This document shows, one piece after another, positions 1 through 64,000 of a stretch of 64,000 nt of DNA; position 1 is the stretch's first letter; the number at the start of each line of letters is the position of its first letter. A program made the position numbers and the translations under genes. Source of the stretch: Candidatus Poribacteria bacterium (GTDB taxonomy: Bacteria > Poribacteria > WGA-4E > WGA-3G); the NCBI GenBank assembly GCA_022827225.1, contig JAJDTJ010000067.1, positions 1 through 64,000 of the forward strand, read 5' to 3'. Under the pieces are notes generated by a model. That model was given only the letters and a program-made list of their open reading frames with translations. It did not search any database and was not told where the DNA came from.

Positions 1-1
1 A

Positions 2-118
2 ATCAGTCTCATTGAACAACTTTTCCCCAAGTCGATTCATGCGGTGTCAGCAGCCGGTTTTGAGTTGAAAGTGCTTTTGTTTGTTATCGCAACGAGTATA
101 AAGCAGCTATTTGGATAA
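2..118 (+). CDS. C-terminal fragment of a probable transposase (5' end outside window)
   Basis: An open frame enters from the left edge and stops at TAA 116-118, giving a 38-residue tail (…SIHAVSAAGFELK…VIATSIKQLFG). The wording resembles the C-terminal end of DDE transposases of the IS4 type, but this is recalled similarity and not a search result. The frame ends 16 bp before the truncated end of the next, convergent gene, as expected if an insertion sequence ends here. The right inverted repeat would lie near 119-137, but it cannot be confirmed without the left end. Confidence 0.4.
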   Translation: MSLIEQLFPKSIHAVSAAGFELKVLLFVIATSIKQLFG

Positions 119-133
119 AGGTAGCAACTTGGG

Positions 134-760
134 TTAAAATAGTGTAATCGCCAGTATTATTCCGAAAACCCGTCTCCAGGTGCCGCGAACTAATCTCTTG
201 CTGCGTCCCAGTGCCTGCACGGCTATAGGTTCTTCAAGTAAAACGACTGGACCGTAGAAAACCCAACTGATCAAATAGAAACATAAAAACGGAAAAAAGC
301 CGATGCGGAACAGATTGACCAGACTTGAATTTCCCAATGAATCCAGCATCCACATATAACCGACGAATAAATAGATCAACGAAGCACCAAGATATCCCAA
401 AAATCGAGAACTGAAACGTCGTAAGGCAATTTGAATTGTGACCGGTCCACGTAAATAAATTTCACTGCATGCAACGACCAATATTCCTGTAACTAACATG
501 CTGATAAACCCGTCCAACACAGTATCAACATCAAAAATAAAACCCTCAAGATTCGGCGTGTCGGATTTTTCCAATAAAAAGACGACGATAAACTCTTGCG
601 CCGCTATTAAGACGAAATAGATAGCGGCGATCCCTAAAAACAGTCGAAAATTATTTCGGTAAAGACTCAACGTAGAATCCAGAATACCGCCAAGTCCCAT
701 CGGTTGGAACGTCGGCATTTGCGGGTTATCTGTCTTTGATGCGTTGACTGAATTTAACAT
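134..760 (-). CDS. Membrane protein, GPDPase-membrane-domain-like, probably 3'-truncated
   Basis: The protein has about 208 residues with five or six hydrophobic segments. Near its end is a stretch (VVLLEEPIAVQALGRSKRLV followed by RGTWRRVFGI) typical of the membrane domain family related to glycerophosphodiester phosphodiesterase membrane domains. Such proteins normally continue for roughly 100 more residues with further membrane segments, but here the frame ends abruptly in a hydrophobic run (IILAITLF). That end abuts the presumed transposase tail at 2-118, so the gene is probably broken by an insertion. ATG at 760 is preferred to the GTG at 781 because GGGAGG lies about 9 nt upstream. The function is unknown. 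Confidence 0.65.
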   Translation of the reverse strand: MLNSVNASKTDNPQMPTFQPMGLGGILDSTLSLYRNNFRLFLGIAAIYFVLIAAQEFIVVFLLEKSDTPNLEGFIFDVDTVLDGFISMLVTGILVVACSEIYLRGPVTIQIALRRFSSRFLGYLGASLIYLFVGYMWMLDSLGNSSLVNLFRIGFFPFLCFYLISWVFYGPVVLLEEPIAVQALGRSKRLVRGTWRRVFGIILAITLF

Positions 761-845
761 AACATATAGCCTCCCTATCACGAAACCATTTTATACATTT
801 TCTGGTGTTATGTCAAGACTGGATCAGAGTTGCTCAACGAATGCA

Positions 846-874
846 TTGCCATAGACGCATGGATATGGTATACT
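846..874 (+). promoter_or_regulatory. Sigma70-type promoter of the acyltransferase gene
   Basis: TTGCCA at 846-851 and TATACT at 869-874 are separated by exactly 17 bp. Transcription would begin near 881, 33 nt before the ATG at 914. The promoter sits inside the longer reading frame that starts at 830, which argues against that earlier start. Confidence 0.7.
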
Positions 875-913
875 CTATCTATTATCAGGTACTACAGACA
901 AAGGAAATATGGA

Positions 914-1825
914 ATGTCGAGTAAGCGGAGCGTGTGGAAAGACAGGTGTGTATATGCAATAGTGGCTACCTTCGGTTGGTGGTGCCGCTGCCTGCCGAAA
1001 GGATGGGCAATGCAGATCGGGCGCGGCATAGGGCTGCTCTATTACACTCTCGTCAAGAAACGACGCGAGATCGCCTTAAATAATTTACAGATGGTATTCG
1101 GTAGCGATCTCACGGCAGTGCAGCGCAAGCAAACCTGTAAGGCGAGCTTCATCAATGTCGGCAAAACGTGCGTCGAATTCCTGCGGTTTCCCAAACTTAA
1201 CGCTGAGAGTATCTGGGATCAGGTCACGGTAGAAGGGAGAGAAAACCTGTATACGGCATTAGAGGCGGGGAAAGGGGCAATTGTATTTCTCGCACATTTC
1301 GGAAACTGGGAACTCCTATCCCTCGTATACGGTGCACTGATTCCAAATCGTGCGAAAGCCATCGCTCTTCCACTGAAAAACGATCCACTCAACACTTACT
1401 TATGGCGACACCGTGAGCAGCTAAGCCTGAAACTGATTCCACGAAATCGGGCTGTCCGTGAAACATTGCGGGCATTAAAAAATAACCAAGCGATCGGATT
1501 TTTTGCCGATCAAAACGCCGGACCAGAAGGCATCTTCGTTAATTTCTTAGGGAAACCTGCTTCAGCAGCCCGCGGTCCCGCCGTTCTATCACTGAAAACC
1601 GGGGCACCGCTCATCTTCTCACTCAGCATTCGCCAACCCGATGACCGGCACCTCGTCTATATTTCACCTGCTGTTCAGCCCGAACCGACAGACGACTTTG
1701 AACGCGATGTGAAACATTACACGACACAGATGCTGAAACACTTGGAGACGTATATCTATAAATACCCCGAACAGTGGTTGTGGCTTCACAATCGCTGGAA
1801 GACCCAACCACTTGAGGATCGGTAG
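914..1825 (+). CDS. Lysophospholipid/lipid A acyltransferase (LpxL/HtrB family)
   Basis: This 303-residue protein belongs to the family that transfers secondary acyl chains to lipid A precursors at the inner face of the cytoplasmic membrane. The key H-x4-E catalytic motif is visible as HFGNWE (H128, E133). It is followed by a conserved block with an aspartate in FFADQNAGPEG and by GAPLIFS, as in LpxL-like acyltransferases. A short hydrophobic N-terminal segment would anchor it. ATG 914 is chosen because AAGGA lies 8 nt upstream and a good promoter ends 40 nt upstream; the frame itself opens earlier at 830. It stands alone in its own transcription unit. It implies an LPS-like outer membrane, but which acyl acceptor it uses cannot be told. 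Confidence 0.85.
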   Translation: MSSKRSVWKDRCVYAIVATFGWWCRCLPKGWAMQIGRGIGLLYYTLVKKRREIALNNLQMVFGSDLTAVQRKQTCKASFINVGKTCVEFLRFPKLNAESIWDQVTVEGRENLYTALEAGKGAIVFLAHFGNWELLSLVYGALIPNRAKAIALPLKNDPLNTYLWRHREQLSLKLIPRNRAVRETLRALKNNQAIGFFADQNAGPEGIFVNFLGKPASAARGPAVLSLKTGAPLIFSLSIRQPDDRHLVYISPAVQPEPTDDFERDVKHYTTQMLKHLETYIYKYPEQWLWLHNRWKTQPLEDR

Positions 1826-1857
1826 GTTTCAAAAAGACGGCTAACAAAAAAATTATA

Positions 1858-1886
1858 TTGCATTAATCTTGAATCCGTGTTAAAAT
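1858..1886 (+). promoter_or_regulatory. Promoter of ctpA
   Basis: TTGCAT (1858-1863) is followed after 17 bp by TAAAAT (1881-1886), about 40 nt before the ctpA ATG. The -10 sits in GTGTTAAAATAG, a context also seen at the response-regulator promoter near 8890. Confidence 0.6.
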
Positions 1887-1927
1887 AGTTTGAACAATTA
1901 AATCCCAAAATACTGAGGAAAACTGTC

Positions 1928-3475
1928 ATGAAAAGATACACATTGTCCTTCATTGTCCTGCTCGTTGCGGTTGGTATCCCACTTCTACTTATCAATCCGA
2001 GTCAAAAAGATGCGATGAGCCGGGACGGACGCATCACCCGTGATATCCTAAGCGCAACGATTACAAGAGCCATCCAAATTGCCGAAACGAATTACTATAA
2101 ACCGATAGAAGATAGTAATGAGATGTACCGAGGTTCGGTTAAAGGCGCGCTCGCAGCCCTGAATGATACATACACGTATTACATCTCCGAGCGCGAGCAT
2201 CAGCGGGCGGTCGAAAATCTATACAATGCAGAATATGGCGGACTCGGTATTCAGATTTACCCAGACCATCGAGGATTCATCAAAATTTCTAAACCGTTCC
2301 CGAATACACCCGCCTCACGCGCGAAACTCCAGGCAGGCGACTATATTACTAAAGTTGACGGCAAACGGATACACCTCAGTGAAAGAACCGGCATGACACT
2401 TAACGATGTTGTTGATATACTCAGAGGTAAACTCAATACGGATGTGACTATCACTGTCCAACGTAAGTTCCTTGACCCTTTCGATGTGACCCTCACCCGA
2501 GACCGCATTTCGATCAGTAGTGTTAAGTCAACGATGCTTGAAGACGACATCGGGTATATCCGTATCACCAGTTTTATCGGCAGCAGACGGACAGACGGGA
2601 CAGAAGAAGAATTTAACGAGGCACTTAAAGCACACGAAGCCGCTGATATGAAGGCGCTTATTTTGGACCTACGCGACAACCAAGGCGGCTTGCTTAACGC
2701 TGCATATCACATCGCTGACGGCTTTATTGATGAAGGACTTATCGTATCAACAAAAAGCGAAACAAACAGTGAATTTAATGAGGAATACTCAGCAACACAG
2801 CACCTCCGCTGTCCACTTGAGATCCCACTTATTGTCCTCGTCAACGAATATAGCGCAAGCGCCTCAGAAATCGTGGCAGGTGCGATCAAGGACACACGCC
2901 GCGGCCTCCTCGTCGGACAGAAAACTTACGGTAAAGGTGTCGTCCAAAAACGTTTTGAACTCCCAGACGGCGGCGCAATGTCGCTGACGATCTCTACTTA
3001 CTATACACCAAACGGCACCTCGATTAACGATGCCGGCATCACGCCGCAAGTCTCTATCGCCGACGATGAACCTGACGACGTAGAAGCCCAAATGCTCAGA
3101 AAGGCAGAGACGAGCGACACATTCAGGGATTTCATCACCAAATGGATTGATGACCACCACACACGTCCAGGTGAAATTCCGAAAGATTTCTCCTTGCTTG
3201 AAGCTGAACTTCCAACACTACAGCAGCAACTCGAAAAAGAACGGATCTATGTCAGCCTAAAATGGCTGACCCAGAGCGTCGAACAGGTTTTTAATCTTCA
3301 GGTCGGCATTGAACAGGTCGTCGATTTAGAATATGATCGGCAATTACAAGAGGCAATCCGTATCATTAAAGCCGATGAAGTCGCGAAGCACCTCACCCCA
3401 CCAGAGGATACGGAACCGCCTTCAACGACGCAAGCCGATACACTTGTCGAACCCAATACAGCAGCCGAAGAATGA
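1928..3475 (+). CDS. ctpA: C-terminal processing peptidase, S41 family
   Basis: A 515-residue serine protease of the tail-specific Prc/CtpA type. Residues 1-22 form a signal peptide or membrane anchor, so it acts in the periplasm. A PDZ domain covers roughly 100-185 (GGLGIQI to the VTLTRD region). The catalytic S41 domain follows, with Ser311 in SASASE and Lys336 in TYGKG; the spacing of 25 residues matches the Ser/Lys dyad of Prc. A charged C-terminal extension of about 120 residues follows the core. GAGGAAA precedes the ATG. The stop overlaps the next start by 4 bp (ATGA), so the large membrane protein downstream is translationally coupled to it. Confidence 0.9.
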   Translation: MKRYTLSFIVLLVAVGIPLLLINPSQKDAMSRDGRITRDILSATITRAIQIAETNYYKPIEDSNEMYRGSVKGALAALNDTYTYYISEREHQRAVENLYNAEYGGLGIQIYPDHRGFIKISKPFPNTPASRAKLQAGDYITKVDGKRIHLSERTGMTLNDVVDILRGKLNTDVTITVQRKFLDPFDVTLTRDRISISSVKSTMLEDDIGYIRITSFIGSRRTDGTEEEFNEALKAHEAADMKALILDLRDNQGGLLNAAYHIADGFIDEGLIVSTKSETNSEFNEEYSATQHLRCPLEIPLIVLVNEYSASASEIVAGAIKDTRRGLLVGQKTYGKGVVQKRFELPDGGAMSLTISTYYTPNGTSINDAGITPQVSIADDEPDDVEAQMLRKAETSDTFRDFITKWIDDHHTRPGEIPKDFSLLEAELPTLQQQLEKERIYVSLKWLTQSVEQVFNLQVGIEQVVDLEYDRQLQEAIRIIKADEVAKHLTPPEDTEPPSTTQADTLVEPNTAAEE

Positions 3476-5403
3476 ATTCCAGAACTCCGAACCCGCCGGA
3501 TGTCGTCACAAAAAAGGCAATCGTCGTCGGATTAATCTTAGTCATTGTTAATGCTTACTGGGTGGGGATCGCCAGCGAACTCTGGTATGCAGTCTATACG
3601 CTCGTTTCACCCTTTTCAAACGCAGTCTTCACCCTTGTTGTTCTCATCGCCTTCAACGTCGGACTCCGAAAATTTGCCCCGCGTATCGCATTCACACCAG
3701 CAGAATTGCTGCTGATCTATATCATGGTGACTATGGTGTCCACCATTTCCGGGCATGCGATGATGGCGATCCTAATGGGAACGCTCGCACACCCCTTCTG
3801 GTTCGCAAGTCCGGAGAACGAATGGGCACAACTCTTTCTCCACCATATTCCACCGTGGCTCACGGTACACCAATTCGAGTTTTTAGCCGGTTATTACGAA
3901 GGCGAATCGAGTCTCTATCAGCTAGAGCACCTCCGCATCTGGGTGAGACCCGCACTCCTCTGGTCAGCTTTTATTTTTATCCTCTACGGTTCACTCCTCT
4001 GTTTAGGACTGTTCCTCCGCAAGCAGTGGATGGAGCGTGAAAAACTCAGCTTCCCACTCACGCAACTGCCGTTGCAGATGACAACGAACCGCAATTTTTT
4101 CCGATCCCGGACCCTCTGGTTCGGATTCGGAATCGCCGCACTCCTACGCGTGATGGCTGGGTTACACGACATTTTTCCTGTCATCCCAGCACTACCTCCG
4201 AACTATAGGCTCGACCGACATTTCACTGAACGTCCTTGGAACGCTATCGGTTATGCCTCTATGTCCTTTAATCTCGCGATTGTCGGACTGACCTACTTCA
4301 TGCCACTTGATCTCGCATTCTCAACGTGGTTCTTCTTTTGGCTCACACGGGCAGAACGGGTCATCGCGAGTGCAGTCGGTGTCACAAATATCAGCGTCCT
4401 ACATCTCAACGATCGAGCGTCCGGGGCTTGGGTCGGTATCGCTGTGTTGACGCTCTGGATGGCGCGCCGCCACTTCGTCCGTTTCTTTCGGCACGTTATT
4501 GGCCGTGAACACGGCGACGATAGTAGAGAGCCACTCTCTTACCGCACAGTCGCAATTTTGACGCTACTTAGCGTTGGACTCGTGTTCGGGTTCTGTTACG
4601 CAGCGGGGATGTCACTCTGGGCAATAAGTGCCTTTTATGCACTGTTCATCGCATTCGCCATAGCGATAGGGCGCGTACGCGCCGAACTCGGGCCACCCTA
4701 CCATGAAGTTATCGGTATCAATCCACGGCAGATGATGGTCGGGATGTTCGGGACACGGCAGTTGGGGGGCGCCAACCTTACGATCATGACCTTCCTTTAC
4801 GCTTTCAACCGTTGTAACCGTTCACATCCGATGCCGAACCAGATCGAATCGCTACGGATCGGCGAACGTTCCCGGATGCCGGGCAAAACCCTAATCTTCG
4901 GGATGGCACTCGCTATCGGAGTCGGCGCCTTAGCAACGTTCTGGACATATTTGCAGGTGGCATACCAATACGGTGTGCTGGCACAATGTCAAGGTGTTGT
5001 CGGACGCTTCGGATGGGAGAGCTTTAACCCACTTCAGAGCTGGCTTCAGCATCCGAAAGAACCGGATGTCAGTGCCATCACTTTTATGTGCGGCGGATTC
5101 GGTTTCGTTTTTCTGCTCCATTTCTTGCGGACACGCTTGTTGTGGTGGACACTCCATCCATCGGGATACGTGCTTTCAGGGGCATCCTGGGGCGGATTGA
5201 TCTATTTCTGGTTTCCGGTAATGGTGAGCTGGTTCATCAAGTTCCTTATCCTTCGGTTTTGGGGCTGGCAGATCTATCGTAAAGCGATCCCTTTTTTCCT
5301 TGGACTCGTTTTGGGAGATTATATCCCGCGTAGCATTTTAAGTCTCATTAGCTTCGCGCTGAACCTCTATATGCCGTCGTCTGGCGCAGGACACACACTT
5401 TAG
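3472..5403 (+). CDS. Large polytopic membrane protein (DUF6785/DUF6784-like)
   Basis: A 643-residue protein with at least a dozen hydrophobic segments and conserved blocks such as RVRAELGPPYHE and MPNQIESLRIGER. It resembles the DUF6785/DUF6784 membrane proteins known to me from Poribacteria, Planctomycetes and Armatimonadetes. No enzymatic motif is obvious and the function is unknown. The start overlaps the ctpA stop (ATGA), so it is co-translated with the protease. The following ABC ATPase begins 14 bp after its stop, so all three genes probably form one operon. A transporter role is possible but is only inferred. Confidence 0.75.
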   Translation: MNSRTPNPPDVVTKKAIVVGLILVIVNAYWVGIASELWYAVYTLVSPFSNAVFTLVVLIAFNVGLRKFAPRIAFTPAELLLIYIMVTMVSTISGHAMMAILMGTLAHPFWFASPENEWAQLFLHHIPPWLTVHQFEFLAGYYEGESSLYQLEHLRIWVRPALLWSAFIFILYGSLLCLGLFLRKQWMEREKLSFPLTQLPLQMTTNRNFFRSRTLWFGFGIAALLRVMAGLHDIFPVIPALPPNYRLDRHFTERPWNAIGYASMSFNLAIVGLTYFMPLDLAFSTWFFFWLTRAERVIASAVGVTNISVLHLNDRASGAWVGIAVLTLWMARRHFVRFFRHVIGREHGDDSREPLSYRTVAILTLLSVGLVFGFCYAAGMSLWAISAFYALFIAFAIAIGRVRAELGPPYHEVIGINPRQMMVGMFGTRQLGGANLTIMTFLYAFNRCNRSHPMPNQIESLRIGERSRMPGKTLIFGMALAIGVGALATFWTYLQVAYQYGVLAQCQGVVGRFGWESFNPLQSWLQHPKEPDVSAITFMCGGFGFVFLLHFLRTRLLWWTLHPSGYVLSGASWGGLIYFWFPVMVSWFIKFLILRFWGWQIYRKAIPFFLGLVLGDYIPRSILSLISFALNLYMPSSGAGHTL

Positions 5404-5417
5404 ACTGGACAATGTAA

Positions 5418-6506
5418 ATGCCTACACCACTACTTACAGTAAACGCAGTCACAAAACGGTTTGGCGCTAACCAACCGCCAATCGTTAAAAACGTCAGTTT
5501 CAGTGTATATCCGGGTGAAATTTTCGCGCTCTTGGGCCCAAGCGGCTGTGGAAAGACGACCACTTTACGGATCATCGCAGGTTTTGAACGGGCAGATGCC
5601 GGAACAGTCGCCATGGACAAACAGATACTCACAAGCACCGACATTTATGTGCCACCTGAATCACGCGGTATCGGTTTCGTGTTTCAGGACTACGCCCTTT
5701 TCCCACACAAAAATGTTTTTGAGAACGTCGCCTTCGGCCTACGAAAGGTAACCAAAAAGGAACGACGCGAGAGAACATTAGAAGTCCTGAGGATGGTTGA
5801 CTTGATAGACCTGCAATCCCGATTGCCACATCACCTTTCTGGAGGCGAACAGCAGCGCGTTGCGTTAGCACGCGCCATCATCGCACGTCCTAAACTGCTC
5901 CTCTTAGATGAACCGTTCTCAAGCCTGGACCCAGGGTTAAGACACACGACGCGCGAAGAAGTCCGCACGCTTCTAAAGGCGGAAGGTATTAGTGCCGTCC
6001 TCGTCACACATACACAAGAAGAAGCCTTGAGTTTCGCAGAACGGTTGGGAGTTATGAAAGACGGAACACTTGAGCAGGTCGGGACACCGGAAGCAGTGTA
6101 TCGGCAACCAAAAACCGCTTATGTCGCGGATTTCCTCGGACAGACCAACTTCATTGAGGCATACGTACAAAACGGGGTCGCACAGACACCCTTCGGACGC
6201 GTAAGGGTGGACGGTGAAGCCACAGGCGAGGCACTCCTATCAATCCGCCCAGAATGTCTAAAGATGCTGGCATCCGATTCTTGGAGTAGCGGCGCAAAAA
6301 TCGGACGTATCGTCGGACAGGCGTTCAAGGGACACGACTATACACATCGCGTTGAAGTAGATGGACAGCATTACTTCGTCCAAACCGACTATAACTGCCC
6401 CTTCCAAATCGGTGATCCTGTCGTGTTAATGGCGGTCTCGGCGGTTGCCGTTGTGCCTGAAACAGGACAAGCAGACGGTGGTGAGATAGATAGCGAAGAC
6501 CAGTAG
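5418..6506 (+). CDS. ABC transporter ATP-binding protein, PotA/FbpC/CysA type
   Basis: A 362-residue ATPase of the importer class that drives uptake of polyamines, iron, sulfate or similar solutes. Walker A is GPSGCGKTT (40-48) and the Q-loop is FVFQD with Q90. The signature is LSGGEQQR (140-147), Walker B is LLLLDEPFSSLD (160-171) and the H-loop is VLVTH with H198. A C-terminal TOBE-like regulatory region (about 240-350) is present. No permease or binding-protein genes accompany it in this window, so the substrate cannot be named. It starts 14 bp after the upstream membrane protein, which might be its membrane partner, although that protein lacks the usual BPD_transp EAA signature as far as I can see. 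Confidence 0.85.
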   Translation: MPTPLLTVNAVTKRFGANQPPIVKNVSFSVYPGEIFALLGPSGCGKTTTLRIIAGFERADAGTVAMDKQILTSTDIYVPPESRGIGFVFQDYALFPHKNVFENVAFGLRKVTKKERRERTLEVLRMVDLIDLQSRLPHHLSGGEQQRVALARAIIARPKLLLLDEPFSSLDPGLRHTTREEVRTLLKAEGISAVLVTHTQEEALSFAERLGVMKDGTLEQVGTPEAVYRQPKTAYVADFLGQTNFIEAYVQNGVAQTPFGRVRVDGEATGEALLSIRPECLKMLASDSWSSGAKIGRIVGQAFKGHDYTHRVEVDGQHYFVQTDYNCPFQIGDPVVLMAVSAVAVVPETGQADGGEIDSEDQ

Positions 6507-6550
6507 AATGCCGTATAACCTCGCCTGTAAAAGGTGCCCGTATTGTCGTA

Positions 6551-8659
6551 CTACAGCATTTCTCGGATTGCATTAATCCCTTCAATCATCCGTGTGAACG
6601 CTGCGGTAAGTCTATCAATTTCGGCATGGACTTGCGGGCTGTCGCCTCGCTCAATGGCATCCAAAACACCCGGAAAAACGACCGCTGCATAACCTGTATT
6701 CAGACCGGGGGCATAAATAAGATGTTTAAACCAAGGACGCAGCGGCAACCCCTCCTCATCGATTAACCGCCGCTCTAATTGATACAGCTGTCGGTTTATC
6801 TCCGAGATTTCAGAAAAATTACCGGAATCAAGGTAACGCGTAAGTCCCCGATTCAATAGACTTGCAGCCTGCTGCCACTCGGTAAGTAACTCATCTAACA
6901 CTTTAACCTCTTTAGCGATTTTGATTTCCGAACCGGAATTCTGCAACAACTTTAAGGGGACCATCAGGTCGGTCGCGTAAGTTTCATAATCAAAGGGTAG
7001 AAGGTCGGCATTGGCGAGCTGCAGGGCAAGCGTTCCCCAAATTTTGGACATCGCCACTTGATACTGAAAAGTCGGATCCCCGAAATGTTCCATCCAGTAA
7101 AAGTTATCCTGCATCGCGTGGTAGACACCATAAGCACCGCCGAACCCCATACTGACAGCTGGAATCCCCGCATGTCCGACAAACGGAGAATGGTCTGAAC
7201 CGCTTCCGAGGTTGCCGATCTGGGGTATCTCCCGATCTTGTGTCGTTCTCCAATTTTCATAGACCGGTTTCAACGTCCTCGGATCAATGACGTTTTCGGT
7301 TACATCGCGTATCAATTCTCGCAGCGACGGCGTTGCACTGACATAAAATCGGGCACCAGTTGCAGCAATATCTACGTTAAGATAAGCAACCGCTTTCCGT
7401 TGGATTTCCGTTTTGAGTTCCTCAACCCATTCTGTGGAACCGAGGATACCGAATTCTTCAGCATCCCATGATGCAAAAACGATTGTCCGCTTCGGACGTA
7501 AGCCCTCCTTAGCCAGTTCACCTAAACATTGCGCAACCTCTAACAGCGCAGTTGTCCCGCTTCCCGGATCCGCCGCACCGTAGACCCAAGCATCGTGATG
7601 GTTCCCTAAGATTACCCATTCGTCAGGATATTCTGTTCCTGCTAACTTCGCAATGACGTTGTAAATCGGACGCGTGCTGTGTTCGCAACGCACTTTAATG
7701 TGCACTTTCGCAGGTCCGGGACCGATGTGATAGGCGAAAGGTAAGCCACCTTGCCACTCTGAGGGGACATTAGAACCAGCGAGTGCTTTCAGAAACGGTT
7801 CGGCATCCCGATAAGCGATCGGGACAACAGGAATTTTCGGCAAATCGGTGGCTTCGGCGATCGGTAGCCTCTCAGCGTCTTTGGTGGCTGCCCAACCTGG
7901 CGTTAACGGGTCACTGGCATGCTGAAAGATATATTTTACCGTTCCGCGTTGGATCGCATCGGCTGAACGCCAGGGACCGCGTGGATAGACATCGCCACGC
8001 ATATAGCCGTCATCCGCAGGATCTGAGTACAGGATCAACGCAACAGCACCGTTATCGCCTGCGACTTTTGCCTTCACACCGCGGTAGCTGCCACCATACC
8101 GGGCAATACAGATTTTTCCCTCCACCGAAACACCGCGCCCACTAAGAATCCGGTAATCTTCCGGTAACCCCCGATTGACATAGACGAGTTCCGCCGTTAC
8201 ATCACCATCGGGTGAATAGGCGTTGTATCCAGGGACAATCTCCGTTTCATAAGAATCTTTGTCCCATTCCCAACCGGATTCTTTGCTAACAGCGAGATGT
8301 TGTGTCGGTGAGACGAGCTCTACATGTACCTCAAGCGGATATGGAAGGTAGACTTGGTACTCATAGACCTGAACCTGTAAACCGTAACTTTCATATTCAG
8401 AACGAAGGTATTCGGCAACTTTACGGCTATTTTCGGTGCCAGCGAGGTGCGGTTCTTCCGTCAGGTAGCGTAACTTACGGCGACTTCTTTCCACTGAGAG
8501 ACGTTCTTTAAAATCGGTCTCATATCGTTGCTGCGTCATCGCATTTTCCGCTGTGAACCCACGCATACCGAAAACGTCATAAGAAAACCAAGTAAGTCCT
8601 ATAAGCAGACAGATGAAACTAAAACTGAATCTCCAAATCCACGTCAATAGCATAGACAT
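6551..8659 (-). CDS. M28 zinc peptidase, glutamate carboxypeptidase II (PSMA)-like
   Basis: A 702-residue membrane-anchored peptidase. The N-terminal segment 5-25 is hydrophobic. A PA domain occupies roughly 150-300 inside the peptidase fold, then come the M28 metal ligands. By alignment with human GCPII (H377, D387, E424/E425, D453, H553) these are H354 (GNHHDAW), D364 (AADPGSG), E401/E402 (WDAEEFG), D430 (LNVDI) and H490 (GSDHSPF). A C-terminal dimerisation-type helical region (about 570-700) completes the architecture, and length and order match the family closely. It probably cleaves small peptides outside the cytoplasm. It converges on the ABC ATPase gene with a gap of 44 bp. No strong ribosome binding site precedes the ATG. 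Confidence 0.88.
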   Translation of the reverse strand: MSMLLTWIWRFSFSFICLLIGLTWFSYDVFGMRGFTAENAMTQQRYETDFKERLSVERSRRKLRYLTEEPHLAGTENSRKVAEYLRSEYESYGLQVQVYEYQVYLPYPLEVHVELVSPTQHLAVSKESGWEWDKDSYETEIVPGYNAYSPDGDVTAELVYVNRGLPEDYRILSGRGVSVEGKICIARYGGSYRGVKAKVAGDNGAVALILYSDPADDGYMRGDVYPRGPWRSADAIQRGTVKYIFQHASDPLTPGWAATKDAERLPIAEATDLPKIPVVPIAYRDAEPFLKALAGSNVPSEWQGGLPFAYHIGPGPAKVHIKVRCEHSTRPIYNVIAKLAGTEYPDEWVILGNHHDAWVYGAADPGSGTTALLEVAQCLGELAKEGLRPKRTIVFASWDAEEFGILGSTEWVEELKTEIQRKAVAYLNVDIAATGARFYVSATPSLRELIRDVTENVIDPRTLKPVYENWRTTQDREIPQIGNLGSGSDHSPFVGHAGIPAVSMGFGGAYGVYHAMQDNFYWMEHFGDPTFQYQVAMSKIWGTLALQLANADLLPFDYETYATDLMVPLKLLQNSGSEIKIAKEVKVLDELLTEWQQAASLLNRGLTRYLDSGNFSEISEINRQLYQLERRLIDEEGLPLRPWFKHLIYAPGLNTGYAAVVFPGVLDAIERGDSPQVHAEIDRLTAAFTRMIEGINAIREML

Positions 8660-8869
8660 ATTTTTTACCGATTGAATAGGTCTTCACCTCTTTTCGTTTA
8701 CGAAGATTAAAGAAACATCGGGTTTCGCGCATTTTTAGGGATACGATGCACATAATAGCACATTCTCGGATTGTTTGCACTATTTTTCTTTCTCACGCAG
8801 GAGTCCTCAGCTTCCAGTTATCAATTTTCGGTTGACAAAATATTTACACACTCCGTCCTGTCTATAAAA

Positions 8870-8899
8870 TTGACAATATCCGCATTATTGTGTTAAAAT
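8870..8899 (+). promoter_or_regulatory. Promoter of the response-regulator gene
   Basis: TTGACA (8870-8875) and TAAAAT (8894-8899) are 18 bp apart and end 39 nt before the ATG. A second TTGACA at 8832-8837 has no matching -10. The rest of 8660-8938 shows no other gene. Confidence 0.65.
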
Positions 8900-8938
8900 G
8901 GTAACTGATAACAAAAACTGACGCTAAGGAAGTTTTAA

Positions 8939-9631
8939 ATGGACGCAAAGATTCTAATTGTTGAAGATGAACGTGATATCGCGGAGTTACTGCGATATAA
9001 TCTACAAGAAGCCGGTTTTGAAACGGATTACGTCCGTAACGGTGCCGATGCACTGCACCGATCGGTTGAAAAACCCCCAGATCTCATTATACTCGATCTA
9101 ATGCTTCCAGAAGTAGACGGCATGATTGTCTGTCGCTTACTAAAAAACGATCCAAGAACCAGAAATATTCCCGTCGTGATGGTAACCGCGAAAACGGAAG
9201 AAAAGGATAGAGTCGCTGGATTAGAACTCGGTGCTGACGATTATATCACAAAACCGTTCAGTCCAAGAGAAGTCGTGTTACGCGTGTCCGCTGTACTACG
9301 CCGCCTCCAAGCCGGTAAACACCAAGAAGACACCAAACAGATTGAAACACACGGACTCATAATCGATCTCGACAAACATCAGGTATTTACCGAGAACGGT
9401 CCAATAGACTTGACAGCCACCGAGTTTAAATTAATCACCCTATTCGCACGCTCACCCGGACGCGTCTTTACACGTGATATTCTCATGGATGTGATCTGGG
9501 GACAGGAGTATTACGGCATCGATCGGACAGTGGATACGCATGTCAGTCGTTTACGACGCAAACTCGGTGAATTCGGTAAGCATATTGAGACGGTACACGG
9601 GGTCGGTTATCGGTTCAAGGAAATCGGTTGA
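8939..9631 (+). CDS. Two-component response regulator, OmpR/PhoB family
   Basis: A 230-residue transcription regulator. The receiver domain (1-120) has acidic pocket residues D10 and E11, phosphoacceptor D53 (LILDLML), T83 and K105 (ITKPF). The C-terminal winged helix (about 130-228) is of the PhoB type, with the DNA-contact region RTVDTHVSRLRRKLGE. AAGGAAG precedes the ATG by 7 nt. No histidine kinase gene lies next to it, although phoR-like kinases often follow phoB-like genes, so its partner must be encoded elsewhere. Identity as PhoB itself is plausible but unproven. Confidence 0.9.
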   Translation: MDAKILIVEDERDIAELLRYNLQEAGFETDYVRNGADALHRSVEKPPDLIILDLMLPEVDGMIVCRLLKNDPRTRNIPVVMVTAKTEEKDRVAGLELGADDYITKPFSPREVVLRVSAVLRRLQAGKHQEDTKQIETHGLIIDLDKHQVFTENGPIDLTATEFKLITLFARSPGRVFTRDILMDVIWGQEYYGIDRTVDTHVSRLRRKLGEFGKHIETVHGVGYRFKEIG

Positions 9632-9738
9632 GGACTGATACACCAGAGGTCTTCAATCCTCGTGTAGGAGGGATCTTCAAATCCTGAGGCTTACTGACTG
9701 CTAACTGCTGATGGCTGACCGCTGATGAAGTGCTTCCA

Positions 9739-9770
9739 CGCGAGGGGTCAACTTGAAGGACCCTCTCGCG
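9739..9770. terminator. Strong GC hairpin between convergent genes
   Basis: CGCGAGGGGTC (9739-9749) pairs with GACCCTCTCGCG (9759-9770) with one bulged base. It lies between the stop of the response regulator and the stop of the convergent sigma-like gene. The T-run is weak on both strands, so termination is probable but not certain. The preceding stretch 9690-9730 is a degenerate copy of the CAGCAAT/CTGACTGCTAACTGCTG repeat type. Confidence 0.45.
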
Positions 9771-9816
9771 TTGAATCGCACTCTTAAGATTTACATATAG
9801 ATCCTGTGTCCCGCAC

Positions 9817-10191
9817 CTACGGAAATTCTATTCCTAATTTTCGACATACCTTTCGGATTTTGTTAATCGCGCCGCCTATCTGTTTCCCGTTTCGCGTGAT
9901 ACCAAAGAGGTGTTGACTCACAACACGACGGGAAATCCCGAGAATATCTCCAATCTCTTCTTGCGTTTTGCCTTTATAAAAGTAGAGCTGGATACACTCG
10001 GTTTGACGTTCGGTTAACTCCTTCGCGATAATCTGACGAATCTGTTCCAAGACCGCCTGCCGCTTCGCACGCTGCGCCTCCGTATATTCGTCATCAGGGG
10101 CTCGATACCAGAAGTAGTCTTCGGTAGTGAGCTGGTCAAAAAATTCGGGTGGGACCGGAATCTCCCAAAAATCTGAATTAAATTTGGGCAT
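9817..10191 (-). CDS. Small sigma-70 region-4-like DNA-binding protein
   Basis: A protein of 124 residues from the preferred ATG. The C-terminal half is a helix-turn-helix of sigma region 4 type: LTERQTECIQLYFYKGKTQEEIGDILGISRRVVSQHL. No region 2 is present, so it cannot act as a complete sigma factor. It could be a regulator, a sigma fragment or a phage-like control protein. An earlier in-frame TTG (10242) exists, but GGGAG about 11 nt before ATG 10191 supports the shorter form. Upstream lie a long leader with two tiny ORFs, palindromes and a promoter-region motif shared with two other operons, which suggests elaborate control. Confidence 0.7.
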   Translation of the reverse strand: MPKFNSDFWEIPVPPEFFDQLTTEDYFWYRAPDDEYTEAQRAKRQAVLEQIRQIIAKELTERQTECIQLYFYKGKTQEEIGDILGISRRVVSQHLFGITRNGKQIGGAINKIRKVCRKLGIEFP

Positions 10192-10242
10192 AGATAGAGC
10201 AACTCCCTCAGATATGAGGCGATTGCGCCTATGCCATTTCAA

Positions 10243-10332
10243 TCAAAGTGTCGATAATGAGCAGAGGCACCATCGCCTTGAACCGAATCGGTTCGGATGA
10301 AATATAGCGTGGCTCAAACTTAATTTTAACAT
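10243..10332 (-). CDS. Small ORF with very strong RBS; probable frameshifted 34-aa gene
   Basis: AAAGGAGGAGGT precedes an ATG at 10332. In that frame the product is an unremarkable 29-residue peptide ending at 10243. The neighbouring frame, entered by a -1 slip at the AAAA run after ATG-TTA, reads MLKIKFEPRY… to …IIDTLIEMA, ending at TAG 10229-10231 (34 residues). That version looks much more protein-like. Either the true gene uses slippage, or one A is missing here through mutation or sequencing error. It lies 37 bp upstream of the sigma-region-4 gene and would be co-transcribed with it. No family is recognised. Confidence 0.4.
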   Translation of the reverse strand: MLKLSLSHAIFHPNRFGSRRWCLCSLSTL

Positions 10333-10539
10333 GATCGGTACCTCCTCCTTTATTTGTGTTTATAGTTTCAAACGGTGCTAAGAAAGCGATAACGCTAACC
10401 ACTGGCAAACCGTATTATATCAAAAATACCAAAAATATACCATAAAAATCTGGATTAGGACTGCATACGCGATCCAAAGACAGCCTTCAAGATGGGGGAC
10501 AGAGGGAGTTTAACCCTCCGTCCCTTTCCAAAGAGTGCG

Positions 10540-10578
10540 ACACTTAGTGTCACACCACAAGGGCGTAACACTAAGTGT
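10540..10578. promoter_or_regulatory. Pair of 11-bp palindromes in a leader region
   Basis: ACACTTAGTGT (10540-10550) and ACACTAAGTGT (10568-10578) are perfect palindromes with centres 28 bp apart, each followed by GTGTCACACC or a near copy. They could be an operator pair or RNA hairpins in the leader of the minus-strand unit. A further hairpin with arms GGGAC-n-GAGGG and CCCTC-n-GTCCC lies at about 10496-10523. Confidence 0.45.
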
Positions 10579-10603
10579 CACACCTCCTCTGGTTTGCTAA
10601 CAT
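10571..10603 (-). CDS. Possible 10-residue leader peptide MLANQRRCDT
   Basis: The sequence AAAAAGGAGG stands about 8 nt before ATG 10603 on the minus strand, and the frame ends after ten codons. The codons include two adjacent rare-type AGG arginines and a cysteine codon. The stretch around its 3' end overlaps the palindromes at 10540-10578. The arrangement of strong RBS, minute ORF and hairpins resembles a translational attenuation leader. Whether it is translated is unknown. Confidence 0.35.
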   Translation of the reverse strand: MLANQRRCDT

Positions 10604-10683
10604 AACAAATTCCTCCTTTTTCTCTCTACCGCAATAAAGCGGTATTAGGATATCATCGGCATTAAAAAATGACAATGATTCAC

Positions 10684-10705
10684 TTAAACACATTTTCGGA
10701 TGCAC
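10684..10705 (-). promoter_or_regulatory. Shared promoter-region motif, copy A
   Basis: On the minus strand the site reads GTGCATCC, then GAAAAT, then GTGTTTAA. The same 22-bp pattern occurs at 18011-18032 and 20200-20221, each time upstream of a minus-strand transcription unit. Here it lies 80 bp before the leader peptide start and heads the unit leading to the sigma-region-4 gene. The TTAA part probably overlaps the -10; no -35 hexamer is visible. Confidence 0.6.
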
Positions 10706-10784
10706 TTTTGCACGTTTTTGGAAAAAAAAATGAAAAAATATTTTTTTCGGGTTGAAAAGTGATGCAGCTCCGCTTTGCAAATTG

Positions 10785-12698
10785 CTATTGCCATGTAACT
10801 TGGTTCATATCCCACAGCATAACCACACCACTTTCGTCTATACTGGCAAGTATACGTCCATCAGGACTGAACGCTAACGCTCGGACCCAGGTCGTGTGTC
10901 CAGTGAGCGTAACTGTGCTTCGCTCAATGAATGTGTCCCGCAACCGAATCACTCCAAAACATCCACTCGCAAGTATACGTCCATCCGGACTAAACGCAAC
11001 AGACAAAACACTGCTTCTTGTAGGCTCTTTAAAGGTATTCAATAGTTTACCTGTTTCCACATCCCATAAATGCATTATACCACCATCACCGCTACTTGCA
11101 AGCACAGTGCCACGTGGGGAAAATGCGACAGCAGCAACCCTATTCGTGTGCCCGACAAGCGAGGCTTTGAGTTTACCGGTGTGCACGTCCCATAACCGAA
11201 TCACCAACTCACCAGTTGCACTGGCAATCGTTCGTCCATCTGGACTCAGCGACATGGCTGTGACACCCTCGTTTTCCAGTTCTGTAATGTTCGCTGTAAT
11301 GGTTTTAAGGGGTTTATCCGTCCCAATATCCCAAATACGAATTGTATTGTCCCAACTGCCGCTCATAAGTGTTGCGCTATCTTGTGAATAGACAATAGAC
11401 GGCACCCCCTTCTCATGTCCGGTGATCGTTTTTTGGAGCTGCCCAGTCGCCACATCCCATAAACGAATATTACCGTCCCAACCGCCACTTGCAAGCACGC
11501 TGCTATCTGGTGAGAACCGCACCGAATTAACAATGTCTGTGTGGCCAGTAAGGATTTTCAGAAGTTGCCCACTCTGTACGTCGCGCAGCGAAATAGTATG
11601 ATCCGGCATCCCATTATACGCAAACATCTGACCATCCGGTGAAAATGCCACCGATCTCCCAAAAGAGCCGGTATGTCCGGCGATCGTTTTCAAGGAGTTT
11701 GCTGTCTCCGCATCCCAAAAACGAATCGTTCCGTCATAGTGACTCATACTCACAACGGTTTTTGCATCTGGTGCGTACATTACACTACCAACACCATCCG
11801 TATGTCCGGTAAGGGTTTTCAAGAGTTTACCGGTACTCGCGTTCCAAAAGCGGATTGTCTTATCCCAGCTGCCGCTCACAAGGGTCGTGCCATCTCGCGA
11901 GTAGACCACAGAACTAACGCCAGATGTATGTCCAACCAGTGTTTTTAGGTGTTCTCCAGTACCAACATCCCAAAGATAAATATTGGAATCGCTACCCCCA
12001 CCCACCAGGGACTGACTATCAGGTGAATATGCGACACTGTAGATATGTTTCGGAAGCTCAGTAATAGTCTGCAGGAGTTGTCCAGTCTCCACATCCCAAA
12101 TACGAATTGTTGTTCTGTCTTCCCAACCAACACTCGCCAATCTCTTTCCATTATTTGAATACGCGATAAAGCGGATAGACATAGACCTTGTGTTAAGATC
12201 TGTGTGTCCTATAAGGGTCTTTAACGGCTTACCGGTGTGCATATCCCACAGTTGAATCGCATTGTTCCAAGTTCCGCCTGCGACCGTTTCTCCAGTAGGG
12301 CTGAATGTTAATGAACCGATCCTATGTGTGTCTCCTATAAGAACACTTCTCAATTTCCTATCCTGTAGGTCCCATAAATAAACGCTGCCGTCACTTGCAG
12401 CAGCAAGCGTCTTTCCATCGGGGCTGAGGCGCATATCTTCGGTGAACGGTTCTGTGATGAGATCCAGTGCTTCACCCGTGCGTACATCGTATATCCAGGT
12501 GCCGATCGAACTCAAAACAGCAAGGCGATGACCATCCGGCAAATAGACGCAATCGGTAAGGGTCCCCTTCCCAAAACGCGCGATCGCGCCTTCAGGAAGA
12601 TGCCATCGGGTGTAATCTTGCGCGGAACCGCTTGGTAGAAAGAGGACGGTAGCTAACAATAGAATAGACATAGAATAAAAAAAACGCGTTGTTCTCAT
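10785..12698 (-). CDS. Exported WD40 beta-propeller protein A
   Basis: A 637-residue protein with a signal peptide of about 26 residues (hydrophobic core ILLLATVLFL, then SGSAQ). I count fourteen repeat ends of the form LWD-x-x-TG (for example LWDMHTGK, IWDVETGQ, LWDVATGQ), enough for two seven-bladed propellers. Repeats carry the usual GH…V..V.FSPDG..LASG spacing. WD40 propellers act as protein-binding scaffolds; the extracytoplasmic location is inferred from the signal peptide. AAGGAAA precedes the ATG. It is a close paralogue of the protein at 16031-17926, and the two flank a pair of ABC-2 permeases. A MITE-like insertion separates it from the upstream permease gene. Confidence 0.88.
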   Translation of the reverse strand: MRTTRFFYSMSILLLATVLFLPSGSAQDYTRWHLPEGAIARFGKGTLTDCVYLPDGHRLAVLSSIGTWIYDVRTGEALDLITEPFTEDMRLSPDGKTLAAASDGSVYLWDLQDRKLRSVLIGDTHRIGSLTFSPTGETVAGGTWNNAIQLWDMHTGKPLKTLIGHTDLNTRSMSIRFIAYSNNGKRLASVGWEDRTTIRIWDVETGQLLQTITELPKHIYSVAYSPDSQSLVGGGSDSNIYLWDVGTGEHLKTLVGHTSGVSSVVYSRDGTTLVSGSWDKTIRFWNASTGKLLKTLTGHTDGVGSVMYAPDAKTVVSMSHYDGTIRFWDAETANSLKTIAGHTGSFGRSVAFSPDGQMFAYNGMPDHTISLRDVQSGQLLKILTGHTDIVNSVRFSPDSSVLASGGWDGNIRLWDVATGQLQKTITGHEKGVPSIVYSQDSATLMSGSWDNTIRIWDIGTDKPLKTITANITELENEGVTAMSLSPDGRTIASATGELVIRLWDVHTGKLKASLVGHTNRVAAVAFSPRGTVLASSGDGGIMHLWDVETGKLLNTFKEPTRSSVLSVAFSPDGRILASGCFGVIRLRDTFIERSTVTLTGHTTWVRALAFSPDGRILASIDESGVVMLWDMNQVTWQ

Positions 12699-12717
12699 AT
12701 CAATTTTCCTTACTGTT

Positions 12718-12929
12718 TAGGACTTACGCAGTTCCGTTTTATAGTAAAGCCCATAATTATTTGGACGCTTGATTGATCGTAGGGTCTGGGTCACCCAGCC
12801 CCTACGATCGGGCAATGTGGTATTGTTATTGTCGAGTGTCAATTTATTTTCGTGCTTACTCTAAAGTCCCCTGATAAGGGGATTTAGGGGGTTAAAGATA
12901 CCGAAATTACTGTTTTTGCCTAAGTCCTA
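12718..12929. mobile_element. MITE-like element, 212 bp
   Basis: Imperfect terminal inverted repeats bound the element: TAGGACTTACGCA at 12718-12730 and TGCCTAAGTCCTA at 12917-12929 (one mismatch). It contains no ORF. Inside is a palindromic core, CGTAGGG…CTGGGT / ACCCAG…CCCTACG (12779-12808), and a TATAGTAAAG…ATAATT block that recurs elsewhere in the window. It fills almost the whole gap between the permease and WD40-A genes; without it they would be about 25 bp apart. Confidence 0.6.
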
Positions 12930-12935
12930 TCTATA

Positions 12936-14342
12936 TTACACCTCAACGCGTACAAACGCAAGGTATACTCCCGATAGCAGGACTATAATAAACAGTGCTA
13001 ACAACAATAGATCAACTGCTGCAGTATTGAAATCCTTGCTGAAACTGAGTGTGTCTTCAAATTTGGGAACCGCTTCTGGACTGACAGGTTTCTGGGACAT
13101 CCCTTCACGAACCCCAATGATGTGGAGGCTTTCCGGATCCGCTTTATCAGTGTCAACAACGAATTCTCGGTATTCACGGGCATAAACTTTCACATTCTCT
13201 AAGAATTGCAGATGCCGCTCGAAACCCGTTCCGGCAAAGGCTTCAAGCAGGTGTTGAAAAATTGTGACAGGAGACAATCGGGTGATGGCGCGTGCTTGAT
13301 TCACTTGTGAAACCTGTTGTTTTAAGCGTGCCTCGTGCAAGTGTTCTTGCTGTTCAACGTCTTCGGTGACGAACGCACCATCCACCTCCATTTTTTTTCT
13401 TGAATCTCCACGTGCCTCCCGCCAACGGGACGAATATTGATCCTCAAGCGCATAATGCAGTTGCCATGAATGTTCATAAAATCCGTGAGTCGCCTTGGGC
13501 GATGCGGAATCCCCTGCAATGGCAGCGAGCGTCCCTGGCATAAAAACCACAAGAGAGACCCAAACCAATAGGAGGATCACCAGACTCACCGCGCTCCGTT
13601 GCACACGCGCCGAAACGAGCAGCCCTAACGCGAGAAAAAGACAGGTGTACAGCAGCGCAATAAAGAAGATAATGCTTAAACGTCCCCATGCTTCAGCCCC
13701 AAGGTGGACATTGCTTGATGTAGAAATTGTCAAAAGGTTCATCAATACGGCAAGCGTAAGCGGAATGCTGAGACTTATCAATGCCCCCAAAAATTTTCCA
13801 ATTAGGACAGTGTGACGCGGAATTGCATTTGCCAATATCAACCGCAGGGTACCACGTTCACGTTCGCCAGAGATGGAATCGAAGGTGAATAGCAGGGCTA
13901 TCAGACTCAAAACGTAACCGATGATAAAACTCCAATCCACTAAGGTAGCATCTGGACGTAAACTCCCTAAACTGGTATTCACTGGCGGATATCTGAGTAT
14001 CCAGAAACTTTCCAATGTCTGAGTGGTCCAACGAATGAGTCCTTCTGTCGTTCGTGGTAAATCAGTTTCACTACCTTCTGCGCAGAAACGGAGCGAGGAC
14101 GGCTTTTTGTGAAGATCACCAGGTCCCTTTTGCGCGAGTCTATACAAACTTTCATCCGCAAAAGCCGTTAAACGATCCTCGTATTCGGCGACTCCGTCGC
14201 GATACGCCTGGACCCGCTTCGGATGTTCCTGAAGATGCACAACAGCGTTGGTCAACATCAAGCCAATAAGCAACACAGTTGCGAGTGCAAACCGAAGGCT
14301 ATTGAGATTATCGTAGAGTTCCCGTTTCGCGATATGCCACAT
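12936..14342 (-). CDS. ABC-2 type transporter permease with large extracytoplasmic insertions
   Basis: A protein of 468 residues from ATG 14342. One N-terminal membrane helix (FALATVLLIGLMLTNAVV) is followed by a soluble insert, then a cluster of about five membrane segments, a second large insert of about 150 residues, and a final membrane segment near the C-terminus. The motif EREXGTLRL (here ERERGTLRL) after the second helix is typical of ABC-2/GldF/NosY-type permeases. No ABC ATPase gene is adjacent. It pairs with the similar gene upstream at 14465. ATG 14342 is chosen over 14369 because it aligns with the start of the paralogue (MWHIAKRELYDN against MLTTLIHRELLDN), although no strong RBS is seen. 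Confidence 0.8.
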   Translation of the reverse strand: MWHIAKRELYDNLNSLRFALATVLLIGLMLTNAVVHLQEHPKRVQAYRDGVAEYEDRLTAFADESLYRLAQKGPGDLHKKPSSLRFCAEGSETDLPRTTEGLIRWTTQTLESFWILRYPPVNTSLGSLRPDATLVDWSFIIGYVLSLIALLFTFDSISGERERGTLRLILANAIPRHTVLIGKFLGALISLSIPLTLAVLMNLLTISTSSNVHLGAEAWGRLSIIFFIALLYTCLFLALGLLVSARVQRSAVSLVILLLVWVSLVVFMPGTLAAIAGDSASPKATHGFYEHSWQLHYALEDQYSSRWREARGDSRKKMEVDGAFVTEDVEQQEHLHEARLKQQVSQVNQARAITRLSPVTIFQHLLEAFAGTGFERHLQFLENVKVYAREYREFVVDTDKADPESLHIIGVREGMSQKPVSPEAVPKFEDTLSFSKDFNTAAVDLLLLALFIIVLLSGVYLAFVRVEV

Positions 14343-14351
14343 CTTTTTATG

Positions 14352-14461
14352 CCTGTCGGCTGTCGGCAATCAGCAATCAGCAAAGGGTCCTTGTGGTATT
14401 CAAGCGAGATGTGCATGCCATATATCAATGGTCGACGGTTGACAGCCGATTACTGATAACC
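14352..14461. repeat. Dispersed CAGCAAT-type intergenic repeat
   Basis: This intergenic stretch carries GTCGGCAATCAGCAATCAGC followed by AAAGGGTCC, and at the other end TTGACAGCCGATTACTGATA, which is roughly an inverted copy. Similar text occurs at 38402-38438 (CAGCAATCAGCAATCAGCAA then AGAGGTCC) and at 46055-46140. Confidence 0.5.
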
Positions 14462-14464
14462 ATC

Positions 14465-15970
14465 CTACACTTCACTCTTGATGAAAATCAGAAATATTAT
14501 GATAAACAAGATTACATTAATCATGAGCAGTAAGGATACATCCGGCAGTGCTCGTTTGGCGTTTATATTCGTATCAACTCTTTGAAAAGAGAATTGTGGA
14601 AAGCTGCCCCAATCCGGTGCGCCCTTGTCCGCAGAAAACCATGCTCGAGATCCGAACACATCTTTATCGTAGAAATAGCCGATCACCTGATGTCTGTATT
14701 GTCTCACAGTGTCAAAAAAATCTCTGACACCGTGCATATCCGTGCCTGCCCACGCTTGTGTTGTGGCATCATAAAGTCCGACTGGTGAGAGTTTTAACCA
14801 AGCACTTTCCACTTTTGCGGGGTGAATGTAGATGTTTTCCAATGCTGGCTTTCGGACGAGCCACGTTCGGTCTGCTGTATCCGTAACCAATCGACCGAGG
14901 AAGCGGAAATAATTCTGGGCGTGAGGGATCTTGGGTTCATGTTCATCGCTAAGTGTCTCAAAATCCGTGTAACTTATGTAGTTATGCCGTAGAAGTCCAG
15001 GGTCATCCTCAAACCCTGCGTAAAGTGATCCACCCCCTATAACACTAAAATGCCACTCTTCCCCTGGGAAAGCATCAGTGGCGAGGAAGTGTTTCCGTTT
15101 TCTATCGAATTCCTCCCAGATCTGTTGGATTTGATTGAAGGTGGATGCCGTGCGTGCCTGCGGTGACTCAAGACGTCGGATTACAGCAAGCGTCACATTT
15201 GGATAGACTAGCACTAAAAACCCCCAAACGAACATAGCGAGCATCAAGGCGGTACTTGTTCGACGCGCCGCCGCCGAAATCAGGATCCCAATGAGGTAAA
15301 ACACCGACAGATACGCAACAGAGGCCAAAATAATTCCGCCAATGCGCAGAAAATCATGGTTATTTAGGGAGATAACAGCGGAATTCGTTAGCAAAATCAC
15401 AGCGAGAAGAAGGCTCATCAGCAACGGCACTAGCAGGCACAGCATCGCACTGACGTATTTCGCAAGCAGAATATGCCCGCGACGAACGGAATTGGTTAAG
15501 ACGAGACGTAATGTCCCTCCCTCGTATTCTCCAGCAAGTGCATCGTAAGCGAAAATCAGTGCCAACAGGCTCAAGACAACCTTGAAGATAAAGACAATAT
15601 CCATCGAGGTGAAGATATTCATAAACGGATTATCCGAACCGTGCCTACGAGCATCCCACAGCGATGGAACATATCGGTGTGATACCTTAACCTCGTTTCC
15701 CGGTCGCTTGTCGAATCCGACATTGAAAATGCTTAACGGGTTAGGCGGACGGTCAACATACATTTCACCTGCTGAATAGGTGTTTGTTTCTTGGAGTTGG
15801 CGTTGATGCATTTTAACTGCATCGTCGTAGCCTGCTAAACGTCGCTCATAGTCCTTAATAAGCACAACCGTATTTGTAACCACAAGCAATAGTGTAATGA
15901 AAACGGCTGCCGCGAAGCGGAACGTCATCAGGTTGTCAAGTAGTTCTCGGTGAATGAGTGTTGTTAGCAT
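14465..15970 (-). CDS. ABC-2 type transporter permease with large extracytoplasmic insertions
   Basis: A protein of 501 residues with the same layout as the gene downstream: N-terminal helix (FAAAVFITLLLVVTNTVVLI), soluble insert, five or six helices, a long second insert of about 170 residues, and a last helix at the C-terminus. The GGTLRLVLTNS stretch after the second membrane segment matches the ABC-2/GldF-like family. ATG 15970 is preferred because AAGGAAAAG lies 5-7 nt upstream; the frame opens earlier at 16024. It lies 60 bp after the WD40-B stop, so these genes are probably one operon. The two permeases may form a heterodimer that uses an ATPase encoded elsewhere. Confidence 0.8.
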   Translation of the reverse strand: MLTTLIHRELLDNLMTFRFAAAVFITLLLVVTNTVVLIKDYERRLAGYDDAVKMHQRQLQETNTYSAGEMYVDRPPNPLSIFNVGFDKRPGNEVKVSHRYVPSLWDARRHGSDNPFMNIFTSMDIVFIFKVVLSLLALIFAYDALAGEYEGGTLRLVLTNSVRRGHILLAKYVSAMLCLLVPLLMSLLLAVILLTNSAVISLNNHDFLRIGGIILASVAYLSVFYLIGILISAAARRTSTALMLAMFVWGFLVLVYPNVTLAVIRRLESPQARTASTFNQIQQIWEEFDRKRKHFLATDAFPGEEWHFSVIGGGSLYAGFEDDPGLLRHNYISYTDFETLSDEHEPKIPHAQNYFRFLGRLVTDTADRTWLVRKPALENIYIHPAKVESAWLKLSPVGLYDATTQAWAGTDMHGVRDFFDTVRQYRHQVIGYFYDKDVFGSRAWFSADKGAPDWGSFPQFSFQRVDTNINAKRALPDVSLLLMINVILFIIIFLIFIKSEV

Positions 15971-16030
15971 CAAGCTTTTCCTTTTAACAGCTCTTCGCTT
16001 TTCAGCAAATACAAAACGCTCCACAATACG

Positions 16031-17926
16031 CTATTGATTAGGAACTGGAATCTGGTTCATATCCCAGAGAATAACCGTACCATTATTACCGCTAGCAAGC
16101 ATTTTGCCATCCGGACTGAACGCTATTGCTCGAATCCAGCCCGGATAACCGGTGAAAGTGCCTCTATACTCACCAGTGGTGGTGTCCCACAACTCGATGG
16201 TCTTCCAACTCGCGCTGGCAACTATTTGTCCATCCGGACTGAAGGCGATGCCATAGATAGCACCCCTTGCCTTTTCGATATTATGTAGCAAGCTCCCCGT
16301 GCGGACATCCCACAAACAGAGGTTGCTGCCTTCACCCGCACTTGCGAGCATCGTGCCATCTGGAGAAAATACGATGGCAGCAATTCTATCTGTATGTTCC
16401 GTAAGGGTTGCTTTGATTTTACCCGTGGGCATATCCCACAACCGAATTTCCGCTTCGTCAGTTGCCACAGCAAGCGTCCTGCCATCAGGGTTAAGTGTGA
16501 TGGCTCTGACTCCGATAGATGAATTGGCATCTGTTATATTTCCAGTAATCATTTGCAGGAGATGTCCAGTATCAACGTACCACAAACCGATGGTATTGTC
16601 CCAACTCCCACTCACGAGGGATTTGCCATCGGGTAAATAGGCGATAGAATGCACCCCTTCCGTGTGAGCGGGAACAGTTTTGAGAAGTGCTTCCGTGCTA
16701 ATATTCCAAAAACGGATTTTGCCATCCCAACTCCCACTCGCGATGGATTCACCATCCGGTGAATAGGTCACTGAAAGCACCCAATCCGTATGACCCCTGA
16801 GAGTTTTCACCATTTGTCCACTCTGGACATCCCGTAGCACAATTGTATGGTCGGCTCCTCTACCAATTGCAAGCGTTTCACCATCCGGTGAAAAAGCCAA
16901 TGATGACCTCGCTCCAAAGCTATGTGAAGTAAAGGTTTTCAGAAGTTCCCCAGTGTGAGCATCCCAAAAGCGCAGCGTCCCGTCGTATCCGTTACTGACA
17001 AGCGTCTCTTCATCCGGTGAATACATTACTTGTGTATGCCCCTTAAGTATCCTTATTGTCTCACCGGTGCCGGTATCCCACATACGAATCGTTTTATCCG
17101 CACCTCCACTCACAAGTGTCGCGCCATCTCGTGAATAGATTATAGAGCTGACACGATCTGTATGTCCAACAAAGGTCTTCAGGAGCTTTCCGGTCTCGAC
17201 ATCCCAAATGCGAATCGCATGGTCCTTCCAACCGACACTCGCAAGCGTCCGACTATCCGGAGCATACGTGATACGTGAGACTCTATCGGTGTGTCCTGTA
17301 ATGGCTTTTAGGAGTTCTTCAGTCTCGACATCCCAAATAAGGATTGTCCAGTCCTTCCAACTCGTGCACGCTAATGTCTTTCCATCGTTTGAATACGCCA
17401 CCAGACGGATCATATCCGTGTGTCCTACGAAGGTCTGTTTCAACTCACCGGTGCTAACATCCCAGAGTCGGATAGTCGTATCCCGACTCCCACCAGCGAG
17501 GATCTCCCCAGTCGGACTGAACGCCAGCGAATAGATCCTATCTTTGTGTCCCACAAGTAATTTATCTACTTTGTTCGCTTGGAGATCCCATAAGACGACC
17601 TCACGATCCGTTGCAGCGGCAAGGGTCTTTCCATCCGGACTCAGGACCATGAGATTCCATCTCAATTTTGTCCCCAAGTCCGTGAATAGATCCAGTTCCT
17701 CGCTTGTATGAACATCATATATCCAGAGACCGATTGCACTCCGAACAGCGATCCGATTGCCATCGGGAAGGTACGCGAAATCGCCGATACCGCCTTTCTC
17801 AAAGCGCGCAATAGCCCCCTCAGGCAGTCGCCACCGAGTGTAATCTTGAGTAGAACCGCTTGACAAAAAGAGAACTGTAGTTAATAAAAGAATAGATATA
17901 ACGCAAAAAAATCGACTTGTCCCCAT
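16031..17926 (-). CDS. Exported WD40 beta-propeller protein B
   Basis: A 631-residue paralogue of the protein at 10785-12698, with the same signal-peptide type (CVISILLLTTVLFLSSGSTQ), the same mature start (DYTRWRLPEGAIARFEKG) and again fourteen LWD-type repeat ends, so two seven-bladed propellers are likely. Both end with a WDMNQ blade. It is the first gene of the WD40/permease/permease/WD40 set and lies 85 bp downstream of motif copy B. GGAG stands about 13 nt before the ATG. A sensor or scaffold role outside the cytoplasm with the ABC-2 permeases is inferred from gene order only. Confidence 0.88.
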   Translation of the reverse strand: MGTSRFFCVISILLLTTVLFLSSGSTQDYTRWRLPEGAIARFEKGGIGDFAYLPDGNRIAVRSAIGLWIYDVHTSEELDLFTDLGTKLRWNLMVLSPDGKTLAAATDREVVLWDLQANKVDKLLVGHKDRIYSLAFSPTGEILAGGSRDTTIRLWDVSTGELKQTFVGHTDMIRLVAYSNDGKTLACTSWKDWTILIWDVETEELLKAITGHTDRVSRITYAPDSRTLASVGWKDHAIRIWDVETGKLLKTFVGHTDRVSSIIYSRDGATLVSGGADKTIRMWDTGTGETIRILKGHTQVMYSPDEETLVSNGYDGTLRFWDAHTGELLKTFTSHSFGARSSLAFSPDGETLAIGRGADHTIVLRDVQSGQMVKTLRGHTDWVLSVTYSPDGESIASGSWDGKIRFWNISTEALLKTVPAHTEGVHSIAYLPDGKSLVSGSWDNTIGLWYVDTGHLLQMITGNITDANSSIGVRAITLNPDGRTLAVATDEAEIRLWDMPTGKIKATLTEHTDRIAAIVFSPDGTMLASAGEGSNLCLWDVRTGSLLHNIEKARGAIYGIAFSPDGQIVASASWKTIELWDTTTGEYRGTFTGYPGWIRAIAFSPDGKMLASGNNGTVILWDMNQIPVPNQ

Positions 17927-18010
17927 ATCAATAATTATCTCCGTGCTATGTTGTTTCAGGAACCAGAAATGAAAAATAAAAGTTTAAAGTGAGATGTGCA
18001 GTCTGATTGT

Positions 18011-18032
18011 TTTAACACACTTTTGGATGCAC
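18011..18032 (-). promoter_or_regulatory. Shared promoter-region motif, copy B
   Basis: The minus strand reads GTGCATCC, then AAAAGT, then GTGTTAAA, matching the copies at 10684 and 20200. It lies 85 bp upstream of the WD40-B start and downstream of the terminator of the preceding operon, so it marks the promoter region of the WD40/ABC-2 operon. Confidence 0.65.
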
Positions 18033-18058
18033 TTTCGGTAAGATTATAATTATTCTGC

Positions 18059-18094
18059 AAAAAATCAGGGACAGAGAAGTGTCTTCCCTGTCCC
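18059..18094 (-). terminator. Intrinsic terminator after the infA-rsgA-GNAT operon
   Basis: On the minus strand GGGACAGGGAAG and CTTCTCTGTCCC (plus-strand 18068-18094) form a 12-bp stem with one wobble pair and a 3-nt loop, followed shortly by six T residues. It lies about 30 bp beyond the GNAT stop codon. Confidence 0.75.
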
Positions 18095-18124
18095 TTTCAA
18101 TTCGATTCAGTTTTGGCAAGAAAA

Positions 18125-18955
18125 TCATTCTTCGGAATCAAAGAACAATCCGAGCGGTGCACTCAACTGTGGCGCAACATCCGCTTCGTCTACGACTTTA
18201 TCGCCTGCCCATTCGCTACGTTCAATCCCCATCGTGTAAGTCTGCCGCGTCATGTCAGTGTAACTGAGATATTGGAATCCTGCATTCTCAAAACAGGTGA
18301 GTGCGGGTCCATTGTCGGCGAACACTTCTAAGGTAACGTGCTCAGCATCGAGTACCTCAAACGCGTAACGGACAGTCTCAATGAGTACATCAGTGCCGTA
18401 ACCGCGAGCGCGATAGTCTGGTCGAATGATAACGAATCGGATCGTAACAGTGTCCGCGTCGCGCTTAAGCAGCATAAACCCAATGAGGAAACGGGTGGTT
18501 CGGATTTCAATAGCGAGTGGAAGCGTTTCCGCGTCGGCTGCCCAACGCTGCCAATCCTCCAGAAACGTTTCAAACGATACCCGTGCTGAATAAAGAAGGT
18601 TCCTGATGCCGGGACGGTTGATCCAGCCCCAAATTTGGCGAAGTTCGTTCTCAGCGGTCTGTCGGAGGCGGATGCCGCCGCTGTAGAGGCGTTCCAGTTG
18701 CCGCAATTCGCTGCGCAGTCCCTCCAAATATGCCGAGTGTGTCCCAACTTGTGCGCCAGCTATGCGAACCTTACGTTGGTTCGGACGATCCATGAATTTC
18801 GCCTGTTTCACTCTATTCTGGAAGTATCTGAGTTTCCGTTCACTCCGCTCAATAATGCGTAGCAAGTTGTTGATAGCAGCTTCCCACTTCTCAAGATCAG
18901 CGTTTGCGTCTTCTCGTGTTTCGCTCCGATCTTCTTTTATCTGAGTTTCGTTCAT
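18125..18955 (-). CDS. Coiled-coil plus GNAT acetyltransferase-like protein
   Basis: A 276-residue protein. The N-terminal 85 residues are highly charged and predicted to be helical (DLEKWEAAINNLLRIIERSE and on). The C-terminal part has the GNAT signature: FVIIRPDYRARGYGTDVLIE is the acetyl-CoA binding loop, followed by HVTLEVFADNGPALTCFENAG. It would acetylate an unknown substrate. ATG 18955 is set by GGAGGGGAG just upstream. That start lies inside the end of rsgA, giving a 59-bp overlap, so the two are probably translationally coupled. The fusion of a coiled coil to GNAT is unusual, and its link to ribosome assembly genes is only positional. Confidence 0.75.
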   Translation of the reverse strand: MNETQIKEDRSETREDANADLEKWEAAINNLLRIIERSERKLRYFQNRVKQAKFMDRPNQRKVRIAGAQVGTHSAYLEGLRSELRQLERLYSGGIRLRQTAENELRQIWGWINRPGIRNLLYSARVSFETFLEDWQRWAADAETLPLAIEIRTTRFLIGFMLLKRDADTVTIRFVIIRPDYRARGYGTDVLIETVRYAFEVLDAEHVTLEVFADNGPALTCFENAGFQYLSYTDMTRQTYTMGIERSEWAGDKVVDEADVAPQLSAPLGLFFDSEE

Positions 18956-19886
18956 ATCTCCCCTCCTTGAATCCAGAAATCCGGAGATAACTCTCATACC
19001 GGAGTGGATTGATATTACCGACTTCAACTGCCGTTTTGACAGCACATGCCGGTTCGTGCTGGTGTGTACATGCCGCAAATTTACACTCTGGAATATATGG
19101 GCGCATCTCAGGAAAATGGATATCCAATCCCTGTTCGTCATCGACTTCAAGCAACCCAAGGGTTCGGATGCCGGGCGTATCTGCCACAAATCCACCAAAC
19201 GCAAGCGGTAGCAGCATCACCTCTGTTGTTGTATGCCGCCCTTTGTGGATACGTTCATCTACTTCACCGACGCGTAATCGGAGCCCGGGTTGTAACGCAT
19301 TAAGAAGAGAGGACTTCCCGACCCCTGATGAACCGACAATCGCAGAAATCTTGTCCCCCATTGTCTCTCTTAACTCATCAACACCGAGTCCAGTTACGAT
19401 ACTTGTATAAACTACCTTATACCCTAATTCTTCATATAATTTAAGTTCGCGCTGGACATTCTCCAATTTTGCCAAGTCCATTTTGTTGATACAGATAACC
19501 GGTTCTACATCAGAAGCCTCGGCAGTGACGAGGAATCTATCAAGCATCCGCAGTTTCAGGGTCGGGTGCCGGGCAGCAAAGATAATGAGCAGCATCTCCA
19601 AGTTCGCAACGATAACCTGTCGCCAACCGTCCATTCGGATACGTCCAAATTGCGTCTCGCGTGGGAGACGTTCCTCAATGTACCCGTTATCCTCGGTCAG
19701 TACCGGTATCGAAATACCGACTCGATCGCCGACCGCAATGAAATCAACATAAGGCATCTCTTTCGTTTCATCGAGACGCCGCTTCTCTTCTTCTATGAGG
19801 TGGTGCCGGACCGTACAGGTATAGCAACGGTCGCCAACCTGTACTTCGTAGGCACCCCCTCTCGCTTTTATGACAATACCTTCCAT
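18897..19886 (-). CDS. rsgA: Ribosome small-subunit biogenesis GTPase RsgA
   Basis: A protein of about 329 residues with circularly permuted GTPase order: OB-fold first, then the G4 motif NKMD (CINKMDLAKL), later the P-loop GSSGVGKSS and DTPG (VADTPGIRTLG). Finally there is a zinc-binding CX…C-x-H-x-x-x-x-x-C region (ECKFAACTHQHEPACAV). RsgA checks late 30S assembly. ATG 19886 has AGGTG 9 nt upstream; a GTG at 19898 directly follows the infA stop and is an alternative. The tail is Arg/Lys-rich. It follows infA, whose product also binds the 30S A-site region, so the pairing is functionally sensible. Confidence 0.92.
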   Translation of the reverse strand: MEGIVIKARGGAYEVQVGDRCYTCTVRHHLIEEEKRRLDETKEMPYVDFIAVGDRVGISIPVLTEDNGYIEERLPRETQFGRIRMDGWRQVIVANLEMLLIIFAARHPTLKLRMLDRFLVTAEASDVEPVICINKMDLAKLENVQRELKLYEELGYKVVYTSIVTGLGVDELRETMGDKISAIVGSSGVGKSSLLNALQPGLRLRVGEVDERIHKGRHTTTEVMLLPLAFGGFVADTPGIRTLGLLEVDDEQGLDIHFPEMRPYIPECKFAACTHQHEPACAVKTAVEVGNINPLRYESYLRISGFKEGRYERNSDKRRSERNTRRRKR

Positions 19887-19898
19887 TGTTAAATTCAC

Positions 19899-20165
19899 CT
19901 ATGCCCCCGGATTCCGCCAGATAATACGTCCGCGCGTTAGGTCATACGGAGAAAGTTCAACAGTAACATGATCACCGGGAAGCACCCAGATTTTGTGCCG
20001 CATCAGTTTGCCAGCAAGGTATGCTACGACTTTGTGGTCGTTCTCTTCTAATTTAACGTGAAATAAGTTACCCGGCAAGGATTCCATGACGACCCCCAAG
20101 ACGCGGATAGCAGTGTCTTTATTAAGAGATTCATGAGTTTCTGGGGATGTTTTTTCTTTTTTCAT
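19899..20165 (-). CDS. infA: Translation initiation factor IF-1
   Basis: An OB-fold protein of 88 residues whose last 70 match IF-1: [52 protein letters not shown]. The first 18 or so residues ([18 protein letters not shown]) form a polar extension longer than in typical IF-1, which is about 72 residues. AAAGGAG lies upstream of ATG 20165; an earlier in-frame start at 20207 lacks support. In many bacteria infA sits between secY and rpmJ in the ribosomal cluster, but there it is absent and this is the only copy in the window. It forms an operon with rsgA. Confidence 0.9.
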
Positions 20166-20199
20166 TTGAGTTTCTCCTTTTTCGTTTAACGTTATCTGT

Positions 20200-20221
20200 T
20201 TTAACACTATTTTGGATGCAC
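20200..20221 (-). promoter_or_regulatory. Shared promoter-region motif, copy C
   Basis: The minus strand reads GTGCATCC, then AAAATA, then GTGTTAAA, 35 bp upstream of the infA ATG. It is the third copy of the motif found at 10684 and 18011. Confidence 0.65.
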
Positions 20222-20248
20222 TTAATTAACGTTTTGTTCGGAAAAAAG

Positions 20249-20277
20249 TTGACAGGATGTCTCGAAAGTTGTAAAAT
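20249..20277 (+). promoter_or_regulatory. Promoter of the PhyH-like gene
   Basis: TTGACA (20249-20254) and TAAAAT (20272-20277) are 17 bp apart, 56 nt before ATG 20333. It is divergent from the infA promoter region, so the two units share a 170-bp control region. Confidence 0.7.
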
Positions 20278-20332
20278 ACATCTGTGGAAGTATCTATTTC
20301 CGCTTTTTCTATAAATGGAGGAGAAAAGAACA

Positions 20333-21136
20333 ATGAGCCAAGCCTTATCCCTCATTGCTTATCCTGATCTCGAAAACCGAGTCAAGGCGATGGAAGAAGA
20401 TGGGTATGCCTATCTTCCGAAGGTTATTGACACGGAAGAACTTGCTGAGCTGCGTGCAGCGATGGATCGACTAACAGCACGCCCTGAGAGTTTTGACCGA
20501 CACAGCGTCCCGGAAAACGGGAGCGGTTTTCTTAACAAACATATCAATAACGCCTTCAACCGAGACCCGGTCTTCCTGCGATACTTAGATAAATCACCGG
20601 TCATAGAATTGGCGGAGGCGGTTCACGGTGCCGATTGCCACGTCATCGGCATGACGGCTTGGATAACAGGGCCAGGGCGTCCTGACCAAGGGCTCCACAC
20701 AGATTGGCTACCGATCTCGCTGCCAGCAGATATTTTACAGGACCCGCGGGTTAAAGTACCAATTTTTATTACTACCGCGCACTATTATCTTGACGACCTC
20801 TACGAAGACCTCGGGCCAACGAAGTTCGTTCCCGGTAGCCATCTGTCCGGACGACGACCCGATGGTGAAACGGAATGGAAAGGTGCTAAGGAACAGAGTA
20901 TCCTCTGTAATGCCGGGGATGTTGTGCTTTTCCGCAGTGAGGTTTGGCATCGCGGCACAGCAAACCGTAGCAATCAGACGCGCTACCTATTACAGGTGCA
21001 TTACGCGAACCGTATGATAACCCAGAAATTCCCGCCTTACCTGAACCGGTTTCAGTTTGACACAGCTATCCTGGAGCAGGCGACAGAACGTCAACAACGC
21101 CTGATGGGGAACCATCGTCCGGGCGCCTACGATTGA
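20333..21136 (+). CDS. Phytanoyl-CoA dioxygenase (PhyH) family protein
   Basis: A 267-residue Fe(II)/2-oxoglutarate-dependent oxygenase. The iron ligands are visible as H-x-D in GLHTDWLPI and a distal His in EVWHRGTANRS, and an Arg nearby would hold 2-oxoglutarate. The N-terminal region (YPDLENRVKAMEEDGYAYLPKVID) has the typical PhyH opening. GGAGGAGAA precedes ATG 20333; the frame itself opens at 20315, but that ATG overlaps the RBS. The substrate is unknown: the family hydroxylates diverse small molecules. The next gene (DMT transporter) lies about 50 bp downstream and may be co-transcribed. Confidence 0.85.
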   Translation: MSQALSLIAYPDLENRVKAMEEDGYAYLPKVIDTEELAELRAAMDRLTARPESFDRHSVPENGSGFLNKHINNAFNRDPVFLRYLDKSPVIELAEAVHGADCHVIGMTAWITGPGRPDQGLHTDWLPISLPADILQDPRVKVPIFITTAHYYLDDLYEDLGPTKFVPGSHLSGRRPDGETEWKGAKEQSILCNAGDVVLFRSEVWHRGTANRSNQTRYLLQVHYANRMITQKFPPYLNRFQFDTAILEQATERQQRLMGNHRPGAYD

Positions 21137-21185
21137 TAGTACGATCCACTAAAGAACGCTAACTTAATGAGGATGACCGTTCCCT

Positions 21186-22106
21186 TTGCATAGAAACGAG
21201 ACACCTGAAAAAGCACCAAGACCAAATGTTATCAGCGAGGAGCCACACGGGAAGATTATTGCCCTTAGTCTCCTCCTCGCTTTTCTCTGGGGCGGAAATT
21301 CACCCGCAATAAAAGTCGGTTTACAAGATTTCCCACCGATGGCGTTGGCGTTTTTCCGCTTTGTCATAGGTCTTGTTATTGTCTGTGTTTGGTCATTTTA
21401 CCGTCATGTCTCACTCGGTTTGCGCCGTGGTGAATTTGCAAGATTGCTGCTCCTTACAGCGATTTTCATAATCCAAATTATCTGTTTGAACACCGGTACC
21501 AAATTCACAACAGCATCACGCTCAACCATTTTTGTTAACGTCTATCCGTTTTTCACCGCGCTCTTCGCGCATTTCTGGATTCCCGGTGAACGACTCTCTG
21601 TTGCCAAGACATTGGGGATCATTGTCGCTTTCAGTGGTGTCTTCATAACCGTCGCCCCGAATCTCGGAGAAGGCGAAACGAGTCTTCTTGGCGATATACT
21701 TGTCCTCATCAGCGGATGTTTCTTGGGATTACGCGTTGTCGTGACAAAACTCCTCGTTCAAGCAATACACCCGTATCGGCTTCTCGTCTGGTATTTAAGT
21801 TTGAGTCTCCCGTGTTATGCCGCAATGAATTTGATATGGGAACGCGGGGAACCGATGCAGTTGACACTGGCAAGTACTGCCGCACTCCTTTATCAAGGTG
21901 GTGTTATCGCTGGTTACTGTTTCTTAGCATGGACAGCGATCCTTGAGAGATATAGTGCCAGTAAATTGGTCGTGCTTTTCTTTGCAACCCCGCTTTCGGG
22001 TGTTTTTTTTAGTTATCTGGTCTTAGGCGACGAATTGACGTTCCATCTGCTCGTCGGTGCAGTTCTCGTGGCAGCTGGGATTTATCTCGTAAACATGCGG
22101 CGTTAA
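21186..22106 (+). CDS. DMT superfamily transporter (EamA domains)
   Basis: A protein of about 306 residues with ten predicted membrane segments in two EamA repeats. The first repeat begins ALSLLLAFLWGGNSPAIKVGL, and the second repeat begins GDILVLISGCFLGLRVVVTKLL. These carriers export metabolites or amino acids. The start is uncertain: the frame opens with TTG 21186 and no ATG or clear RBS is seen before the first helix. Expression from the promoter at 20249 together with the PhyH-like gene is plausible. The last codons GTAAACATGCGGCGTTAA are repeated directly after the stop (22106-22132), a small tandem duplication. Confidence 0.82.
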   Translation: MHRNETPEKAPRPNVISEEPHGKIIALSLLLAFLWGGNSPAIKVGLQDFPPMALAFFRFVIGLVIVCVWSFYRHVSLGLRRGEFARLLLLTAIFIIQIICLNTGTKFTTASRSTIFVNVYPFFTALFAHFWIPGERLSVAKTLGIIVAFSGVFITVAPNLGEGETSLLGDILVLISGCFLGLRVVVTKLLVQAIHPYRLLVWYLSLSLPCYAAMNLIWERGEPMQLTLASTAALLYQGGVIAGYCFLAWTAILERYSASKLVVLFFATPLSGVFFSYLVLGDELTFHLLVGAVLVAAGIYLVNMRR

Positions 22107-22141
22107 AAATTTGGTAAACATGCGGCGTTAAAAAGAAAAAT

Positions 22142-22459
22142 TTACCCTCTTCGCTTCTCCTGTTCCTCAATGATGGCACTACTAAAAAGATTGTCCTCTG
22201 GATTTATGCCCTCCTCCAGCGAAAGCTGCTGAAGTTCCTCAGCCGTGAGGGTTTTAGCTTCGGGATCACGTTTCCTGCGTAGCGAACGCCGCCTTTTATT
22301 CTTTGCTTGGACTCTTGCAGACCGCGCAGCTAAACGTTCCTCAGGTGTAAGAGACTTCATAAAGGGCCCTTGAAGTTTGACCAACTCCTTTTTCACCTCT
22401 GCCAAGTCCCATTCAAGTTGCTCTATTTTTATCAGCAGTTTTGTGATTGGCGGTCCCAT
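22142..22459 (-). CDS. Hypothetical 105-aa protein, coiled coil with basic segment
   Basis: The N-terminus (ITKLLIKIEQLEWDLAEVKK) is an amphipathic helix likely to form a coiled coil. The middle is very basic (RSARVQAKNKRRRSLRRKRD), and the C-terminus is acidic. AAGGAGAAAA precedes the ATG. It is not recognised as any family. It lies upstream of no obvious partner, with the PIN gene 145 bp away on the same strand. Confidence 0.55.
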   Translation of the reverse strand: MGPPITKLLIKIEQLEWDLAEVKKELVKLQGPFMKSLTPEERLAARSARVQAKNKRRRSLRRKRDPEAKTLTAEELQQLSLEEGINPEDNLFSSAIIEEQEKRRG

Positions 22460-22604
22460 AAGTTTTCTCCTTTCTATTGTTGTTCATTTAGTGCCCTGAC
22501 AGGCCTGTTTCAGAGTTCTTCTTCCAGGTGCCGACGTTCAACATGCAGAAATCGGGCGGGGATACGGATTTTGTTGTGATTGTGTTTCATGCTGTCTTGA
22601 CATG

Positions 22605-23066
22605 TCAATTTATCTCTTGTAACCATGTGTGGGGGTTTTCAACGCGGACTCGGAGTTGTGCGTGGCAACGTTTCGCAAGTCTTAACATCCTGTCATCTGT
22701 CGTGAGAAGGACATCTGCCCCACCACTTTCAGCACACGCAATATGCAACGCATCGTAATGCTTAAAACCCAAATTTTCGAGTGCTTCAGCCCTTGTTTCT
22801 TCAGATGTCCCTATGGAAAGCGTGTAGTGGACATATTCCATAACTGATTTTACTCGAGAGCGTCGTTCTGAATCAGTGTCCGCGTTTACTTCATCCTCTA
22901 AAATCACACTGCTAAGCCAATCCCATCTCATTGTCAAAAAATAACCAAGAATTTGTGTTATCGCTTGAGTTTCACGCTGGACTCGGACTTGCGTCTGATG
23001 ATCAAAGAGACGATTTACACAACACGTATCAAGATAGACTCTCAAGTTTTTGGCATGAACTCGCAT
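22605..23066 (-). CDS. PIN-domain protein, probable VapC-like toxin RNase
   Basis: A 153-residue PIN-fold protein. The acidic active-site residues expected of Mg-dependent RNases are visible: D13 (VYLDTCC), E57/E59 (VILEDEV), D105 (KHYDALHIA) and D124/D125 (LLTTDDRML). The start follows the upstream antitoxin-like gene by only 8 bp. This is the standard antitoxin-then-toxin order of type II systems. The RNA target is unknown. Confidence 0.82.
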   Translation of the reverse strand: MRVHAKNLRVYLDTCCVNRLFDHQTQVRVQRETQAITQILGYFLTMRWDWLSSVILEDEVNADTDSERRSRVKSVMEYVHYTLSIGTSEETRAEALENLGFKHYDALHIACAESGGADVLLTTDDRMLRLAKRCHAQLRVRVENPHTWLQEIN

Positions 23067-23074
23067 TTGCCTGT

Positions 23075-23515
23075 CTAAGTACTCTCAGTTTCTGGTTCTA
23101 TTATTGTTTTCAGGGCACGTCCATTGATATTAGGCAATTTGAGTTTCTCAAGAGCGTAAGTGTATGCGTCGGCATCAAACAAATGAACGAATCGGACTAT
23201 TCCAACAGGACCGAGTTTCAGTGAGATCGCCTTGAGCCCAAACTCATAAATCTCAATGCCCGACATATCGTCTATACTTTTTGGATTCACGTTCTCTGTC
23301 CGTATTAGTGCCTGTTTCTCTTGAATTCGCTTGACGATAGTCTTGACATCCGTTGTATCATCGTTCATCCGCTTCTGACGTTCAACGGTGTAATCACCGG
23401 TGCACGGTTTACAATGCTGCAGAAACTGAATTAACCCAGCGTGGCCCAGTTTGTCTAAAAGGATATCAAGTGCTAATTCATACACCTCAGCGTCTGTCAT
23501 ATCTTGAACGTTCAT
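23075..23515 (-). CDS. Internally duplicated antitoxin-like protein, partner of the PIN protein
   Basis: A 146-residue protein with two copies of one short module: DMTDAEVYELALDILLDKLG (residues 5-24, then HAGLIQFLQ) and DMSGIEIYEFGLKAISLKLG (then PVGIVRFVH). The first copy is followed by GDYTVERQKRMNDD, a tail found with such modules in small proteins encoded next to PIN toxins in cyanobacteria and other phyla, as I recall them. Normally one module makes up the whole protein, so this looks like a duplicated or fused antitoxin. It lies 8 bp upstream of the PIN gene. Confidence 0.65.
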   Translation of the reverse strand: MNVQDMTDAEVYELALDILLDKLGHAGLIQFLQHCKPCTGDYTVERQKRMNDDTTDVKTIVKRIQEKQALIRTENVNPKSIDDMSGIEIYEFGLKAISLKLGPVGIVRFVHLFDADAYTYALEKLKLPNINGRALKTIIEPETEST

Positions 23516-23565
23516 TTGCCCTTACCTCCTACAATGATAGCCGTAAATACCACGAAAAATAGAAC

Positions 23566-24195
23566 CTATTTACTTTTAGACGCGGGTTCCATCGCTGGAT
23601 AAATCTCTATATCGGAACGCCTGATGAGTACACCGGTATAAAAGGTGAGCCAATTCCCGCAGAGCTCAATGGACATAAACGCGTCATCACCACTGGCGTA
23701 TTCGTGTAACTCAACATCAAATTTCTCTTCACCCTCGGCATCCGTAACAGTTACAGTTGCCGGAACAACATCCTGTCGCGTGTACTCAACAGCAATGTCC
23801 TCGTTTTCGTTCTCCGGATCCGGAAAATAGAGCGTTATATGATCCGGCAGTGGATCGCCGAGTTCGCACTCGTCATCGACGATCCATCGAGAAACCTCAT
23901 ATTCCTCTTTTGTTCCGGCGATATGGTCAACACCGAGCACCACCTCTTCTTCCACGTCTCGGAGGTGATACATATAGCGGCGAAGGCTGTCACCCTCATA
24001 CTTCTTCCGCTTGACAAGTTTGAAGACATGCGAAGTATCTCCGGTCTCCTCATAAGTGATGATGTCGGAGAGTTCGATCATGCTGTCTATCGGAATATCA
24101 ACCAATTCGTGCCGTACCGGCTTCTTAGGGTCGGCATCCTTGCGCCTACCGAACAGGGATCTTCCCTCTTTTTTGCCTCTACCAAATAGTGCCAT
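23566..24195 (-). CDS. Hypothetical acidic protein, possibly DUF4178-like
   Basis: A 209-residue soluble protein. The N-terminus is basic (MALFGRGKKEGRSLFGRRKD) and the rest strongly acidic and beta-rich. The region IIELSDIITYEETGDTSHVF with following beta strands is reminiscent of DUF4178 domains, but I cannot confirm it. The gene lies 9 bp downstream of the next, secreted or membrane protein gene and is probably co-expressed with it. The function is unknown. Confidence 0.6.
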   Translation of the reverse strand: MALFGRGKKEGRSLFGRRKDADPKKPVRHELVDIPIDSMIELSDIITYEETGDTSHVFKLVKRKKYEGDSLRRYMYHLRDVEEEVVLGVDHIAGTKEEYEVSRWIVDDECELGDPLPDHITLYFPDPENENEDIAVEYTRQDVVPATVTVTDAEGEEKFDVELHEYASGDDAFMSIELCGNWLTFYTGVLIRRSDIEIYPAMEPASKSK

Positions 24196-24204
24196 ATTAC
24201 CACC

Positions 24205-25302
24205 TTAAAAGTAGCCTTTGTTATACATCACTAACATAATAACACCAACAACAAGGAGGCTTCCAAAGATAAGGAGGAACCAAGTTGCCCCGGAGGTCTT
24301 TTTCTCTACAATAACAGTCTGTGTCGCGGGTGGTGCCCGCGCCGGCGTTGTTGTCCCAGCGGTCGTCGTTACCGTTGGGGTCCCTTCAGCAGCTGCGAGG
24401 AGTTCCTCTTTGATTGCTGCCTCATCCGGTAACTCGTCAACAGTGAAGACCTCCACATTATCGCCATAAAATTTATCCGGGTTTTCCTCAACATAACTTG
24501 CTGCATAGTCTTCATCGCGATTTGTTCCGGGATCGACGTAATTCGGGTTCGGTTCCACACCTTGACTTTCGTAGTAATCCCGATAAAATTCATATTCGGC
24601 TTGCTTTTCGGCACTCCAGTGTGACCGATCGTAATTCCGATGGTGATAGTGCCAGAGGTAACTCCGTTGAATCGCGTGGTTGTAGTAGTCATGGAAGTAG
24701 ATACCGAACATCATGTTGTTAAACGTCTGCGCTGCTGCCATGCTGTATATTGGGTACCCCATGACTGGGTAATAACCACGGTAATTGTTGAGCGTAATCG
24801 TAGAACGTTGCTCTCGCCGGACCTTTGCGGTTCGACGATCGGCTGTTCTGACTTGGCGTTTCAAAGTACGGTTTTCTGCCTTGAGTTGCCGGACCTGTTT
24901 CCGGTTTCCTGCAGTCGTTGTGCGTTGTTGGCTGCGAGATGCGTTCCGCGTAGCCGTTGTGCTTCGAGTCGAATTTGGTGTCGTCGCTTTTGCTCTGCTT
25001 GTAGCCGTCTGTCTCTGCCGTGCCGCAGTGCTGGTGCGTGTACCGGTAGTTCTCGTTGAACTACTTCTGTTGTAGGTGCTACCTGTGCTGCGGGTCGTTC
25101 GCGTCGTTGAGCGTGTACTACTATAAGAACGTTTCGGTGTAGAACTCCGACGCGTTGAACTGCGACTAAAACTCCGGCTACGACTGAAGCTCCGTCCGCC
25201 ACCAAAACCGCCGCGGCGACTCTCTACAATATCCGGCGCGAAACTGAATAGAAAGACGACTAAAACCGTCAGCACTGAAAGTTGTTTTAATTTACGTTTC
25301 AC
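24205..25302 (-). CDS. Ser/Arg/Thr-rich exported protein with C-terminal membrane anchor
   Basis: A 365-residue protein. A signal peptide (residues 5-27, VLTVLVVFLFSFAPDIVES) is followed by a low-complexity Ser/Arg/Thr region to about 155. A Tyr/His-rich segment (about 170-260, with NNMMFGIYFHDYYNHAI) and a Thr/Pro-rich linker come next, then a C-terminal membrane helix (TWFLLIFGSLLVVGVIMLVM) and a short cytoplasmic tail. No catalytic motif is seen. It is probably a surface or periplasmic structural protein. It is the first gene of a two-gene unit with 23566-24195. Confidence 0.65.
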   Translation of the reverse strand: MKRKLKQLSVLTVLVVFLFSFAPDIVESRRGGFGGGRSFSRSRSFSRSSTRRSSTPKRSYSSTRSTTRTTRSTGSTYNRSSSTRTTGTRTSTAARQRQTATSRAKATTPNSTRSTTATRNASRSQQRTTTAGNRKQVRQLKAENRTLKRQVRTADRRTAKVRREQRSTITLNNYRGYYPVMGYPIYSMAAAQTFNNMMFGIYFHDYYNHAIQRSYLWHYHHRNYDRSHWSAEKQAEYEFYRDYYESQGVEPNPNYVDPGTNRDEDYAASYVEENPDKFYGDNVEVFTVDELPDEAAIKEELLAAAEGTPTVTTTAGTTTPARAPPATQTVIVEKKTSGATWFLLIFGSLLVVGVIMLVMYNKGYF

Positions 25303-25334
25303 CCTACGCCTCCTTGCATTTTTTCGTTAAAGAC

Positions 25335-25363
25335 TTGACAAAAGATATTGAATCTGTTAAAAT
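25335..25363 (+). promoter_or_regulatory. Promoter of tRNA-Arg
   Basis: TTGACA (25335-25340) and TAAAAT (25358-25363) are 17 bp apart, 49 bp upstream of the tRNA 5' end. Confidence 0.75.
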
Positions 25364-25411
25364 ATTTAAGAACTCAGACGTTAGCACCGATTTCACTTAT
25401 GAAATCCTTAT

Positions 25412-25485
<74 letters not shown>

Positions 25486-25677
25486 TTCTTTACTTTAAAC
25501 GGATGCTGTGCAAGACACATCATCACTACATAAAATTCCATACTTATATTTTAGAGTATCCTAACATTAAAAAGGATAGTTGTCAAGGATTTTTAACTTT
25601 CCGTACGCTATGCATCTTGACTTGATAGTAAACTTAACGCTTCCTTCAGCGGTAGCACCTAACAGAAAATGTTACAC

Positions 25678-25791
25678 TTTTAAGTAATTTTCGCGACAGC
25701 ACTTTTTAACGAAAACCCCCTTAGAAGCAAGATACCGTGTGGGTTCACACACGACGCTTCTTAACACGTAATGTTACACAGGTGTAACATT
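25678..25791. promoter_or_regulatory. Operator-like palindrome and half-site before the SMP-30 gene
   Basis: AATGTTACAC and GTGTAACATT form a perfect 10-bp inverted repeat with a 2-nt spacer (25770-25791), ending 13 bp before the ATG at 25805. The same half-site AATGTTACAC occurs 92 bp upstream at 25678-25687. A second palindrome, GTGTGggttCACAC, lies at about 25738-25750. These look like repressor sites for the downstream gene. Apart from these, 25486-25804 shows no gene. Confidence 0.55.
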
Positions 25792-25804
25792 TTGAGGGAA
25801 AAAT

Positions 25805-26689
25805 ATGCCACTTGACGTACGCGACGCACGATTATTAGATTTAGTTGATGCAGCGGCAGACATTGAACAAATCGCAACGGGGTGTCAATTTACCGAGGGG
25901 CCCCTCTGGCACGCGACCGGACAGTTCCTGCTCTTTAGCGACATTCCAGAAAATAAAATGCGGAAGTGGGATGCAGACGCCGGAATGACTGTCTTCCGCG
26001 ATCCATCTGGTAAATCAAACGGATTGACTTACGATAAAGGTGGACACCTCATCGCTTGTGAACACGCCAACCGGCGCGTATCGCTGACAACAGCCGATGG
26101 AGAGATACTCACAATCGCTTCACACTATCAAGGTAAACGCCTCAACAGCCCCAACGATATCGTCGTGAAATCTGACGGGAGCATTTATTTTACAGACCCA
26201 CCCTACGGACTCAGCGCAGCATACGGAGCGGAATCAGAAAAGGAACTCGATTTTCAAGGCGTCTATCGCTTATCACCCGACTACGAGACGCTGACCCTCC
26301 TCGTTGACGATTTTGACAGACCCAACGGCATCTGCTTTTCACCCGACGAATCCACCCTTTATATTAACGATACCGAACGGATGCATGTCCGCGCATTTGA
26401 CGTTCAACCTGACGGCACTATTACTAACGATCGCATCTTCGGTGAAGAAGAAGGAGACAACGGGAAACCTGATGGCATGAAGGTGGATGTCCAAGGGAAT
26501 GTTTATCTAACCGGGCCAGGCGGGATTTGGGTCTTCGCACCAGATGGCACCCACCTCGGCGTTATTCTCGTTCCTGAGCGGGCAGCGAACTTGGCGTGGG
26601 GCGGTGATGATTGGAAAACACTCTTCATCACGGCAAGTACCTCCGTCTATCGCGTCGTATGCCAAACAGTCGGAATCGCGGTACCCTAA
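25805..26689 (+). CDS. SMP-30/gluconolactonase/LRE family protein
   Basis: A 294-residue six-bladed propeller protein with family motifs: FTEGPLWH (first metal ligand Glu), SNGLTYD, LNSPNDIVVKSDGSIYFTDPPYG and PNGICFSPDE, then KPDGMKVD. These include the Asn/Asp ligands of the calcium or zinc site. It probably hydrolyses a sugar lactone. GAGGG lies upstream of the ATG, directly after a palindromic operator. The dut gene starts 5 bp after its stop, suggesting co-transcription although the functions differ. Confidence 0.88.
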   Translation: MPLDVRDARLLDLVDAAADIEQIATGCQFTEGPLWHATGQFLLFSDIPENKMRKWDADAGMTVFRDPSGKSNGLTYDKGGHLIACEHANRRVSLTTADGEILTIASHYQGKRLNSPNDIVVKSDGSIYFTDPPYGLSAAYGAESEKELDFQGVYRLSPDYETLTLLVDDFDRPNGICFSPDESTLYINDTERMHVRAFDVQPDGTITNDRIFGEEEGDNGKPDGMKVDVQGNVYLTGPGGIWVFAPDGTHLGVILVPERAANLAWGGDDWKTLFITASTSVYRVVCQTVGIAVP

Positions 26690-26694
26690 TAACA

Positions 26695-27126
26695 ATGAAA
26701 ATTAAAATCAAACGCATAGATAAAACGCTTTCGTTGCCGAAATATGAGACAGCAGGCTCCGTCGGCTTTGATCTTATCTGTCGAGAGTCCGCAGAGATTC
26801 CGCCGCAATCTATTGTCCTCATCCCTGCGAATGTCATCGTCGAAACGCCACCGGGTTATATGCTAATGGTCTGTTTGCGGAGCAGTACACCCCGTAAATT
26901 CGGACTGATGATGCCGCAAGGTGTCGGGATCGTTGATAACGACTACTGTGGCGAGGAAGACGAATTGAAAATTCAGGTCTACAATTTCACGGACGAAATC
27001 GTCAATGTTGAGAGAGGCAGTCGGATCGCACAAGGGATCTTTGTCCGTGTAGGGACAGCGGAATGGAACGAAGTCGAACAGATGACCGCCGCTTCAAGAG
27101 GCGGGTTTGGCAGCACAGACCGCTAA
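26695..27126 (+). CDS. dut: dUTP diphosphatase
   Basis: A trimeric-type dUTPase of 143 residues. Motif 1 is GSVGFDL, motif 2 includes RSSTPRKFG, motif 3 is GVGIVDNDYCGEEDE, motif 4 is RGSRIAQGIF and motif 5 is RGGFGSTDR at the C-terminus. It converts dUTP to dUMP, the substrate of ThyA encoded just downstream. ATG 26695 is the only start that leaves out the overlap with the SMP-30 gene; a longer in-frame opening at 26611 lies inside that gene. Confidence 0.92.
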   Translation: MKIKIKRIDKTLSLPKYETAGSVGFDLICRESAEIPPQSIVLIPANVIVETPPGYMLMVCLRSSTPRKFGLMMPQGVGIVDNDYCGEEDELKIQVYNFTDEIVNVERGSRIAQGIFVRVGTAEWNEVEQMTAASRGGFGSTDR

Positions 27127-27213
27127 CTTTCTGCTATCAGCGATATGAACACCCTTGTAGGAGGCGTTTTTAACCGCGAGGCATAACGTGCGTTAAGTAT
27201 AAAAGGAGTGCCA

Positions 27214-27237
27214 ATGGCAAACGTTGGCAATCAATAG
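27214..27237 (+). CDS. Possible 7-codon minicistron before thyA
   Basis: AAAAGGAG (27201-27208) stands in front of ATG-GCA-AAC, which reads seven codons (MANVGNQ) and ends TAG at 27235-27237, only 7 bp before the thyA ATG. The strong RBS therefore serves this mini-ORF rather than thyA directly. It may couple thyA translation, or it may mark a lost base in the thyA start region. Confidence 0.3.
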   Translation: MANVGNQ

Positions 27238-27244
27238 GCATCAG

Positions 27245-28042
27245 ATGAAACAGTACCTTGAAGGACTTCAGCAGATTTTGGATACCGGTGTCGACCGAAT
27301 GGGCAGAAACGGGAAAACTCGAGCGATCTTCGGGATGCAGATGCGATATAACATGGAAGACGGATTTCCGGCTGTAACGACCAAGAAACTCGCATTCCGA
27401 TCCGTTAAAGCCGAGCTCTTAGGGTTCCTGCGCGGCTACGATCACGCCGAGCAGTTTGAGAAACTCGGAACACAGATATGGAACGCAAACGCCGATGCCT
27501 GGGGACGTGATGGGTACCTTGGACGGATATACGGTGTCCAATGGCGAAAGTGGAAAACTGAAGAAGGGTCAATTGATCAACTCGCCAAGGTTATCGAACA
27601 ACTCCAGACAAACCCACATAGCCGGAAACATATTGTTACGGCGTGGAATCCAGCCGAATTAGAGGAGATGGCATTGACACCGTGCCACATGTGCTTTCAA
27701 TTTTTTATCGCGGATGACAAGTTGTCGCTTCAGATGTATCAACCGAGTTGTGATATGTTCTTAGGTGTCCCCTTTAATATCGCCTCGTATGCCCTCCTTC
27801 TGCACATGGTGGCTCAAGTAACAGACTTAACGCCTCATGAATTCATCCATACGTTAGGGGATGCTCACATCTATCATGCACATTTTGAAGCCGTCGAAAT
27901 GCAATTGAAACGCGAACCTTATCCACTCCCGCAACTCGCTTTAAATCCAGAGATTAAGTCTATTGATGCTTTCAAAATGCAGCACATTCAGTTAGAAAAT
28001 TATCAACACCACGATGCGATTCGCGCACCTATGATTGTCTAA
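27245..28042 (+). CDS. thyA: Thymidylate synthase
   Basis: A 265-residue ThyA-type synthase that makes dTMP from dUMP using methylene-tetrahydrofolate. The N-terminal KTRAIFGMQMRYNM segment binds phosphate. The nucleophile is in LTPCHMCFQFF. The QPSCDMFLGVPFNIASYALL and HIYHAHFEAV blocks are also conserved, and it ends with the family's short APMIV-type tail (API/APMIV). ATG 27245 is homologous to usual starts; a TTG at 27224 is in frame but less likely. It lies between dut and folA, forming a thymidylate-synthesis module. Confidence 0.93.
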   Translation: MKQYLEGLQQILDTGVDRMGRNGKTRAIFGMQMRYNMEDGFPAVTTKKLAFRSVKAELLGFLRGYDHAEQFEKLGTQIWNANADAWGRDGYLGRIYGVQWRKWKTEEGSIDQLAKVIEQLQTNPHSRKHIVTAWNPAELEEMALTPCHMCFQFFIADDKLSLQMYQPSCDMFLGVPFNIASYALLLHMVAQVTDLTPHEFIHTLGDAHIYHAHFEAVEMQLKREPYPLPQLALNPEIKSIDAFKMQHIQLENYQHHDAIRAPMIV

Positions 28043-28062
28043 TGTTTAATAGGAGAATCAAG

Positions 28063-28872
28063 ATGATCAAAAAAATAAAAGGGCTGATACTTCTCGCCAT
28101 AAGTCCTATAGTAGTGCTCACAGGTTGCGGAGATGCCAGCGGTGGATACGGTGTTTTTAGAAGTCGGGACATGGTTACTGTGTTTGTCCCTTTGCCAGAT
28201 ACATCTGAAATCGCTGAAGTTAAAATCGACGATAAAGCACTGCATATAAATATCGACACAGGCGAAAAGATTGTGCCACGCGTCATCCAACTTCGAGGTC
28301 GATTCTTCCCAGTTGCCGAACCTGACGAAACTGTTGAAATCCATGGGGAAAATAGAATCAACGGCTACGTTGTCATCCATTTAAGAGCATTCGACACAAA
28401 ACATAAAGTCTCAAAATTCATCAAACTTCATGTCTCCAAATTCTACGATTTCAAAATAATGAATTCCGGAGAGAAATCCGAACTTTTTGATAATTCAGGC
28501 ACTTTTCGATTCGGGGACAAAATCATAGCTTACTGTAGACTTCAAGGCAACATAGATTCACAAGCGAAAGGATTTAAAATCAACATTGGACCCGTTGAGA
28601 TTAAGCACACAGAAGGGACCGTAAACACGCATGCAATCACTGAAGATGTAATTGGAGAACGTATCTTGATTTTGGAAAACTATGAGATCGATACGGATAA
28701 AAGGATACAGAACCTCCATTTTCTGCTCAAAGACCTTGCACCCGATGAGACAGCCAAAGTTGAGGAAGTAAAGAACCTTGGCGACAGGATTGTTATCGCA
28801 GAATTGGCAGTTGAACCTCAAGAAAAACAATTTCTGAAACCTCAATTACCTGAGCACATTTCTGATAGATGA
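28063..28872 (+). CDS. Hypothetical lipoprotein
   Basis: A 269-residue protein. The signal peptide KGLILLAISPIVVLTGC ends with a lipobox (LTGC), so it is predicted to be a lipoprotein. The mature part is beta-rich and charged with no family I recognise. AGGAGAATC precedes ATG 28063, 20 bp after the thyA stop, so it sits inside the dut-thyA-folA run. Its presence between thyA and folA is unexplained. Confidence 0.65.
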   Translation: MIKKIKGLILLAISPIVVLTGCGDASGGYGVFRSRDMVTVFVPLPDTSEIAEVKIDDKALHINIDTGEKIVPRVIQLRGRFFPVAEPDETVEIHGENRINGYVVIHLRAFDTKHKVSKFIKLHVSKFYDFKIMNSGEKSELFDNSGTFRFGDKIIAYCRLQGNIDSQAKGFKINIGPVEIKHTEGTVNTHAITEDVIGERILILENYEIDTDKRIQNLHFLLKDLAPDETAKVEEVKNLGDRIVIAELAVEPQEKQFLKPQLPEHISDR

Positions 28873-28935
28873 TTCGCAGCAGAAATCACACACATCGTTA
28901 CAACCCAATATATAATGCAGCGGAGCGGGGAAACA

Positions 28936-29040
28936 ATGGAATACAAAAAACAGAACGGAAATAACTTCGCGGAACCAGGACAAAACGGTAACCCTCTCGA
29001 AGAAGAATTGACACTATCAGAGGAAGGAGCAGAACCGTAA
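28936..29040 (+). CDS. Small acidic 34-aa ORF coupled to folA
   Basis: GCGGGGAAACA precedes an ATG at 28936, and the frame ends TAA at 29038-29040, one base before the folA start. The product begins MEYKKQNGNNF and is Glu-rich at the C-terminus (EEELTLSEEGAEP). The folA RBS (GGAAGGAG) lies within it, so its translation could control folA. It may be non-coding. Confidence 0.35.
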   Translation: MEYKKQNGNNFAEPGQNGNPLEEELTLSEEGAEP

Positions 29041-29041
29041 A

Positions 29042-29536
29042 ATGTTGATCTCAATGATCGCTGCGATGGATAAAAATAGACTCATCGGCAACGGGCCGGA
29101 CATCCCGTGGCAAATGCCTGCCGACCAGCGACATTTCCGAGACATAACCCTCGGCAAACCCGTCGTTATGGGACGTAAGACTTTCGAGACCCTCAAAAAG
29201 CCTTTACCAAAGCGGCTCAACATTATTCTCACGCGGAATACAGATTACAAGGCTCCAGAAGGCTGTATCGTCGCACATGCAGTAGACGATATTATTAAAC
29301 ACTGTGAGGCATTAGAAACAGAAGAACTCATGATATGCGGTGGCGCACCGATATACCAAGCTTTTTTACCGCACGCCGATAGGCTCTATATCACGCAGAT
29401 CCATGCTACATTTGAAGGTGATGTCCATTTCCCAGCATTCGATACGCAGGCGTGGCAAGAAGTAAAACGCATTGACAGAGCACCTGATAAGAAAAACCCG
29501 TATCCGTACAGTTTCCTATTTTTAGAAAGAAGATAG
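29042..29536 (+). CDS. folA: Dihydrofolate reductase
   Basis: A 164-residue DHFR that regenerates tetrahydrofolate after the ThyA reaction. It has the usual opening (SMIAAMDKNRLIGNGPDIPW), the catalytic acid in MPADQRHFRD, the NADPH-binding VVMGRKTFE and the late ICGGAPIYQAFLPHADRLYIT block. The length matches bacterial FolA. Confidence 0.94.
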   Translation: MLISMIAAMDKNRLIGNGPDIPWQMPADQRHFRDITLGKPVVMGRKTFETLKKPLPKRLNIILTRNTDYKAPEGCIVAHAVDDIIKHCEALETEELMICGGAPIYQAFLPHADRLYITQIHATFEGDVHFPAFDTQAWQEVKRIDRAPDKKNPYPYSFLFLERR

Positions 29537-29549
29537 AGAGGAAATATCC

Positions 29550-30182
29550 GTGATTAACCTGTGTATGCTCTCTGGCTCCTTTGAATATGACTCTGAAGCA
29601 TCTTTAAAGGCGTTCAAAGCGTTTGTTGAAAAACACTATCCAATCAAAACCGATCTAATCATCTACAGTTCAGAGGACGATGATCCATCTTTGGCAGCAT
29701 TGGATAACGCAGATGCCTTGTTGGTTTTTACGCGTCGTCTTAATACCGAAGGGGCATCCCTGAAGCGATTTCAAGACTATTGTGAACAAGGCAGACCCCT
29801 TGTCGGTGTCAGGACAGCCAGCCACGCGTATCAAAATTGGCTCGCATTTGACAAAGATGTTCTCGGCGGCGACTATCAGGGACATTACGGCCACGGACCG
29901 ATGACGCGTGTCGAAATAGTGGAGGCGGAACATCCTATTCTCAAGCGGATTCCGGCGTTTGACTGTTATGGGAGTCTTTACAAAAATCCATCACTTCGTG
30001 AGGATACATCCCTACTCCTGATGGGGCGGACAGATGAACACTCGGAACCGGTAGCATGGACACGCTTGCATAACGGCGGTCGCGTCTGTTACACCTCTCT
30101 CGGACATCAGAGAGATTTTAAAGTAGAACCCTTTCTGCGATTTCTCGCCCAAAGTGTTTTGTGGGTATCAGAGGAGATTTAG
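29550..30182 (+). CDS. ThuA-like family protein
   Basis: A 210-residue protein of the ThuA/trehalose-utilisation fold, a class-I glutamine-amidotransferase-like domain. It has the central RPLVGVRTASHAY block and later GGDYQGHYGHGP and GRVCYTSLGHQRDF. The GTG start follows GAGGAAAT, 13 bp after folA. The exact function is unknown; related proteins are often found with sugar-metabolism genes, and nagA follows 24 bp downstream. Confidence 0.8.
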   Translation: MINLCMLSGSFEYDSEASLKAFKAFVEKHYPIKTDLIIYSSEDDDPSLAALDNADALLVFTRRLNTEGASLKRFQDYCEQGRPLVGVRTASHAYQNWLAFDKDVLGGDYQGHYGHGPMTRVEIVEAEHPILKRIPAFDCYGSLYKNPSLREDTSLLLMGRTDEHSEPVAWTRLHNGGRVCYTSLGHQRDFKVEPFLRFLAQSVLWVSEEI

Positions 30183-30206
30183 CGGAATTAAGGCACGTTT
30201 GGAGCA

Positions 30207-31466
30207 ATGGAAACACTTACCATAGTGAATGGCGACATCTATACCCCGACACACTTCGGACAGGGGAACATCGTTATTCAAGATGACACAATTTCAGAAA
30301 TCACCACAGAGACACGTCAACCGTCAGGACAGGTTATCGATGCCTCTAACTGCCTTGTAATTCCGGGATTAATTGATGGATTGATACACGGCGGTGGCGG
30401 CTGTGATACGATGACAGGCGAAATTGAAGACATCGCGACAATCGCACGGGCGCATGCTCGCAACGGTGTCACCTCGCTCGTGTTAGGTATATCTTCGGGG
30501 AGCATGGCACAAATTAATAGTGCTTTAACGGCGATTGCACACGTCGTTGATGAACCTGTAGCAGACGGTTCACGGATTTTAGGTTCTTATGTTGAAGGGA
30601 AATTCGGGAGCCTCGCGAAAAACGGTGCACAGAACGCCAAGTATATTACGCCACCGAACTTTGAAGAATTCCACGCCATGTGGGCAGCCTCTGACGGGAC
30701 GTTGAAAGTGATCTCTGTTGCCCCAGAAAACGATGAGAACCTCCAGTTTATCAAGCACCTTGCAACCTACAAGACAGATGCATACAACGACATCGTCATC
30801 GCCATGGGGCATACAAACGCCACATATCAACAAGCAATGGCAGCCATTGATGCAGGTATAACACGCGCAACACATACTTACAACGGTATGAGCGGAATGC
30901 ATCATCGCGAACTCGGAGCAGTTGAAGCCGTGATCGCCCACCCAAATATTCATGCCGAACTCATTGTTGACGAACATCACGTCCACCCGTTTTGGGGGAA
31001 CAACCTCATTGAACAAAAAGGTGTTCAATCGGTCGGGCTAATCACAGATTGTACAGAACTGGCGGGCGTTCCGACCGAAGAGTGGCAGACATCAGCGACA
31101 TACGTTGCAGAACTTGATGCTTACCGCCTTAATGAAGGCGCAATCTCCGAAAGCGATACTGCTTTTGAAGCAGGTACCACAGAGAAATACGTCCGCGATG
31201 GCGCAATGTGGCTTGATGTCGGCAAACCGACGGAACGTCTCGCCGGGGCAACCATTACGCTCATGGAGGGCGTCCGAAATGTCGTGAATTGGGGACATTC
31301 GCTAAGTGAGGCGCTAACGATGGCGACGTTAACACCCGCTCAAAATTTAGGCGTTGCTGCAGCCGTCGGGTCAATTGCAACCGGTAAAATCGCAGATATT
31401 GCGATTGTCGACGAAAATTTAAGCGTTAAAAGCACTATTTTACGTGGAAAATTGCTAAAAAACTAA
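30207..31466 (+). CDS. nagA: N-acetylglucosamine-6-phosphate deacetylase
   Basis: A 419-residue amidohydrolase. It has the family opening IPGLIDGLIHGGGG, the metal-binding His in MGHTNATYQQA, the ATHTYNGMSGMHHRELG block and the catalytic Asp in LITDCTELAG. The C-terminal LTPAQNLGVAAAVGSIATGK is also conserved. It removes acetate from GlcNAc-6-P in amino-sugar recycling or use. The substrate could also be GalNAc-6-P. Confidence 0.85.
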   Translation: METLTIVNGDIYTPTHFGQGNIVIQDDTISEITTETRQPSGQVIDASNCLVIPGLIDGLIHGGGGCDTMTGEIEDIATIARAHARNGVTSLVLGISSGSMAQINSALTAIAHVVDEPVADGSRILGSYVEGKFGSLAKNGAQNAKYITPPNFEEFHAMWAASDGTLKVISVAPENDENLQFIKHLATYKTDAYNDIVIAMGHTNATYQQAMAAIDAGITRATHTYNGMSGMHHRELGAVEAVIAHPNIHAELIVDEHHVHPFWGNNLIEQKGVQSVGLITDCTELAGVPTEEWQTSATYVAELDAYRLNEGAISESDTAFEAGTTEKYVRDGAMWLDVGKPTERLAGATITLMEGVRNVVNWGHSLSEALTMATLTPAQNLGVAAAVGSIATGKIADIAIVDENLSVKSTILRGKLLKN

Positions 31467-31514
31467 AAAATTAGTGAAATTTTACTGTTTTTTACGTTTT
31501 TTCTGAAATAAAAT

Positions 31515-31543
31515 TTGACAATCAGGTTTTCACAGTGTATAAT
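31515..31543 (+). promoter_or_regulatory. Consensus promoter of the ribosomal super-cluster
   Basis: TTGACA (31515-31520) and TATAAT (31538-31543) match consensus perfectly with a 17-bp spacer. Transcription should begin near 31550, giving a leader of about 190 nt before rpsL. Confidence 0.85.
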
Positions 31544-31655
31544 ATTTACTTTGGAAACCCTATCAAATCTTTTTTCAAGAAAGGGGCGACTATCGGGAAA
31601 CATTCTAACGTTGTTTTGACATTTCACGTTAATGTGTTCTGCTGAAGTTGTAATG

Positions 31656-31674
31656 CCCCGCGCGGGGTTTTTTT
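31656..31674 (+). terminator. Hairpin plus T-run in the rpsL leader (possible attenuator)
   Basis: CCCCGCGCGGGG is self-complementary and is followed directly by seven T residues. It lies about 110 nt downstream of the promoter and 69 nt upstream of rpsL with no other promoter visible in between, so all rpsL transcription would pass it. Confidence 0.65.
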
Positions 31675-31742
31675 AATGTCGGAAACCTTTTAGGAAAAAG
31701 ACAGAGCCAAAAAAGCCAGAAATTTTATACCGGAGGTATGCA

Positions 31743-32114
31743 ATGCCAACGATTAATCAGTTAATTAAAAAGCCTCGCAAGAGATCACGAAAGAAAACGA
31801 AATCACCAGTCCTTGAACAGTGCCCCCAACGGCGTGGTATTTGTCTACAGGTAAAAACGATTACGCCGAAAAAACCGAATTCCGCACTGCGTAAAGTGGC
31901 GCGTGTGCGTTTCACGACCGGCTACGAAGCGACGTGTTACATTCCGGGGATTGATCACAATCTGCAAGAACACTCGGTCGTTTTGGTCCGTGGCGGTAGA
32001 GTCAAGGACCTCTCAAACGTACGTTATCATATCGTTCGCGGGCAGCTTGATACAGCAGGTGTTGAAAATCGCCGACAAGGGCGTTCAAAGTATGGGGCAA
32101 GGAAGCCCGAATAA
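31743..32114 (+). CDS. rpsL: 30S ribosomal protein S12
   Basis: A 123-residue S12 forming the decoding centre of the small subunit. The conserved [20 protein letters not shown] loop and the [20 protein letters not shown] segment are intact; these hold the lysines where streptomycin resistance arises in other bacteria. GGAGG precedes the ATG. It is the first gene of the str part of the cluster. Confidence 0.97.
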
Positions 32115-32173
32115 TTACGCCTGAATAATTACGCCGAATAATTACGCCTGAATAATTTACGGAGGAGAGTCGG

Positions 32174-32644
32174 ATGCCGAGACGTGGAAACATCAGTAAA
32201 CGGGATGTCAGTCCCGACGCAACTTATAACAGTAAGCTCGTATCAAAGTTTATCAACAACCTCATGTTGGATGGGAAAAAAAGCACTGCGCAAGCCATCC
32301 TATATGAAAGTTTCAAGATCATTGAAGATCGGGCAGATGAAGACGGGTTTTCCGTGTTCCGTCAAGCGATTAACAATGTGAAACCGGTACTCGAAATTCG
32401 TCCTCGGCGCGTAGGAAGTCAGACCTACCAGGTTCCGGTTGATGTCAAGGCTGAACGGAAACAACGTTTGGCTTTCACGTGGATTATTCAAGCGGCTCGT
32501 GCACGGGGCGAAAGACGCATGGCAGAACGCCTTGCAGGTGAAATCCTTGAAGCCTCGCGCAACGAAGGCGGCGCGATCCGTAGAAAACAGGAACAGCATC
32601 GAATGGCGGAAGCCAACCGCGCTTTTGCGCATTATCGATGGTAA
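32174..32644 (+). CDS. rpsG: 30S ribosomal protein S7
   Basis: A 156-residue S7, the primary binder of the 16S 3' domain. It has the typical opening MPRRGNISKRDVSPDATYNS and the VKPVLEIRPRRVGS block. GGAGGAG lies upstream. The gap after rpsL holds three copies of the short unit CGAATAATTACGCC or close variants (about 32108-32155). Confidence 0.97.
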   Translation: MPRRGNISKRDVSPDATYNSKLVSKFINNLMLDGKKSTAQAILYESFKIIEDRADEDGFSVFRQAINNVKPVLEIRPRRVGSQTYQVPVDVKAERKQRLAFTWIIQAARARGERRMAERLAGEILEASRNEGGAIRRKQEQHRMAEANRAFAHYRW

Positions 32645-32702
32645 CAGTGTAAGCGCGATGACTGCAGAAATATGCACAGCGTAAAGAAGGAGTCGTTCAA
32701 CC

Positions 32703-34826
32703 GTGGCAGATACAAAAAATAGCACACCACAACGCTTAGAACTGCCCCACATGCGAAATATCGGGATCATGGCACACATTGATGCCGGCAAGACTACCGT
32801 AACCGAACGTATTTTGTATTACACCGGTAGGCTCTATCGAATCGGTGACGTCGACGATGGCACAACTGCTATGGACTGGATGGTCCAAGAGCAGGAACGT
32901 GGTATTACCATTACAAGCGCCGCAACGACCTGTCACTGGAAAAAACACCATATAAATATTATTGATACACCGGGGCATATTGATTTCACCGTCGAAGTTG
33001 AACGTTCACTTCGCGTACTTGACGGAGCAGTCGCCGTTTTCTGCGCTGTCGGCGGCGTTGAACCCCAATCAGAAACCGTCTGGCGACAAGCAGACAAATA
33101 CAATATCCCGCGGATCGCATTCGTTAATAAAATGGACAGAACCGGCGCTGACTTCTTCCGTACCGTCGAAATGATGGAAGAACGGCTCGGAACCAACGCT
33201 GTTCCAGTGCAGCTACCTATCGGATCAGCAGAACAATTCACCGGAATTGTAGACCTCATCTCTATGAAAGGGCAAATCTGGGACATCGACAAAGACCCCG
33301 GCGGGGACGGCACCGTTATCCAAGAAACAGACATTCCAGAAGAAATGCAGGATATGGCACACGAATATCGTGATCAGATGTTAGAGGCAATCGCTGATTG
33401 CGATGATGGGCTCCTGCATAAATATATAGACGGTATCGAATTTTCACCCGAAGAAATTAAAACAGGTATCCGTAACGCAGTGATCGCCGGTAAGATTGTA
33501 CCTATTCTCTGTGGCACAGCTCTGAAGAATAAAGGGGTACAACCGCTCTTAGATGCCATCGTCTCCTATCTTCCTGCACCGACAGATGTACCGCCGATCG
33601 TTGGGACTGATCCGAAAACCGAAGAAGAGATAACACGGCATCCCAACGAGAACGAGCCGTTCTGTGCCTTGGCGTTTAAGATTATGACAGATCCACACGT
33701 CGGGAAACTCACCTATTTACGGGTCTATTCCGGTGTACTTAAAAAAGGTGATACAGTCTATAACACCCAAACGAGACAACACGAACGGATTGGGCGCTTG
33801 ATGCAAATGCACGCCAACAAGCGTGAAGAGATACAAGCCGTTTATGCCGGCGATATCGCTGCCGCAATCGGTCTAAAAAATCTCTCAACGGGAGACACAT
33901 TGTGTGACCCGAAAGCGCACATCACTTTGGAAACTATGGTGTTTCCACTCCCAGTAATGTCCATCGCAGTTGAACCCCGTACACAGTCCGATATTGACAA
34001 ACTTAACCTCGCCCTCTCCAAACTCGCAGAAGAAGACCCGACCTTTAAAGTTCATCAAGACCCCGAAACCGGTCAAACATTGCTATCAGGTATGGGGGAG
34101 CTGCATCTCGAAATTATCGTCGATAGGCTCGTGCGAGAGTTTAACGTCTCAGCGAATGTAGGGAACCCAGAAGTTGCCTATCGTGAAACGCTCCGCAATC
34201 CTGTCAGAGCTGAAGAAAGGTTTGTACGTCAATCGGGCGGTAGAGGTCAATTTGGGCACGTCGTGATTGAAGTTGAACCCCTTGAAAAAGGGAGTGGTTT
34301 TGAATTTATTGACGAAATCAGAGGCGGCGTAATTCCGCAAGAATACATTCCAGCAGTGAAAAAAGGCATTGAAAACGCTATGAACGTCGGTGTTCTTGCC
34401 GGCTATCCGGTCGTTGATGTCGCAGTGAAACTCGTTGATGGTTCATACCACGCCGTGGATTCATCAGAAATGGCGTTCTCTATTGCAGGTTCAATGGCCT
34501 TCAAAGATGCCATGAAACGTGCAACGCCGATACTTCTTGAGCCGATTATGAAAGTTGAGGTCATCGTCCCTGACGAGTACCTCGGTAAAGTTATTGGCGA
34601 TTTGAATGCACGTCGCGCACAGATACGGGAGACAGAAATACAGGCGAAATCTCGCATTCAGGTTATACGGGTTGACGTTCCGCTTTCAGAAATGTTCGGG
34701 TACGTCAAAACACTTAGGTCACTTACACAAGGTAGAGCAAACTACTCTATGGAGTTTGCACACTACAACGAAGTCCCGACCAGTGTCATGGAGGACATCG
34801 TTTCATCAACGAATCGTAACTCGTAA
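32703..34826 (+). CDS. fusA: Elongation factor G
   Basis: A 707-residue translocase GTPase with a GTG start. G1 is [10 protein letters not shown]3 is DTPGH and G4 is NKMD. The switch region [12 protein letters not shown] and domain IV ([12 protein letters not shown]) are present. This is the standard full-length EF-G in its str-operon position. Confidence 0.97.
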
Positions 34827-35016
34827 TTGTTAAACGGTTGTCAAGGGTCCGAACTGTGGGAGTTTAGAACTTCCCATAAGCGGACATAAGATTTAGTTAA
34901 ACGGCGAACCCCTACGCAAAACCGTCGGGGCACCCTACAGAAACGGGGAGGCACAGTTTCGGAAAACCGTGTTTATACCTCGAAAATAATAAACTTTTAG
35001 TGGAGCTTGGATAAAA

Positions 35017-36216
35017 ATGGCTAAGCAAACGTTTGAAAGGACTAAGCCACACGTTAATATCGGGACGATCGGGCACGTTGACCACGGTAAGACAACGCTA
35101 ACTGCAGCGATTACCATGGTACTCTCTAAACTTGCCGATGCTGATTACGTCCAGAACTACGAAGACATTGACAAGGCACCAGAAGAAAAAGAGCGCGGTA
35201 TCACGATCAATACTGCACACGTAGAGTATGAAACCGAAAATCGGCACTACGCACACGTCGATTGCCCAGGACACGCTGACTATATCAAGAATATGATTAC
35301 CGGGGCAGCACAGATGGACGGCGCCATTCTCGTCGTATCTGCCGCTGATGGTCCCATGCCCCAGACGCGTGAGCACGTACTCCTCGCACGGCAGGTGAAC
35401 GTACCCTCTCTTGTCGTTTTCCTCAACAAAGCAGACATGGTCGATGATGAAGAACTGCTTGAACTCGTTGAACTCGAAGTCCGAGAATTGCTCAGCGATT
35501 ATGAGTTCCCAGGAGACGATATTCCGATTGTTACAGGGTCTGCCCTTGAAGCTATGGAAGCCGATGGAGATCCGACAAGCGAAGCGTGTCAGTCAATTAT
35601 TGAATTGATGGAGGCTGTTGATAGCTACATCCCTGAACCTATCCGTGATACCGATAGACCGTTCCTGATGTCCATTGAAGACACCTTCACCATCAGTGGA
35701 CGTGGCACAGTTGCTACGGGGCGCGTCGAACGCGGGGTCATCAAGATCGGAGACCCAGTTGAGATCGTCGGACTCCGTGAAACACAAGACACCGTTATCA
35801 CAGGCGTCGAAATGTTCCATAAGAACCTTGACGAAGGACGCGCTGGCGACAACCTCGGGGCACTACTCCGTGGTGTTGAACGCGAAGATGTTGAACGTGG
35901 ACAGGTTTTGGCAGTCCCCAATAGCGTTACGCCGCATACCAAATTTGAAGCCGAAGCCTATATCCTCACTAAAGAGGAAGGCGGACGCTGGAATCCATTC
36001 TTTACCGGATACAGACCGCAGTTCTATTTCCGAACAACCGACGTAACCGGTAAGATGGACCTCCCGGAAGGCATCGAAATGATTATGCCCGGCGACAACG
36101 CACAGATTACCGTTGAATTGTCGAAACCCATCGCAATGGAAGAACAACTCCGATTCGCTATCCGAGAAGGTGGACAAACTATCGGAGCCGGCGTTGTTTC
36201 CAAAATACTTGAATAA
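35017..36216 (+). CDS. tuf: Elongation factor Tu
   Basis: A 399-residue EF-Tu delivering aminoacyl-tRNA. It contains GHVDHGKTT, the switch [24 protein letters not shown] and NKADMVDD, with both beta-barrel domains intact. The fusA-tuf gap (34827-35016) has two small hairpins but no ORF. Only this copy is in the window. Confidence 0.97.
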
Positions 36217-36223
36217 CAGATCA

Positions 36224-36243
36224 GGCGGGGTGTAAACTCCGCC
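36224..36243 (+). terminator. Weak hairpin between tuf and rpsJ
   Basis: GGCGGGG and CTCCGCC (one G-U pair) enclose TGTAAA, followed by TTTAATATT. The short T-run suggests partial termination or an RNA-stability element at the str/S10 boundary. Confidence 0.45.
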
Positions 36244-36335
36244 TTTAATATTAGAACACCAAAACACAGGCGTTACGACATGCTCTGAAAATGTCAATCA
36301 ACAACGTTCAAATTTGGTGAAGGCGATATCAAAAG

Positions 36336-36647
36336 ATGGACAATCAAAAAATTCGCATTCGACTCAAGGCATTTGACTATCGGTTGTTAGACCATTCGTC
36401 GAAGCAGATAGCAGAAACAGCGAAAGGGACAGGGGCAGTTGTCTCCGGACCGATTCCATTGCCAACGAAGAAGCACATCTATACCGTTCAACGTTCAACT
36501 TTTACGGACAAGAAATCCCGTGAACAATTTGAGATGCGGATTCATAAACGGCTGTTGGATATTTTAGAGACGACACCTAAAACCGTTGATGCCTTGATGC
36601 ATTTGGACCTGCCCGCAGGTGTTGATGTTAAAATTACGCTATTGTAG
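36336..36647 (+). CDS. rpsJ: 30S ribosomal protein S10
   Basis: A 103-residue S10 with the conserved [15 protein letters not shown] opening and the [14 protein letters not shown] loop. It heads the S10-type part of the cluster. S10 also serves as NusE in antitermination. Confidence 0.97.
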
Positions 36648-36755
36648 CCGGAGAGATGATTGTTCTCCACTCCGGTGGTTCGGAAGTCACTCGCTTTGGA
36701 CGCGTATGGAACCAGCCCCTGATTTCCGAATCGTAAAGGAGGAGAGCGAAAAAAA

Positions 36756-37397
36756 ATGGTTAACGGAATTATTGGCCGTAAAGTCGGCATGACACAAATC
36801 TTTGAAGATTCAGGAGAAGCAGTACCTGTTACCGTTATTGAAGCAGGTCCGTGCCCAATTGTCCAACTCAAGACGCAAGAGAAAGATGGATATCAAGCCG
36901 TTCAGTTAGGTTTCGGCGAACAGAAAGAGAGTCGCATAAATAAGCCCAGACGTGGGCATTTAGCAAAAGCCGGTGTTGATTCGACATTTGTGCTTCGCGA
37001 GTTTCGGGTCCAGAGTCTTGAGGATATATCCATCGGCAACGTTGTAGATGCAAGTGTCTTTTCCGAGGGTGAACTCGTTGATGTGACTGGAACTTCAAAA
37101 GGACGCGGTTTCTCTGGTGTTGTAAGGCGTTGGAATTTCGCCGGTGGTAGGAAGAGCCACGGCGGTGAACAGGATCTCCGACGCCCCGGTTCGATCGGCG
37201 CAAGCGCAACACCCTCCCGTGTTTTTAAAGGTAAACGGATGGCAGGACGCCACGGAGCCAAGCGGCACACCGTCCAAAACTTATCCGTCATTCAAGCCGA
37301 TCCCGAACGGAACTTGTTGGTCGTCAAAGGAGCGGTACCTGGACCCCCTAACGGTCTGCTTTTGATTCAAAAAGCAGCTAAGGCACCGAAATCATAG
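36756..37397 (+). CDS. rplC: 50S ribosomal protein L3
   Basis: A 213-residue L3. It opens [15 protein letters not shown] and contains the [17 protein letters not shown] loop that approaches the peptidyl-transferase centre. GGAGGAG precedes the ATG. Confidence 0.97.
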
Positions 37398-37446
37398 ACA
37401 GGCAATTGTCATTCAGCGAATGCCAAAACAATACGAGCATATAAAT

Positions 37447-38100
37447 ATGTCAACTTTAGACGTACACAATAGGTCAGGAGAGGTACTTCACCAGAAGGAG
37501 TTAGCCGAGGCGTTCACGGATGTTGAAGTCAACGCCCCCGTTATTCATCAGTGTGTTGTTGCCTACCTCGCGAATCAGCGACAAGGCACCGCATCCACAA
37601 AGTCCCGGAGTGAAGTGAGAGGCAGTGGAAGGAAACTCTTCCGCCAAAAAGGGACAGGTAGAGCGCGGGCTGGAGATGCCAAAGCACCGCATCGAGTTCA
37701 CGGCGGAGTAGCCTTCGGACCCAAACCGCGTAGCTATCGTCAGTACACACCGAAAAAGGTCCGGCGACTCGGATTACACAGCGCCCTGGCGGATAGATTC
37801 CAAAATCAGCAGTGCGTTCTCATTGAAGATTTCACGCTTGAACAACCGCGGACGAAAGATATAATCAATATGCTAAACGCATTGAACGTTCACGGAAAGG
37901 TCTTGATCGTCCTTGATGAACATAGCACCAATATCCATCTTTCTGTCCGTAATATTCCGCAAGTTCATAGCTGTACATGGAATACCCTTAATGTCTATCA
38001 GATTCTGTGGCATGATACACTCATAATCACGGAAAACGCCGCAGAGAAACTCGAAGCCAAATTCGTGAACACCGGTTCAGAGGCGGAAGGACAAGACTGA
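37447..38100 (+). CDS. rplD: 50S ribosomal protein L4
   Basis: An L4 of 217 residues from ATG 37447. The exit-tunnel loop is recognisable as [19 protein letters not shown]-like text ([19 protein letters not shown]). An in-frame ATG at 37420 would add nine residues; neither has a clear RBS, and the chosen start fits the usual N-terminus. In some bacteria L4 represses its own operon. It overlaps rplW by one base. Confidence 0.93.
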
Positions 38101-38399
38101 TGAAAGACGCATATCAGGTTATACTGCAACCGCTAATTACAGAGAAGAGCACGTTCCTTCGCGAAGAGAACAAATACGCGTTCGTCGTTGATCGTAAGGC
38201 AACGAAACCGCAGATTCGGCGCGCAGCCGAAGAATTGTTTGATATACAAGGCGATATTCTCAAGGTGCGTACGATGCACGTCCGAGGCAAACCGAAAGGG
38301 AAAATGTTGCGTTACCAGCGCGGCAGAAAACCGCATTGGAAAAAAGCGATCATTACCTTAAGAGAGGGCGCAAGCATCCAAGCCTTTGAAACTATATAG
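38100..38399 (+). CDS. rplW: 50S ribosomal protein L23
   Basis: A 99-residue L23 with ILQPLITEKSTFLREENKYA and the YQRGRKPHWKKAIITL tail. It lines the tunnel exit where trigger factor and SRP dock. Its start overlaps the rplD stop (TGATG). Confidence 0.96.
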   Translation: MKDAYQVILQPLITEKSTFLREENKYAFVVDRKATKPQIRRAAEELFDIQGDILKVRTMHVRGKPKGKMLRYQRGRKPHWKKAIITLREGASIQAFETI

Positions 38400-38401
38400 G
38401 G

Positions 38402-38438
38402 ATAGCAATCAGCAATCAGCAATCAGCAAAGAGGTCCG
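38402..38438. repeat. CAGCAAT tandem unit between rplW and rplB
   Basis: Four consecutive imperfect CAGCAAT-type heptamers are followed by AGAGGTCC. The same wording occurs at 14366-14390 and, degenerate, at 46062-46085. Confidence 0.5.
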
Positions 38439-38491
38439 CTCCATACGGATAAGACTCTTGTATCTGAAAGCTATTAAAAAAGGAAATCAAA

Positions 38492-39307
38492 GTGCCTAAA
38501 ACATATTCACCGGTAACCCCAAGTCGCCGTTTTATGACGGGTTATACTTTTGAAGAGATTACGCGGAGTAAACCGGAGAAGTCTCTTGTTAAAGGGAGCA
38601 AACAGAAAGCGGGCCGCAATTCGACTGGACGTATGACGGTCAGACGGCGCGGCGGTGGACACAAACGCCGCTATCGGGTCATTGACTTTAAACGCGATAA
38701 ATTTGGGGTTCCTGCCAAAGTCGCAGCGATTGAATATGACCCAAACCGTTCAGCACACATCGCCCTGCTCCACTACGTTGATGGTGAAAAACGCTATATT
38801 CTGGCACCTGTCGGTATTCAGGTCGGTGATATGCTTAGTTCAGGGGCTGACGCTGAAATTCGCGTTGGGAACGCCTTACCGCTTGACAGGATACCCCTCG
38901 GCTCTTCAATACACAATATTGAGATGAAGCCGGGTAAGGGCGGGCAACTCGTTCGCAGTGCCGGGACTGCGGCACAGTTGGTTGACCGCGAGGGAAAATA
39001 TGCACGGATCCGCCTGCCATCCGGAGAAATTCGGCTCGTCCCTGTACAGTCAATGGCAACGCTCGGTCAGGTCGGTAATGTCAGCCAGATCGTTATCGGT
39101 AAAGCAGGACGCTCAAGATGGCTCGGCAAACGTCCAAAGGTCAGAGGCGTCGCGATGAACCCGATTGACCACCCCCATGGCGGCGGCGAAGGTAAGAGTT
39201 CCGGTGGTAGACATCCAGTTACGCCTTGGGGTGTTCCAACCAAAGGTTACAAGACCCGAAATCCGAAGAAGAAATCGAGCCAATATATTTTCGGCAAACG
39301 AAAATAA
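38492..39307 (+). CDS. rplB: 50S ribosomal protein L2
   Basis: A 271-residue L2 with a GTG start after AAAGGAAA. It has the conserved [10 protein letters not shown] and the [13 protein letters not shown] loop, whose His is important near the peptidyl-transferase centre. Confidence 0.97.
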
Positions 39308-39367
39308 GATTAACTCGACTGTCTCGCTAAGTACGGTTCACGCTTTATAGGATAGAGGAGAAACACA

Positions 39368-39634
39368 ATGGCACGTTCTATCAAAAAGGGGCCTTATATA
39401 GACCCAAAACTCGCCAAGAAGGTCGCCGCTATGGAAAACTCTGGTACGAAACGGGTGATCCGAACATGGTCCCGTCGTTCGATGATTACACCGGAGTTGG
39501 TCGGTCATACCTTGGCAATTTACAACGGTAAAAAATTTTTTCCCGTGTATATTACGGAGAACATGGTAGGACATAAACTCGGAGAATTCTCGCCGACTCG
39601 CACCTTCCGTTCTCATGCAGGGGGTCCAAGATAA
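39368..39634 (+). CDS. rpsS: 30S ribosomal protein S19
   Basis: An 88-residue S19 with [28 protein letters not shown] and the [12 protein letters not shown] tail. AGGAG lies upstream. Confidence 0.97.
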
Positions 39635-39703
39635 TTTTTTGTTTATTCTTCACCCTGTACGGGTGATATGTCTATAGAAACTTGCTTTTGTTAGGAGATA
39701 CTG

Positions 39704-40057
39704 ATGGAAGCCCGATCTAAAATTAGGAACGCATCGGTTGCACCGCGTAAAGCGCGTTTGGTAGCCGATCTGGTTCGTAATCAATACGTTGAAGACGCGT
39801 TAAGTCAACTACGGTTTACGCATAAAGCCGCCTCGCCTATCATCTACAAGTTGATTCAGTCAGCGGCTGCGAATGCGCAATATCAAGACCCTAACATTGA
39901 TATTGCAGATCTATACATCAAAGAGATTCGTGTTGATGAAGGCATTACGCGAAAATGGATACGTCCCCGAGCACGAGGTATGGCAAACAGGATTTTGAAA
40001 CGGAGCAGTCATATTATCGTCGTCGTTGATGAGGAGAGTACAGAAGATGGTGAGTAA
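39704..40057 (+). CDS. rplV: 50S ribosomal protein L22
   Basis: A 117-residue L22 with the RNASVAPRKARLVADLVR opening and the beta-hairpin region PRARGMANRILKRSSHI that lines the exit tunnel. TAGGAG precedes the ATG. Confidence 0.97.
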   Translation: MEARSKIRNASVAPRKARLVADLVRNQYVEDALSQLRFTHKAASPIIYKLIQSAAANAQYQDPNIDIADLYIKEIRVDEGITRKWIRPRARGMANRILKRSSHIIVVVDEESTEDGE

Positions 40058-40144
40058 AGGTGTATCGGCTTATACGGCACCAATCATAGACCCACCTTAC
40101 CTCCACGTCGCGAAGGGGCAGATAAAATTTGACAGGAGGTTTGC

Positions 40145-40975
40145 GTGGGACAAAAAACTCACCCCCGTGGATTACGCTTAGGTATCATTAAAACGTGGGA
40201 TTCGAAGTGGTACAGCGAACGGGATTACGCCAAGTGGCTCCATGAGGATTTCAAGATTCAGGAGTTCGTCAAAGCGCAGCTTGCACGGGCAGGTATTTCG
40301 CGCGTTGAAGTGGAGCGAGTCGCTGACCGTTGTAGCATTAATATTCATACAGCTCGCCCTGGAATCGTTATCGGACGCCGCGGGGCAGAAGCTGAGAAAC
40401 TGCAGGCGTTACTCGAAAAAGAGATCGGATGCCCCGTCCGTATTAATGTTTCGGAGATCAAGGCACCAGAACTTGATGCTCAACTTGTAGCAGAGGCCGT
40501 CGCAACCCAAATAGAGCGGCGCGCCGGTTTTAAGCAAGCGATGCGTCGCAATATTACGAGTTCCATACAAGCCGGGGCTTTGGGTGTAAAAATTATGGTC
40601 AGTGGTCGGTTAGACGGCAAGGAGATCGCTCGCACTGAATCAAGCATTGAAGGGCGCGTACCACTGCACACCCTAAGAGCCGATGTTGACTACGGTTTTA
40701 CTGAAGCGAATACCACTTACGGTAAAATCGGCGTCAAGACATGGATATTCAAAGGTGAAGTTATAGGCGTTCCGGACGAATTAAAGGGCGGCACCACAGA
40801 ACGTCGTCAATCCGGACGGCGCGAAGACACAGGCTCTCAACGCTCCGAGCGACGCCGTAGCAATAACAGACGCTCCGGATCTCAAGATGGACGTTCGCGC
40901 CAGTCGGGCGGTAGAAGTCGACGGAGGCGCCGTCAGAGTAACCAGCGTTCTTCTAATAACGCATCATCAGATTAA
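40145..40975 (+). CDS. rpsC: 30S ribosomal protein S3 with extended basic tail
   Basis: A 276-residue S3 with a GTG start after AGGAGG. The KH domain (IHTARPGIVIGRRGAEAEKL) and C-terminal domain (GRLDGKEIARTE…VPLHTLRADVDYG) are normal up to about residue 218. The last 58 residues are an Arg/Ser/Gln/Gly-rich low-complexity tail (RRRSNNRRSGSQDGRSRQSG and on). Bacterial S3 usually ends with a much shorter basic tail. Confidence 0.96.
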   Translation: MGQKTHPRGLRLGIIKTWDSKWYSERDYAKWLHEDFKIQEFVKAQLARAGISRVEVERVADRCSINIHTARPGIVIGRRGAEAEKLQALLEKEIGCPVRINVSEIKAPELDAQLVAEAVATQIERRAGFKQAMRRNITSSIQAGALGVKIMVSGRLDGKEIARTESSIEGRVPLHTLRADVDYGFTEANTTYGKIGVKTWIFKGEVIGVPDELKGGTTERRQSGRREDTGSQRSERRRSNNRRSGSQDGRSRQSGGRSRRRRRQSNQRSSNNASSD

Positions 40976-40997
40976 TCGATTTTAAGGAGTCATCAAA

Positions 40998-41411
40998 GTG
41001 TTAATGCCAAAACGCGTGATGCGTCGCTATGTGCATCGCGGAAGACGGCGCGGAAAACCGCTCCGCGGTTCACAAATCAACTTCGGGGAATACGGTTTGC
41101 AAGCAATGGAAGCCGGTTGGATCACCAGCAACCAGATCGAATCCTCAAGGATCGCTATCACGCGATATGTACGCCGTGGCGGTAAACTCTGGATAAAAAT
41201 TTTTCCGCACAAACCACTGAGTAAACAACCTGCTGAAACGCGTATGGGTAAAGGCAAGAAGGGACCCCCAGAACACTGGGTGGCTGTCGTCAAACCAGGG
41301 AGAGTCCTTTTTGAACTCAGCGGCGTTTCGCTTGAAGATGCTAAAGGGGCGATGGAACGAGCCGCCCACAAGCTACCTATCAAAACTAAATTCGTTGCAC
41401 GGAATCCGTAA
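40998..41411 (+). CDS. rplP: 50S ribosomal protein L16
   Basis: A 137-residue L16 with a GTG start, [20 protein letters not shown] and the [20 protein letters not shown] block near the A-site tRNA elbow. Rather than MLMPKRVKYRK it has MRRYVH. AAGGAG lies upstream. Confidence 0.96.
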
Positions 41412-41496
41412 TTTCGTCGGCAGTTCTGATGGCGAAAAAAGTACCTACATCGAAACGTGTAACGGAGTTTTGAGGCCACGTAAGGAGGCACAAAAC

Positions 41497-41703
41497 GTGA
41501 AAGCGGATGAACTACGAGGAAGAACTAACGAAGAATTGGAAAGTGAACTACAGGTGCTCAAGGAAAATTTGTTTAACCAAAGATTCAGAAGCATCTTAGG
41601 ACAACAAGAAGACACGACCCATATCGGTAAACTTCGCAAAGATATTGCGCGGGTGAAAACTGTTCTCAGGGCACGCACGCAGCAGTCAGAAACCGAAGAA
41701 TAA
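41497..41703 (+). CDS. rpmC: 50S ribosomal protein L29
   Basis: A 68-residue two-helix L29. The GTG start at 41497 has AGGAGG 6-7 nt upstream; the longer in-frame opening at 41311 lies inside rplP. It has [20 protein letters not shown] and the final IARVKTVLR helix. Confidence 0.95.
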
Positions 41704-41797
41704 AAGTGATCTTCGCTATCCAATTCACTCATTTTTAAAACCGTCTGCCTCTAAAGTGTACACACGCATAGGTTTTGACTGGGTTTGGAGACTAAAT

Positions 41798-42073
41798 TTG
41801 AACGAAGAAAGACGAAGGCATCGTAAAATTCGGACAGGTCTTGTGACGAGTAACAGTATGGACAAAACTGTTACCGTCGCGGTTGTACGGCGGTATCAAC
41901 ATCCGCTTTACAAGAAGGTCGTCCGGAAGACGAAGAAAATATTGGCTCACGATGAAACGAATAATTGTAACGTCGGTGATGTCGTTCAGGTTGTTGAAAC
42001 GCGACCGCTGAGTCGCCGTAAGCGGTGGCGCGTCCAAACGGTTATCAATGCCGTAGAAACCGGGAACGCTTAA
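41798..42073 (+). CDS. rpsQ: 30S ribosomal protein S17
   Basis: A 91-residue S17 with a probable TTG start at 41798 behind GGAG. It has the conserved [16 protein letters not shown] and [22 protein letters not shown]. An in-frame GTG or ATG-like opening at 41756 would give an unusual extension. Confidence 0.94.
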
Positions 42074-42187
42074 GAAGGACAAACACCGATGTCCTTCCGC
42101 CATTCTGATACCTGAGAGGAAGGTTTTCATCCAAACTCTGACGTTTCCAAAACAGCGCGTTTTGAAAACGTAGAAGAGGATACAAAA

Positions 42188-42556
42188 ATGGTTCAATCAT
42201 ATACGCGATTAACCTGCGCAGATAATACCGGGGCAAGACAGCTAATGTGCATCAGCGTCCTCGGTGGTACTCGACGGCGCTACGCACGCGTCGGGGACGT
42301 AATTGTCGCAAGTATCAAGGAAGCAGTACCGAATACGCAGGTCAAAGCCGGCGAAGTCGTCCGCGCAGTTGTCGTCCGTACAACGAAAGAGTACCGGCGC
42401 CCAGATGGGTCTTATATTAAATTCGACCAAAACGCTGCTGTTCTCATTGATCCGCAGAATCAACCGCGTGGGACACGCATCTTCGGACCCGTCGCACGCG
42501 AACTCAGAGAAAAAGCCTTCGCGCGAATCGTCTCACTTGCGCCGGAGGTAATTTAG
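42188..42556 (+). CDS. rplN: 50S ribosomal protein L14
   Basis: A 122-residue L14 with [14 protein letters not shown] and the [20 protein letters not shown] stretch. It contacts 16S rRNA at bridge B8. Confidence 0.97.
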
Positions 42557-42563
42557 GAGGACG

Positions 42564-42797
42564 ATGATGTCACGTGCGAAACTGCATATCAAGAAGGATG
42601 ACACAGTTGTAGTCCTTAGCGGAAAAGACCGAGGGAGACAAGGCGTTGTTTTGGAGGTGTACCCTAAAAAGCAACGCGCAATCGTTGAAGGCGTTCATAT
42701 CCTTAAACGCCATCTCCGACCCAGTCAAATGGGAGAAGGTGGGGTCGTTGAACGCGAAGGGACTATTCATATTTCTAATCTCAAAAAGGTTGAGTAG
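42564..42797 (+). CDS. rplX: 50S ribosomal protein L24
   Basis: A 77-residue L24 with a KOW motif: VVVLSGKDRGRQGVVLEVYP. AGGAGG precedes two adjacent ATG codons (42564 and 42567); the second has the better spacing. It is shorter than the usual 100 residues, ending just after HISNLKKVE. Confidence 0.94.
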   Translation: MMSRAKLHIKKDDTVVVLSGKDRGRQGVVLEVYPKKQRAIVEGVHILKRHLRPSQMGEGGVVEREGTIHISNLKKVE

Positions 42798-42871
42798 GTA
42801 AAAATACGGGTACTGGAACTGGTACCGAACAGACCTCACTGAACATGCTATTTTGATAGGATACACGGCTC

Positions 42872-43411
42872 ATGAGCCCATTCAAAGAATTTTACCAAAC
42901 CGAAGTCATGCCTGCATTGTTTGACTATTTTAACTACAACAATGTCATGCAGATTCCGAAGTTGGAGAAGATTGCACTCAATATCGGTGTCGGGGAAGCA
43001 CTACAGAACCCGAAAGCACTCGAAGATGCCGTTGAAGAATTGACACTCATCGCTGGACAACGCGCAATTATCACGCATGCCAAGAAAGCTGTTTCTGCCT
43101 TTAAAATCAGAGAAGGCTTTGCTATCGGATGCAAAGTTACGCTACGACAGCAGCGAATGTACGAGTTTTTCAACAGACTCGTGAACGTCGTTCTTCCGCA
43201 AATCAGAGATTTTCGGGGCGTTTCACCGGATGCCTTCGATGGGCGAGGTAATTACTCGCTCGGTCTGACAGAGCAGTTAATTTTCCCCGAGATCCATTAC
43301 GATAAAGTTAACGATATACGCGGGTTGAATGTAACCGTTGTTACGACCGCACCAACAGACGAAGAAGGGCGAGAGTTATTAAGATTGCTCGGTATGCCGT
43401 TCCGAGAATAG
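42872..43411 (+). CDS. rplE: 50S ribosomal protein L5
   Basis: A 179-residue L5, binder of 5S rRNA. It has [39 protein letters not shown] and [20 protein letters not shown]. Confidence 0.97.
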
Positions 43412-43549
43412 CACGGTGCGGCTCTAAAGAGAAGGCTATCAGCAACTCGACGCCTAAATACCTAATAACTTGACACGCAGCCAGCTGCTAAAATCCAGAC
43501 ATTTCTAATGATACCGTCCTGGATAAATAAGCAAAGGAGCATTTACACT

Positions 43550-43735
43550 GTGGCAAGCAAAGCATGGATTGCCAAACAGAAGAGAACCCCGCGGTTCCGA
43601 ACCCGACAATATAACCGTTGCAAAAATTGTGGAAGGGCGCGCGGGTATCTACGCAAGTTTGAGTTGTGTCGTATCTGTTTCCGTCTTTTCGCTCGCGCCG
43701 GCAGAATTCCGGGAGTCCGAAAGGCGAGCTGGTAG
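43550..43735 (+). CDS. rpsN: 30S ribosomal protein S14, zinc-binding type
   Basis: A 61-residue S14 with a GTG start after AAAGGAG. Two CxxC pairs (CKNCGR and CRICFR) form the zinc ribbon of the short (type Z) form. The longer in-frame opening at 43508 is not supported. It uses the usual ending [10 protein letters not shown]. Confidence 0.96.
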
Positions 43736-43822
43736 TAAACGGAAATCTATCTAGCCCGATAACAGAGGCACAAAACTTCGACTGGCTATCCACAACACAG
43801 AATCAAATAAGGAGAATCTTTC

Positions 43823-44224
43823 ATGTCGATGACCGATCCGATTGCTGATATGCTGACCCGTATCCGCAATGCCAACATGGCAGGACATGAACGCGTTGAA
43901 ATACCCTCTTCAAAAGTCAAATCCGAAATCGCACGTATTTTGACTGAAGAAGGGTTCGTCCGAAACTATCGCCTGCTTGATGATGGCAAACAGGGGATCT
44001 TAAGAATCTATTTAAAATACGGCGATACGAAAAAAGAGAAGGTCATCACAAACCTCAAACGTATCAGTAAACCCGGGAGACGGATTTACGCAAAATCTGA
44101 TGGTCTTCCCAGAGTTTATGGCGGACTTGGCATCGCCATTTTATCGACCTCTAACGGAATAAAAACCACACCCCAGTGTCGGAAAGAGAAAATTGGGGGT
44201 GAAGTCCTATGTTACGTCTGGTAA
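43823..44224 (+). CDS. rpsH: 30S ribosomal protein S8
   Basis: A 133-residue S8 with [15 protein letters not shown] and the ILSTSNGI-type block ending [10 protein letters not shown]8 is the feedback regulator of spc operons in E. coli; its target site was not identified here. Confidence 0.97.
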
Positions 44225-44269
44225 GGTTTTGTAGCGACACATGGCTCTCAACGAACTTGGAGAAATAGA

Positions 44270-44839
44270 ATGTCACGTATTGGACTCAAACCGATTCACT
44301 TACCCGACAAGGTACAGATCGCTCTAAATGAGAATGATGTACAAGTCGAGGGACCTAAAGGAAGCCTGAATTGGGGACTCCCAGACGGGATCGGTGTGAC
44401 CCTTGAAGAGAACGTTTTAACCGTCCAAAGAACAGGTGAACTTAAACAGGACAAAGCCTTGCACGGTTTGGCGCGTAGCCTCATAGCAAATATGGTTACC
44501 GGTGTTTCAGACGGTTTTGAGAAAAAACTGCGAGTCGTCGGGACAGGCTACCGGGCCGAAGTCAACCGTGATAAAGATTTGGTGCTTGATGTCGGCTATT
44601 CACACTCTGTAACTTACACACCACCTGAGGGGATAACGTTAAGTGTTGAAGCCTCTGAGACGATAGATGGTCAAGCACACACACCTATTGTCGTTAGCGG
44701 GATTGATAAACAACTTGTTGGACAGGTGGCAGCTACTATTCGTCAAATCCGGAAACCGGACACTTATAAACCGTGTAAAGGTATCCGTTACGATGGCGAG
44801 CGCGTCCCTGATAAAGAAGGGAAAGCTGCCGTTGGTTAG
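44270..44839 (+). CDS. rplF: 50S ribosomal protein L6
   Basis: A 189-residue L6 with two similar domains, starting MSRIGLKPIHLPDKVQI and ending in the conserved RKPDTYKPCKGIRYDGE block. It is followed by the repeat-filled 261-bp gap before rplR. Confidence 0.97.
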   Translation: MSRIGLKPIHLPDKVQIALNENDVQVEGPKGSLNWGLPDGIGVTLEENVLTVQRTGELKQDKALHGLARSLIANMVTGVSDGFEKKLRVVGTGYRAEVNRDKDLVLDVGYSHSVTYTPPEGITLSVEASETIDGQAHTPIVVSGIDKQLVGQVAATIRQIRKPDTYKPCKGIRYDGERVPDKEGKAAVG

Positions 44840-44874
44840 TCGTGTTATATCTTGTACGCGATGCGGTAAACCCG

Positions 44875-45080
44875 GTAGGAGCGAGTGTTTTTGGGTATTT
44901 CTTGTCACTCGTGATCTTTGTACCAGTCAACTTTAAGTAGGAGCGAGTGTTTTTGCTTGGGTATTTTTTTGACGCTCGCGATCTTTGTACCAGTCAACTT
45001 TAAGTAGGAGCGAGTGTTTTTGCTTACAAGAAACGCCCAAGCAAAAACGGTATTTTTTTTACGCTCGCGATCTTTGTACC
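44875..45080. repeat. Three tandem copies of a dispersed hairpin repeat in the spc region
   Basis: Copies begin at 44875, 44937 and 45004 (about 62, 67 and 77 bp). Each opens GTAGGAGCGAGTGTTTTTG and closes CGCTCGCGATCTTTGTACC or CACTCGTGATCTTTGTACC, so GCGAGTG and CRCTCGC can pair. The first two copies are joined to the next by the linker AGTCAACTTTAA. The third has an extra internal TTTTTGCTT / AAGCAAAAA hairpin. Related single copies occur at 54430-54550 and 62008-62055. Confidence 0.8.
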
Positions 45081-45100
45081 TACGGTAATAAGGAGATCCC

Positions 45101-45469
45101 TTGAGACTTATAAAAAAGAAACGGTTGAACCACCAACGTCGCCGCGGGCGCGTCCGCCGGAAGATAAGTGGGACGGGCGCTCGACCGAGACTCGCCGTTT
45201 TCAGAAGCTTAAAACATATCTACGCCCAACTCATTAATGATGAGCTTGGCGTGACGGTCGCCGAAGCCTCAAGTTTGTCGCCGGAGTTGAAAGAGAACTT
45301 ATCAAACGGTGGAAATATAGCGGCTGCGGAGAGCGTTGGCACGCTTATTGCACAAAAAGCGAAGCAGGAAGGAATTGACGGGGTCGTCTTTGATCGAGGC
45401 GGACACCTCTACCACGGGCGTATTAAAGCCCTCGCAGAAGCCGCGAGAGCAGGCGGTTTGAAGTTCTAA
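45101..45469 (+). CDS. rplR: 50S ribosomal protein L18
   Basis: A 122-residue L18 with a TTG start behind AAGGAG. It has [17 protein letters not shown] and [26 protein letters not shown]. It binds 5S rRNA with L5. Confidence 0.96.
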
Positions 45470-45539
45470 ACGTGCCGTAAACCGGTTCCTGTACCGCATA
45501 TATCCGCGGAGCAGAGCTCGAACCGGATAGGAGAATTTT

Positions 45540-46052
45540 TTGCAAAAAGAAAAAATCAACCCGGATGAATTTGAATTTGAGGAACGTATGATTACCATCA
45601 ACCGGGTGATGCGCGTCGGTAAAGGACGCCGCACACCGAGTTTTAACTCACTCACGGTTGTCGGAAATCGAGACGGTATTGTCGGGATCGGATTCGGCAG
45701 CGCAAGTGAAATCGCAGGCGCACTCCGCAAAAGTTTCGCCGATGCACGAAAAAACCTGATTCGGGTACCCATTATCAACGGTACGCTTCCCCATGAAATT
45801 ACCTGTGAGTTTAAATCGGCGAAAGTTTTGCTGAAACCAGCGAGTCCCGGAACAGGAATTATTGCAGGGCATGCAACGCGTGCGATCCTTGAATTTGCCG
45901 GTGTCCGAGACGCACTCACAAAATGCCTGTCCTCTCGGAATGTCAAAAATATTGCCGAAGCAACCATGCTCGGATTAAAGAGCCTCAAGGATATCAACGA
46001 AGTCGCACGTTTACGCGATTTAACCGTTGAAGAATTACGCCAAAAACGCTAA
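45540..46052 (+). CDS. rpsE: 30S ribosomal protein S5
   Basis: A 170-residue S5 with a TTG start after AGGAG. It has ITINRVMRVGKGRRTPSFN, GNRDGIVGIGFG and the GTGIIAGHATRAILEFAGV block. The gene normally following it, rpmD (L30), is missing; a 103-bp repeat-bearing gap leads to rplO. Confidence 0.96.
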   Translation: MQKEKINPDEFEFEERMITINRVMRVGKGRRTPSFNSLTVVGNRDGIVGIGFGSASEIAGALRKSFADARKNLIRVPIINGTLPHEITCEFKSAKVLLKPASPGTGIIAGHATRAILEFAGVRDALTKCLSSRNVKNIAEATMLGLKSLKDINEVARLRDLTVEELRQKR

Positions 46053-46054
46053 AG

Positions 46055-46140
46055 ACTGGCAGTCAGCAGACAGCAGACAGCAAAGATGTGTTTGATTTAA
46101 TCAGAAACCTTTTAAATGCTGAAAGCCGATAGCCATCAAG
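46055..46140. repeat. Degenerate CAGCAGACAG repeat at the usual rpmD position
   Basis: GCAGTCAGCAGACAGCAGAC followed by AGCAAAG, and a distal GAAAGCCGATAGCCATC, resemble the elements at 14352-14461 and 38402-38438. No ORF for L30 is present in 46053-46155. Confidence 0.45.
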
Positions 46141-46155
46141 GAACGGAGCAATCCA

Positions 46156-46632
46156 ATGAAACTGAACGAACTTAAACCTGCTCCTGGGTCAAAACGCTCC
46201 CGAAAGCGAGTGGGGAGGGGACCCGGCTCAGGTTACGGTAAAACCTGTGGGCGCGGTCATAAGGGGCAGAAGTCGAGATCCGGAGGTTCGATTCCGGCTT
46301 GGTTTGAAGGTGGACAGATGCCACTCGTGCGGCGACTGCCGAAGCGCGGACCCCGGCGGACTGGACATAAACGCCTCGAATATGATATTATCAATGTAGA
46401 AACACTCAACCTTTTCGCTGATGCTGCAGTGGTAACTCCCGAATCCCTTCGAGAAGCAGGCTTAATCAAACGCAAAAATGCACTGATAAAGATCCTCGGA
46501 GATGGTGAACTCGAAAAAGAATTGAAAGTACAAGCACACCGTTTCTCAAAATCAGCAATTGAGAAAATTGAATCCAAGGGCGGGACGACTGAGGTGCTCA
46601 GCTTACATGGCAAGACAGATAACGCTGCTTGA
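46156..46632 (+). CDS. rplO: 50S ribosomal protein L15
   Basis: A 158-residue L15 with LNELKPAPGSKRSRKRVGRG, the GYGKTCGRGHKGQKSRSGG loop and the FEGGQMPLVRRLPKRG block. Confidence 0.97.
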   Translation: MKLNELKPAPGSKRSRKRVGRGPGSGYGKTCGRGHKGQKSRSGGSIPAWFEGGQMPLVRRLPKRGPRRTGHKRLEYDIINVETLNLFADAAVVTPESLREAGLIKRKNALIKILGDGELEKELKVQAHRFSKSAIEKIESKGGTTEVLSLHGKTDNAA

Positions 46633-46661
46633 GAGTCTGCAACCAGGAGGACATGAAATAA

Positions 46662-47999
46662 GTGATTAAGGCATTCCAAAACGCTTTTAAAATTCCGGAA
46701 TTGCGGAAACGCCTCATTTTTACTGGGTTGCTTTTGATTGTCTACCGCCTCGGTGCCCATATTACACTGCCGGGTATCAACGATGCGGCACTCGAAGCGT
46801 TTTTTAAGCAACTCATGCATGGTGGTGGGGGCAACGTCATTGGGTTCATAGACCTGTTTTCTGGTGGCGCGTTTAGTCAGATGACGATTTTCGCACTCGG
46901 TATACAACCGTATATTAGTGCCTCAATCATTATGCAGCTCCTCGGTGTCATCGTGCCTTCGTTGGAGAAACTCTCTAAAGAACCCGATGGCAGGAAGAAA
47001 ATGACGCAGTACACACGATATGGTACTGTCCTACTTAGCATTATCCAAGGAATAACCATTAGTATCGTCCTCCGGAACCCAGGAGCGATTAGCGAGCAAG
47101 CTGGTGTCATCGTTGATAACCCAAACTTATGGTGGCATTTTCTGGTAGTACTGACCCTTACGGCGGGAACGTCCTTCGTTATGTGGCTCGGTGAACAGAT
47201 CACCGAGCGTGGGATTGGACAGGGTATCTCGCTCATTATTACCGTCGGGATTATCGCAGGGCTGCCAGGCGGTGTTACCACGGTTATAAGGAATCTCTTT
47301 ACGAGAGCAGACTTTGGGATCGCGCACCTTGCGGTTCTCGTTGGACTTATCATTGTAGCGATTGCAGGGACTGTCTTTATCACCTTGTCTGTTCGGAGGA
47401 TTCCTGTACAATATGGTAGGCAGATACGTGGACGTAGAGTGATTGGCGGCCAATCAACACACCTGCCGCTGCGAGTTAACGCTGCAGGTATGATTCCAAT
47501 CATCTTTGCGATCACCCTTATTCAGTTTCCGGAGACAGCAATTAGCTTCCTTCCACCCGACTGGGAATGGAGATCAACTGCACTCGGACTGGTAGGGACA
47601 GGGACCCCCTTGTGGCTTACTTTCTATGCGTTATTAATTATCGGTTTTACCTATTTTTACACAGCGGTGCAAATCAACCCGGTCCAAATGGCTGAGGACT
47701 TGCAAAAATATGGCGGTTTTATTCCTGGTATCCGGGCAGGCAAACAGACAGCAGACTATATCAATACAACCCTGACTCGGATTACGTTGCCCGGTGCAGT
47801 TTTTCTTGCCGCTATCGCTGTGATCCCGATTATTATCACAGCACGGCTCAACATCGGAGCAAGCATGGTGGATGGCGCTTCTATTTTGATTGTTGTCGGT
47901 GTCGTATTGGATACAATGTCACAAATCGAATCCTACTTGACCGTCCGGCATTATGAAGGCTTCCTAAAAGACCGAAAACTCAAAAGTAGACGGCGTTAG
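46662..47999 (+). CDS. secY: Preprotein translocase subunit SecY
   Basis: A 445-residue SecY with a GTG start after AGGAGG-like AGGAGGAC. It has ten membrane segments, the opening RKRLIFTGLLLIVYRLGAHI, the plug region and ITERGIGQGISLIIT. The C-terminal loops contain QINPVQMAEDLQKYGGFIPGIRAGK. It forms the channel for the many exported proteins in this window. Confidence 0.97.
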   Translation: MIKAFQNAFKIPELRKRLIFTGLLLIVYRLGAHITLPGINDAALEAFFKQLMHGGGGNVIGFIDLFSGGAFSQMTIFALGIQPYISASIIMQLLGVIVPSLEKLSKEPDGRKKMTQYTRYGTVLLSIIQGITISIVLRNPGAISEQAGVIVDNPNLWWHFLVVLTLTAGTSFVMWLGEQITERGIGQGISLIITVGIIAGLPGGVTTVIRNLFTRADFGIAHLAVLVGLIIVAIAGTVFITLSVRRIPVQYGRQIRGRRVIGGQSTHLPLRVNAAGMIPIIFAITLIQFPETAISFLPPDWEWRSTALGLVGTGTPLWLTFYALLIIGFTYFYTAVQINPVQMAEDLQKYGGFIPGIRAGKQTADYINTTLTRITLPGAVFLAAIAVIPIIITARLNIGASMVDGASILIVVGVVLDTMSQIESYLTVRHYEGFLKDRKLKSRRR

Positions 48000-48024
48000 G
48001 GGGCTTTAACTGAGAGAGGTTCTT

Positions 48025-48141
48025 ATGAAAGTCAGACCTTCTGTTAAAAAGATGTGTGCCCAATGTAAAATTATTAAACGAAAAGGCGTTGTTCGCGTTA
48101 TTTGTTCTTCAAACCCGAAGCACAAACAGCGCCAAGGATAG
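48025..48141 (+). CDS. rpmJ: 50S ribosomal protein L36
   Basis: A 38-residue L36: [20 protein letters not shown], then [18 protein letters not shown]. Zinc ligands are C11, C14, C27 and H33. AGAGAGGT precedes the ATG. adk, map and infA, which often lie between secY and rpmJ, are absent here. Confidence 0.95.
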
Positions 48142-48249
48142 CGTGTTCACACCTCCGGCTCATACTCCGGTACGCCTTAATTATCGAGAATTCATATTTT
48201 CGAGCGAAGGTTGGAGAAAACGGAGGAACCCAGAAGATGGAGGAGACCC

Positions 48250-48642
48250 ATGGCAAGGATAGCTGGGGTTGATTTACCCCGAAACAAACGGATAGATATC
48301 GCACTGACAGCAATTTACGGTATCGGTCGTTACACCGCTTCGACAATCGTTGATGACCTTAATATTGATCCGGGGAAGAAAGTTGATAGCCTCGCTGAAA
48401 ACGAGATTAGTCTACTCCGGGACAAGATTCAAAACTACAAAATTGAGGGGGACCTGCGGCGAGAAGTCGATCAGAACATCAAACGCCTGATGGACATTAA
48501 CAGCTATCGCGGTTTACGCCATCGGCGGCAGTTGCCGGTTCGTGGTCAGCGTACAAATACGAACGCGCGGACCCGTAAAGGCAAAGCGAAGACGATCTCC
48601 GTCGGCAGAAAAGCCAAAGAGACAGCACGTAAAGCCGGTTAG
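48250..48642 (+). CDS. rpsM: 30S ribosomal protein S13
   Basis: A 130-residue S13 with ATG 48250 after GGAGGAG; the open frame begins earlier at 48211. It starts [15 protein letters not shown] and has [26 protein letters not shown]. Confidence 0.96.
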
Positions 48643-48709
48643 TGGTAAAAGTTAACAGTTAACAGTTACAAGAGGTTTTCGATAATTCCAAAGCCTCTTA
48701 ACTGAGTCC

Positions 48710-48810
48710 TGAAAGATTTTTTCGCAGAAAAAATCGTACTGAAAACTGATAACTTCCTCTAACTGACAACCGACGACTGAAAGATTTTTTCGCAGAAAAA
48801 ATCGTACTGA
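48710..48810. repeat. Duplicated 33-nt hairpin repeat before rpsK
   Basis: Identical 33-nt copies lie at 48710-48742 and 48778-48810. Each contains GATTTTTTC-GCA-GAAAAAATC, a perfect 9-bp stem with a 3-nt loop, followed by GTACTGA. The same gap holds TTAACAG repeats (48653-48670). Confidence 0.75.
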
Positions 48811-48837
48811 CAACTATTAACCGAAAGGAGAAGCCTT

Positions 48838-49209
48838 TTGCGTGGTAGAAGACGAGAACGCAAGAACGTTCCAGAAGGTATAGCCCATATTCAGGCAACC
48901 TTCAATAACACAATTATAACGATCACAGATTTAAATGGCAACACCGTTGCTTGGGCGAATGCTGGTATGACTTTCACGGGCTCCCGGAAGTCAACGCCGT
49001 TTGCGGCACAGCAGACAGCGGAAGCCTGCGCCCGCAGAGCAATGGATCACGGCATGAAACGAGTGGAAGTTAGAGTCAAAGGGCCCGGATCCGGGCGCGA
49101 GTCTTCTATAAGGGCACTCGCCGCTGCAGGACTCGAAATCAGTTTAATGAAAGACGTGACCCCTATTCCGCACAACGGATGTCGTCCACCGAAGAGACGA
49201 CGGGTTTGA
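48838..49209 (+). CDS. rpsK: 30S ribosomal protein S11
   Basis: A 123-residue S11 with a TTG start behind AAAGGAG. It has [21 protein letters not shown] and the C-terminal [17 protein letters not shown]. It is slightly shorter at the N-terminus than usual. Confidence 0.96.
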
Positions 49210-49227
49210 GGATACTGAGGAAATCGA

Positions 49228-49860
49228 ATGAGTAGATATTTAGGTTCAGTTTGTAAATTATGCCGACGCGAAGGCGAAAAACTATTTTTGAAAGGGCGGC
49301 GCTGTAACGGTCCGAAATGTTCGTTTGAACGGCGGAGTTATCCACCAGGTCAACACGGACAGACACCACCGCGTCGGGGTCGGGACAATTATCGTCGGCA
49401 GTTACGCGCGAAACAGAAAGTCAAACGCACCTATGGTGTTTTTGAAAAGCAATTTCGGAGTTACTACTTCAAAGCCGCACGCCAATCAGGTATTGCTGGC
49501 GAGAATTTAATTGGTTTTCTCGAACGTCGCTTAGACAATGTCGTTTATCGGCTCGGTTTTGCGACTTCGCGCAATCAAGCCCGCCAATTGGTGAAGCATA
49601 ACCACTTCACTGTCAACGGTAAGCGCGTTAATATCCCTTCCTATATCGTGCAAATTGGTGATGTCATCACACCACGTGAACGGAGCCGAAACCTCGCAAC
49701 CATTCAGGAAGCATTGGAATATTCCCGACATCGCGGGGCACCTGAATGGCTCGAAATCGACACAGATAAACTGGAAGGACGTGTTCAAGGGGCACCGGTG
49801 GTAGAGCAGATCGCCGTAGACCTCGAAACACAACTCATCATTGAACTTTACTCCCGATAG
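49228..49860 (+). CDS. rpsD: 30S ribosomal protein S4
   Basis: A 210-residue S4. The N-terminus SRYLGSVCKLCRREGEKLFL and CNGPKCSFERR carry four cysteines (C9, C12 and two later) that suit a zinc-binding form. The S4 RNA-binding domain is LERRLDNVVYRLGFATSRNQARQLV. Confidence 0.96.
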   Translation: MSRYLGSVCKLCRREGEKLFLKGRRCNGPKCSFERRSYPPGQHGQTPPRRGRDNYRRQLRAKQKVKRTYGVFEKQFRSYYFKAARQSGIAGENLIGFLERRLDNVVYRLGFATSRNQARQLVKHNHFTVNGKRVNIPSYIVQIGDVITPRERSRNLATIQEALEYSRHRGAPEWLEIDTDKLEGRVQGAPVVEQIAVDLETQLIIELYSR

Positions 49861-50082
49861 GCACATCTCTATATTTAGTGCGTTATCGAAGCCTGAGTAT
49901 CTCATGAATATACAACAGGTTATACTATCGAATGCGTATATTAAGATGCTCCAGAAAATTAAGGGATGTCCAAACATACGACACCGCCACAGAATTAAGC
50001 AACAGATGTCGAATCTGAGAGCGCGGTGCCGCTTCGTTCGTGTGTGTTCTCATACCCAGTTTAACCCTATAGGAGAAAATCG

Positions 50083-51102
50083 ATGATAAGATCCGATTTA
50101 GAAATGCCTGAGCGTCTAAAAACTGATCTACAAACTTTACGGCCCGATTATGCGAAATATACCGCTGAACCTTTCGAGCGCGGATTTGGTACCACGCTCG
50201 GCAATTCACTGCGTCGAGTCCTCCTCTCCTCAATCAAAGGAGCGGCAATTACATCAGTCCGAATTGAACAGGTAAAACACGAATACGCAACGATTCCGGG
50301 AGTCGTAGAAGACGTTGTACAGATTATCCTTAATCTCAAAGAGATACGACTTAAGATAGAAACAGATGAACCGGTAACGCTGACCTTAAAAGCGGAAGGA
50401 TCCGGAGAAGTCACCGCTGCTGATATTCGACCGAACGCACGGGTTGAGATTATCAACCCTGACCAGCATATCGCAACGCTCGACGAATGTGAAGGTTTAG
50501 ATATAGAGATTCACGCCCAAACTGGAAGAGGCTATTCTTTTGCAGAAGAACATAGGTCCATAGAACAGGACATCGGCGTAATTCCGGTTGACGCAAAATT
50601 CTCACCCGTTCAGAAAGTCAACTTCTGGATCGAAGAAACGCGCGTCGGCGATATGACAAACTTTGATAAACTCAACCTCGAAATCTGGACAGATGCTACC
50701 ATCACAGCGAAAGAGGCTGTCACACGCGCAGCAACTATTTTGCTACAGCAACTCGATCTCTTTACGGAATTCGATGAATACTACGTTGAGCCGGAACCCG
50801 AAATTGATGAGGCAAAACTACGACGAAACCGCTATTTAGCGAAACCGGTCTCTGAACTTGAACTCTCAGTTCGAGCAAGCAACTGCCTTGAGACCGCAAA
50901 CATTAAAACCATACGCGAACTCGTCGTAAAAGAGGAAAAGGATATGTTGGAATATAAGAATTTCGGGCGTACTTCGCTAAACGAAATCAAAGAACAACTC
51001 GCCAACATGGGACTTGCCCTCGGAATGGACTTAGACGATATAGACGACGCGGACATCGCTGAAGATGAGATGGCGCAAGTGCCATTGCAACCGCCAATCT
51101 AA
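50083..51102 (+). CDS. rpoA: DNA-directed RNA polymerase subunit alpha
   Basis: A 339-residue alpha subunit. The N-terminal assembly domain has FGTTLGNSLRRVLLSSIKGAAIT. The C-terminal domain (LELSVRASNCLETANIKTIRELV) carries the helix-hairpin-helix contacts for UP elements and activators. GGAG lies before the ATG. The 222-bp gap after rpsD contains no convincing gene. Confidence 0.97.
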   Translation: MIRSDLEMPERLKTDLQTLRPDYAKYTAEPFERGFGTTLGNSLRRVLLSSIKGAAITSVRIEQVKHEYATIPGVVEDVVQIILNLKEIRLKIETDEPVTLTLKAEGSGEVTAADIRPNARVEIINPDQHIATLDECEGLDIEIHAQTGRGYSFAEEHRSIEQDIGVIPVDAKFSPVQKVNFWIEETRVGDMTNFDKLNLEIWTDATITAKEAVTRAATILLQQLDLFTEFDEYYVEPEPEIDEAKLRRNRYLAKPVSELELSVRASNCLETANIKTIRELVVKEEKDMLEYKNFGRTSLNEIKEQLANMGLALGMDLDDIDDADIAEDEMAQVPLQPPI

Positions 51103-51135
51103 GGCTTCACGACAAAGCACACACGGAGGAAGACG

Positions 51136-51540
51136 ATGCGCCATAGAAAACGCGGCAGGAAATTGGGAAGAACGTCAAGCCATCGAAAGGCTCTCTTTCG
51201 CAACCAAGCCACCGCACTATTTGAACATGAACAGATCCGGACGACACTGCCCAAGTGCAAAGAACTTCGTCGCGTGGCAGAGAAACTAATTACGCTCGCT
51301 AAACGCGGTGACCTGCACGCACGCAGACAAGCCTCAAAAATGCTTTACGGGTCAGATTTGCATTACAAACCCGGTAGAGGTGAGGAAGCCTCCTCGCTCG
51401 ACAAGCATTTTGTGCTACGAAAACTCTTTGATGACATCGGGCCCCGATACCAAGATCGCAACGGCGGCTACACCCGCATCATCAGAGGCGAACTCCGAAA
51501 AGGAGACGGCACACAGATGGGGTACATTCAACTCGTTTAA
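51136..51540 (+). CDS. rplQ: 50S ribosomal protein L17
   Basis: A 134-residue L17 with [20 protein letters not shown] and the [18 protein letters not shown] block. It is the last gene of the super-cluster, followed by a strong terminator. Confidence 0.97.
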
Positions 51541-51565
51541 TGGCATTCGCTAACAAGTTAAAAAT

Positions 51566-51603
51566 AAAGAAACGGGCGGTGTTTCGACACCGCCCGTTTC
51601 TTT
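51566..51603. terminator. Bidirectional terminator with UUCG loop
   Basis: AAAGAAACGGGCGGTGT (51566-51582) and ACACCGCCCGTTTCTTT (51587-51603) form a perfect 17-bp stem capped by TTCG. T-runs are present on both strands. It ends the ribosomal cluster and the convergent outer-membrane protein gene. Confidence 0.9.
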
Positions 51604-51630
51604 ATCTCACATCCGAAAAAACCCAAACAC

Positions 51631-52911
51631 CTAATATCGATATGCAGCAGAAGCGAAGATTCGATGCGTCCGCCGCTCTGTGGTCAACTCATACCTGCTC
51701 CGCTGCGACGTACCGAGCATATACCCCACATCAAACTTTATGGAGTCCTCAAAGATTTTGCCGATACCAATTGTCAAGAAATCGCGAGCATCCTCAATTT
51801 CGGCATCCGTAAACGGCACCGTATCCCGAAAATAGCCAGCCCGGATGTGTGTGTCAACAACAGGTATCCGATATTCCGCACCGATTCGTACTTGAAACGT
51901 TGTGGCATAGTATTTTTCAAAGTTGTCATCTGAAATGTCCTCAGCGGGAGCCGGGTCGTAGCGGGTCTGTCTCCAGTCGGTGAGCTGGACATCGCCCGCC
52001 AAAATCAACCGCTCGTTTAACAACTTCACAGCGACACCTGCACCAACCTCAAAGGGACGCTCAATGTCGTAGATTTGAGACCCACTTGCGGAATCCGACC
52101 ATTTCTCTCCGTCATCATAAACCTCTAAAGTCGATTGGTACCAGAGCTCGTCAACGCCTAACTCAGTAGGTGCAACGAGTGTTAGACCGAGGTTAATATT
52201 ATCCGTCAGATGCGCAAGAACCCCGATCCGACCGCCTATGCCTGAATACTCTCGATCAACCTCGTCGTCGTATCTGAAACGCGATAGTTCGTTGTCTATG
52301 TTTACGATGTCAGTAGCCGTTGTATCCAAGTGATTTAGGCTATTACCGCTCCAAAAATCCAACGAACCGCCAACCAGAACGCGTTTTGTAACGTAGACAC
52401 TCGCGCCAAAACTCCATATTCCAATCCCGCCGCTATTCGCGTCAATTTCATCAACGGAGAGTCCGCTGAAATCGGTTCCCGAACTCGGATCGATACCGGT
52501 AATCGCAGTCTGGTAATCAAAATTTTGCGGACGATTGTACCCGAAACCGATTGCCAAACCGCCTTGTCTCGCCATTAGCGGATAAATAAACCCGATAGCA
52601 TTCGGGCGCATCTGGGATCGACTCGTTGTCGTTATCTCGTCGCCGGTGAAATATGTATTCGCGCTTGCTCGATTGTGTGAGAAGCTGCTAAAAAACTCAA
52701 ACTTTTGGATTTGTGCCATCCCCGCCGGATTCCAGTAGAGTGCGGTAAAATCATCAGCGAGTGCAAGTGAAGCACCGCCCATCCCCATCGTCCGCGCCCC
52801 GACACCGAACGTATTCCCAATCGCCATCTCTTCTACTTGTGCCGAACTGAGAGACACAAAGCATACAGCGATCAATAAACAGATAAGACTTGCATATACA
52901 ACTCGTTTCAT
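51631..52911 (-). CDS. FadL/OmpP1-like outer-membrane beta-barrel protein
   Basis: A 426-residue protein with a signal peptide ending SSAQ. The N-terminal block GVGARTMGMGGASLALADDF then TALYWNPAG is the hallmark of the FadL/TodX/PorV-like family. Alternating beta strands run to the C-terminal aromatic-ending residues IFASAAYRY. It probably transports hydrophobic compounds or acts in secretion. It supports a Gram-negative outer membrane. The lipoprotein gene upstream on the same strand may be co-expressed. Confidence 0.85.
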   Translation of the reverse strand: MKRVVYASLICLLIAVCFVSLSSAQVEEMAIGNTFGVGARTMGMGGASLALADDFTALYWNPAGMAQIQKFEFFSSFSHNRASANTYFTGDEITTTSRSQMRPNAIGFIYPLMARQGGLAIGFGYNRPQNFDYQTAITGIDPSSGTDFSGLSVDEIDANSGGIGIWSFGASVYVTKRVLVGGSLDFWSGNSLNHLDTTATDIVNIDNELSRFRYDDEVDREYSGIGGRIGVLAHLTDNINLGLTLVAPTELGVDELWYQSTLEVYDDGEKWSDSASGSQIYDIERPFEVGAGVAVKLLNERLILAGDVQLTDWRQTRYDPAPAEDISDDNFEKYYATTFQVRIGAEYRIPVVDTHIRAGYFRDTVPFTDAEIEDARDFLTIGIGKIFEDSIKFDVGYMLGTSQRSRYELTTERRTHRIFASAAYRY

Positions 52912-52941
52912 CGTTCCGACTCCTCCATTTTAATTTTTCCT

Positions 52942-53562
52942 TTATTTTTTGTTCCGATTTCTTAGGCGTTGCCGCGGCTGCTCGGATCTCGATCTTGGCG
53001 AAGTTACGCTGCGTGAACTCCGAGAACGGCGATTGTTGAGCCGCAAATCGCCTTTTTTATACGTCCGCCGTGAAAGCGGGGTATACCGACTTCCACTGTG
53101 ATACCGACGATAGACGTTTGTGTACGGATAATAACCGCTATAGTAGCGGTAATACGGCGCACGGTATCCGTAATAATACCGGTATCCGTAAAATGGGTGG
53201 TAGGGGTAATAAAAAAAGGATGGATATGCGTATGCATAAGGTGTCCAATAGGTGTTGTACCTATCCGGATAGACATAGACAGTACGCGAAGTCCGTTTCC
53301 GTCGTCCGTAATAACCTTCCGATTCTTCAGCATCTTCATGCTCTCGTTCAATTTCTTCTGATTCTGCCTCGGTGTCATGCGCATGCTCGGTTTCTTCTGA
53401 TTCTGTCTCGGACGTGTGCTCCGCTCCAGCATCTCTCACACTTCTATAGTGTTGTCCATGTTCAAAATTTGAAGACGCATGGTAACCGAGTTGCGTATAA
53501 CATCCGGCAAACGCCACCACTGCAAGAAGCAGCAACAGCAGGAAAATAGATTGCAGCTTCAT
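52942..53562 (-). CDS. Lipoprotein with Glu/His-rich and Tyr-rich regions
   Basis: A 206-residue protein. The signal peptide LLLLLLAVVAFAGC has a lipobox (AFAGC). The mature part has an acidic His/Glu repeat region (about 50-85, HAHDTEAESEEIEREHEDAE), a Tyr-rich stretch (about 95-160) and a very basic Arg/Ser tail. No domain is recognised. The composition suggests a surface or metal-interacting structural role, but that is inferred. It lies 30 bp upstream of the FadL-like gene. Confidence 0.7.
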   Translation of the reverse strand: MKLQSIFLLLLLLAVVAFAGCYTQLGYHASSNFEHGQHYRSVRDAGAEHTSETESEETEHAHDTEAESEEIEREHEDAEESEGYYGRRKRTSRTVYVYPDRYNTYWTPYAYAYPSFFYYPYHPFYGYRYYYGYRAPYYRYYSGYYPYTNVYRRYHSGSRYTPLSRRTYKKGDLRLNNRRSRSSRSVTSPRSRSEQPRQRLRNRNKK

Positions 53563-53701
53563 CTGTTTCTCCTCCTATCCGTGAATCTTGGTCAATTATA
53601 ACATATTATACGAGAAAACTTAAAAAAAAGTTTACATCCGCTGCCCTTTATATTGAAAATCGTGTATTGAAAATCGGTTGACTTAATCGGCTATCTTGCC
53701 T

Positions 53702-54310
53702 TCACCTTACATCTTCTGTTGTTGCTTTAAATACCGAATCAACAGCACCGAAAAGCATCGGCAGGTTATCCACGCCAAAACTCGTTCGGTTCTGGGTAAA
53801 GACATCGCCAATAAGCCGTCCAAATTGCCACCATATTCCGTCACTCACAATACCATAGACGGGGAAATCTGGTGCATCGTTTATCTTTTGTGCAGCTACC
53901 AACTCAGCGAGACATTGTCCCCACCCTTGTTCAAAATCATTTTTCTTTGCCTCAACCAGCACAATCAAAGGTATCCCGACAACAGGTTTGCCCAATTCCG
54001 ATTTCGTCGAAATGAGATAATCTGGAGTTCCACTCAAGGTCTCATCGTAGGTGATAGGTTTCTGTATCCAAAGCGCGTAGTCGTCAGCGTACTGTTTATA
54101 GATTTCCTTTAAAATTGGGAAGATAATCGTCTCACACCTCGCCGCTTCGGACGCAAAAACATCAATGTGCTGTCTGCAAAACTCAAAATCCTGCAGAAAT
54201 TGTTCTGAAGGATTTGTGGGTTCCTCAACATTAAGGAAGTCGTTTTCCGTGTATATGATCCTGAATTTCTCCAGCACTTCGGAAAGTGTCTTGAAATCAC
54301 TAAATGCCAT
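53702..54310 (-). CDS. PD-(D/E)XK-like hypothetical protein
   Basis: A 202-residue protein with a nuclease-fold pattern: GTPDYLIS, then LIVLVEAKKNDFEQGWGQCL. The P-D…E-x-K arrangement is typical of restriction-endonuclease-like folds in uncharacterised proteins found in cyanobacteria and others. No methyltransferase or restriction partner lies near. DNA cleavage is possible but unproven. Confidence 0.65.
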   Translation of the reverse strand: MAFSDFKTLSEVLEKFRIIYTENDFLNVEEPTNPSEQFLQDFEFCRQHIDVFASEAARCETIIFPILKEIYKQYADDYALWIQKPITYDETLSGTPDYLISTKSELGKPVVGIPLIVLVEAKKNDFEQGWGQCLAELVAAQKINDAPDFPVYGIVSDGIWWQFGRLIGDVFTQNRTSFGVDNLPMLFGAVDSVFKATTEDVR

Positions 54311-54900
54311 TATCCTTTCCCTCCTGCTCTAATTATACCCTTATCTGTGGAATGTGTCAAATATCTCACAGTTTCAACACAGAGCCATTTAGTTTTACAT
54401 ATTCACTTTATATCTGTGACTATGCTTCCCCGGTAGAAGCGAGTGTTTTTGCTTACAAGAAATCCGCAGAAACACCGTTTTTGCTTGGGCGTTTCTTAAG
54501 CAAATACTCCAAGCAAAACGGTGTTTCTTGGCACTCGCGATCTTGCATCTAAACGTTAACTTATGTCAACCAAAACCAAGATCGGAACCGAAAACTAAAT
54601 CGTCCTGCCTTGTCATGTGTCTCAACTTGATTCGATTAAGCCGATATAATGAAGAAATTTCTTATATCAAGCTCATTTTATGACTTTTTGTTCATTTTAT
54701 GCACGAAAAGGTCTAAAAAAATTGGTCTTTAAGAGATAGTAAAGCAATGGTTTGTGTTTATAGTAAAACCGAAAAATAAATCAATGCTTTAGACAATTTG
54801 GAAAAAAATAAAATTTGTGTCGGAATTCGCTCCGAATTCGCGTCATGTATATATGAAGGCAATCATGAAATTGCCACTCAGCAAACGGTAAGGAATTGGA
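54311..54900. other. 590-bp intergenic region with repeat copy and AT-rich leader
   Basis: It holds a larger copy of the hairpin repeat (about 54388-54550). Its left part, ATTTAGTTTTACATATTCAC followed by TTTATAT, also occurs at 61957-61990. Downstream, 54750-54775 has TTTATAGTAAAACC, another repeat block. Two GAATTC-centred sites, CGGAATTCG and CCGAATTCG (54821-54840), lie about 60 bp before the sigma gene and may be a control site. No gene is seen. Confidence 0.55.
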
Positions 54901-55686
54901 ATGGCGAACGACGTTAGTTTAAATCGGCGATTTTTAGAAACTGGTGACATAGAAGCATTTACACTTGTTTTCAAAAAGTATTATCCAGTGGTATACGCTC
55001 ACGTTAGCAGAATGATGCGGAATCATCCTGATCCCGCCGTAGATGCCGACGACATTACCAGTGAAACATTCGCTATAGCCTTCACTAAGAGGGAGGAAAT
55101 CCGAGAACCAGAGAAGTTGTTAGCATGGTTGCTCAGCACTGCGAGGAATTTAGCGATTGCTGAGATTAGAAATTCAGAAAGAAGGATGAGACATTTGGCA
55201 ATCGAATCGCGTGACAACCTTTCAATTAGCGAAAGAGATACTTTATTTGCATCAACACTGTTGAAAACAGATGCCGATCAAAACGAAACGAATCGGTATC
55301 TGGTAACGCAACTCCTCCGCCTAATCCCTGATAAGGATCGAGAAATCGTGGAACTCAGGCTTGACGGACTCAGACCCAGAGAGATAGCGCAAACGATAGG
55401 CTCGACAGTGAGATCAGTTCAGAAAAGGTGGGAGCGACTCATTACATGGTTGAAACCTGTTGTGCTTAACTTAGATGCGTTGATGAGCTGCCTCTCGGAT
55501 GAGAACGACAGAAAAATCATGGAACGGTATTTGGATGAACAGCCTCTATCGGAAATTGCGAAAGCAATTGGCATCTCTCGTTCTACCGTTGAGGAGACAG
55601 TAAAACGTGTGAGGACACAGTGGAAAAAAGCCGTGAAGCAAAATTCCACGGATCCTGTTTCGGCAATGGTTAAAAACGAGAGATAA
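54901..55686 (+). CDS. ECF-like sigma factor with two region-4 HTH domains
   Basis: A 261-residue protein. Residues 15-95 are sigma region 2 (FTLVFKKYYPVVYAHVSRMM, then DADDITSETFAIAF). Region 4 (about 135-180) is LLRLIPDKDREIVELRLDGL, then RPREIAQTIGSTVRSVQKRW. A second, similar helix-turn-helix (about 200-245) follows: DENDRKIMERYLDEQPLSEI, then AKAIGISRSTVEETVKRV. Usual ECF factors have one region 4 and about 180-200 residues. No anti-sigma gene is adjacent. Target promoters are unknown; the secreted-protein gene 440 bp downstream is a candidate. Confidence 0.8.
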   Translation: MANDVSLNRRFLETGDIEAFTLVFKKYYPVVYAHVSRMMRNHPDPAVDADDITSETFAIAFTKREEIREPEKLLAWLLSTARNLAIAEIRNSERRMRHLAIESRDNLSISERDTLFASTLLKTDADQNETNRYLVTQLLRLIPDKDREIVELRLDGLRPREIAQTIGSTVRSVQKRWERLITWLKPVVLNLDALMSCLSDENDRKIMERYLDEQPLSEIAKAIGISRSTVEETVKRVRTQWKKAVKQNSTDPVSAMVKNER

Positions 55687-56130
55687 CTTTTAACCAAAAT
55701 GACGACACGGACTGATTTAGGTCAAGTTAGTGTTGGCAATTAATTAGGGAACCCCGCAATTGTTGTGAGTCCCTGCAAACGTTAATGTTTGGAAACTTCA
55801 TCTACAATTTTTATTGTCAAAAATTGCAGCGTTTAATCGTATGTTAAAACAGTTATCATGTTGACATACGGTCTTAACTCGTTATATTATATAGTAGAGT
55901 CTAAAGATATGTTTACACTTTGATGGACAACCTCCCGCCAATGTAAAGATAATTGTGGATTTTACTATAAACTACTAAGTTTCGGACGATTTTAGGAGTT
56001 CTGGTGCGATAGTACCGATCCTATCACTGTTTGTTATAGAAGTGTTTATGACACTACATTTTATGATAAAAAAGGGACAAGTAGGAGCGTCCTACGGCCT
56101 CTATTCGCAAATAATGTAAGGAGATTTTTT
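55687..56130 (+). other. 444-bp intergenic region with promoter
   Basis: It is AT-rich without a gene. TTGACA (55861-55866) with TATTAT (55885-55890, 18-bp spacer) is a likely promoter, leaving a leader of about 230 nt before the ATG at 56131. The region 55945-55975 has ATAATTGTGGATTTTACTAT, related to the TATAGTAAAG repeat block at 12735. Confidence 0.5.
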
Positions 56131-56952
56131 ATGCGTTTTCATAATTTGACGATCACAATGACATTGGCGTGCCTCTCTATCGTCGCCATCGCAGCCCTGG
56201 CACTCCTTCCGATTACCAATGGGGTATGCGAAAGCGGATTTTATGCAAGCGACTGGACATATAGCAATGACAACACACAGGCATCTTATAGTGCTAGGCA
56301 TTATGGTTCACATTGGTCATTATCCGGTTCGGTTGATGCGCGTGGCGTTGATGCCTCTGTTAGTGTTTCCCCTTTTGAACTACCAGATTGGACAGAGGCT
56401 GATAGATTAGAGGGGACTGCGACAGTAACAGCAATTAGAGGCGATAGCAGTGTGCGGTCCACTTACTATCACGATGATTATCATACTTGTGATAACTGGT
56501 TCCTCGCGTGCTGGGGACACGATATAATCAAAATCATAGAAGGATCCGGCGAGACAAACACGAATGAACGAGCTCCGGACGCCTCTCAGAGTGATTCTCT
56601 CATCCTTGACGTTCAATTCACTACACACACAGCAACGAAAGCTGCGGCATGGTCAAAAAAGGAAGGTAGGGAAGTTGAAATTACATTGGGATTGGATCTC
56701 CCCGAAAGTCAGATACCAATAGAAAAAGGGGCCAAAGGCACCTATAAAACTGAGACACTTAAGTCAACATCGCAAAGCTACCAAGTTACTGGCATCAAAA
56801 AAGCCTATGTGGCTGATCAGGTTGGGCGGGGGGCTAACGTATCTCGTTTTTCTTCTTTCACTGGGTCGAATGTTTATGATCATGGTGCTACAGCAGCATC
56901 CACGGATTTTAGTTTTTATGAGGCAAGTAGTAATGCCAGTGTGTATGATTGA
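56131..56952 (+). CDS. Secreted protein of unknown function
   Basis: A 273-residue protein with a long signal peptide (residues 1-34, LACLSIVAIAALALLPITNG). The mature part is polar, Ser/Thr/Tyr-rich and probably beta-structured. Cysteines include a closely spaced set near CDNWFLACWGHD, and sequons NVS and NAS lie near the C-terminus. No family is recognised. AAGGAG precedes the ATG. Its position between the unusual sigma factor and the STT3/GspC-like genes makes it a possible target of regulation or modification, but this is inference. Confidence 0.6.
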   Translation: MRFHNLTITMTLACLSIVAIAALALLPITNGVCESGFYASDWTYSNDNTQASYSARHYGSHWSLSGSVDARGVDASVSVSPFELPDWTEADRLEGTATVTAIRGDSSVRSTYYHDDYHTCDNWFLACWGHDIIKIIEGSGETNTNERAPDASQSDSLILDVQFTTHTATKAAAWSKKEGREVEITLGLDLPESQIPIEKGAKGTYKTETLKSTSQSYQVTGIKKAYVADQVGRGANVSRFSSFTGSNVYDHGATAASTDFSFYEASSNASVYD

Positions 56953-57036
56953 TATTGATTAAGATTTCTATGTCCACTCATAACGTCAGTTCGGTGTTTC
57001 TGCCGGAACACCGAACGGTTAAAAAAGGAAAGTATC

Positions 57037-58635
57037 ATGAAACCTAAACACTTTTTTTTCTTAGTCTTCGTCTTAGTTGGCATAAGTGCTGGGTCCTTTC
57101 TCTTCCATCGCGCGAAGTTTACCCATGATAAAAGGAAAGTTCCCTTAGCCCCTGCTGAAGCAGCAGCCCGGCTGCGCTTGCATCCGCTCGCCTCTCCCGA
57201 AAAAATTGCCGAAGCAGAACGACAAACTGTTACGAATTGGGAAGAATGGGTAGAAGCAAGAACAGAGGTAAGTGTTGCGGAAATTATTCTGGAATGGTCA
57301 GAATTACCCACGACAGTTGAAAACCTACGCAAAATGAACCGTAATGCAAGTCGGAAAATCGCAGCGTACTTCCAACAATTGCAAATGCCTCCGCCAAAAA
57401 CAGCGGTCCCCATGACTTCTGAAGATTATGTTGAGGCAAAAAAACGGGAACTGGCACAGCGATACTATCAGGGACCTCAAACGCCTGAGGCACTCATCTC
57501 CGAATTTGGTGAAAAATATCTTGAGAAGTATCCGAAGTCAACGGATTGGGACGAGCATTATCCAGCCACAGAATGGTTGCAAACATTCATCAATAAAGGC
57601 GTTGAGTTTAAAGAATTCAAAGATTATAGTTATTATCTGGGTTTACGTCGAAATCTCATCAGACTTAAAGATGAACCGACTCAGTGGCAGTCAGGAAATT
57701 GGGGCATTCCAATAACCAATAATTTTGAAACCTATGAAGAGGGGTACATAGAAAGAAAAATATGGGAGGATAGTATTACGAAAAAGGTGCGAGGAGAGTA
57801 CCCGAACGAACCGGCAGTTTCTGTTTTTTTCCCAAGCCGCTACCCAGATAAATATCTTCCCACAATAGGTAAAACAACTTTTGTTAGTATTAGTAAGGGT
57901 GGCGGTATGTCCACATGGGGGTCCATGCTGACAAAAGAGCAAAGGAATAATTTGCTTTACACAGGGATTGAACCGGAGGATATCGAAATTGTTTACATTG
58001 ATGGCGAGTACAATATCCTCTCTGAAAAACCTACACCCTATAACCCTGAGAAATGGTTGGAGGACCATTCATACGTCACTGAATTTGATGGTATCCAGAT
58101 AACTTCGGAGAACTATGAAGACGTCCTCGGTGAGAAGATGCCTGATCAATGGCAGAAGTGGTATGAGGAAAAACACGGGCAAGACCCATCTGGGGTTGTT
58201 CCCGCTTACCATGATAAGAATGCTCTCCAAACCGCTGCAAGAGATGCAGCACTTCAGACGCAGGAACAGTTTCAGCAGGGACTCCGAGAACTTGAAAAAT
58301 TCGCAAACATGAGCGATACGGAGATTCAAGCAGAACTTGAACGCAGACTTACCCCACAACTACCAGAACTTCCGACAGATACAGATATAGAAAACAGACT
58401 CTGGTCGGAGATGCAATCGGCACAGATGACCCCCGCACGCTTTGAAGCAGCACTGAAAATTTTAGAGAAATATGGTCCAGCGGAAGGGATGCAAAAGTTG
58501 ACAGAAGCAGATCCAAAGGCGGCAGAGCAGGTGAAACGTATCTTCGGGCTACCCCCGGAAACTGAACATCCACCGGCACAGCAGCCAGCACCGGAGCCAC
58601 AACACAGGCACGTACCGCCTGAACCCAACCGTTAG
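57037..58635 (+). CDS. Membrane-anchored or secreted 532-aa protein of unknown function
   Basis: A hydrophobic N-terminal segment (FFFLVFVLVGISAGSFLF) acts as signal or anchor. The rest is soluble, rich in Trp, Glu and Tyr, with a helical C-terminal third and a Pro-rich end (PPAQQPAPEPQHRHVPPEPN). No domain is recognised. AAAGGAAAG lies upstream. The STT3-like gene begins 19 bp after its stop, so it is probably the first gene of a three-gene operon. Confidence 0.6.
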   Translation: MKPKHFFFLVFVLVGISAGSFLFHRAKFTHDKRKVPLAPAEAAARLRLHPLASPEKIAEAERQTVTNWEEWVEARTEVSVAEIILEWSELPTTVENLRKMNRNASRKIAAYFQQLQMPPPKTAVPMTSEDYVEAKKRELAQRYYQGPQTPEALISEFGEKYLEKYPKSTDWDEHYPATEWLQTFINKGVEFKEFKDYSYYLGLRRNLIRLKDEPTQWQSGNWGIPITNNFETYEEGYIERKIWEDSITKKVRGEYPNEPAVSVFFPSRYPDKYLPTIGKTTFVSISKGGGMSTWGSMLTKEQRNNLLYTGIEPEDIEIVYIDGEYNILSEKPTPYNPEKWLEDHSYVTEFDGIQITSENYEDVLGEKMPDQWQKWYEEKHGQDPSGVVPAYHDKNALQTAARDAALQTQEQFQQGLRELEKFANMSDTEIQAELERRLTPQLPELPTDTDIENRLWSEMQSAQMTPARFEAALKILEKYGPAEGMQKLTEADPKAAEQVKRIFGLPPETEHPPAQQPAPEPQHRHVPPEPNR

Positions 58636-58654
58636 ACGTAGAGCGACGCATGAC

Positions 58655-61312
58655 ATGGACGAGACACAGACCACCAGACCACGAATGAAACTGACACGCC
58701 TCACAAAACACATCGGGACCTACGGGCTGCTCCTTCTAATTTTGATCGTGGGCGCTTGGATACGCCTCCAGGGACTTCCCAACCTCCCTATTGGGCAGTT
58801 TACTTCCAACGACGCGTACCTCTACTATTCACACGCAGATACCATCGCGAAGGAGGGCGGGCTGCCCAAAGTGGAAACCCATCGCTGGGTACCGCTCGGT
58901 AGAGATTTAACAGAGACGCTACATGGATATCCTTATGCCCTCGCTTATGCGTATAAAGCAATAACACTGTTTTTTCCGAACGTCACCCTCTATGAGGTGC
59001 AGCGCATCGCACCGATGGTTTGTTTCCTCATCGGGACTGCTGTGCTGTTCATTTTCCTTTATGTCCGCTTTGGACTCAGTGTTGCACTTATCGTCAGCAT
59101 ACTTTTAGCAGTGATGCCCGGCGGCATTGAACGGAGTAGCGCGGGGTTCAGTGATAGAGACGGATGGTGCTGGCTCTTAGGTATCCTTGCTGTCACGCTC
59201 TATCTCTGTAAAGAACACACACCGCAAAAACGGAGCCGATACATCTACGCGGTGCTCTCTGGCGTTTTTGTCCTCATGGGCGGCTTGAGTTGGGAAGGAT
59301 TCGGCGGCTTTGTTATGGCAATTATTGCCGTTGAGTTCTGGCGGTTTCTCACAACTGACACCGAAGAACACCTCCAAGAATACATTATCTGGGTATCAAC
59401 GTTTGTGCCGTGGCTCTATCTTCTCTGCCCAGCGTATCACAGTGGAGGCGGGTTTTCAAACCACGTGACAGTTTTCCTATTGTTTCCACCGCTCGTGATA
59501 CTCGGGTTCCGGACATTCCGATACTACCTCACCCGTGGGCATCGTTTCGCGAAATTCATCGCAGAACAAATCTCGGTGCGTGCCATATCGCTTGTCCTCT
59601 GTGCAGTATGTATCCTTGTCGGTTTGGTTTATCTTGTGTTCCAACGGGGCACATTCACGCAAAGCGTCGTCCCTTTCAGTGATGCTGTTGTTATGGAGAC
59701 GATAGGTGAGCTCCGTTCGCCCTCGGATGTCTATTGGTATCATCGCTATGGGGGTGTGCTATTCCTAGCGAGTGGTTGCCTTATTGCAGGGACGCTAAGG
59801 CTTTGGGGAAAGCAAGCCGTTCTCCTTACGGCAACGCTTATCTTCTTTACGGCTTCGACCTTTCTTCGTCAATATTTGTACCACGTCTTGTCGCCAGTTG
59901 TCTGTGAATATATCTTCTACGGTGCAGTCGCGTTTACACCGATTGCTGCCCTCGGTGTCGCTGCGCGCCACACAATATCTGTAAAACATGAATACACCTA
60001 CATCGCAATGAGCACATGGCTTCTCCTATGGACTGGGCTTGCTCGCGACTCACAACGTTACGACTTCTTTGTCGGCGTGCCACTCGTCTTCTTCAGTGCT
60101 GTAGCTATCCAGTTCGTCGCAACACGACTTGCACAACGCGTAAAAACACACACAAAAATAGACCAGATGGAAAATAGTGCCGAAGCCTCATCTTCTCACG
60201 TCTTAAAGAAAAAGAGACAAACGCGAAGGAGAAAGCATAAGCAGCCTGTCAGAAAGTTGGCTCCGAAAAAGTCTCGTGTAGTTCCATCAATACCTTTCAC
60301 TTCACAGGTATGGATAAAAACGGGTATTCTCCTCGCGGGTCTCGCTCTTCTCTTGTTTTGGGAACCGCCCGGCAGCTCCGCCCGACACGGACTTGCACTC
60401 CGAGGACACGCCACACGAATAACACCTGAGGTTGTCTTCCCCAGTCCAGCAACACCGATGGCAAACGCCTGCCAATGGCTCATGACACATTACGCAAGGG
60501 ACGCTGTTGTGGCGAGTGCATGGAGCCACGGCAACTATCTCAACGTACTCGGTGGTGTCAAAACTGTCATAGATGCTGACCACTACATCATGCACTGGAT
60601 AGACCTCTATGAAGAACACGTTGCCGCTGCACAATCCGAACGGGATGCTTTGGAATTTCTCAAAACGCACAACGCAACGCACCTTTTACTCACAGAAGAA
60701 GATGTACTGTACACCGCATCGAAACAGACACACACCCATAAACAACTAAAACACTCATTTTCTATGGTCCCACTTGTCACCCGCGCGCCCATCGGCAGCC
60801 CTCACTACCATCTGGTGCCGGTACACAAAAACACTGCTATCACTTCCGCGGAGATTGACTTCCATCACGTTCCGGTCACGGTCAAGGCGCACCTTGAAAA
60901 CAAAAAAACCGTTAAACTTCCGTATATCCGATACGGCGGAGAATCCAAAGAAGCCACCCATAATACGCACAGGCATGCATCGCAAGTTTCCACAGAAACA
61001 GACGAGGCTCGAAAGGTCGAAAACAAAAATGGCGGTATCCTTCATCACTTCAATGCCAAAACGAAGCAGGATCACATCTACTACCTTTCTCCGCACAGTT
61101 GGAACAGCTTGGTTGTCAAATTATTCCTACGCAGTGTGCACAGCGACGCTTTCGTTCAAGTCTATCCAGAAGACGATAACGCTACCGCTGAGGACACTAC
61201 CCGTTACGCGGGAAGGGCAGTCAAAATTTGGGAGATTCGCTACCCCCCCAATATCGTAGAAAACTCGAAATATCTTGAAACAATACCTGAGCGGAAAGAC
61301 ACTCACAAATGA
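58655..61312 (+). CDS. STT3/PglB/AglB-type oligosaccharyltransferase homologue
   Basis: An 885-residue protein. An N-terminal membrane domain of about 11-13 helices covers residues 20-480. Then come a basic linker (KKKRQTRRRKHKQPVRKLAP), one more helix, and a soluble C-terminal domain. Acidic loop motifs suit an OST: ND-AYLYYSHA in the first loop and GFSDRDGWCW later. The WWDYG site of STT3 is matched by DAVVASAWSHGNYLNVLGG, then VIDADHYI, in the right order. The Trp-Trp-Asp is not conserved (AWSHG), so substrate use may differ. It would transfer lipid-linked glycan to Asn of exported proteins; a GT-C glycosyltransferase of another kind is the alternative. The stop overlaps the next start by 4 bp. 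Confidence 0.75.
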   Translation: MDETQTTRPRMKLTRLTKHIGTYGLLLLILIVGAWIRLQGLPNLPIGQFTSNDAYLYYSHADTIAKEGGLPKVETHRWVPLGRDLTETLHGYPYALAYAYKAITLFFPNVTLYEVQRIAPMVCFLIGTAVLFIFLYVRFGLSVALIVSILLAVMPGGIERSSAGFSDRDGWCWLLGILAVTLYLCKEHTPQKRSRYIYAVLSGVFVLMGGLSWEGFGGFVMAIIAVEFWRFLTTDTEEHLQEYIIWVSTFVPWLYLLCPAYHSGGGFSNHVTVFLLFPPLVILGFRTFRYYLTRGHRFAKFIAEQISVRAISLVLCAVCILVGLVYLVFQRGTFTQSVVPFSDAVVMETIGELRSPSDVYWYHRYGGVLFLASGCLIAGTLRLWGKQAVLLTATLIFFTASTFLRQYLYHVLSPVVCEYIFYGAVAFTPIAALGVAARHTISVKHEYTYIAMSTWLLLWTGLARDSQRYDFFVGVPLVFFSAVAIQFVATRLAQRVKTHTKIDQMENSAEASSSHVLKKKRQTRRRKHKQPVRKLAPKKSRVVPSIPFTSQVWIKTGILLAGLALLLFWEPPGSSARHGLALRGHATRITPEVVFPSPATPMANACQWLMTHYARDAVVASAWSHGNYLNVLGGVKTVIDADHYIMHWIDLYEEHVAAAQSERDALEFLKTHNATHLLLTEEDVLYTASKQTHTHKQLKHSFSMVPLVTRAPIGSPHYHLVPVHKNTAITSAEIDFHHVPVTVKAHLENKKTVKLPYIRYGGESKEATHNTHRHASQVSTETDEARKVENKNGGILHHFNAKTKQDHIYYLSPHSWNSLVVKLFLRSVHSDAFVQVYPEDDNATAEDTTRYAGRAVKIWEIRYPPNIVENSKYLETIPERKDTHK

Positions 61313-61806
61313 AACAGATTTTGAAATACATCGGTGTCGTCAGTATTCTGCTGCTTTGCTGGGCTACATTTTCATATATTCGGTTCCGCAAACTTCAGAA
61401 AAGTCCGCCTAAAAAGGTTTACGTTATCCAAGATATTGAGCGCAAGAAACCTGTGAAAAAGAACGAAAAGCTCTACGCGCATCTAAAACCAAAACAGGTA
61501 ACCCCCCAGGAACGCTTTTTTCAAACAATTCTTGAGAACAACCTCTTCGCACCCCTCGGATGGAAACTGACAGCGGCAGTGCCCACTTATCGACTCATAG
61601 GAACGCATGTGCCAACCGGCCGAAAAATCGAGGCAACGGCTATCTTACAAGAGCCAACGAGAGAAGGTAACGTTCGCATTGTTTCCATCGGTACAAAACT
61701 CGGTGGAGATACGGTTGTCTACGATATCCAACCGAAACAGGTGATACTTAAAAAAGGGAAGCAGCGGATAACCCTTGCACTCGCTAAATTTCAGTTGTTA
61801 AAATAA
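61309..61806 (+). CDS. GspC-like inner-membrane protein
   Basis: A 165-residue protein. It has a membrane segment near the N-terminus (YIGVVSILLLCWATFSYIRF), then a Lys-rich linker. The small beta domain has the pattern of the GspC/PilP homology region: ENNLFAPLGW, YRLIGTHVP, ATAIL, SIGTKLGGDTVVYDIQPKQV and ILKKGKQRITLAL. In type II secretion this domain links the inner-membrane platform to the secretin. No other secretion genes are in the window. ATGA overlap with the STT3-like gene shows tight coupling. Confidence 0.6.
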   Translation: MKQILKYIGVVSILLLCWATFSYIRFRKLQKSPPKKVYVIQDIERKKPVKKNEKLYAHLKPKQVTPQERFFQTILENNLFAPLGWKLTAAVPTYRLIGTHVPTGRKIEATAILQEPTREGNVRIVSIGTKLGGDTVVYDIQPKQVILKKGKQRITLALAKFQLLK

Positions 61807-62157
61807 AGTCCAAAAATATGTTACACTCCGCAATAGAAACCCATATAACACCCTTGTAGGGGCTGGGTTCCCCAACCCGACACTCTTTATCACGTGTGCA
61901 AACAATTATAGACTTTACTATAACAACGCAACTAATTACAGCAGCTCAGACAGGGGTATTTAGTTTTACATATTCACTTTGTATATATGAATACATTTTC
62001 TTCTGTAGGAGCGAGTGTTTTTGCTTGGGTGTTTCTTCGCGCTCGCGCTCTTGCGAAGCATATCAAGTAAGTTTCTCAACTTGCTTCTGTCCGTATTGTA
62101 TCACGCACCAGAGATTTTTTATTTGCCTTCACCTTATATCCATGCTAAACTGACAGC
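61807..62157. repeat. Intergenic region made largely of dispersed repeats
   Basis: At 61850-61935 lies an inverted relative of the MITE core at 12733-12810: GTAGGGGCTGGGTTCCCCAA then CCC, and AATTATAGACTTTACTATAA. At 61957-62055 is a copy of the GAGCGAGTGTTTTTGCTTGG hairpin family with its ATTTAGTTTTACATATTCAC flank. A half-site ATGTTACAC (61818-61826) also occurs. No gene is seen. Confidence 0.6.
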
Positions 62158-63063
62158 ATGAAAGTCTTTATCCAAATCGGGCACAGCATTGTCGGTGCCG
62201 CTGTTATTTCAGCGGTATGTATATGGCAGGCAGGTAGCTTCGGTGAAGCGAGACATACGATTAGCATCATCGGTGCTATCGCTATCGTTATTGCCAGCCT
62301 CTATCTTCTGCGAAGTCGATGGATTCGGTGGGGCAGTCGCCAGACATGGTTGAAATACCACCAACGCCTCGCGTCTATGGGATTATGCTTGGTACTATAT
62401 CATTCAGCGTTCCAACCGCTCATGTGGCACTCATGGCTGACGTTCCTGCTCGCCTTGCTGAATTTAGGTACCGGAGTCGGTGTGAGTCTAACGGCCCGCA
62501 AGACGCGTCAAGTGCTGCTCCGATGCCACCTCATCCTTGCACCGATCCTGCTTGTGAGTATCGTACTTCACGGACAACAGAAACTGGAACACGACGAATT
62601 CTTCCCGCTCACCGAGGTCCATGACGTGCCGTGTGCAAGATGTCATACGCCTGAACGGTTGCTGTTCCATGTCAGCACAACCTTTCCAGAAGATTTGGAT
62701 ACGTCGGACACGATTCCTGAAGACTTGCACTGGTGGTTCTTACAAAATCAACGTAGGGTCCCGACAACTGCACCTATCTCAATCAAGGAACCCGGAAATG
62801 CGTGGACAGTCACCGATACCGAAGATGGATACACCTACCCCGTTCGGAAGGTCGCAGATCAAATCGCCATCTATGCCGATACGGACTACCGGAGTTACAC
62901 CTGTCTCAAATGCCACGTGCATAACACAGAAGAGATTCAGTTAGCACATGAACTGCACGGTGTTACCGAGGCACATCGGTGCCTCATCTGCCACCAGACC
63001 GAAATTAATGGCACACTTTACGGGCGACAACGTTTCGATTGGGAATATGCGCCGCGCCGGTAG
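62158..63063 (+). CDS. Membrane tri-haem c-type cytochrome
   Basis: A 301-residue protein. The first 140 residues have four or five membrane segments with several histidines (H68, H82, H91, H124, H138), as in membrane cytochrome b-like domains. The following soluble part has three CxxCH haem-c motifs: CARCH (159-163), CLKCH (249-253) and CLICH (275-279). It is probably a quinol or electron-transfer component facing the periplasm. No partner oxidoreductase lies nearby. It is closed by a convergent terminator at 63076. Confidence 0.8.
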   Translation: MKVFIQIGHSIVGAAVISAVCIWQAGSFGEARHTISIIGAIAIVIASLYLLRSRWIRWGSRQTWLKYHQRLASMGLCLVLYHSAFQPLMWHSWLTFLLALLNLGTGVGVSLTARKTRQVLLRCHLILAPILLVSIVLHGQQKLEHDEFFPLTEVHDVPCARCHTPERLLFHVSTTFPEDLDTSDTIPEDLHWWFLQNQRRVPTTAPISIKEPGNAWTVTDTEDGYTYPVRKVADQIAIYADTDYRSYTCLKCHVHNTEEIQLAHELHGVTEAHRCLICHQTEINGTLYGRQRFDWEYAPRR

Positions 63064-63075
63064 GTTGACAGAAAA

Positions 63076-63116
63076 AAACGGCTCAAACACAGAAAAACGT
63101 TGTGTTCGAGCCGTTT
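63076..63116. terminator. Bidirectional terminator between convergent genes
   Basis: AAACGGCTCAAACACA (63076-63091) pairs with TGTGTTCGAGCCGTTT (63101-63116) with one mismatch and a 9-nt loop. A-rich and T-rich ends lie on either side. Confidence 0.75.
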
Positions 63117-63144
63117 GGTTATATCAGTGATGAAATCCGAGATT

Positions 63145-63942
63145 TTAGCGTTGTGATTTAAGACTGCCCCAGGTTGTGGCGAGTTTATCCGCGGGTTCGA
63201 CCGCCAAAAGTTCGCCATTCATCAGCGCTGTAATTTCATCTTCGGGCAGGGCGCGACCGAACATATAGAACTCGTCCATCAGGCCATCGTACCAGCGACC
63301 GTTTTTATGGTGTCCGATCGCTGCTGAGACACCCCAGTTGTCTGAAAGCTCGCCGTTCCCTTTCGCCTCGTGCGTCATCTTCCCGTCAACGTAGGTTTTC
63401 ACATCGCCGCTACCGCTATCATAAGTGCCGGTGAAATGTACCCACTCTCCACCGTCAATAACGGGACCGGGGTTGATATTGAAGACCTCTGCATTGGCAC
63501 CATCTCGGTGGAACCATCTGAATCCGGCGGGACGGATTTCGACGTGGAAGAGACCACTCGCGTGGTCGGTGCCAATCGCATCGAAGATGCTCTGTGGATC
63601 GGGTGAATTGTTATGATTTACCCAGACAGCGAGGGTGAAACCTTCAACCGGTGCGTTTTTAAATTCCGGTCCGTTCAAGTCCACCCATGTATTCGGTTCT
63701 AAAACGATGGCTTTCCCGAAAACGCCATCTTCTCGCTCCACTTTTCCCTCAATTTTTCCATCGTTACCGTGAATCGAACCGTCTTTGACGGCAGCGCCAT
63801 CCTCATCGAAACTATAGTAGACGGACAGTGTCGGGTCGCTGAGGTCCGCGTGTGTCGAAGCTGCAAAGGCTATTACCATTGCCATAACGACAAAGACCAC
63901 TTGTAGTTGTCCAAAATGTGGACGTGATAACTGATAGAACAC
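63145..63942 (-). CDS. Exported LamG-like (concanavalin-fold) protein
   Basis: A 265-residue protein with a signal peptide ending around THADL. The single domain has the LamG/jelly-roll pattern: LSVYYSFDEDGAAVKDGSIH, then GNDGKIEG, GFTLAVWVNHN, WVHFTGTYDSGSGDVKTYVD, and GLMDEFYMFGRALPEDEITA. Such domains bind carbohydrate or protein. Many copies are typical of Poribacteria-like genomes. The C-terminal tail (DKLATTWGSLKSQR) is characteristic of related proteins. The region past its start (63943-64000) is promoter-like and AT-rich. Confidence 0.85.
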   Translation of the reverse strand: MFYQLSRPHFGQLQVVFVVMAMVIAFAASTHADLSDPTLSVYYSFDEDGAAVKDGSIHGNDGKIEGKVEREDGVFGKAIVLEPNTWVDLNGPEFKNAPVEGFTLAVWVNHNNSPDPQSIFDAIGTDHASGLFHVEIRPAGFRWFHRDGANAEVFNINPGPVIDGGEWVHFTGTYDSGSGDVKTYVDGKMTHEAKGNGELSDNWGVSAAIGHHKNGRWYDGLMDEFYMFGRALPEDEITALMNGELLAVEPADKLATTWGSLKSQR

Positions 63943-64000
63943 TTATTCTTCCTCCTCATATAATATACTAAAGTTTGGACAATTTTAAGAATTAAGGTGT

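Follow-up and report, generated by a model that had tools for sequence, protein, structure and literature searches.

The window analysed here, a 64-kb stretch of DNA from Candidatus Poribacteria, carries on its minus strand a gene for a stand-alone sigma70 region-4 protein (hereafter the sigma4-like protein), a WD40/ABC-2 unit and an infA-rsgA unit (Table 1). The motif GTGCATCC-N6-GTGTTWAA has three exact matches in the window, all on the minus strand and all where a sequence-only reading had placed them. Copies B and C are identical at 20 of 22 positions (at least 19 had been claimed). Since the consensus holds ~31 bits of information, 64 kb should contain roughly 6e-5 exact matches by chance. 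Shuffled sequence gave 1.04 matches at <=3 mismatches, and the three real copies have 0 mismatches. Each copy had been described as lying upstream of a minus-strand unit. This was the case for B (WD40/ABC-2) and C (infA-rsgA), but copy A is not directly before the sigma-region-4 ORF, from which it is separated by a leader of ~500 nt with two short ORFs.

Table 1. Coordinates of motif copies, predicted promoter sites, leader elements and genes in the window
Feature	Position	Strand	Details
Copy A core	10684-10705	minus	exact pattern match
Copy B core	18011-18032	minus	exact pattern match
Copy C core	20200-20221	minus	exact pattern match
Site A	10682..10709	minus	AAAAGTGCATCC box 10698-10709 + extended -10-like TGTGTTTAAGT 10682-10692
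Site B	18008..18036	minus	GAAAGTGCATCC 18025-18036 + TGTGTTAAAAC; predicted promoter of WD40/ABC-2/ABC-2/WD40 unit (17926 down to 10785)
Site C	20198..20225	minus	TTAAGTGCATCC 20214-20225 + AGTGTTAAAAC; predicted promoter of infA-rsgA-GNAT, 56 bp before infA ATG
uORF1	10571..10603	minus	MLANQRRCDT, then stop; strong Shine-Dalgarno AAGGAGG 10612-10618
Hairpin region	10496..10592	minus	long hairpin 10528-10592, then GC-rich terminator-like hairpin GGGACGGAGGG..CCCTCTGTCCC 10496-10524
uORF2	10243..10332	minus	29 codons; Shine-Dalgarno AAGGAGG 10344-10350
Conserved leader helix	10225..10271	minus	GGUGCCUCUGNYCAUU : AAUGGCAUAGGYRC; covariation
Stand-alone sigma70 region-4 protein	9820..10191	minus	124 aa; recognition helix GISRRVVSQHLFG; downstream of copy A
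WD40 repeat protein, target	16031..17926	minus	profile match
ABC-2 permease (ABC2_membrane_2/DUF3526), target	14465..16024	minus	profile match
ABC-2 permease (ABC2_membrane_2/DUF3526), target	12936..14369	minus	profile match
WD40 repeat protein, last gene of site-B unit	10785..12698	minus	profile match
infA (IF-1), target	19899..20165	minus	profile match
rsgA (30S-maturation GTPase), target	18897..19898	minus	profile match
GNAT acetyltransferase region, third gene of infA unit	18125..19204	minus	profile match

The full element, AAAAGTGCATCC-N5-6-TGTGTATAA, is longer than first described. AAAA precedes GTGCATCC, and the 3' half reads as a sigma70-like extended -10, TGTGTATAA, which is exactly TGTGTTATAAT in some families. 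Positions outside the search pattern, AAA(A) and GTGT, are also conserved. The element thus appears to be a 12-bp box in place of a -35 element, at a fixed spacing to the extended -10 (box to hexamer, ~9-10 bp). The motif had been said to have no -35 hexamer, and none above background was found at the ten sites in the genome (0/10). A TTGACA-17-TAAAAT promoter, a type reported for other genes here, is visible at the divergent gene adjoining copy C.

Genome-wide sites and target genes

An exact pattern search of the whole genome found ten sites, with a pattern control of 0 and a reversed-pattern control of essentially zero. One candidate, C58:10137 (L026), was omitted from the set (spacer one base shorter, conserved coding-like context). 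All ten sites are intergenic and 52-167 bp upstream of a same-strand ORF, which for copy A is the 10-codon leader ORF uORF1. When the flanks were compared, no similarity among the sites was found outside ~30 bp, and neither homology beyond the motif nor inverted ends of the MITE/REP kind were seen, indicating that the motif is not a mobile repeat. Orthologous sites are kept across the genus. Random genomic positions and mobile repeats, the two outcomes named beforehand as counting against the sequence-only reading, were therefore tested and found in neither case: the sites all lie shortly before genes, and their flanks are unrelated.

The motif is short and the WD40/ABC-2 genes belong to paralogous families, which could point to chance similarity or to pieces of a mobile repeat. 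This explanation is hardly credible given control counts near zero, the lack of similarity beyond 30 bp and the fact that different genera keep the sites at orthologous genes; phages yielded no homologue of the sigma4-like protein either. A literature search for the motif gave no relevant bacterial match. We read the three copies as genuine promoter elements serving a small, conserved set of genes in Poribacteria, uncultured bacteria associated with sponges. The earlier proposal of an activator or alternative-sigma site linking translation factors and the WD40/ABC-2 system gains support from both the whole-genome and the cross-genome searches.

The predicted regulon comprises infA-rsgA, a second rsgA located elsewhere in the genome with its own site, GNATs, MacB and ABC-2 transporters, and WD40 proteins. 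It is functionally mixed, as it also includes glycine oxidase and one uncharacterised family. Upstream of infA, AAGT(G/A)CATCCAA and the TGT at the -10 start are invariant in 22 genomes. Site B has an orthologous site in relatives, and the family of the ABC-2 permease at 14465..16024 is under a site in another family of the order too. No site was found upstream of rsgA orthologues in another family. From part of this mixed regulon, we infer translation stress as a possible theme. The thiO site could act differently, because a TTGACA-type promoter lies between the motif and thiO. The ECF sigma gene downstream of thiO was considered as an autoregulated regulator and rejected, given the separate TTGACA promoter of thiO and the 1.7-kb distance to the sigma gene. 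A sigma28-like -35/-10 geometry and a LytTR-type direct repeat were also entertained as readings of the motif, until the link to the sigma4-like protein emerged.

The sigma4-like protein and its association with the motif

The sigma4-like protein matches Sigma70_r4 (Pfam PF04545) at 50 bits against a curated cut-off of 24.1, and TIGR02937 at 46.5 against 42.9. Region 4 was the only match, and region 2 was not found within the 124 aa, so the protein does not qualify as a complete sigma factor. It is without regions 1-3; its N-terminal segment NPDFWEIPV is conserved, and a beta-hairpin is predicted past the recognition helix. Its helix-turn-helix and fold are those of region 4 in the sigma70 superfamily; Foldseek found resemblance to sigma region-4/-35-binding domains, with weak E-values (best 4e-3). 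Matches to sigma region 4 were obtained in Pfam, NCBIfam, PHROGs and Foldseek, with none to MotA or AsiA, and profile searches gave no Wbl match. The recognition helix is nearly invariant in homologues down to 42% identity.

We examined 80 named loci from Poribacteria, Latescibacterota and others. The box was present <=1.5 kb upstream of the gene in 73 of 77 intact-helix loci, suggesting a conserved autoregulatory position. Four Poribacteria loci have lost the local site but retain the protein with its helix. At two homologues with changed helices (PHQVVSQHIYG, SQSTVSRHLFG), the box is absent. At the class level (n=83 genomes), 61 genomes had both protein and motif, 14 had neither, 3 had only the protein and 5 only the motif (Fisher p 2e-9 counted by genome, 0.001 by genus). 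In all three genera with only the protein, the box does stand before the gene, and it is the -10 that has diverged. These observations make the sigma4-like protein the likely reader of the box.

As the link between protein and motif is an association, another, unrelated regulator might read the motif, with the sigma4-like gene as its most conserved target. We consider this distinctly unlikely, since across 20 genera protein and motif occur, or are lacking, together, and the motif is missing at both helix-changed homologues.

The leader of the sigma4-like gene

Site A, conserved in 19 relatives, is proposed to be the promoter from which the sigma4-like gene, leader included, is autoregulated. 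Among relatives, uORF1 is near-invariant, even at synonymous positions; it could instead be a conserved RNA structure, because part of its sequence forms a hairpin. The leader hairpins have an MFE z-score of -9.1, and in many relatives a leader hairpin is followed by a T-run. An Rfam search of the leader RNA found no family. For uORF2, the RNA sequence is conserved but the peptide is not. In the conserved leader helix, 97.6% of cells are paired, compared with 32-49% when the helix is slid, and there are compensatory changes from A-U to U-A in 6 sequences and from G-C to A-U in 2.

Nearly all Poribacteria and most Latescibacteria-type loci have a short ORF behind GGAGG ahead of the gene. Most leaders of sigma4-like genes have a short ORF behind a strong ribosome-binding site; a covarying helix or a terminator is found in many of them as well. 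These leaders look like attenuators. The probable reader protein, its conserved autoregulatory position across phyla and the attenuator-like leader go beyond the sequence-only reading.

A proposed regulatory mechanism

We propose that the sigma4-like protein probably controls a regulon whose core promoter is the motif, with an attenuator leader and blocked translation as the signal. At ~23-34 bp before the predicted start, the region-4 helix-turn-helix would read AAAAGTGCATCC where a -35 would normally lie, and would recruit sigma70-RNA polymerase to a weak promoter with only an extended -10 (TGTGTATAA), acting like phage T4 MotA at middle promoters. The sigma4-like gene would switch on its own promoter, site A. 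Its leader would act as an attenuator: the short ORFs with their strong ribosome-binding sites, the alternative RNA helices and the terminator present in relatives would allow RNA polymerase or ribosomes as far as the gene chiefly upon ribosome stalling. A block in translation would thereby increase the level of the sigma4-like protein and turn on IF-1, the two RsgA GTPases, GNAT acetyltransferases and the MacB/ABC-2/WD40 genes. The sites, regulon, conserved autoregulatory position, leader architecture, and protein family and fold are read from the DNA; from them we infer that the protein binds directly, that it activates and does not repress, and that the signal is translation stress.

A repressor inside the promoter, exerting negative control of itself and its regulon, would also fit the conserved autoregulatory position and the placement of the box. 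We regard this as very unlikely: with no -35 at any site the promoters look activator-dependent, and polymerase recruitment is the usual role of sigma region 4, which the protein resembles. The lack of a -35 above background thus favours an activator.

Alternatively, the motif could be the full -35/-10 promoter of an alternative sigma factor, or of a split sigma pairing the sigma4-like protein with a region-2 protein. Because the genome encodes ~91 sigma70-region-2 proteins, another sigma could be the one that reads the motif, and the sigma4-like gene would then be no more than a target. The -10 register is also loose, its final T often missing. A precedent exists in SigO-RsoA of Bacillus subtilis, where sigma region 4 is on a separate small protein in an autoregulated operon (PMC8103513), and here too a region-4-only protein has an autoregulatory site. 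However, the spacing does not leave room for regions 2 and 4 of a single sigma and is unsuited to a -35/-10 pair, the 3' half is sigma70-like, and unlike SigO-RsoA, no conserved region-2 partner was seen next to the sigma4-like gene, though a distant partner may exist among the ~91 region-2 proteins. This alternative is rather unlikely, and the sequence features speak more for an activator working with an extended -10 of the sigma70 type than for a complete alternative sigma factor.

T4 middle promoters have a sigma70 -10 but, instead of a -35, an upstream MotA box with its centre near -30 (PMC6755090). The architecture is alike, with a box replacing the -35 and a fixed spacing to the -10, but the sequence and spacing differ, the protein is sigma4-like with no MotA/AsiA, and the system is chromosomal, with an autoregulatory site conserved across phyla. 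WhiB7/WblC of Actinobacteria is a small autoregulated regulator at the sigma/-35 region, subject to uORF-mediated attenuation, whose regulon counteracts translation inhibitors (PMC7157823; PMC13236596). The circuit logic is similar in the position of the site at the regulator's own promoter and in the uORF and attenuator of the leader. However, WhiB7 is an iron-sulfur Wbl protein beside an intact -35, whereas here the box of a sigma4-like protein replaces it. Our best reading is a WhiB7-like translation-stress regulon that an unrelated, sigma4-like activator would run from MotA-like promoters. More tentatively, with a chance just short of even, it may be an independent WhiB7 analogue: a new class of stand-alone sigma-region-4 activators with its own promoter class, in several uncultured phyla, mediating an attenuator-gated, autoregulated response to blocked translation.

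If true, this would give Poribacteria and related uncultured sponge or marine bacteria a regulon, a promoter class and a candidate regulator that can be read from DNA alone, and concrete predicted roles for the extra IF-1 and RsgA copies. It would also mean that a chromosomal activator with a box of its own can consist of a lone sigma region 4, and that antibiotic or translation-stress logic of the WhiB7 type arose more than once.

Motif sites and promoter architecture

Every named relative is a MAG of Candidatus Poribacteria, a group whose main habitat is sponges. The draft genome measures 5.62 Mb, and the window is its contig C114. We searched this genome with up to two mismatches and listed every GTGCATCC occurrence, and found that an intergenic set of sites stood apart from about 200 coding background matches. 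The exact pattern AAGTGCATCC-N6-RYRTDW gave 10 sites, each 52-167 bp upstream of a same-strand ORF, and the reversed control gave none; an 11th candidate, on contig C58, was excluded. The three minus-strand copies described in the sequence-only reading are all exact and in place, and copies B and C, said to agree at 19 or more of 22 positions, are identical at 20/22. The motif indeed precedes both the translation-factor and the WD40/ABC-2 units, as had been proposed. The sites have nothing in common beyond about 30 bp, which argues against an origin in mobile repeats.

Motif sites in the genome and associated features
Feature	Contig or locus	Position	Strand	Precedes
Site A	C114	10684-10705	minus	leader ORF
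Site B	C114	18011-18032	minus	WD40/ABC-2/ABC-2/WD40
Site C	C114	20200-20221	minus	infA-rsgA-GNAT
Genomic site				thiO
Genomic site				a GNAT
Genomic site				two ABC-2 permeases
Genomic site				repeated family of unknown function
Genomic site				MacB-like permease
Genomic site				second rsgA, then nucleoside-phosphorylase-superfamily protein
Genomic site				pair of WD40 proteins
Structured leader RNA	C114	10496-10603
Sigma4-like gene	C114	9820-10191	minus
rsgA paralogue	C8	60943-61812
rsgA paralogue	C116	10099-11055
thiO, second promoter	L124	2630-2690
Tandemly repeated family under motif	L127 (C129)	935-4535

The promoter consists of the box AAAAGTGCATCC, 5-6 variable A-rich bases and TGTGTATAA, replaced in some families by TGTGTTATAAT; from their sequence, both 3' halves read as an extended -10. 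Among 27 non-redundant sites picked by GTGCATCC alone, conservation extends to unselected positions, AAA(A) ahead of GTGCATCC and GTGT at +14 to +17. No -35 hexamer rises above background at the ten sites, which include the three copies where none had been seen; this speaks against repression. The short, fixed spacing and the sigma70-like extended -10 likewise argue against a complete alternative sigma factor reading the motif. The box ends about 50 bp from the infA ATG, leaving no room there for any other promoter. Upstream of infA in 22 relatives, the conserved stretch is AAGT(G/A)CATCCAA plus the -10 start, and the TGTCAACTTTTTTCC block farther upstream is part of the divergent gene's own TTGACA promoter.

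At thiO, a TTGACA-17-TAAACT promoter lies between motif and start codon, giving two tandem promoters. There are three rsgA paralogues per genome, two of them under the motif. The tandemly repeated family matched nothing in Pfam or NCBIfam; it is also under the motif at L305 and L310, loci from another family of the order. Beyond the genus, few genomes inform regulon membership: a second family within the order again has ABC-2 permeases and the repeated family of unknown function under the motif, and another genus has a GNAT.

Association with a sigma region 4 protein

The gene downstream of site A encodes a 124-aa protein comprising sigma70 region 4 only, and is single-copy beside site A in nearly all genomes of the genus. 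Its recognition helix, GISRRVVSQHLFG, is almost unchanged down to 42% identity. The AlphaFold model (mean pLDDT 82) shows region-4 helices and a beta-hairpin past the recognition helix, and the best experimental Foldseek matches include sigma-factor -35-binding domains (3hug, 2h27), with weak E-values. No homologue was found in the phage collection searched.

Across 83 genomes of the class, protein and motif occur together in 61 and are both absent from 14; three have the protein only and five the motif only. One motif-only genome has a single match, apparently a chance hit in a coding region; the others are relatives of genomes with both and were taken as incomplete assemblies. In the protein-only genomes, the DNA upstream of the gene does contain AAAAGTGCATCC or a close variant of it, followed by a -10 that has diverged. 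Since genomes are not independent, we counted by genus, removing two apparent coding-region chance hits by eye, and the association was 9/3/0/8 (p = 0.001).

Furthermore, a scan of 84,980 species yielded 80 loci of this sigma4-like gene, in Poribacteria, Latescibacterota, Handelsmanbacteria and MAGs labelled Gemmatimonadota, Zixiibacteriota and Hydrogenedentota. Where the recognition helix is intact and upstream DNA sufficient, the box lies within 1.5 kb upstream in 73/77 loci (chance expectation about 0.1). Two homologues, L293 and L303, have an altered recognition helix and no box upstream; they may read a different sequence and offer a natural specificity test. Four Poribacteria loci keep the protein and have lost the local site. 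At L301 and L302, two AAGTGCATCC boxes 21 bp apart precede the gene and the promoters overlap.

These patterns suggest that the sigma4-like protein binds the box and, once bound, would contact sigma70-RNAP at the extended -10 and activate transcription. About 91 proteins matching sigma70 region 2 are encoded in the genome (for example on contig C72), so that another reader is conceivable. Many of these matches lie in ORFs of about 1000 aa, an extreme number for what are probably ECF sigma factors carrying long extensions at their C-termini.

Leader of the sigma4-like gene

Site A does lie upstream of the sigma-region-4 gene, as first read, but a leader of about 500 nt intervenes. In genomes of the genus, the leader downstream of site A comprises AAAGGAGG and an ORF of 10 codons (MLANQRRCDT*), then two hairpins, one long and the other GC-rich and terminator-like; a second short ORF comes next, behind AAGGAGG. 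The leader RNA has a folding z-score of -9.1 and matched no Rfam family. Its strongly structured, near-invariant part, with two very strong Shine-Dalgarno sequences, is possibly a terminated small RNA.

Immediately upstream of the gene is a helix, GGUGCCUCUGNYCAUU:AAUGGCAUAGGYRC, with compensatory changes (97.6% paired vs 32-49% when slid), also recovered independently by RNAalifold. Judged from the sequence, its 5' strand could also pair, GAGGUACC against GGUGCCUC, with the ribosome-binding site of the second short ORF. Latescibacteria-type loci have one leader only, in which GGAGG precedes a uORF; most of these loci also have, about 50-90 nt upstream of the gene, a hairpin with a run of five to nine T after it. 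Leader peptides vary and frames shift, and the RNA blocks are kept. By its sequence, this is the architecture of an attenuator. At several Poribacteria loci, including L106, L110 and L119, a second motif copy follows the site-A leader unit, directly before the second leader.

Comparison with known systems and proposed role

Our literature search found no report of the motif. The nearest likeness in promoter geometry is MotA at T4 middle promoters, where a box centred near -30 takes the place of the -35 (PMC6755090). In circuit logic it is WhiB7, with its autoregulation and uORF-based attenuation (PMC7157823; PMC13236596), and for a separate region 4 it is SigO-RsoA (PMC8103513). None has both this protein and this site; the system resembles MotA and WhiB7 in its working and belongs to neither.

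By analogy, ribosomes stalled on the uORFs might raise expression. Because the regulon includes IF-1, two RsgA paralogues, GNATs and MacB/ABC-2 transporters, and given the WhiB7 parallel, it may serve translation stress.
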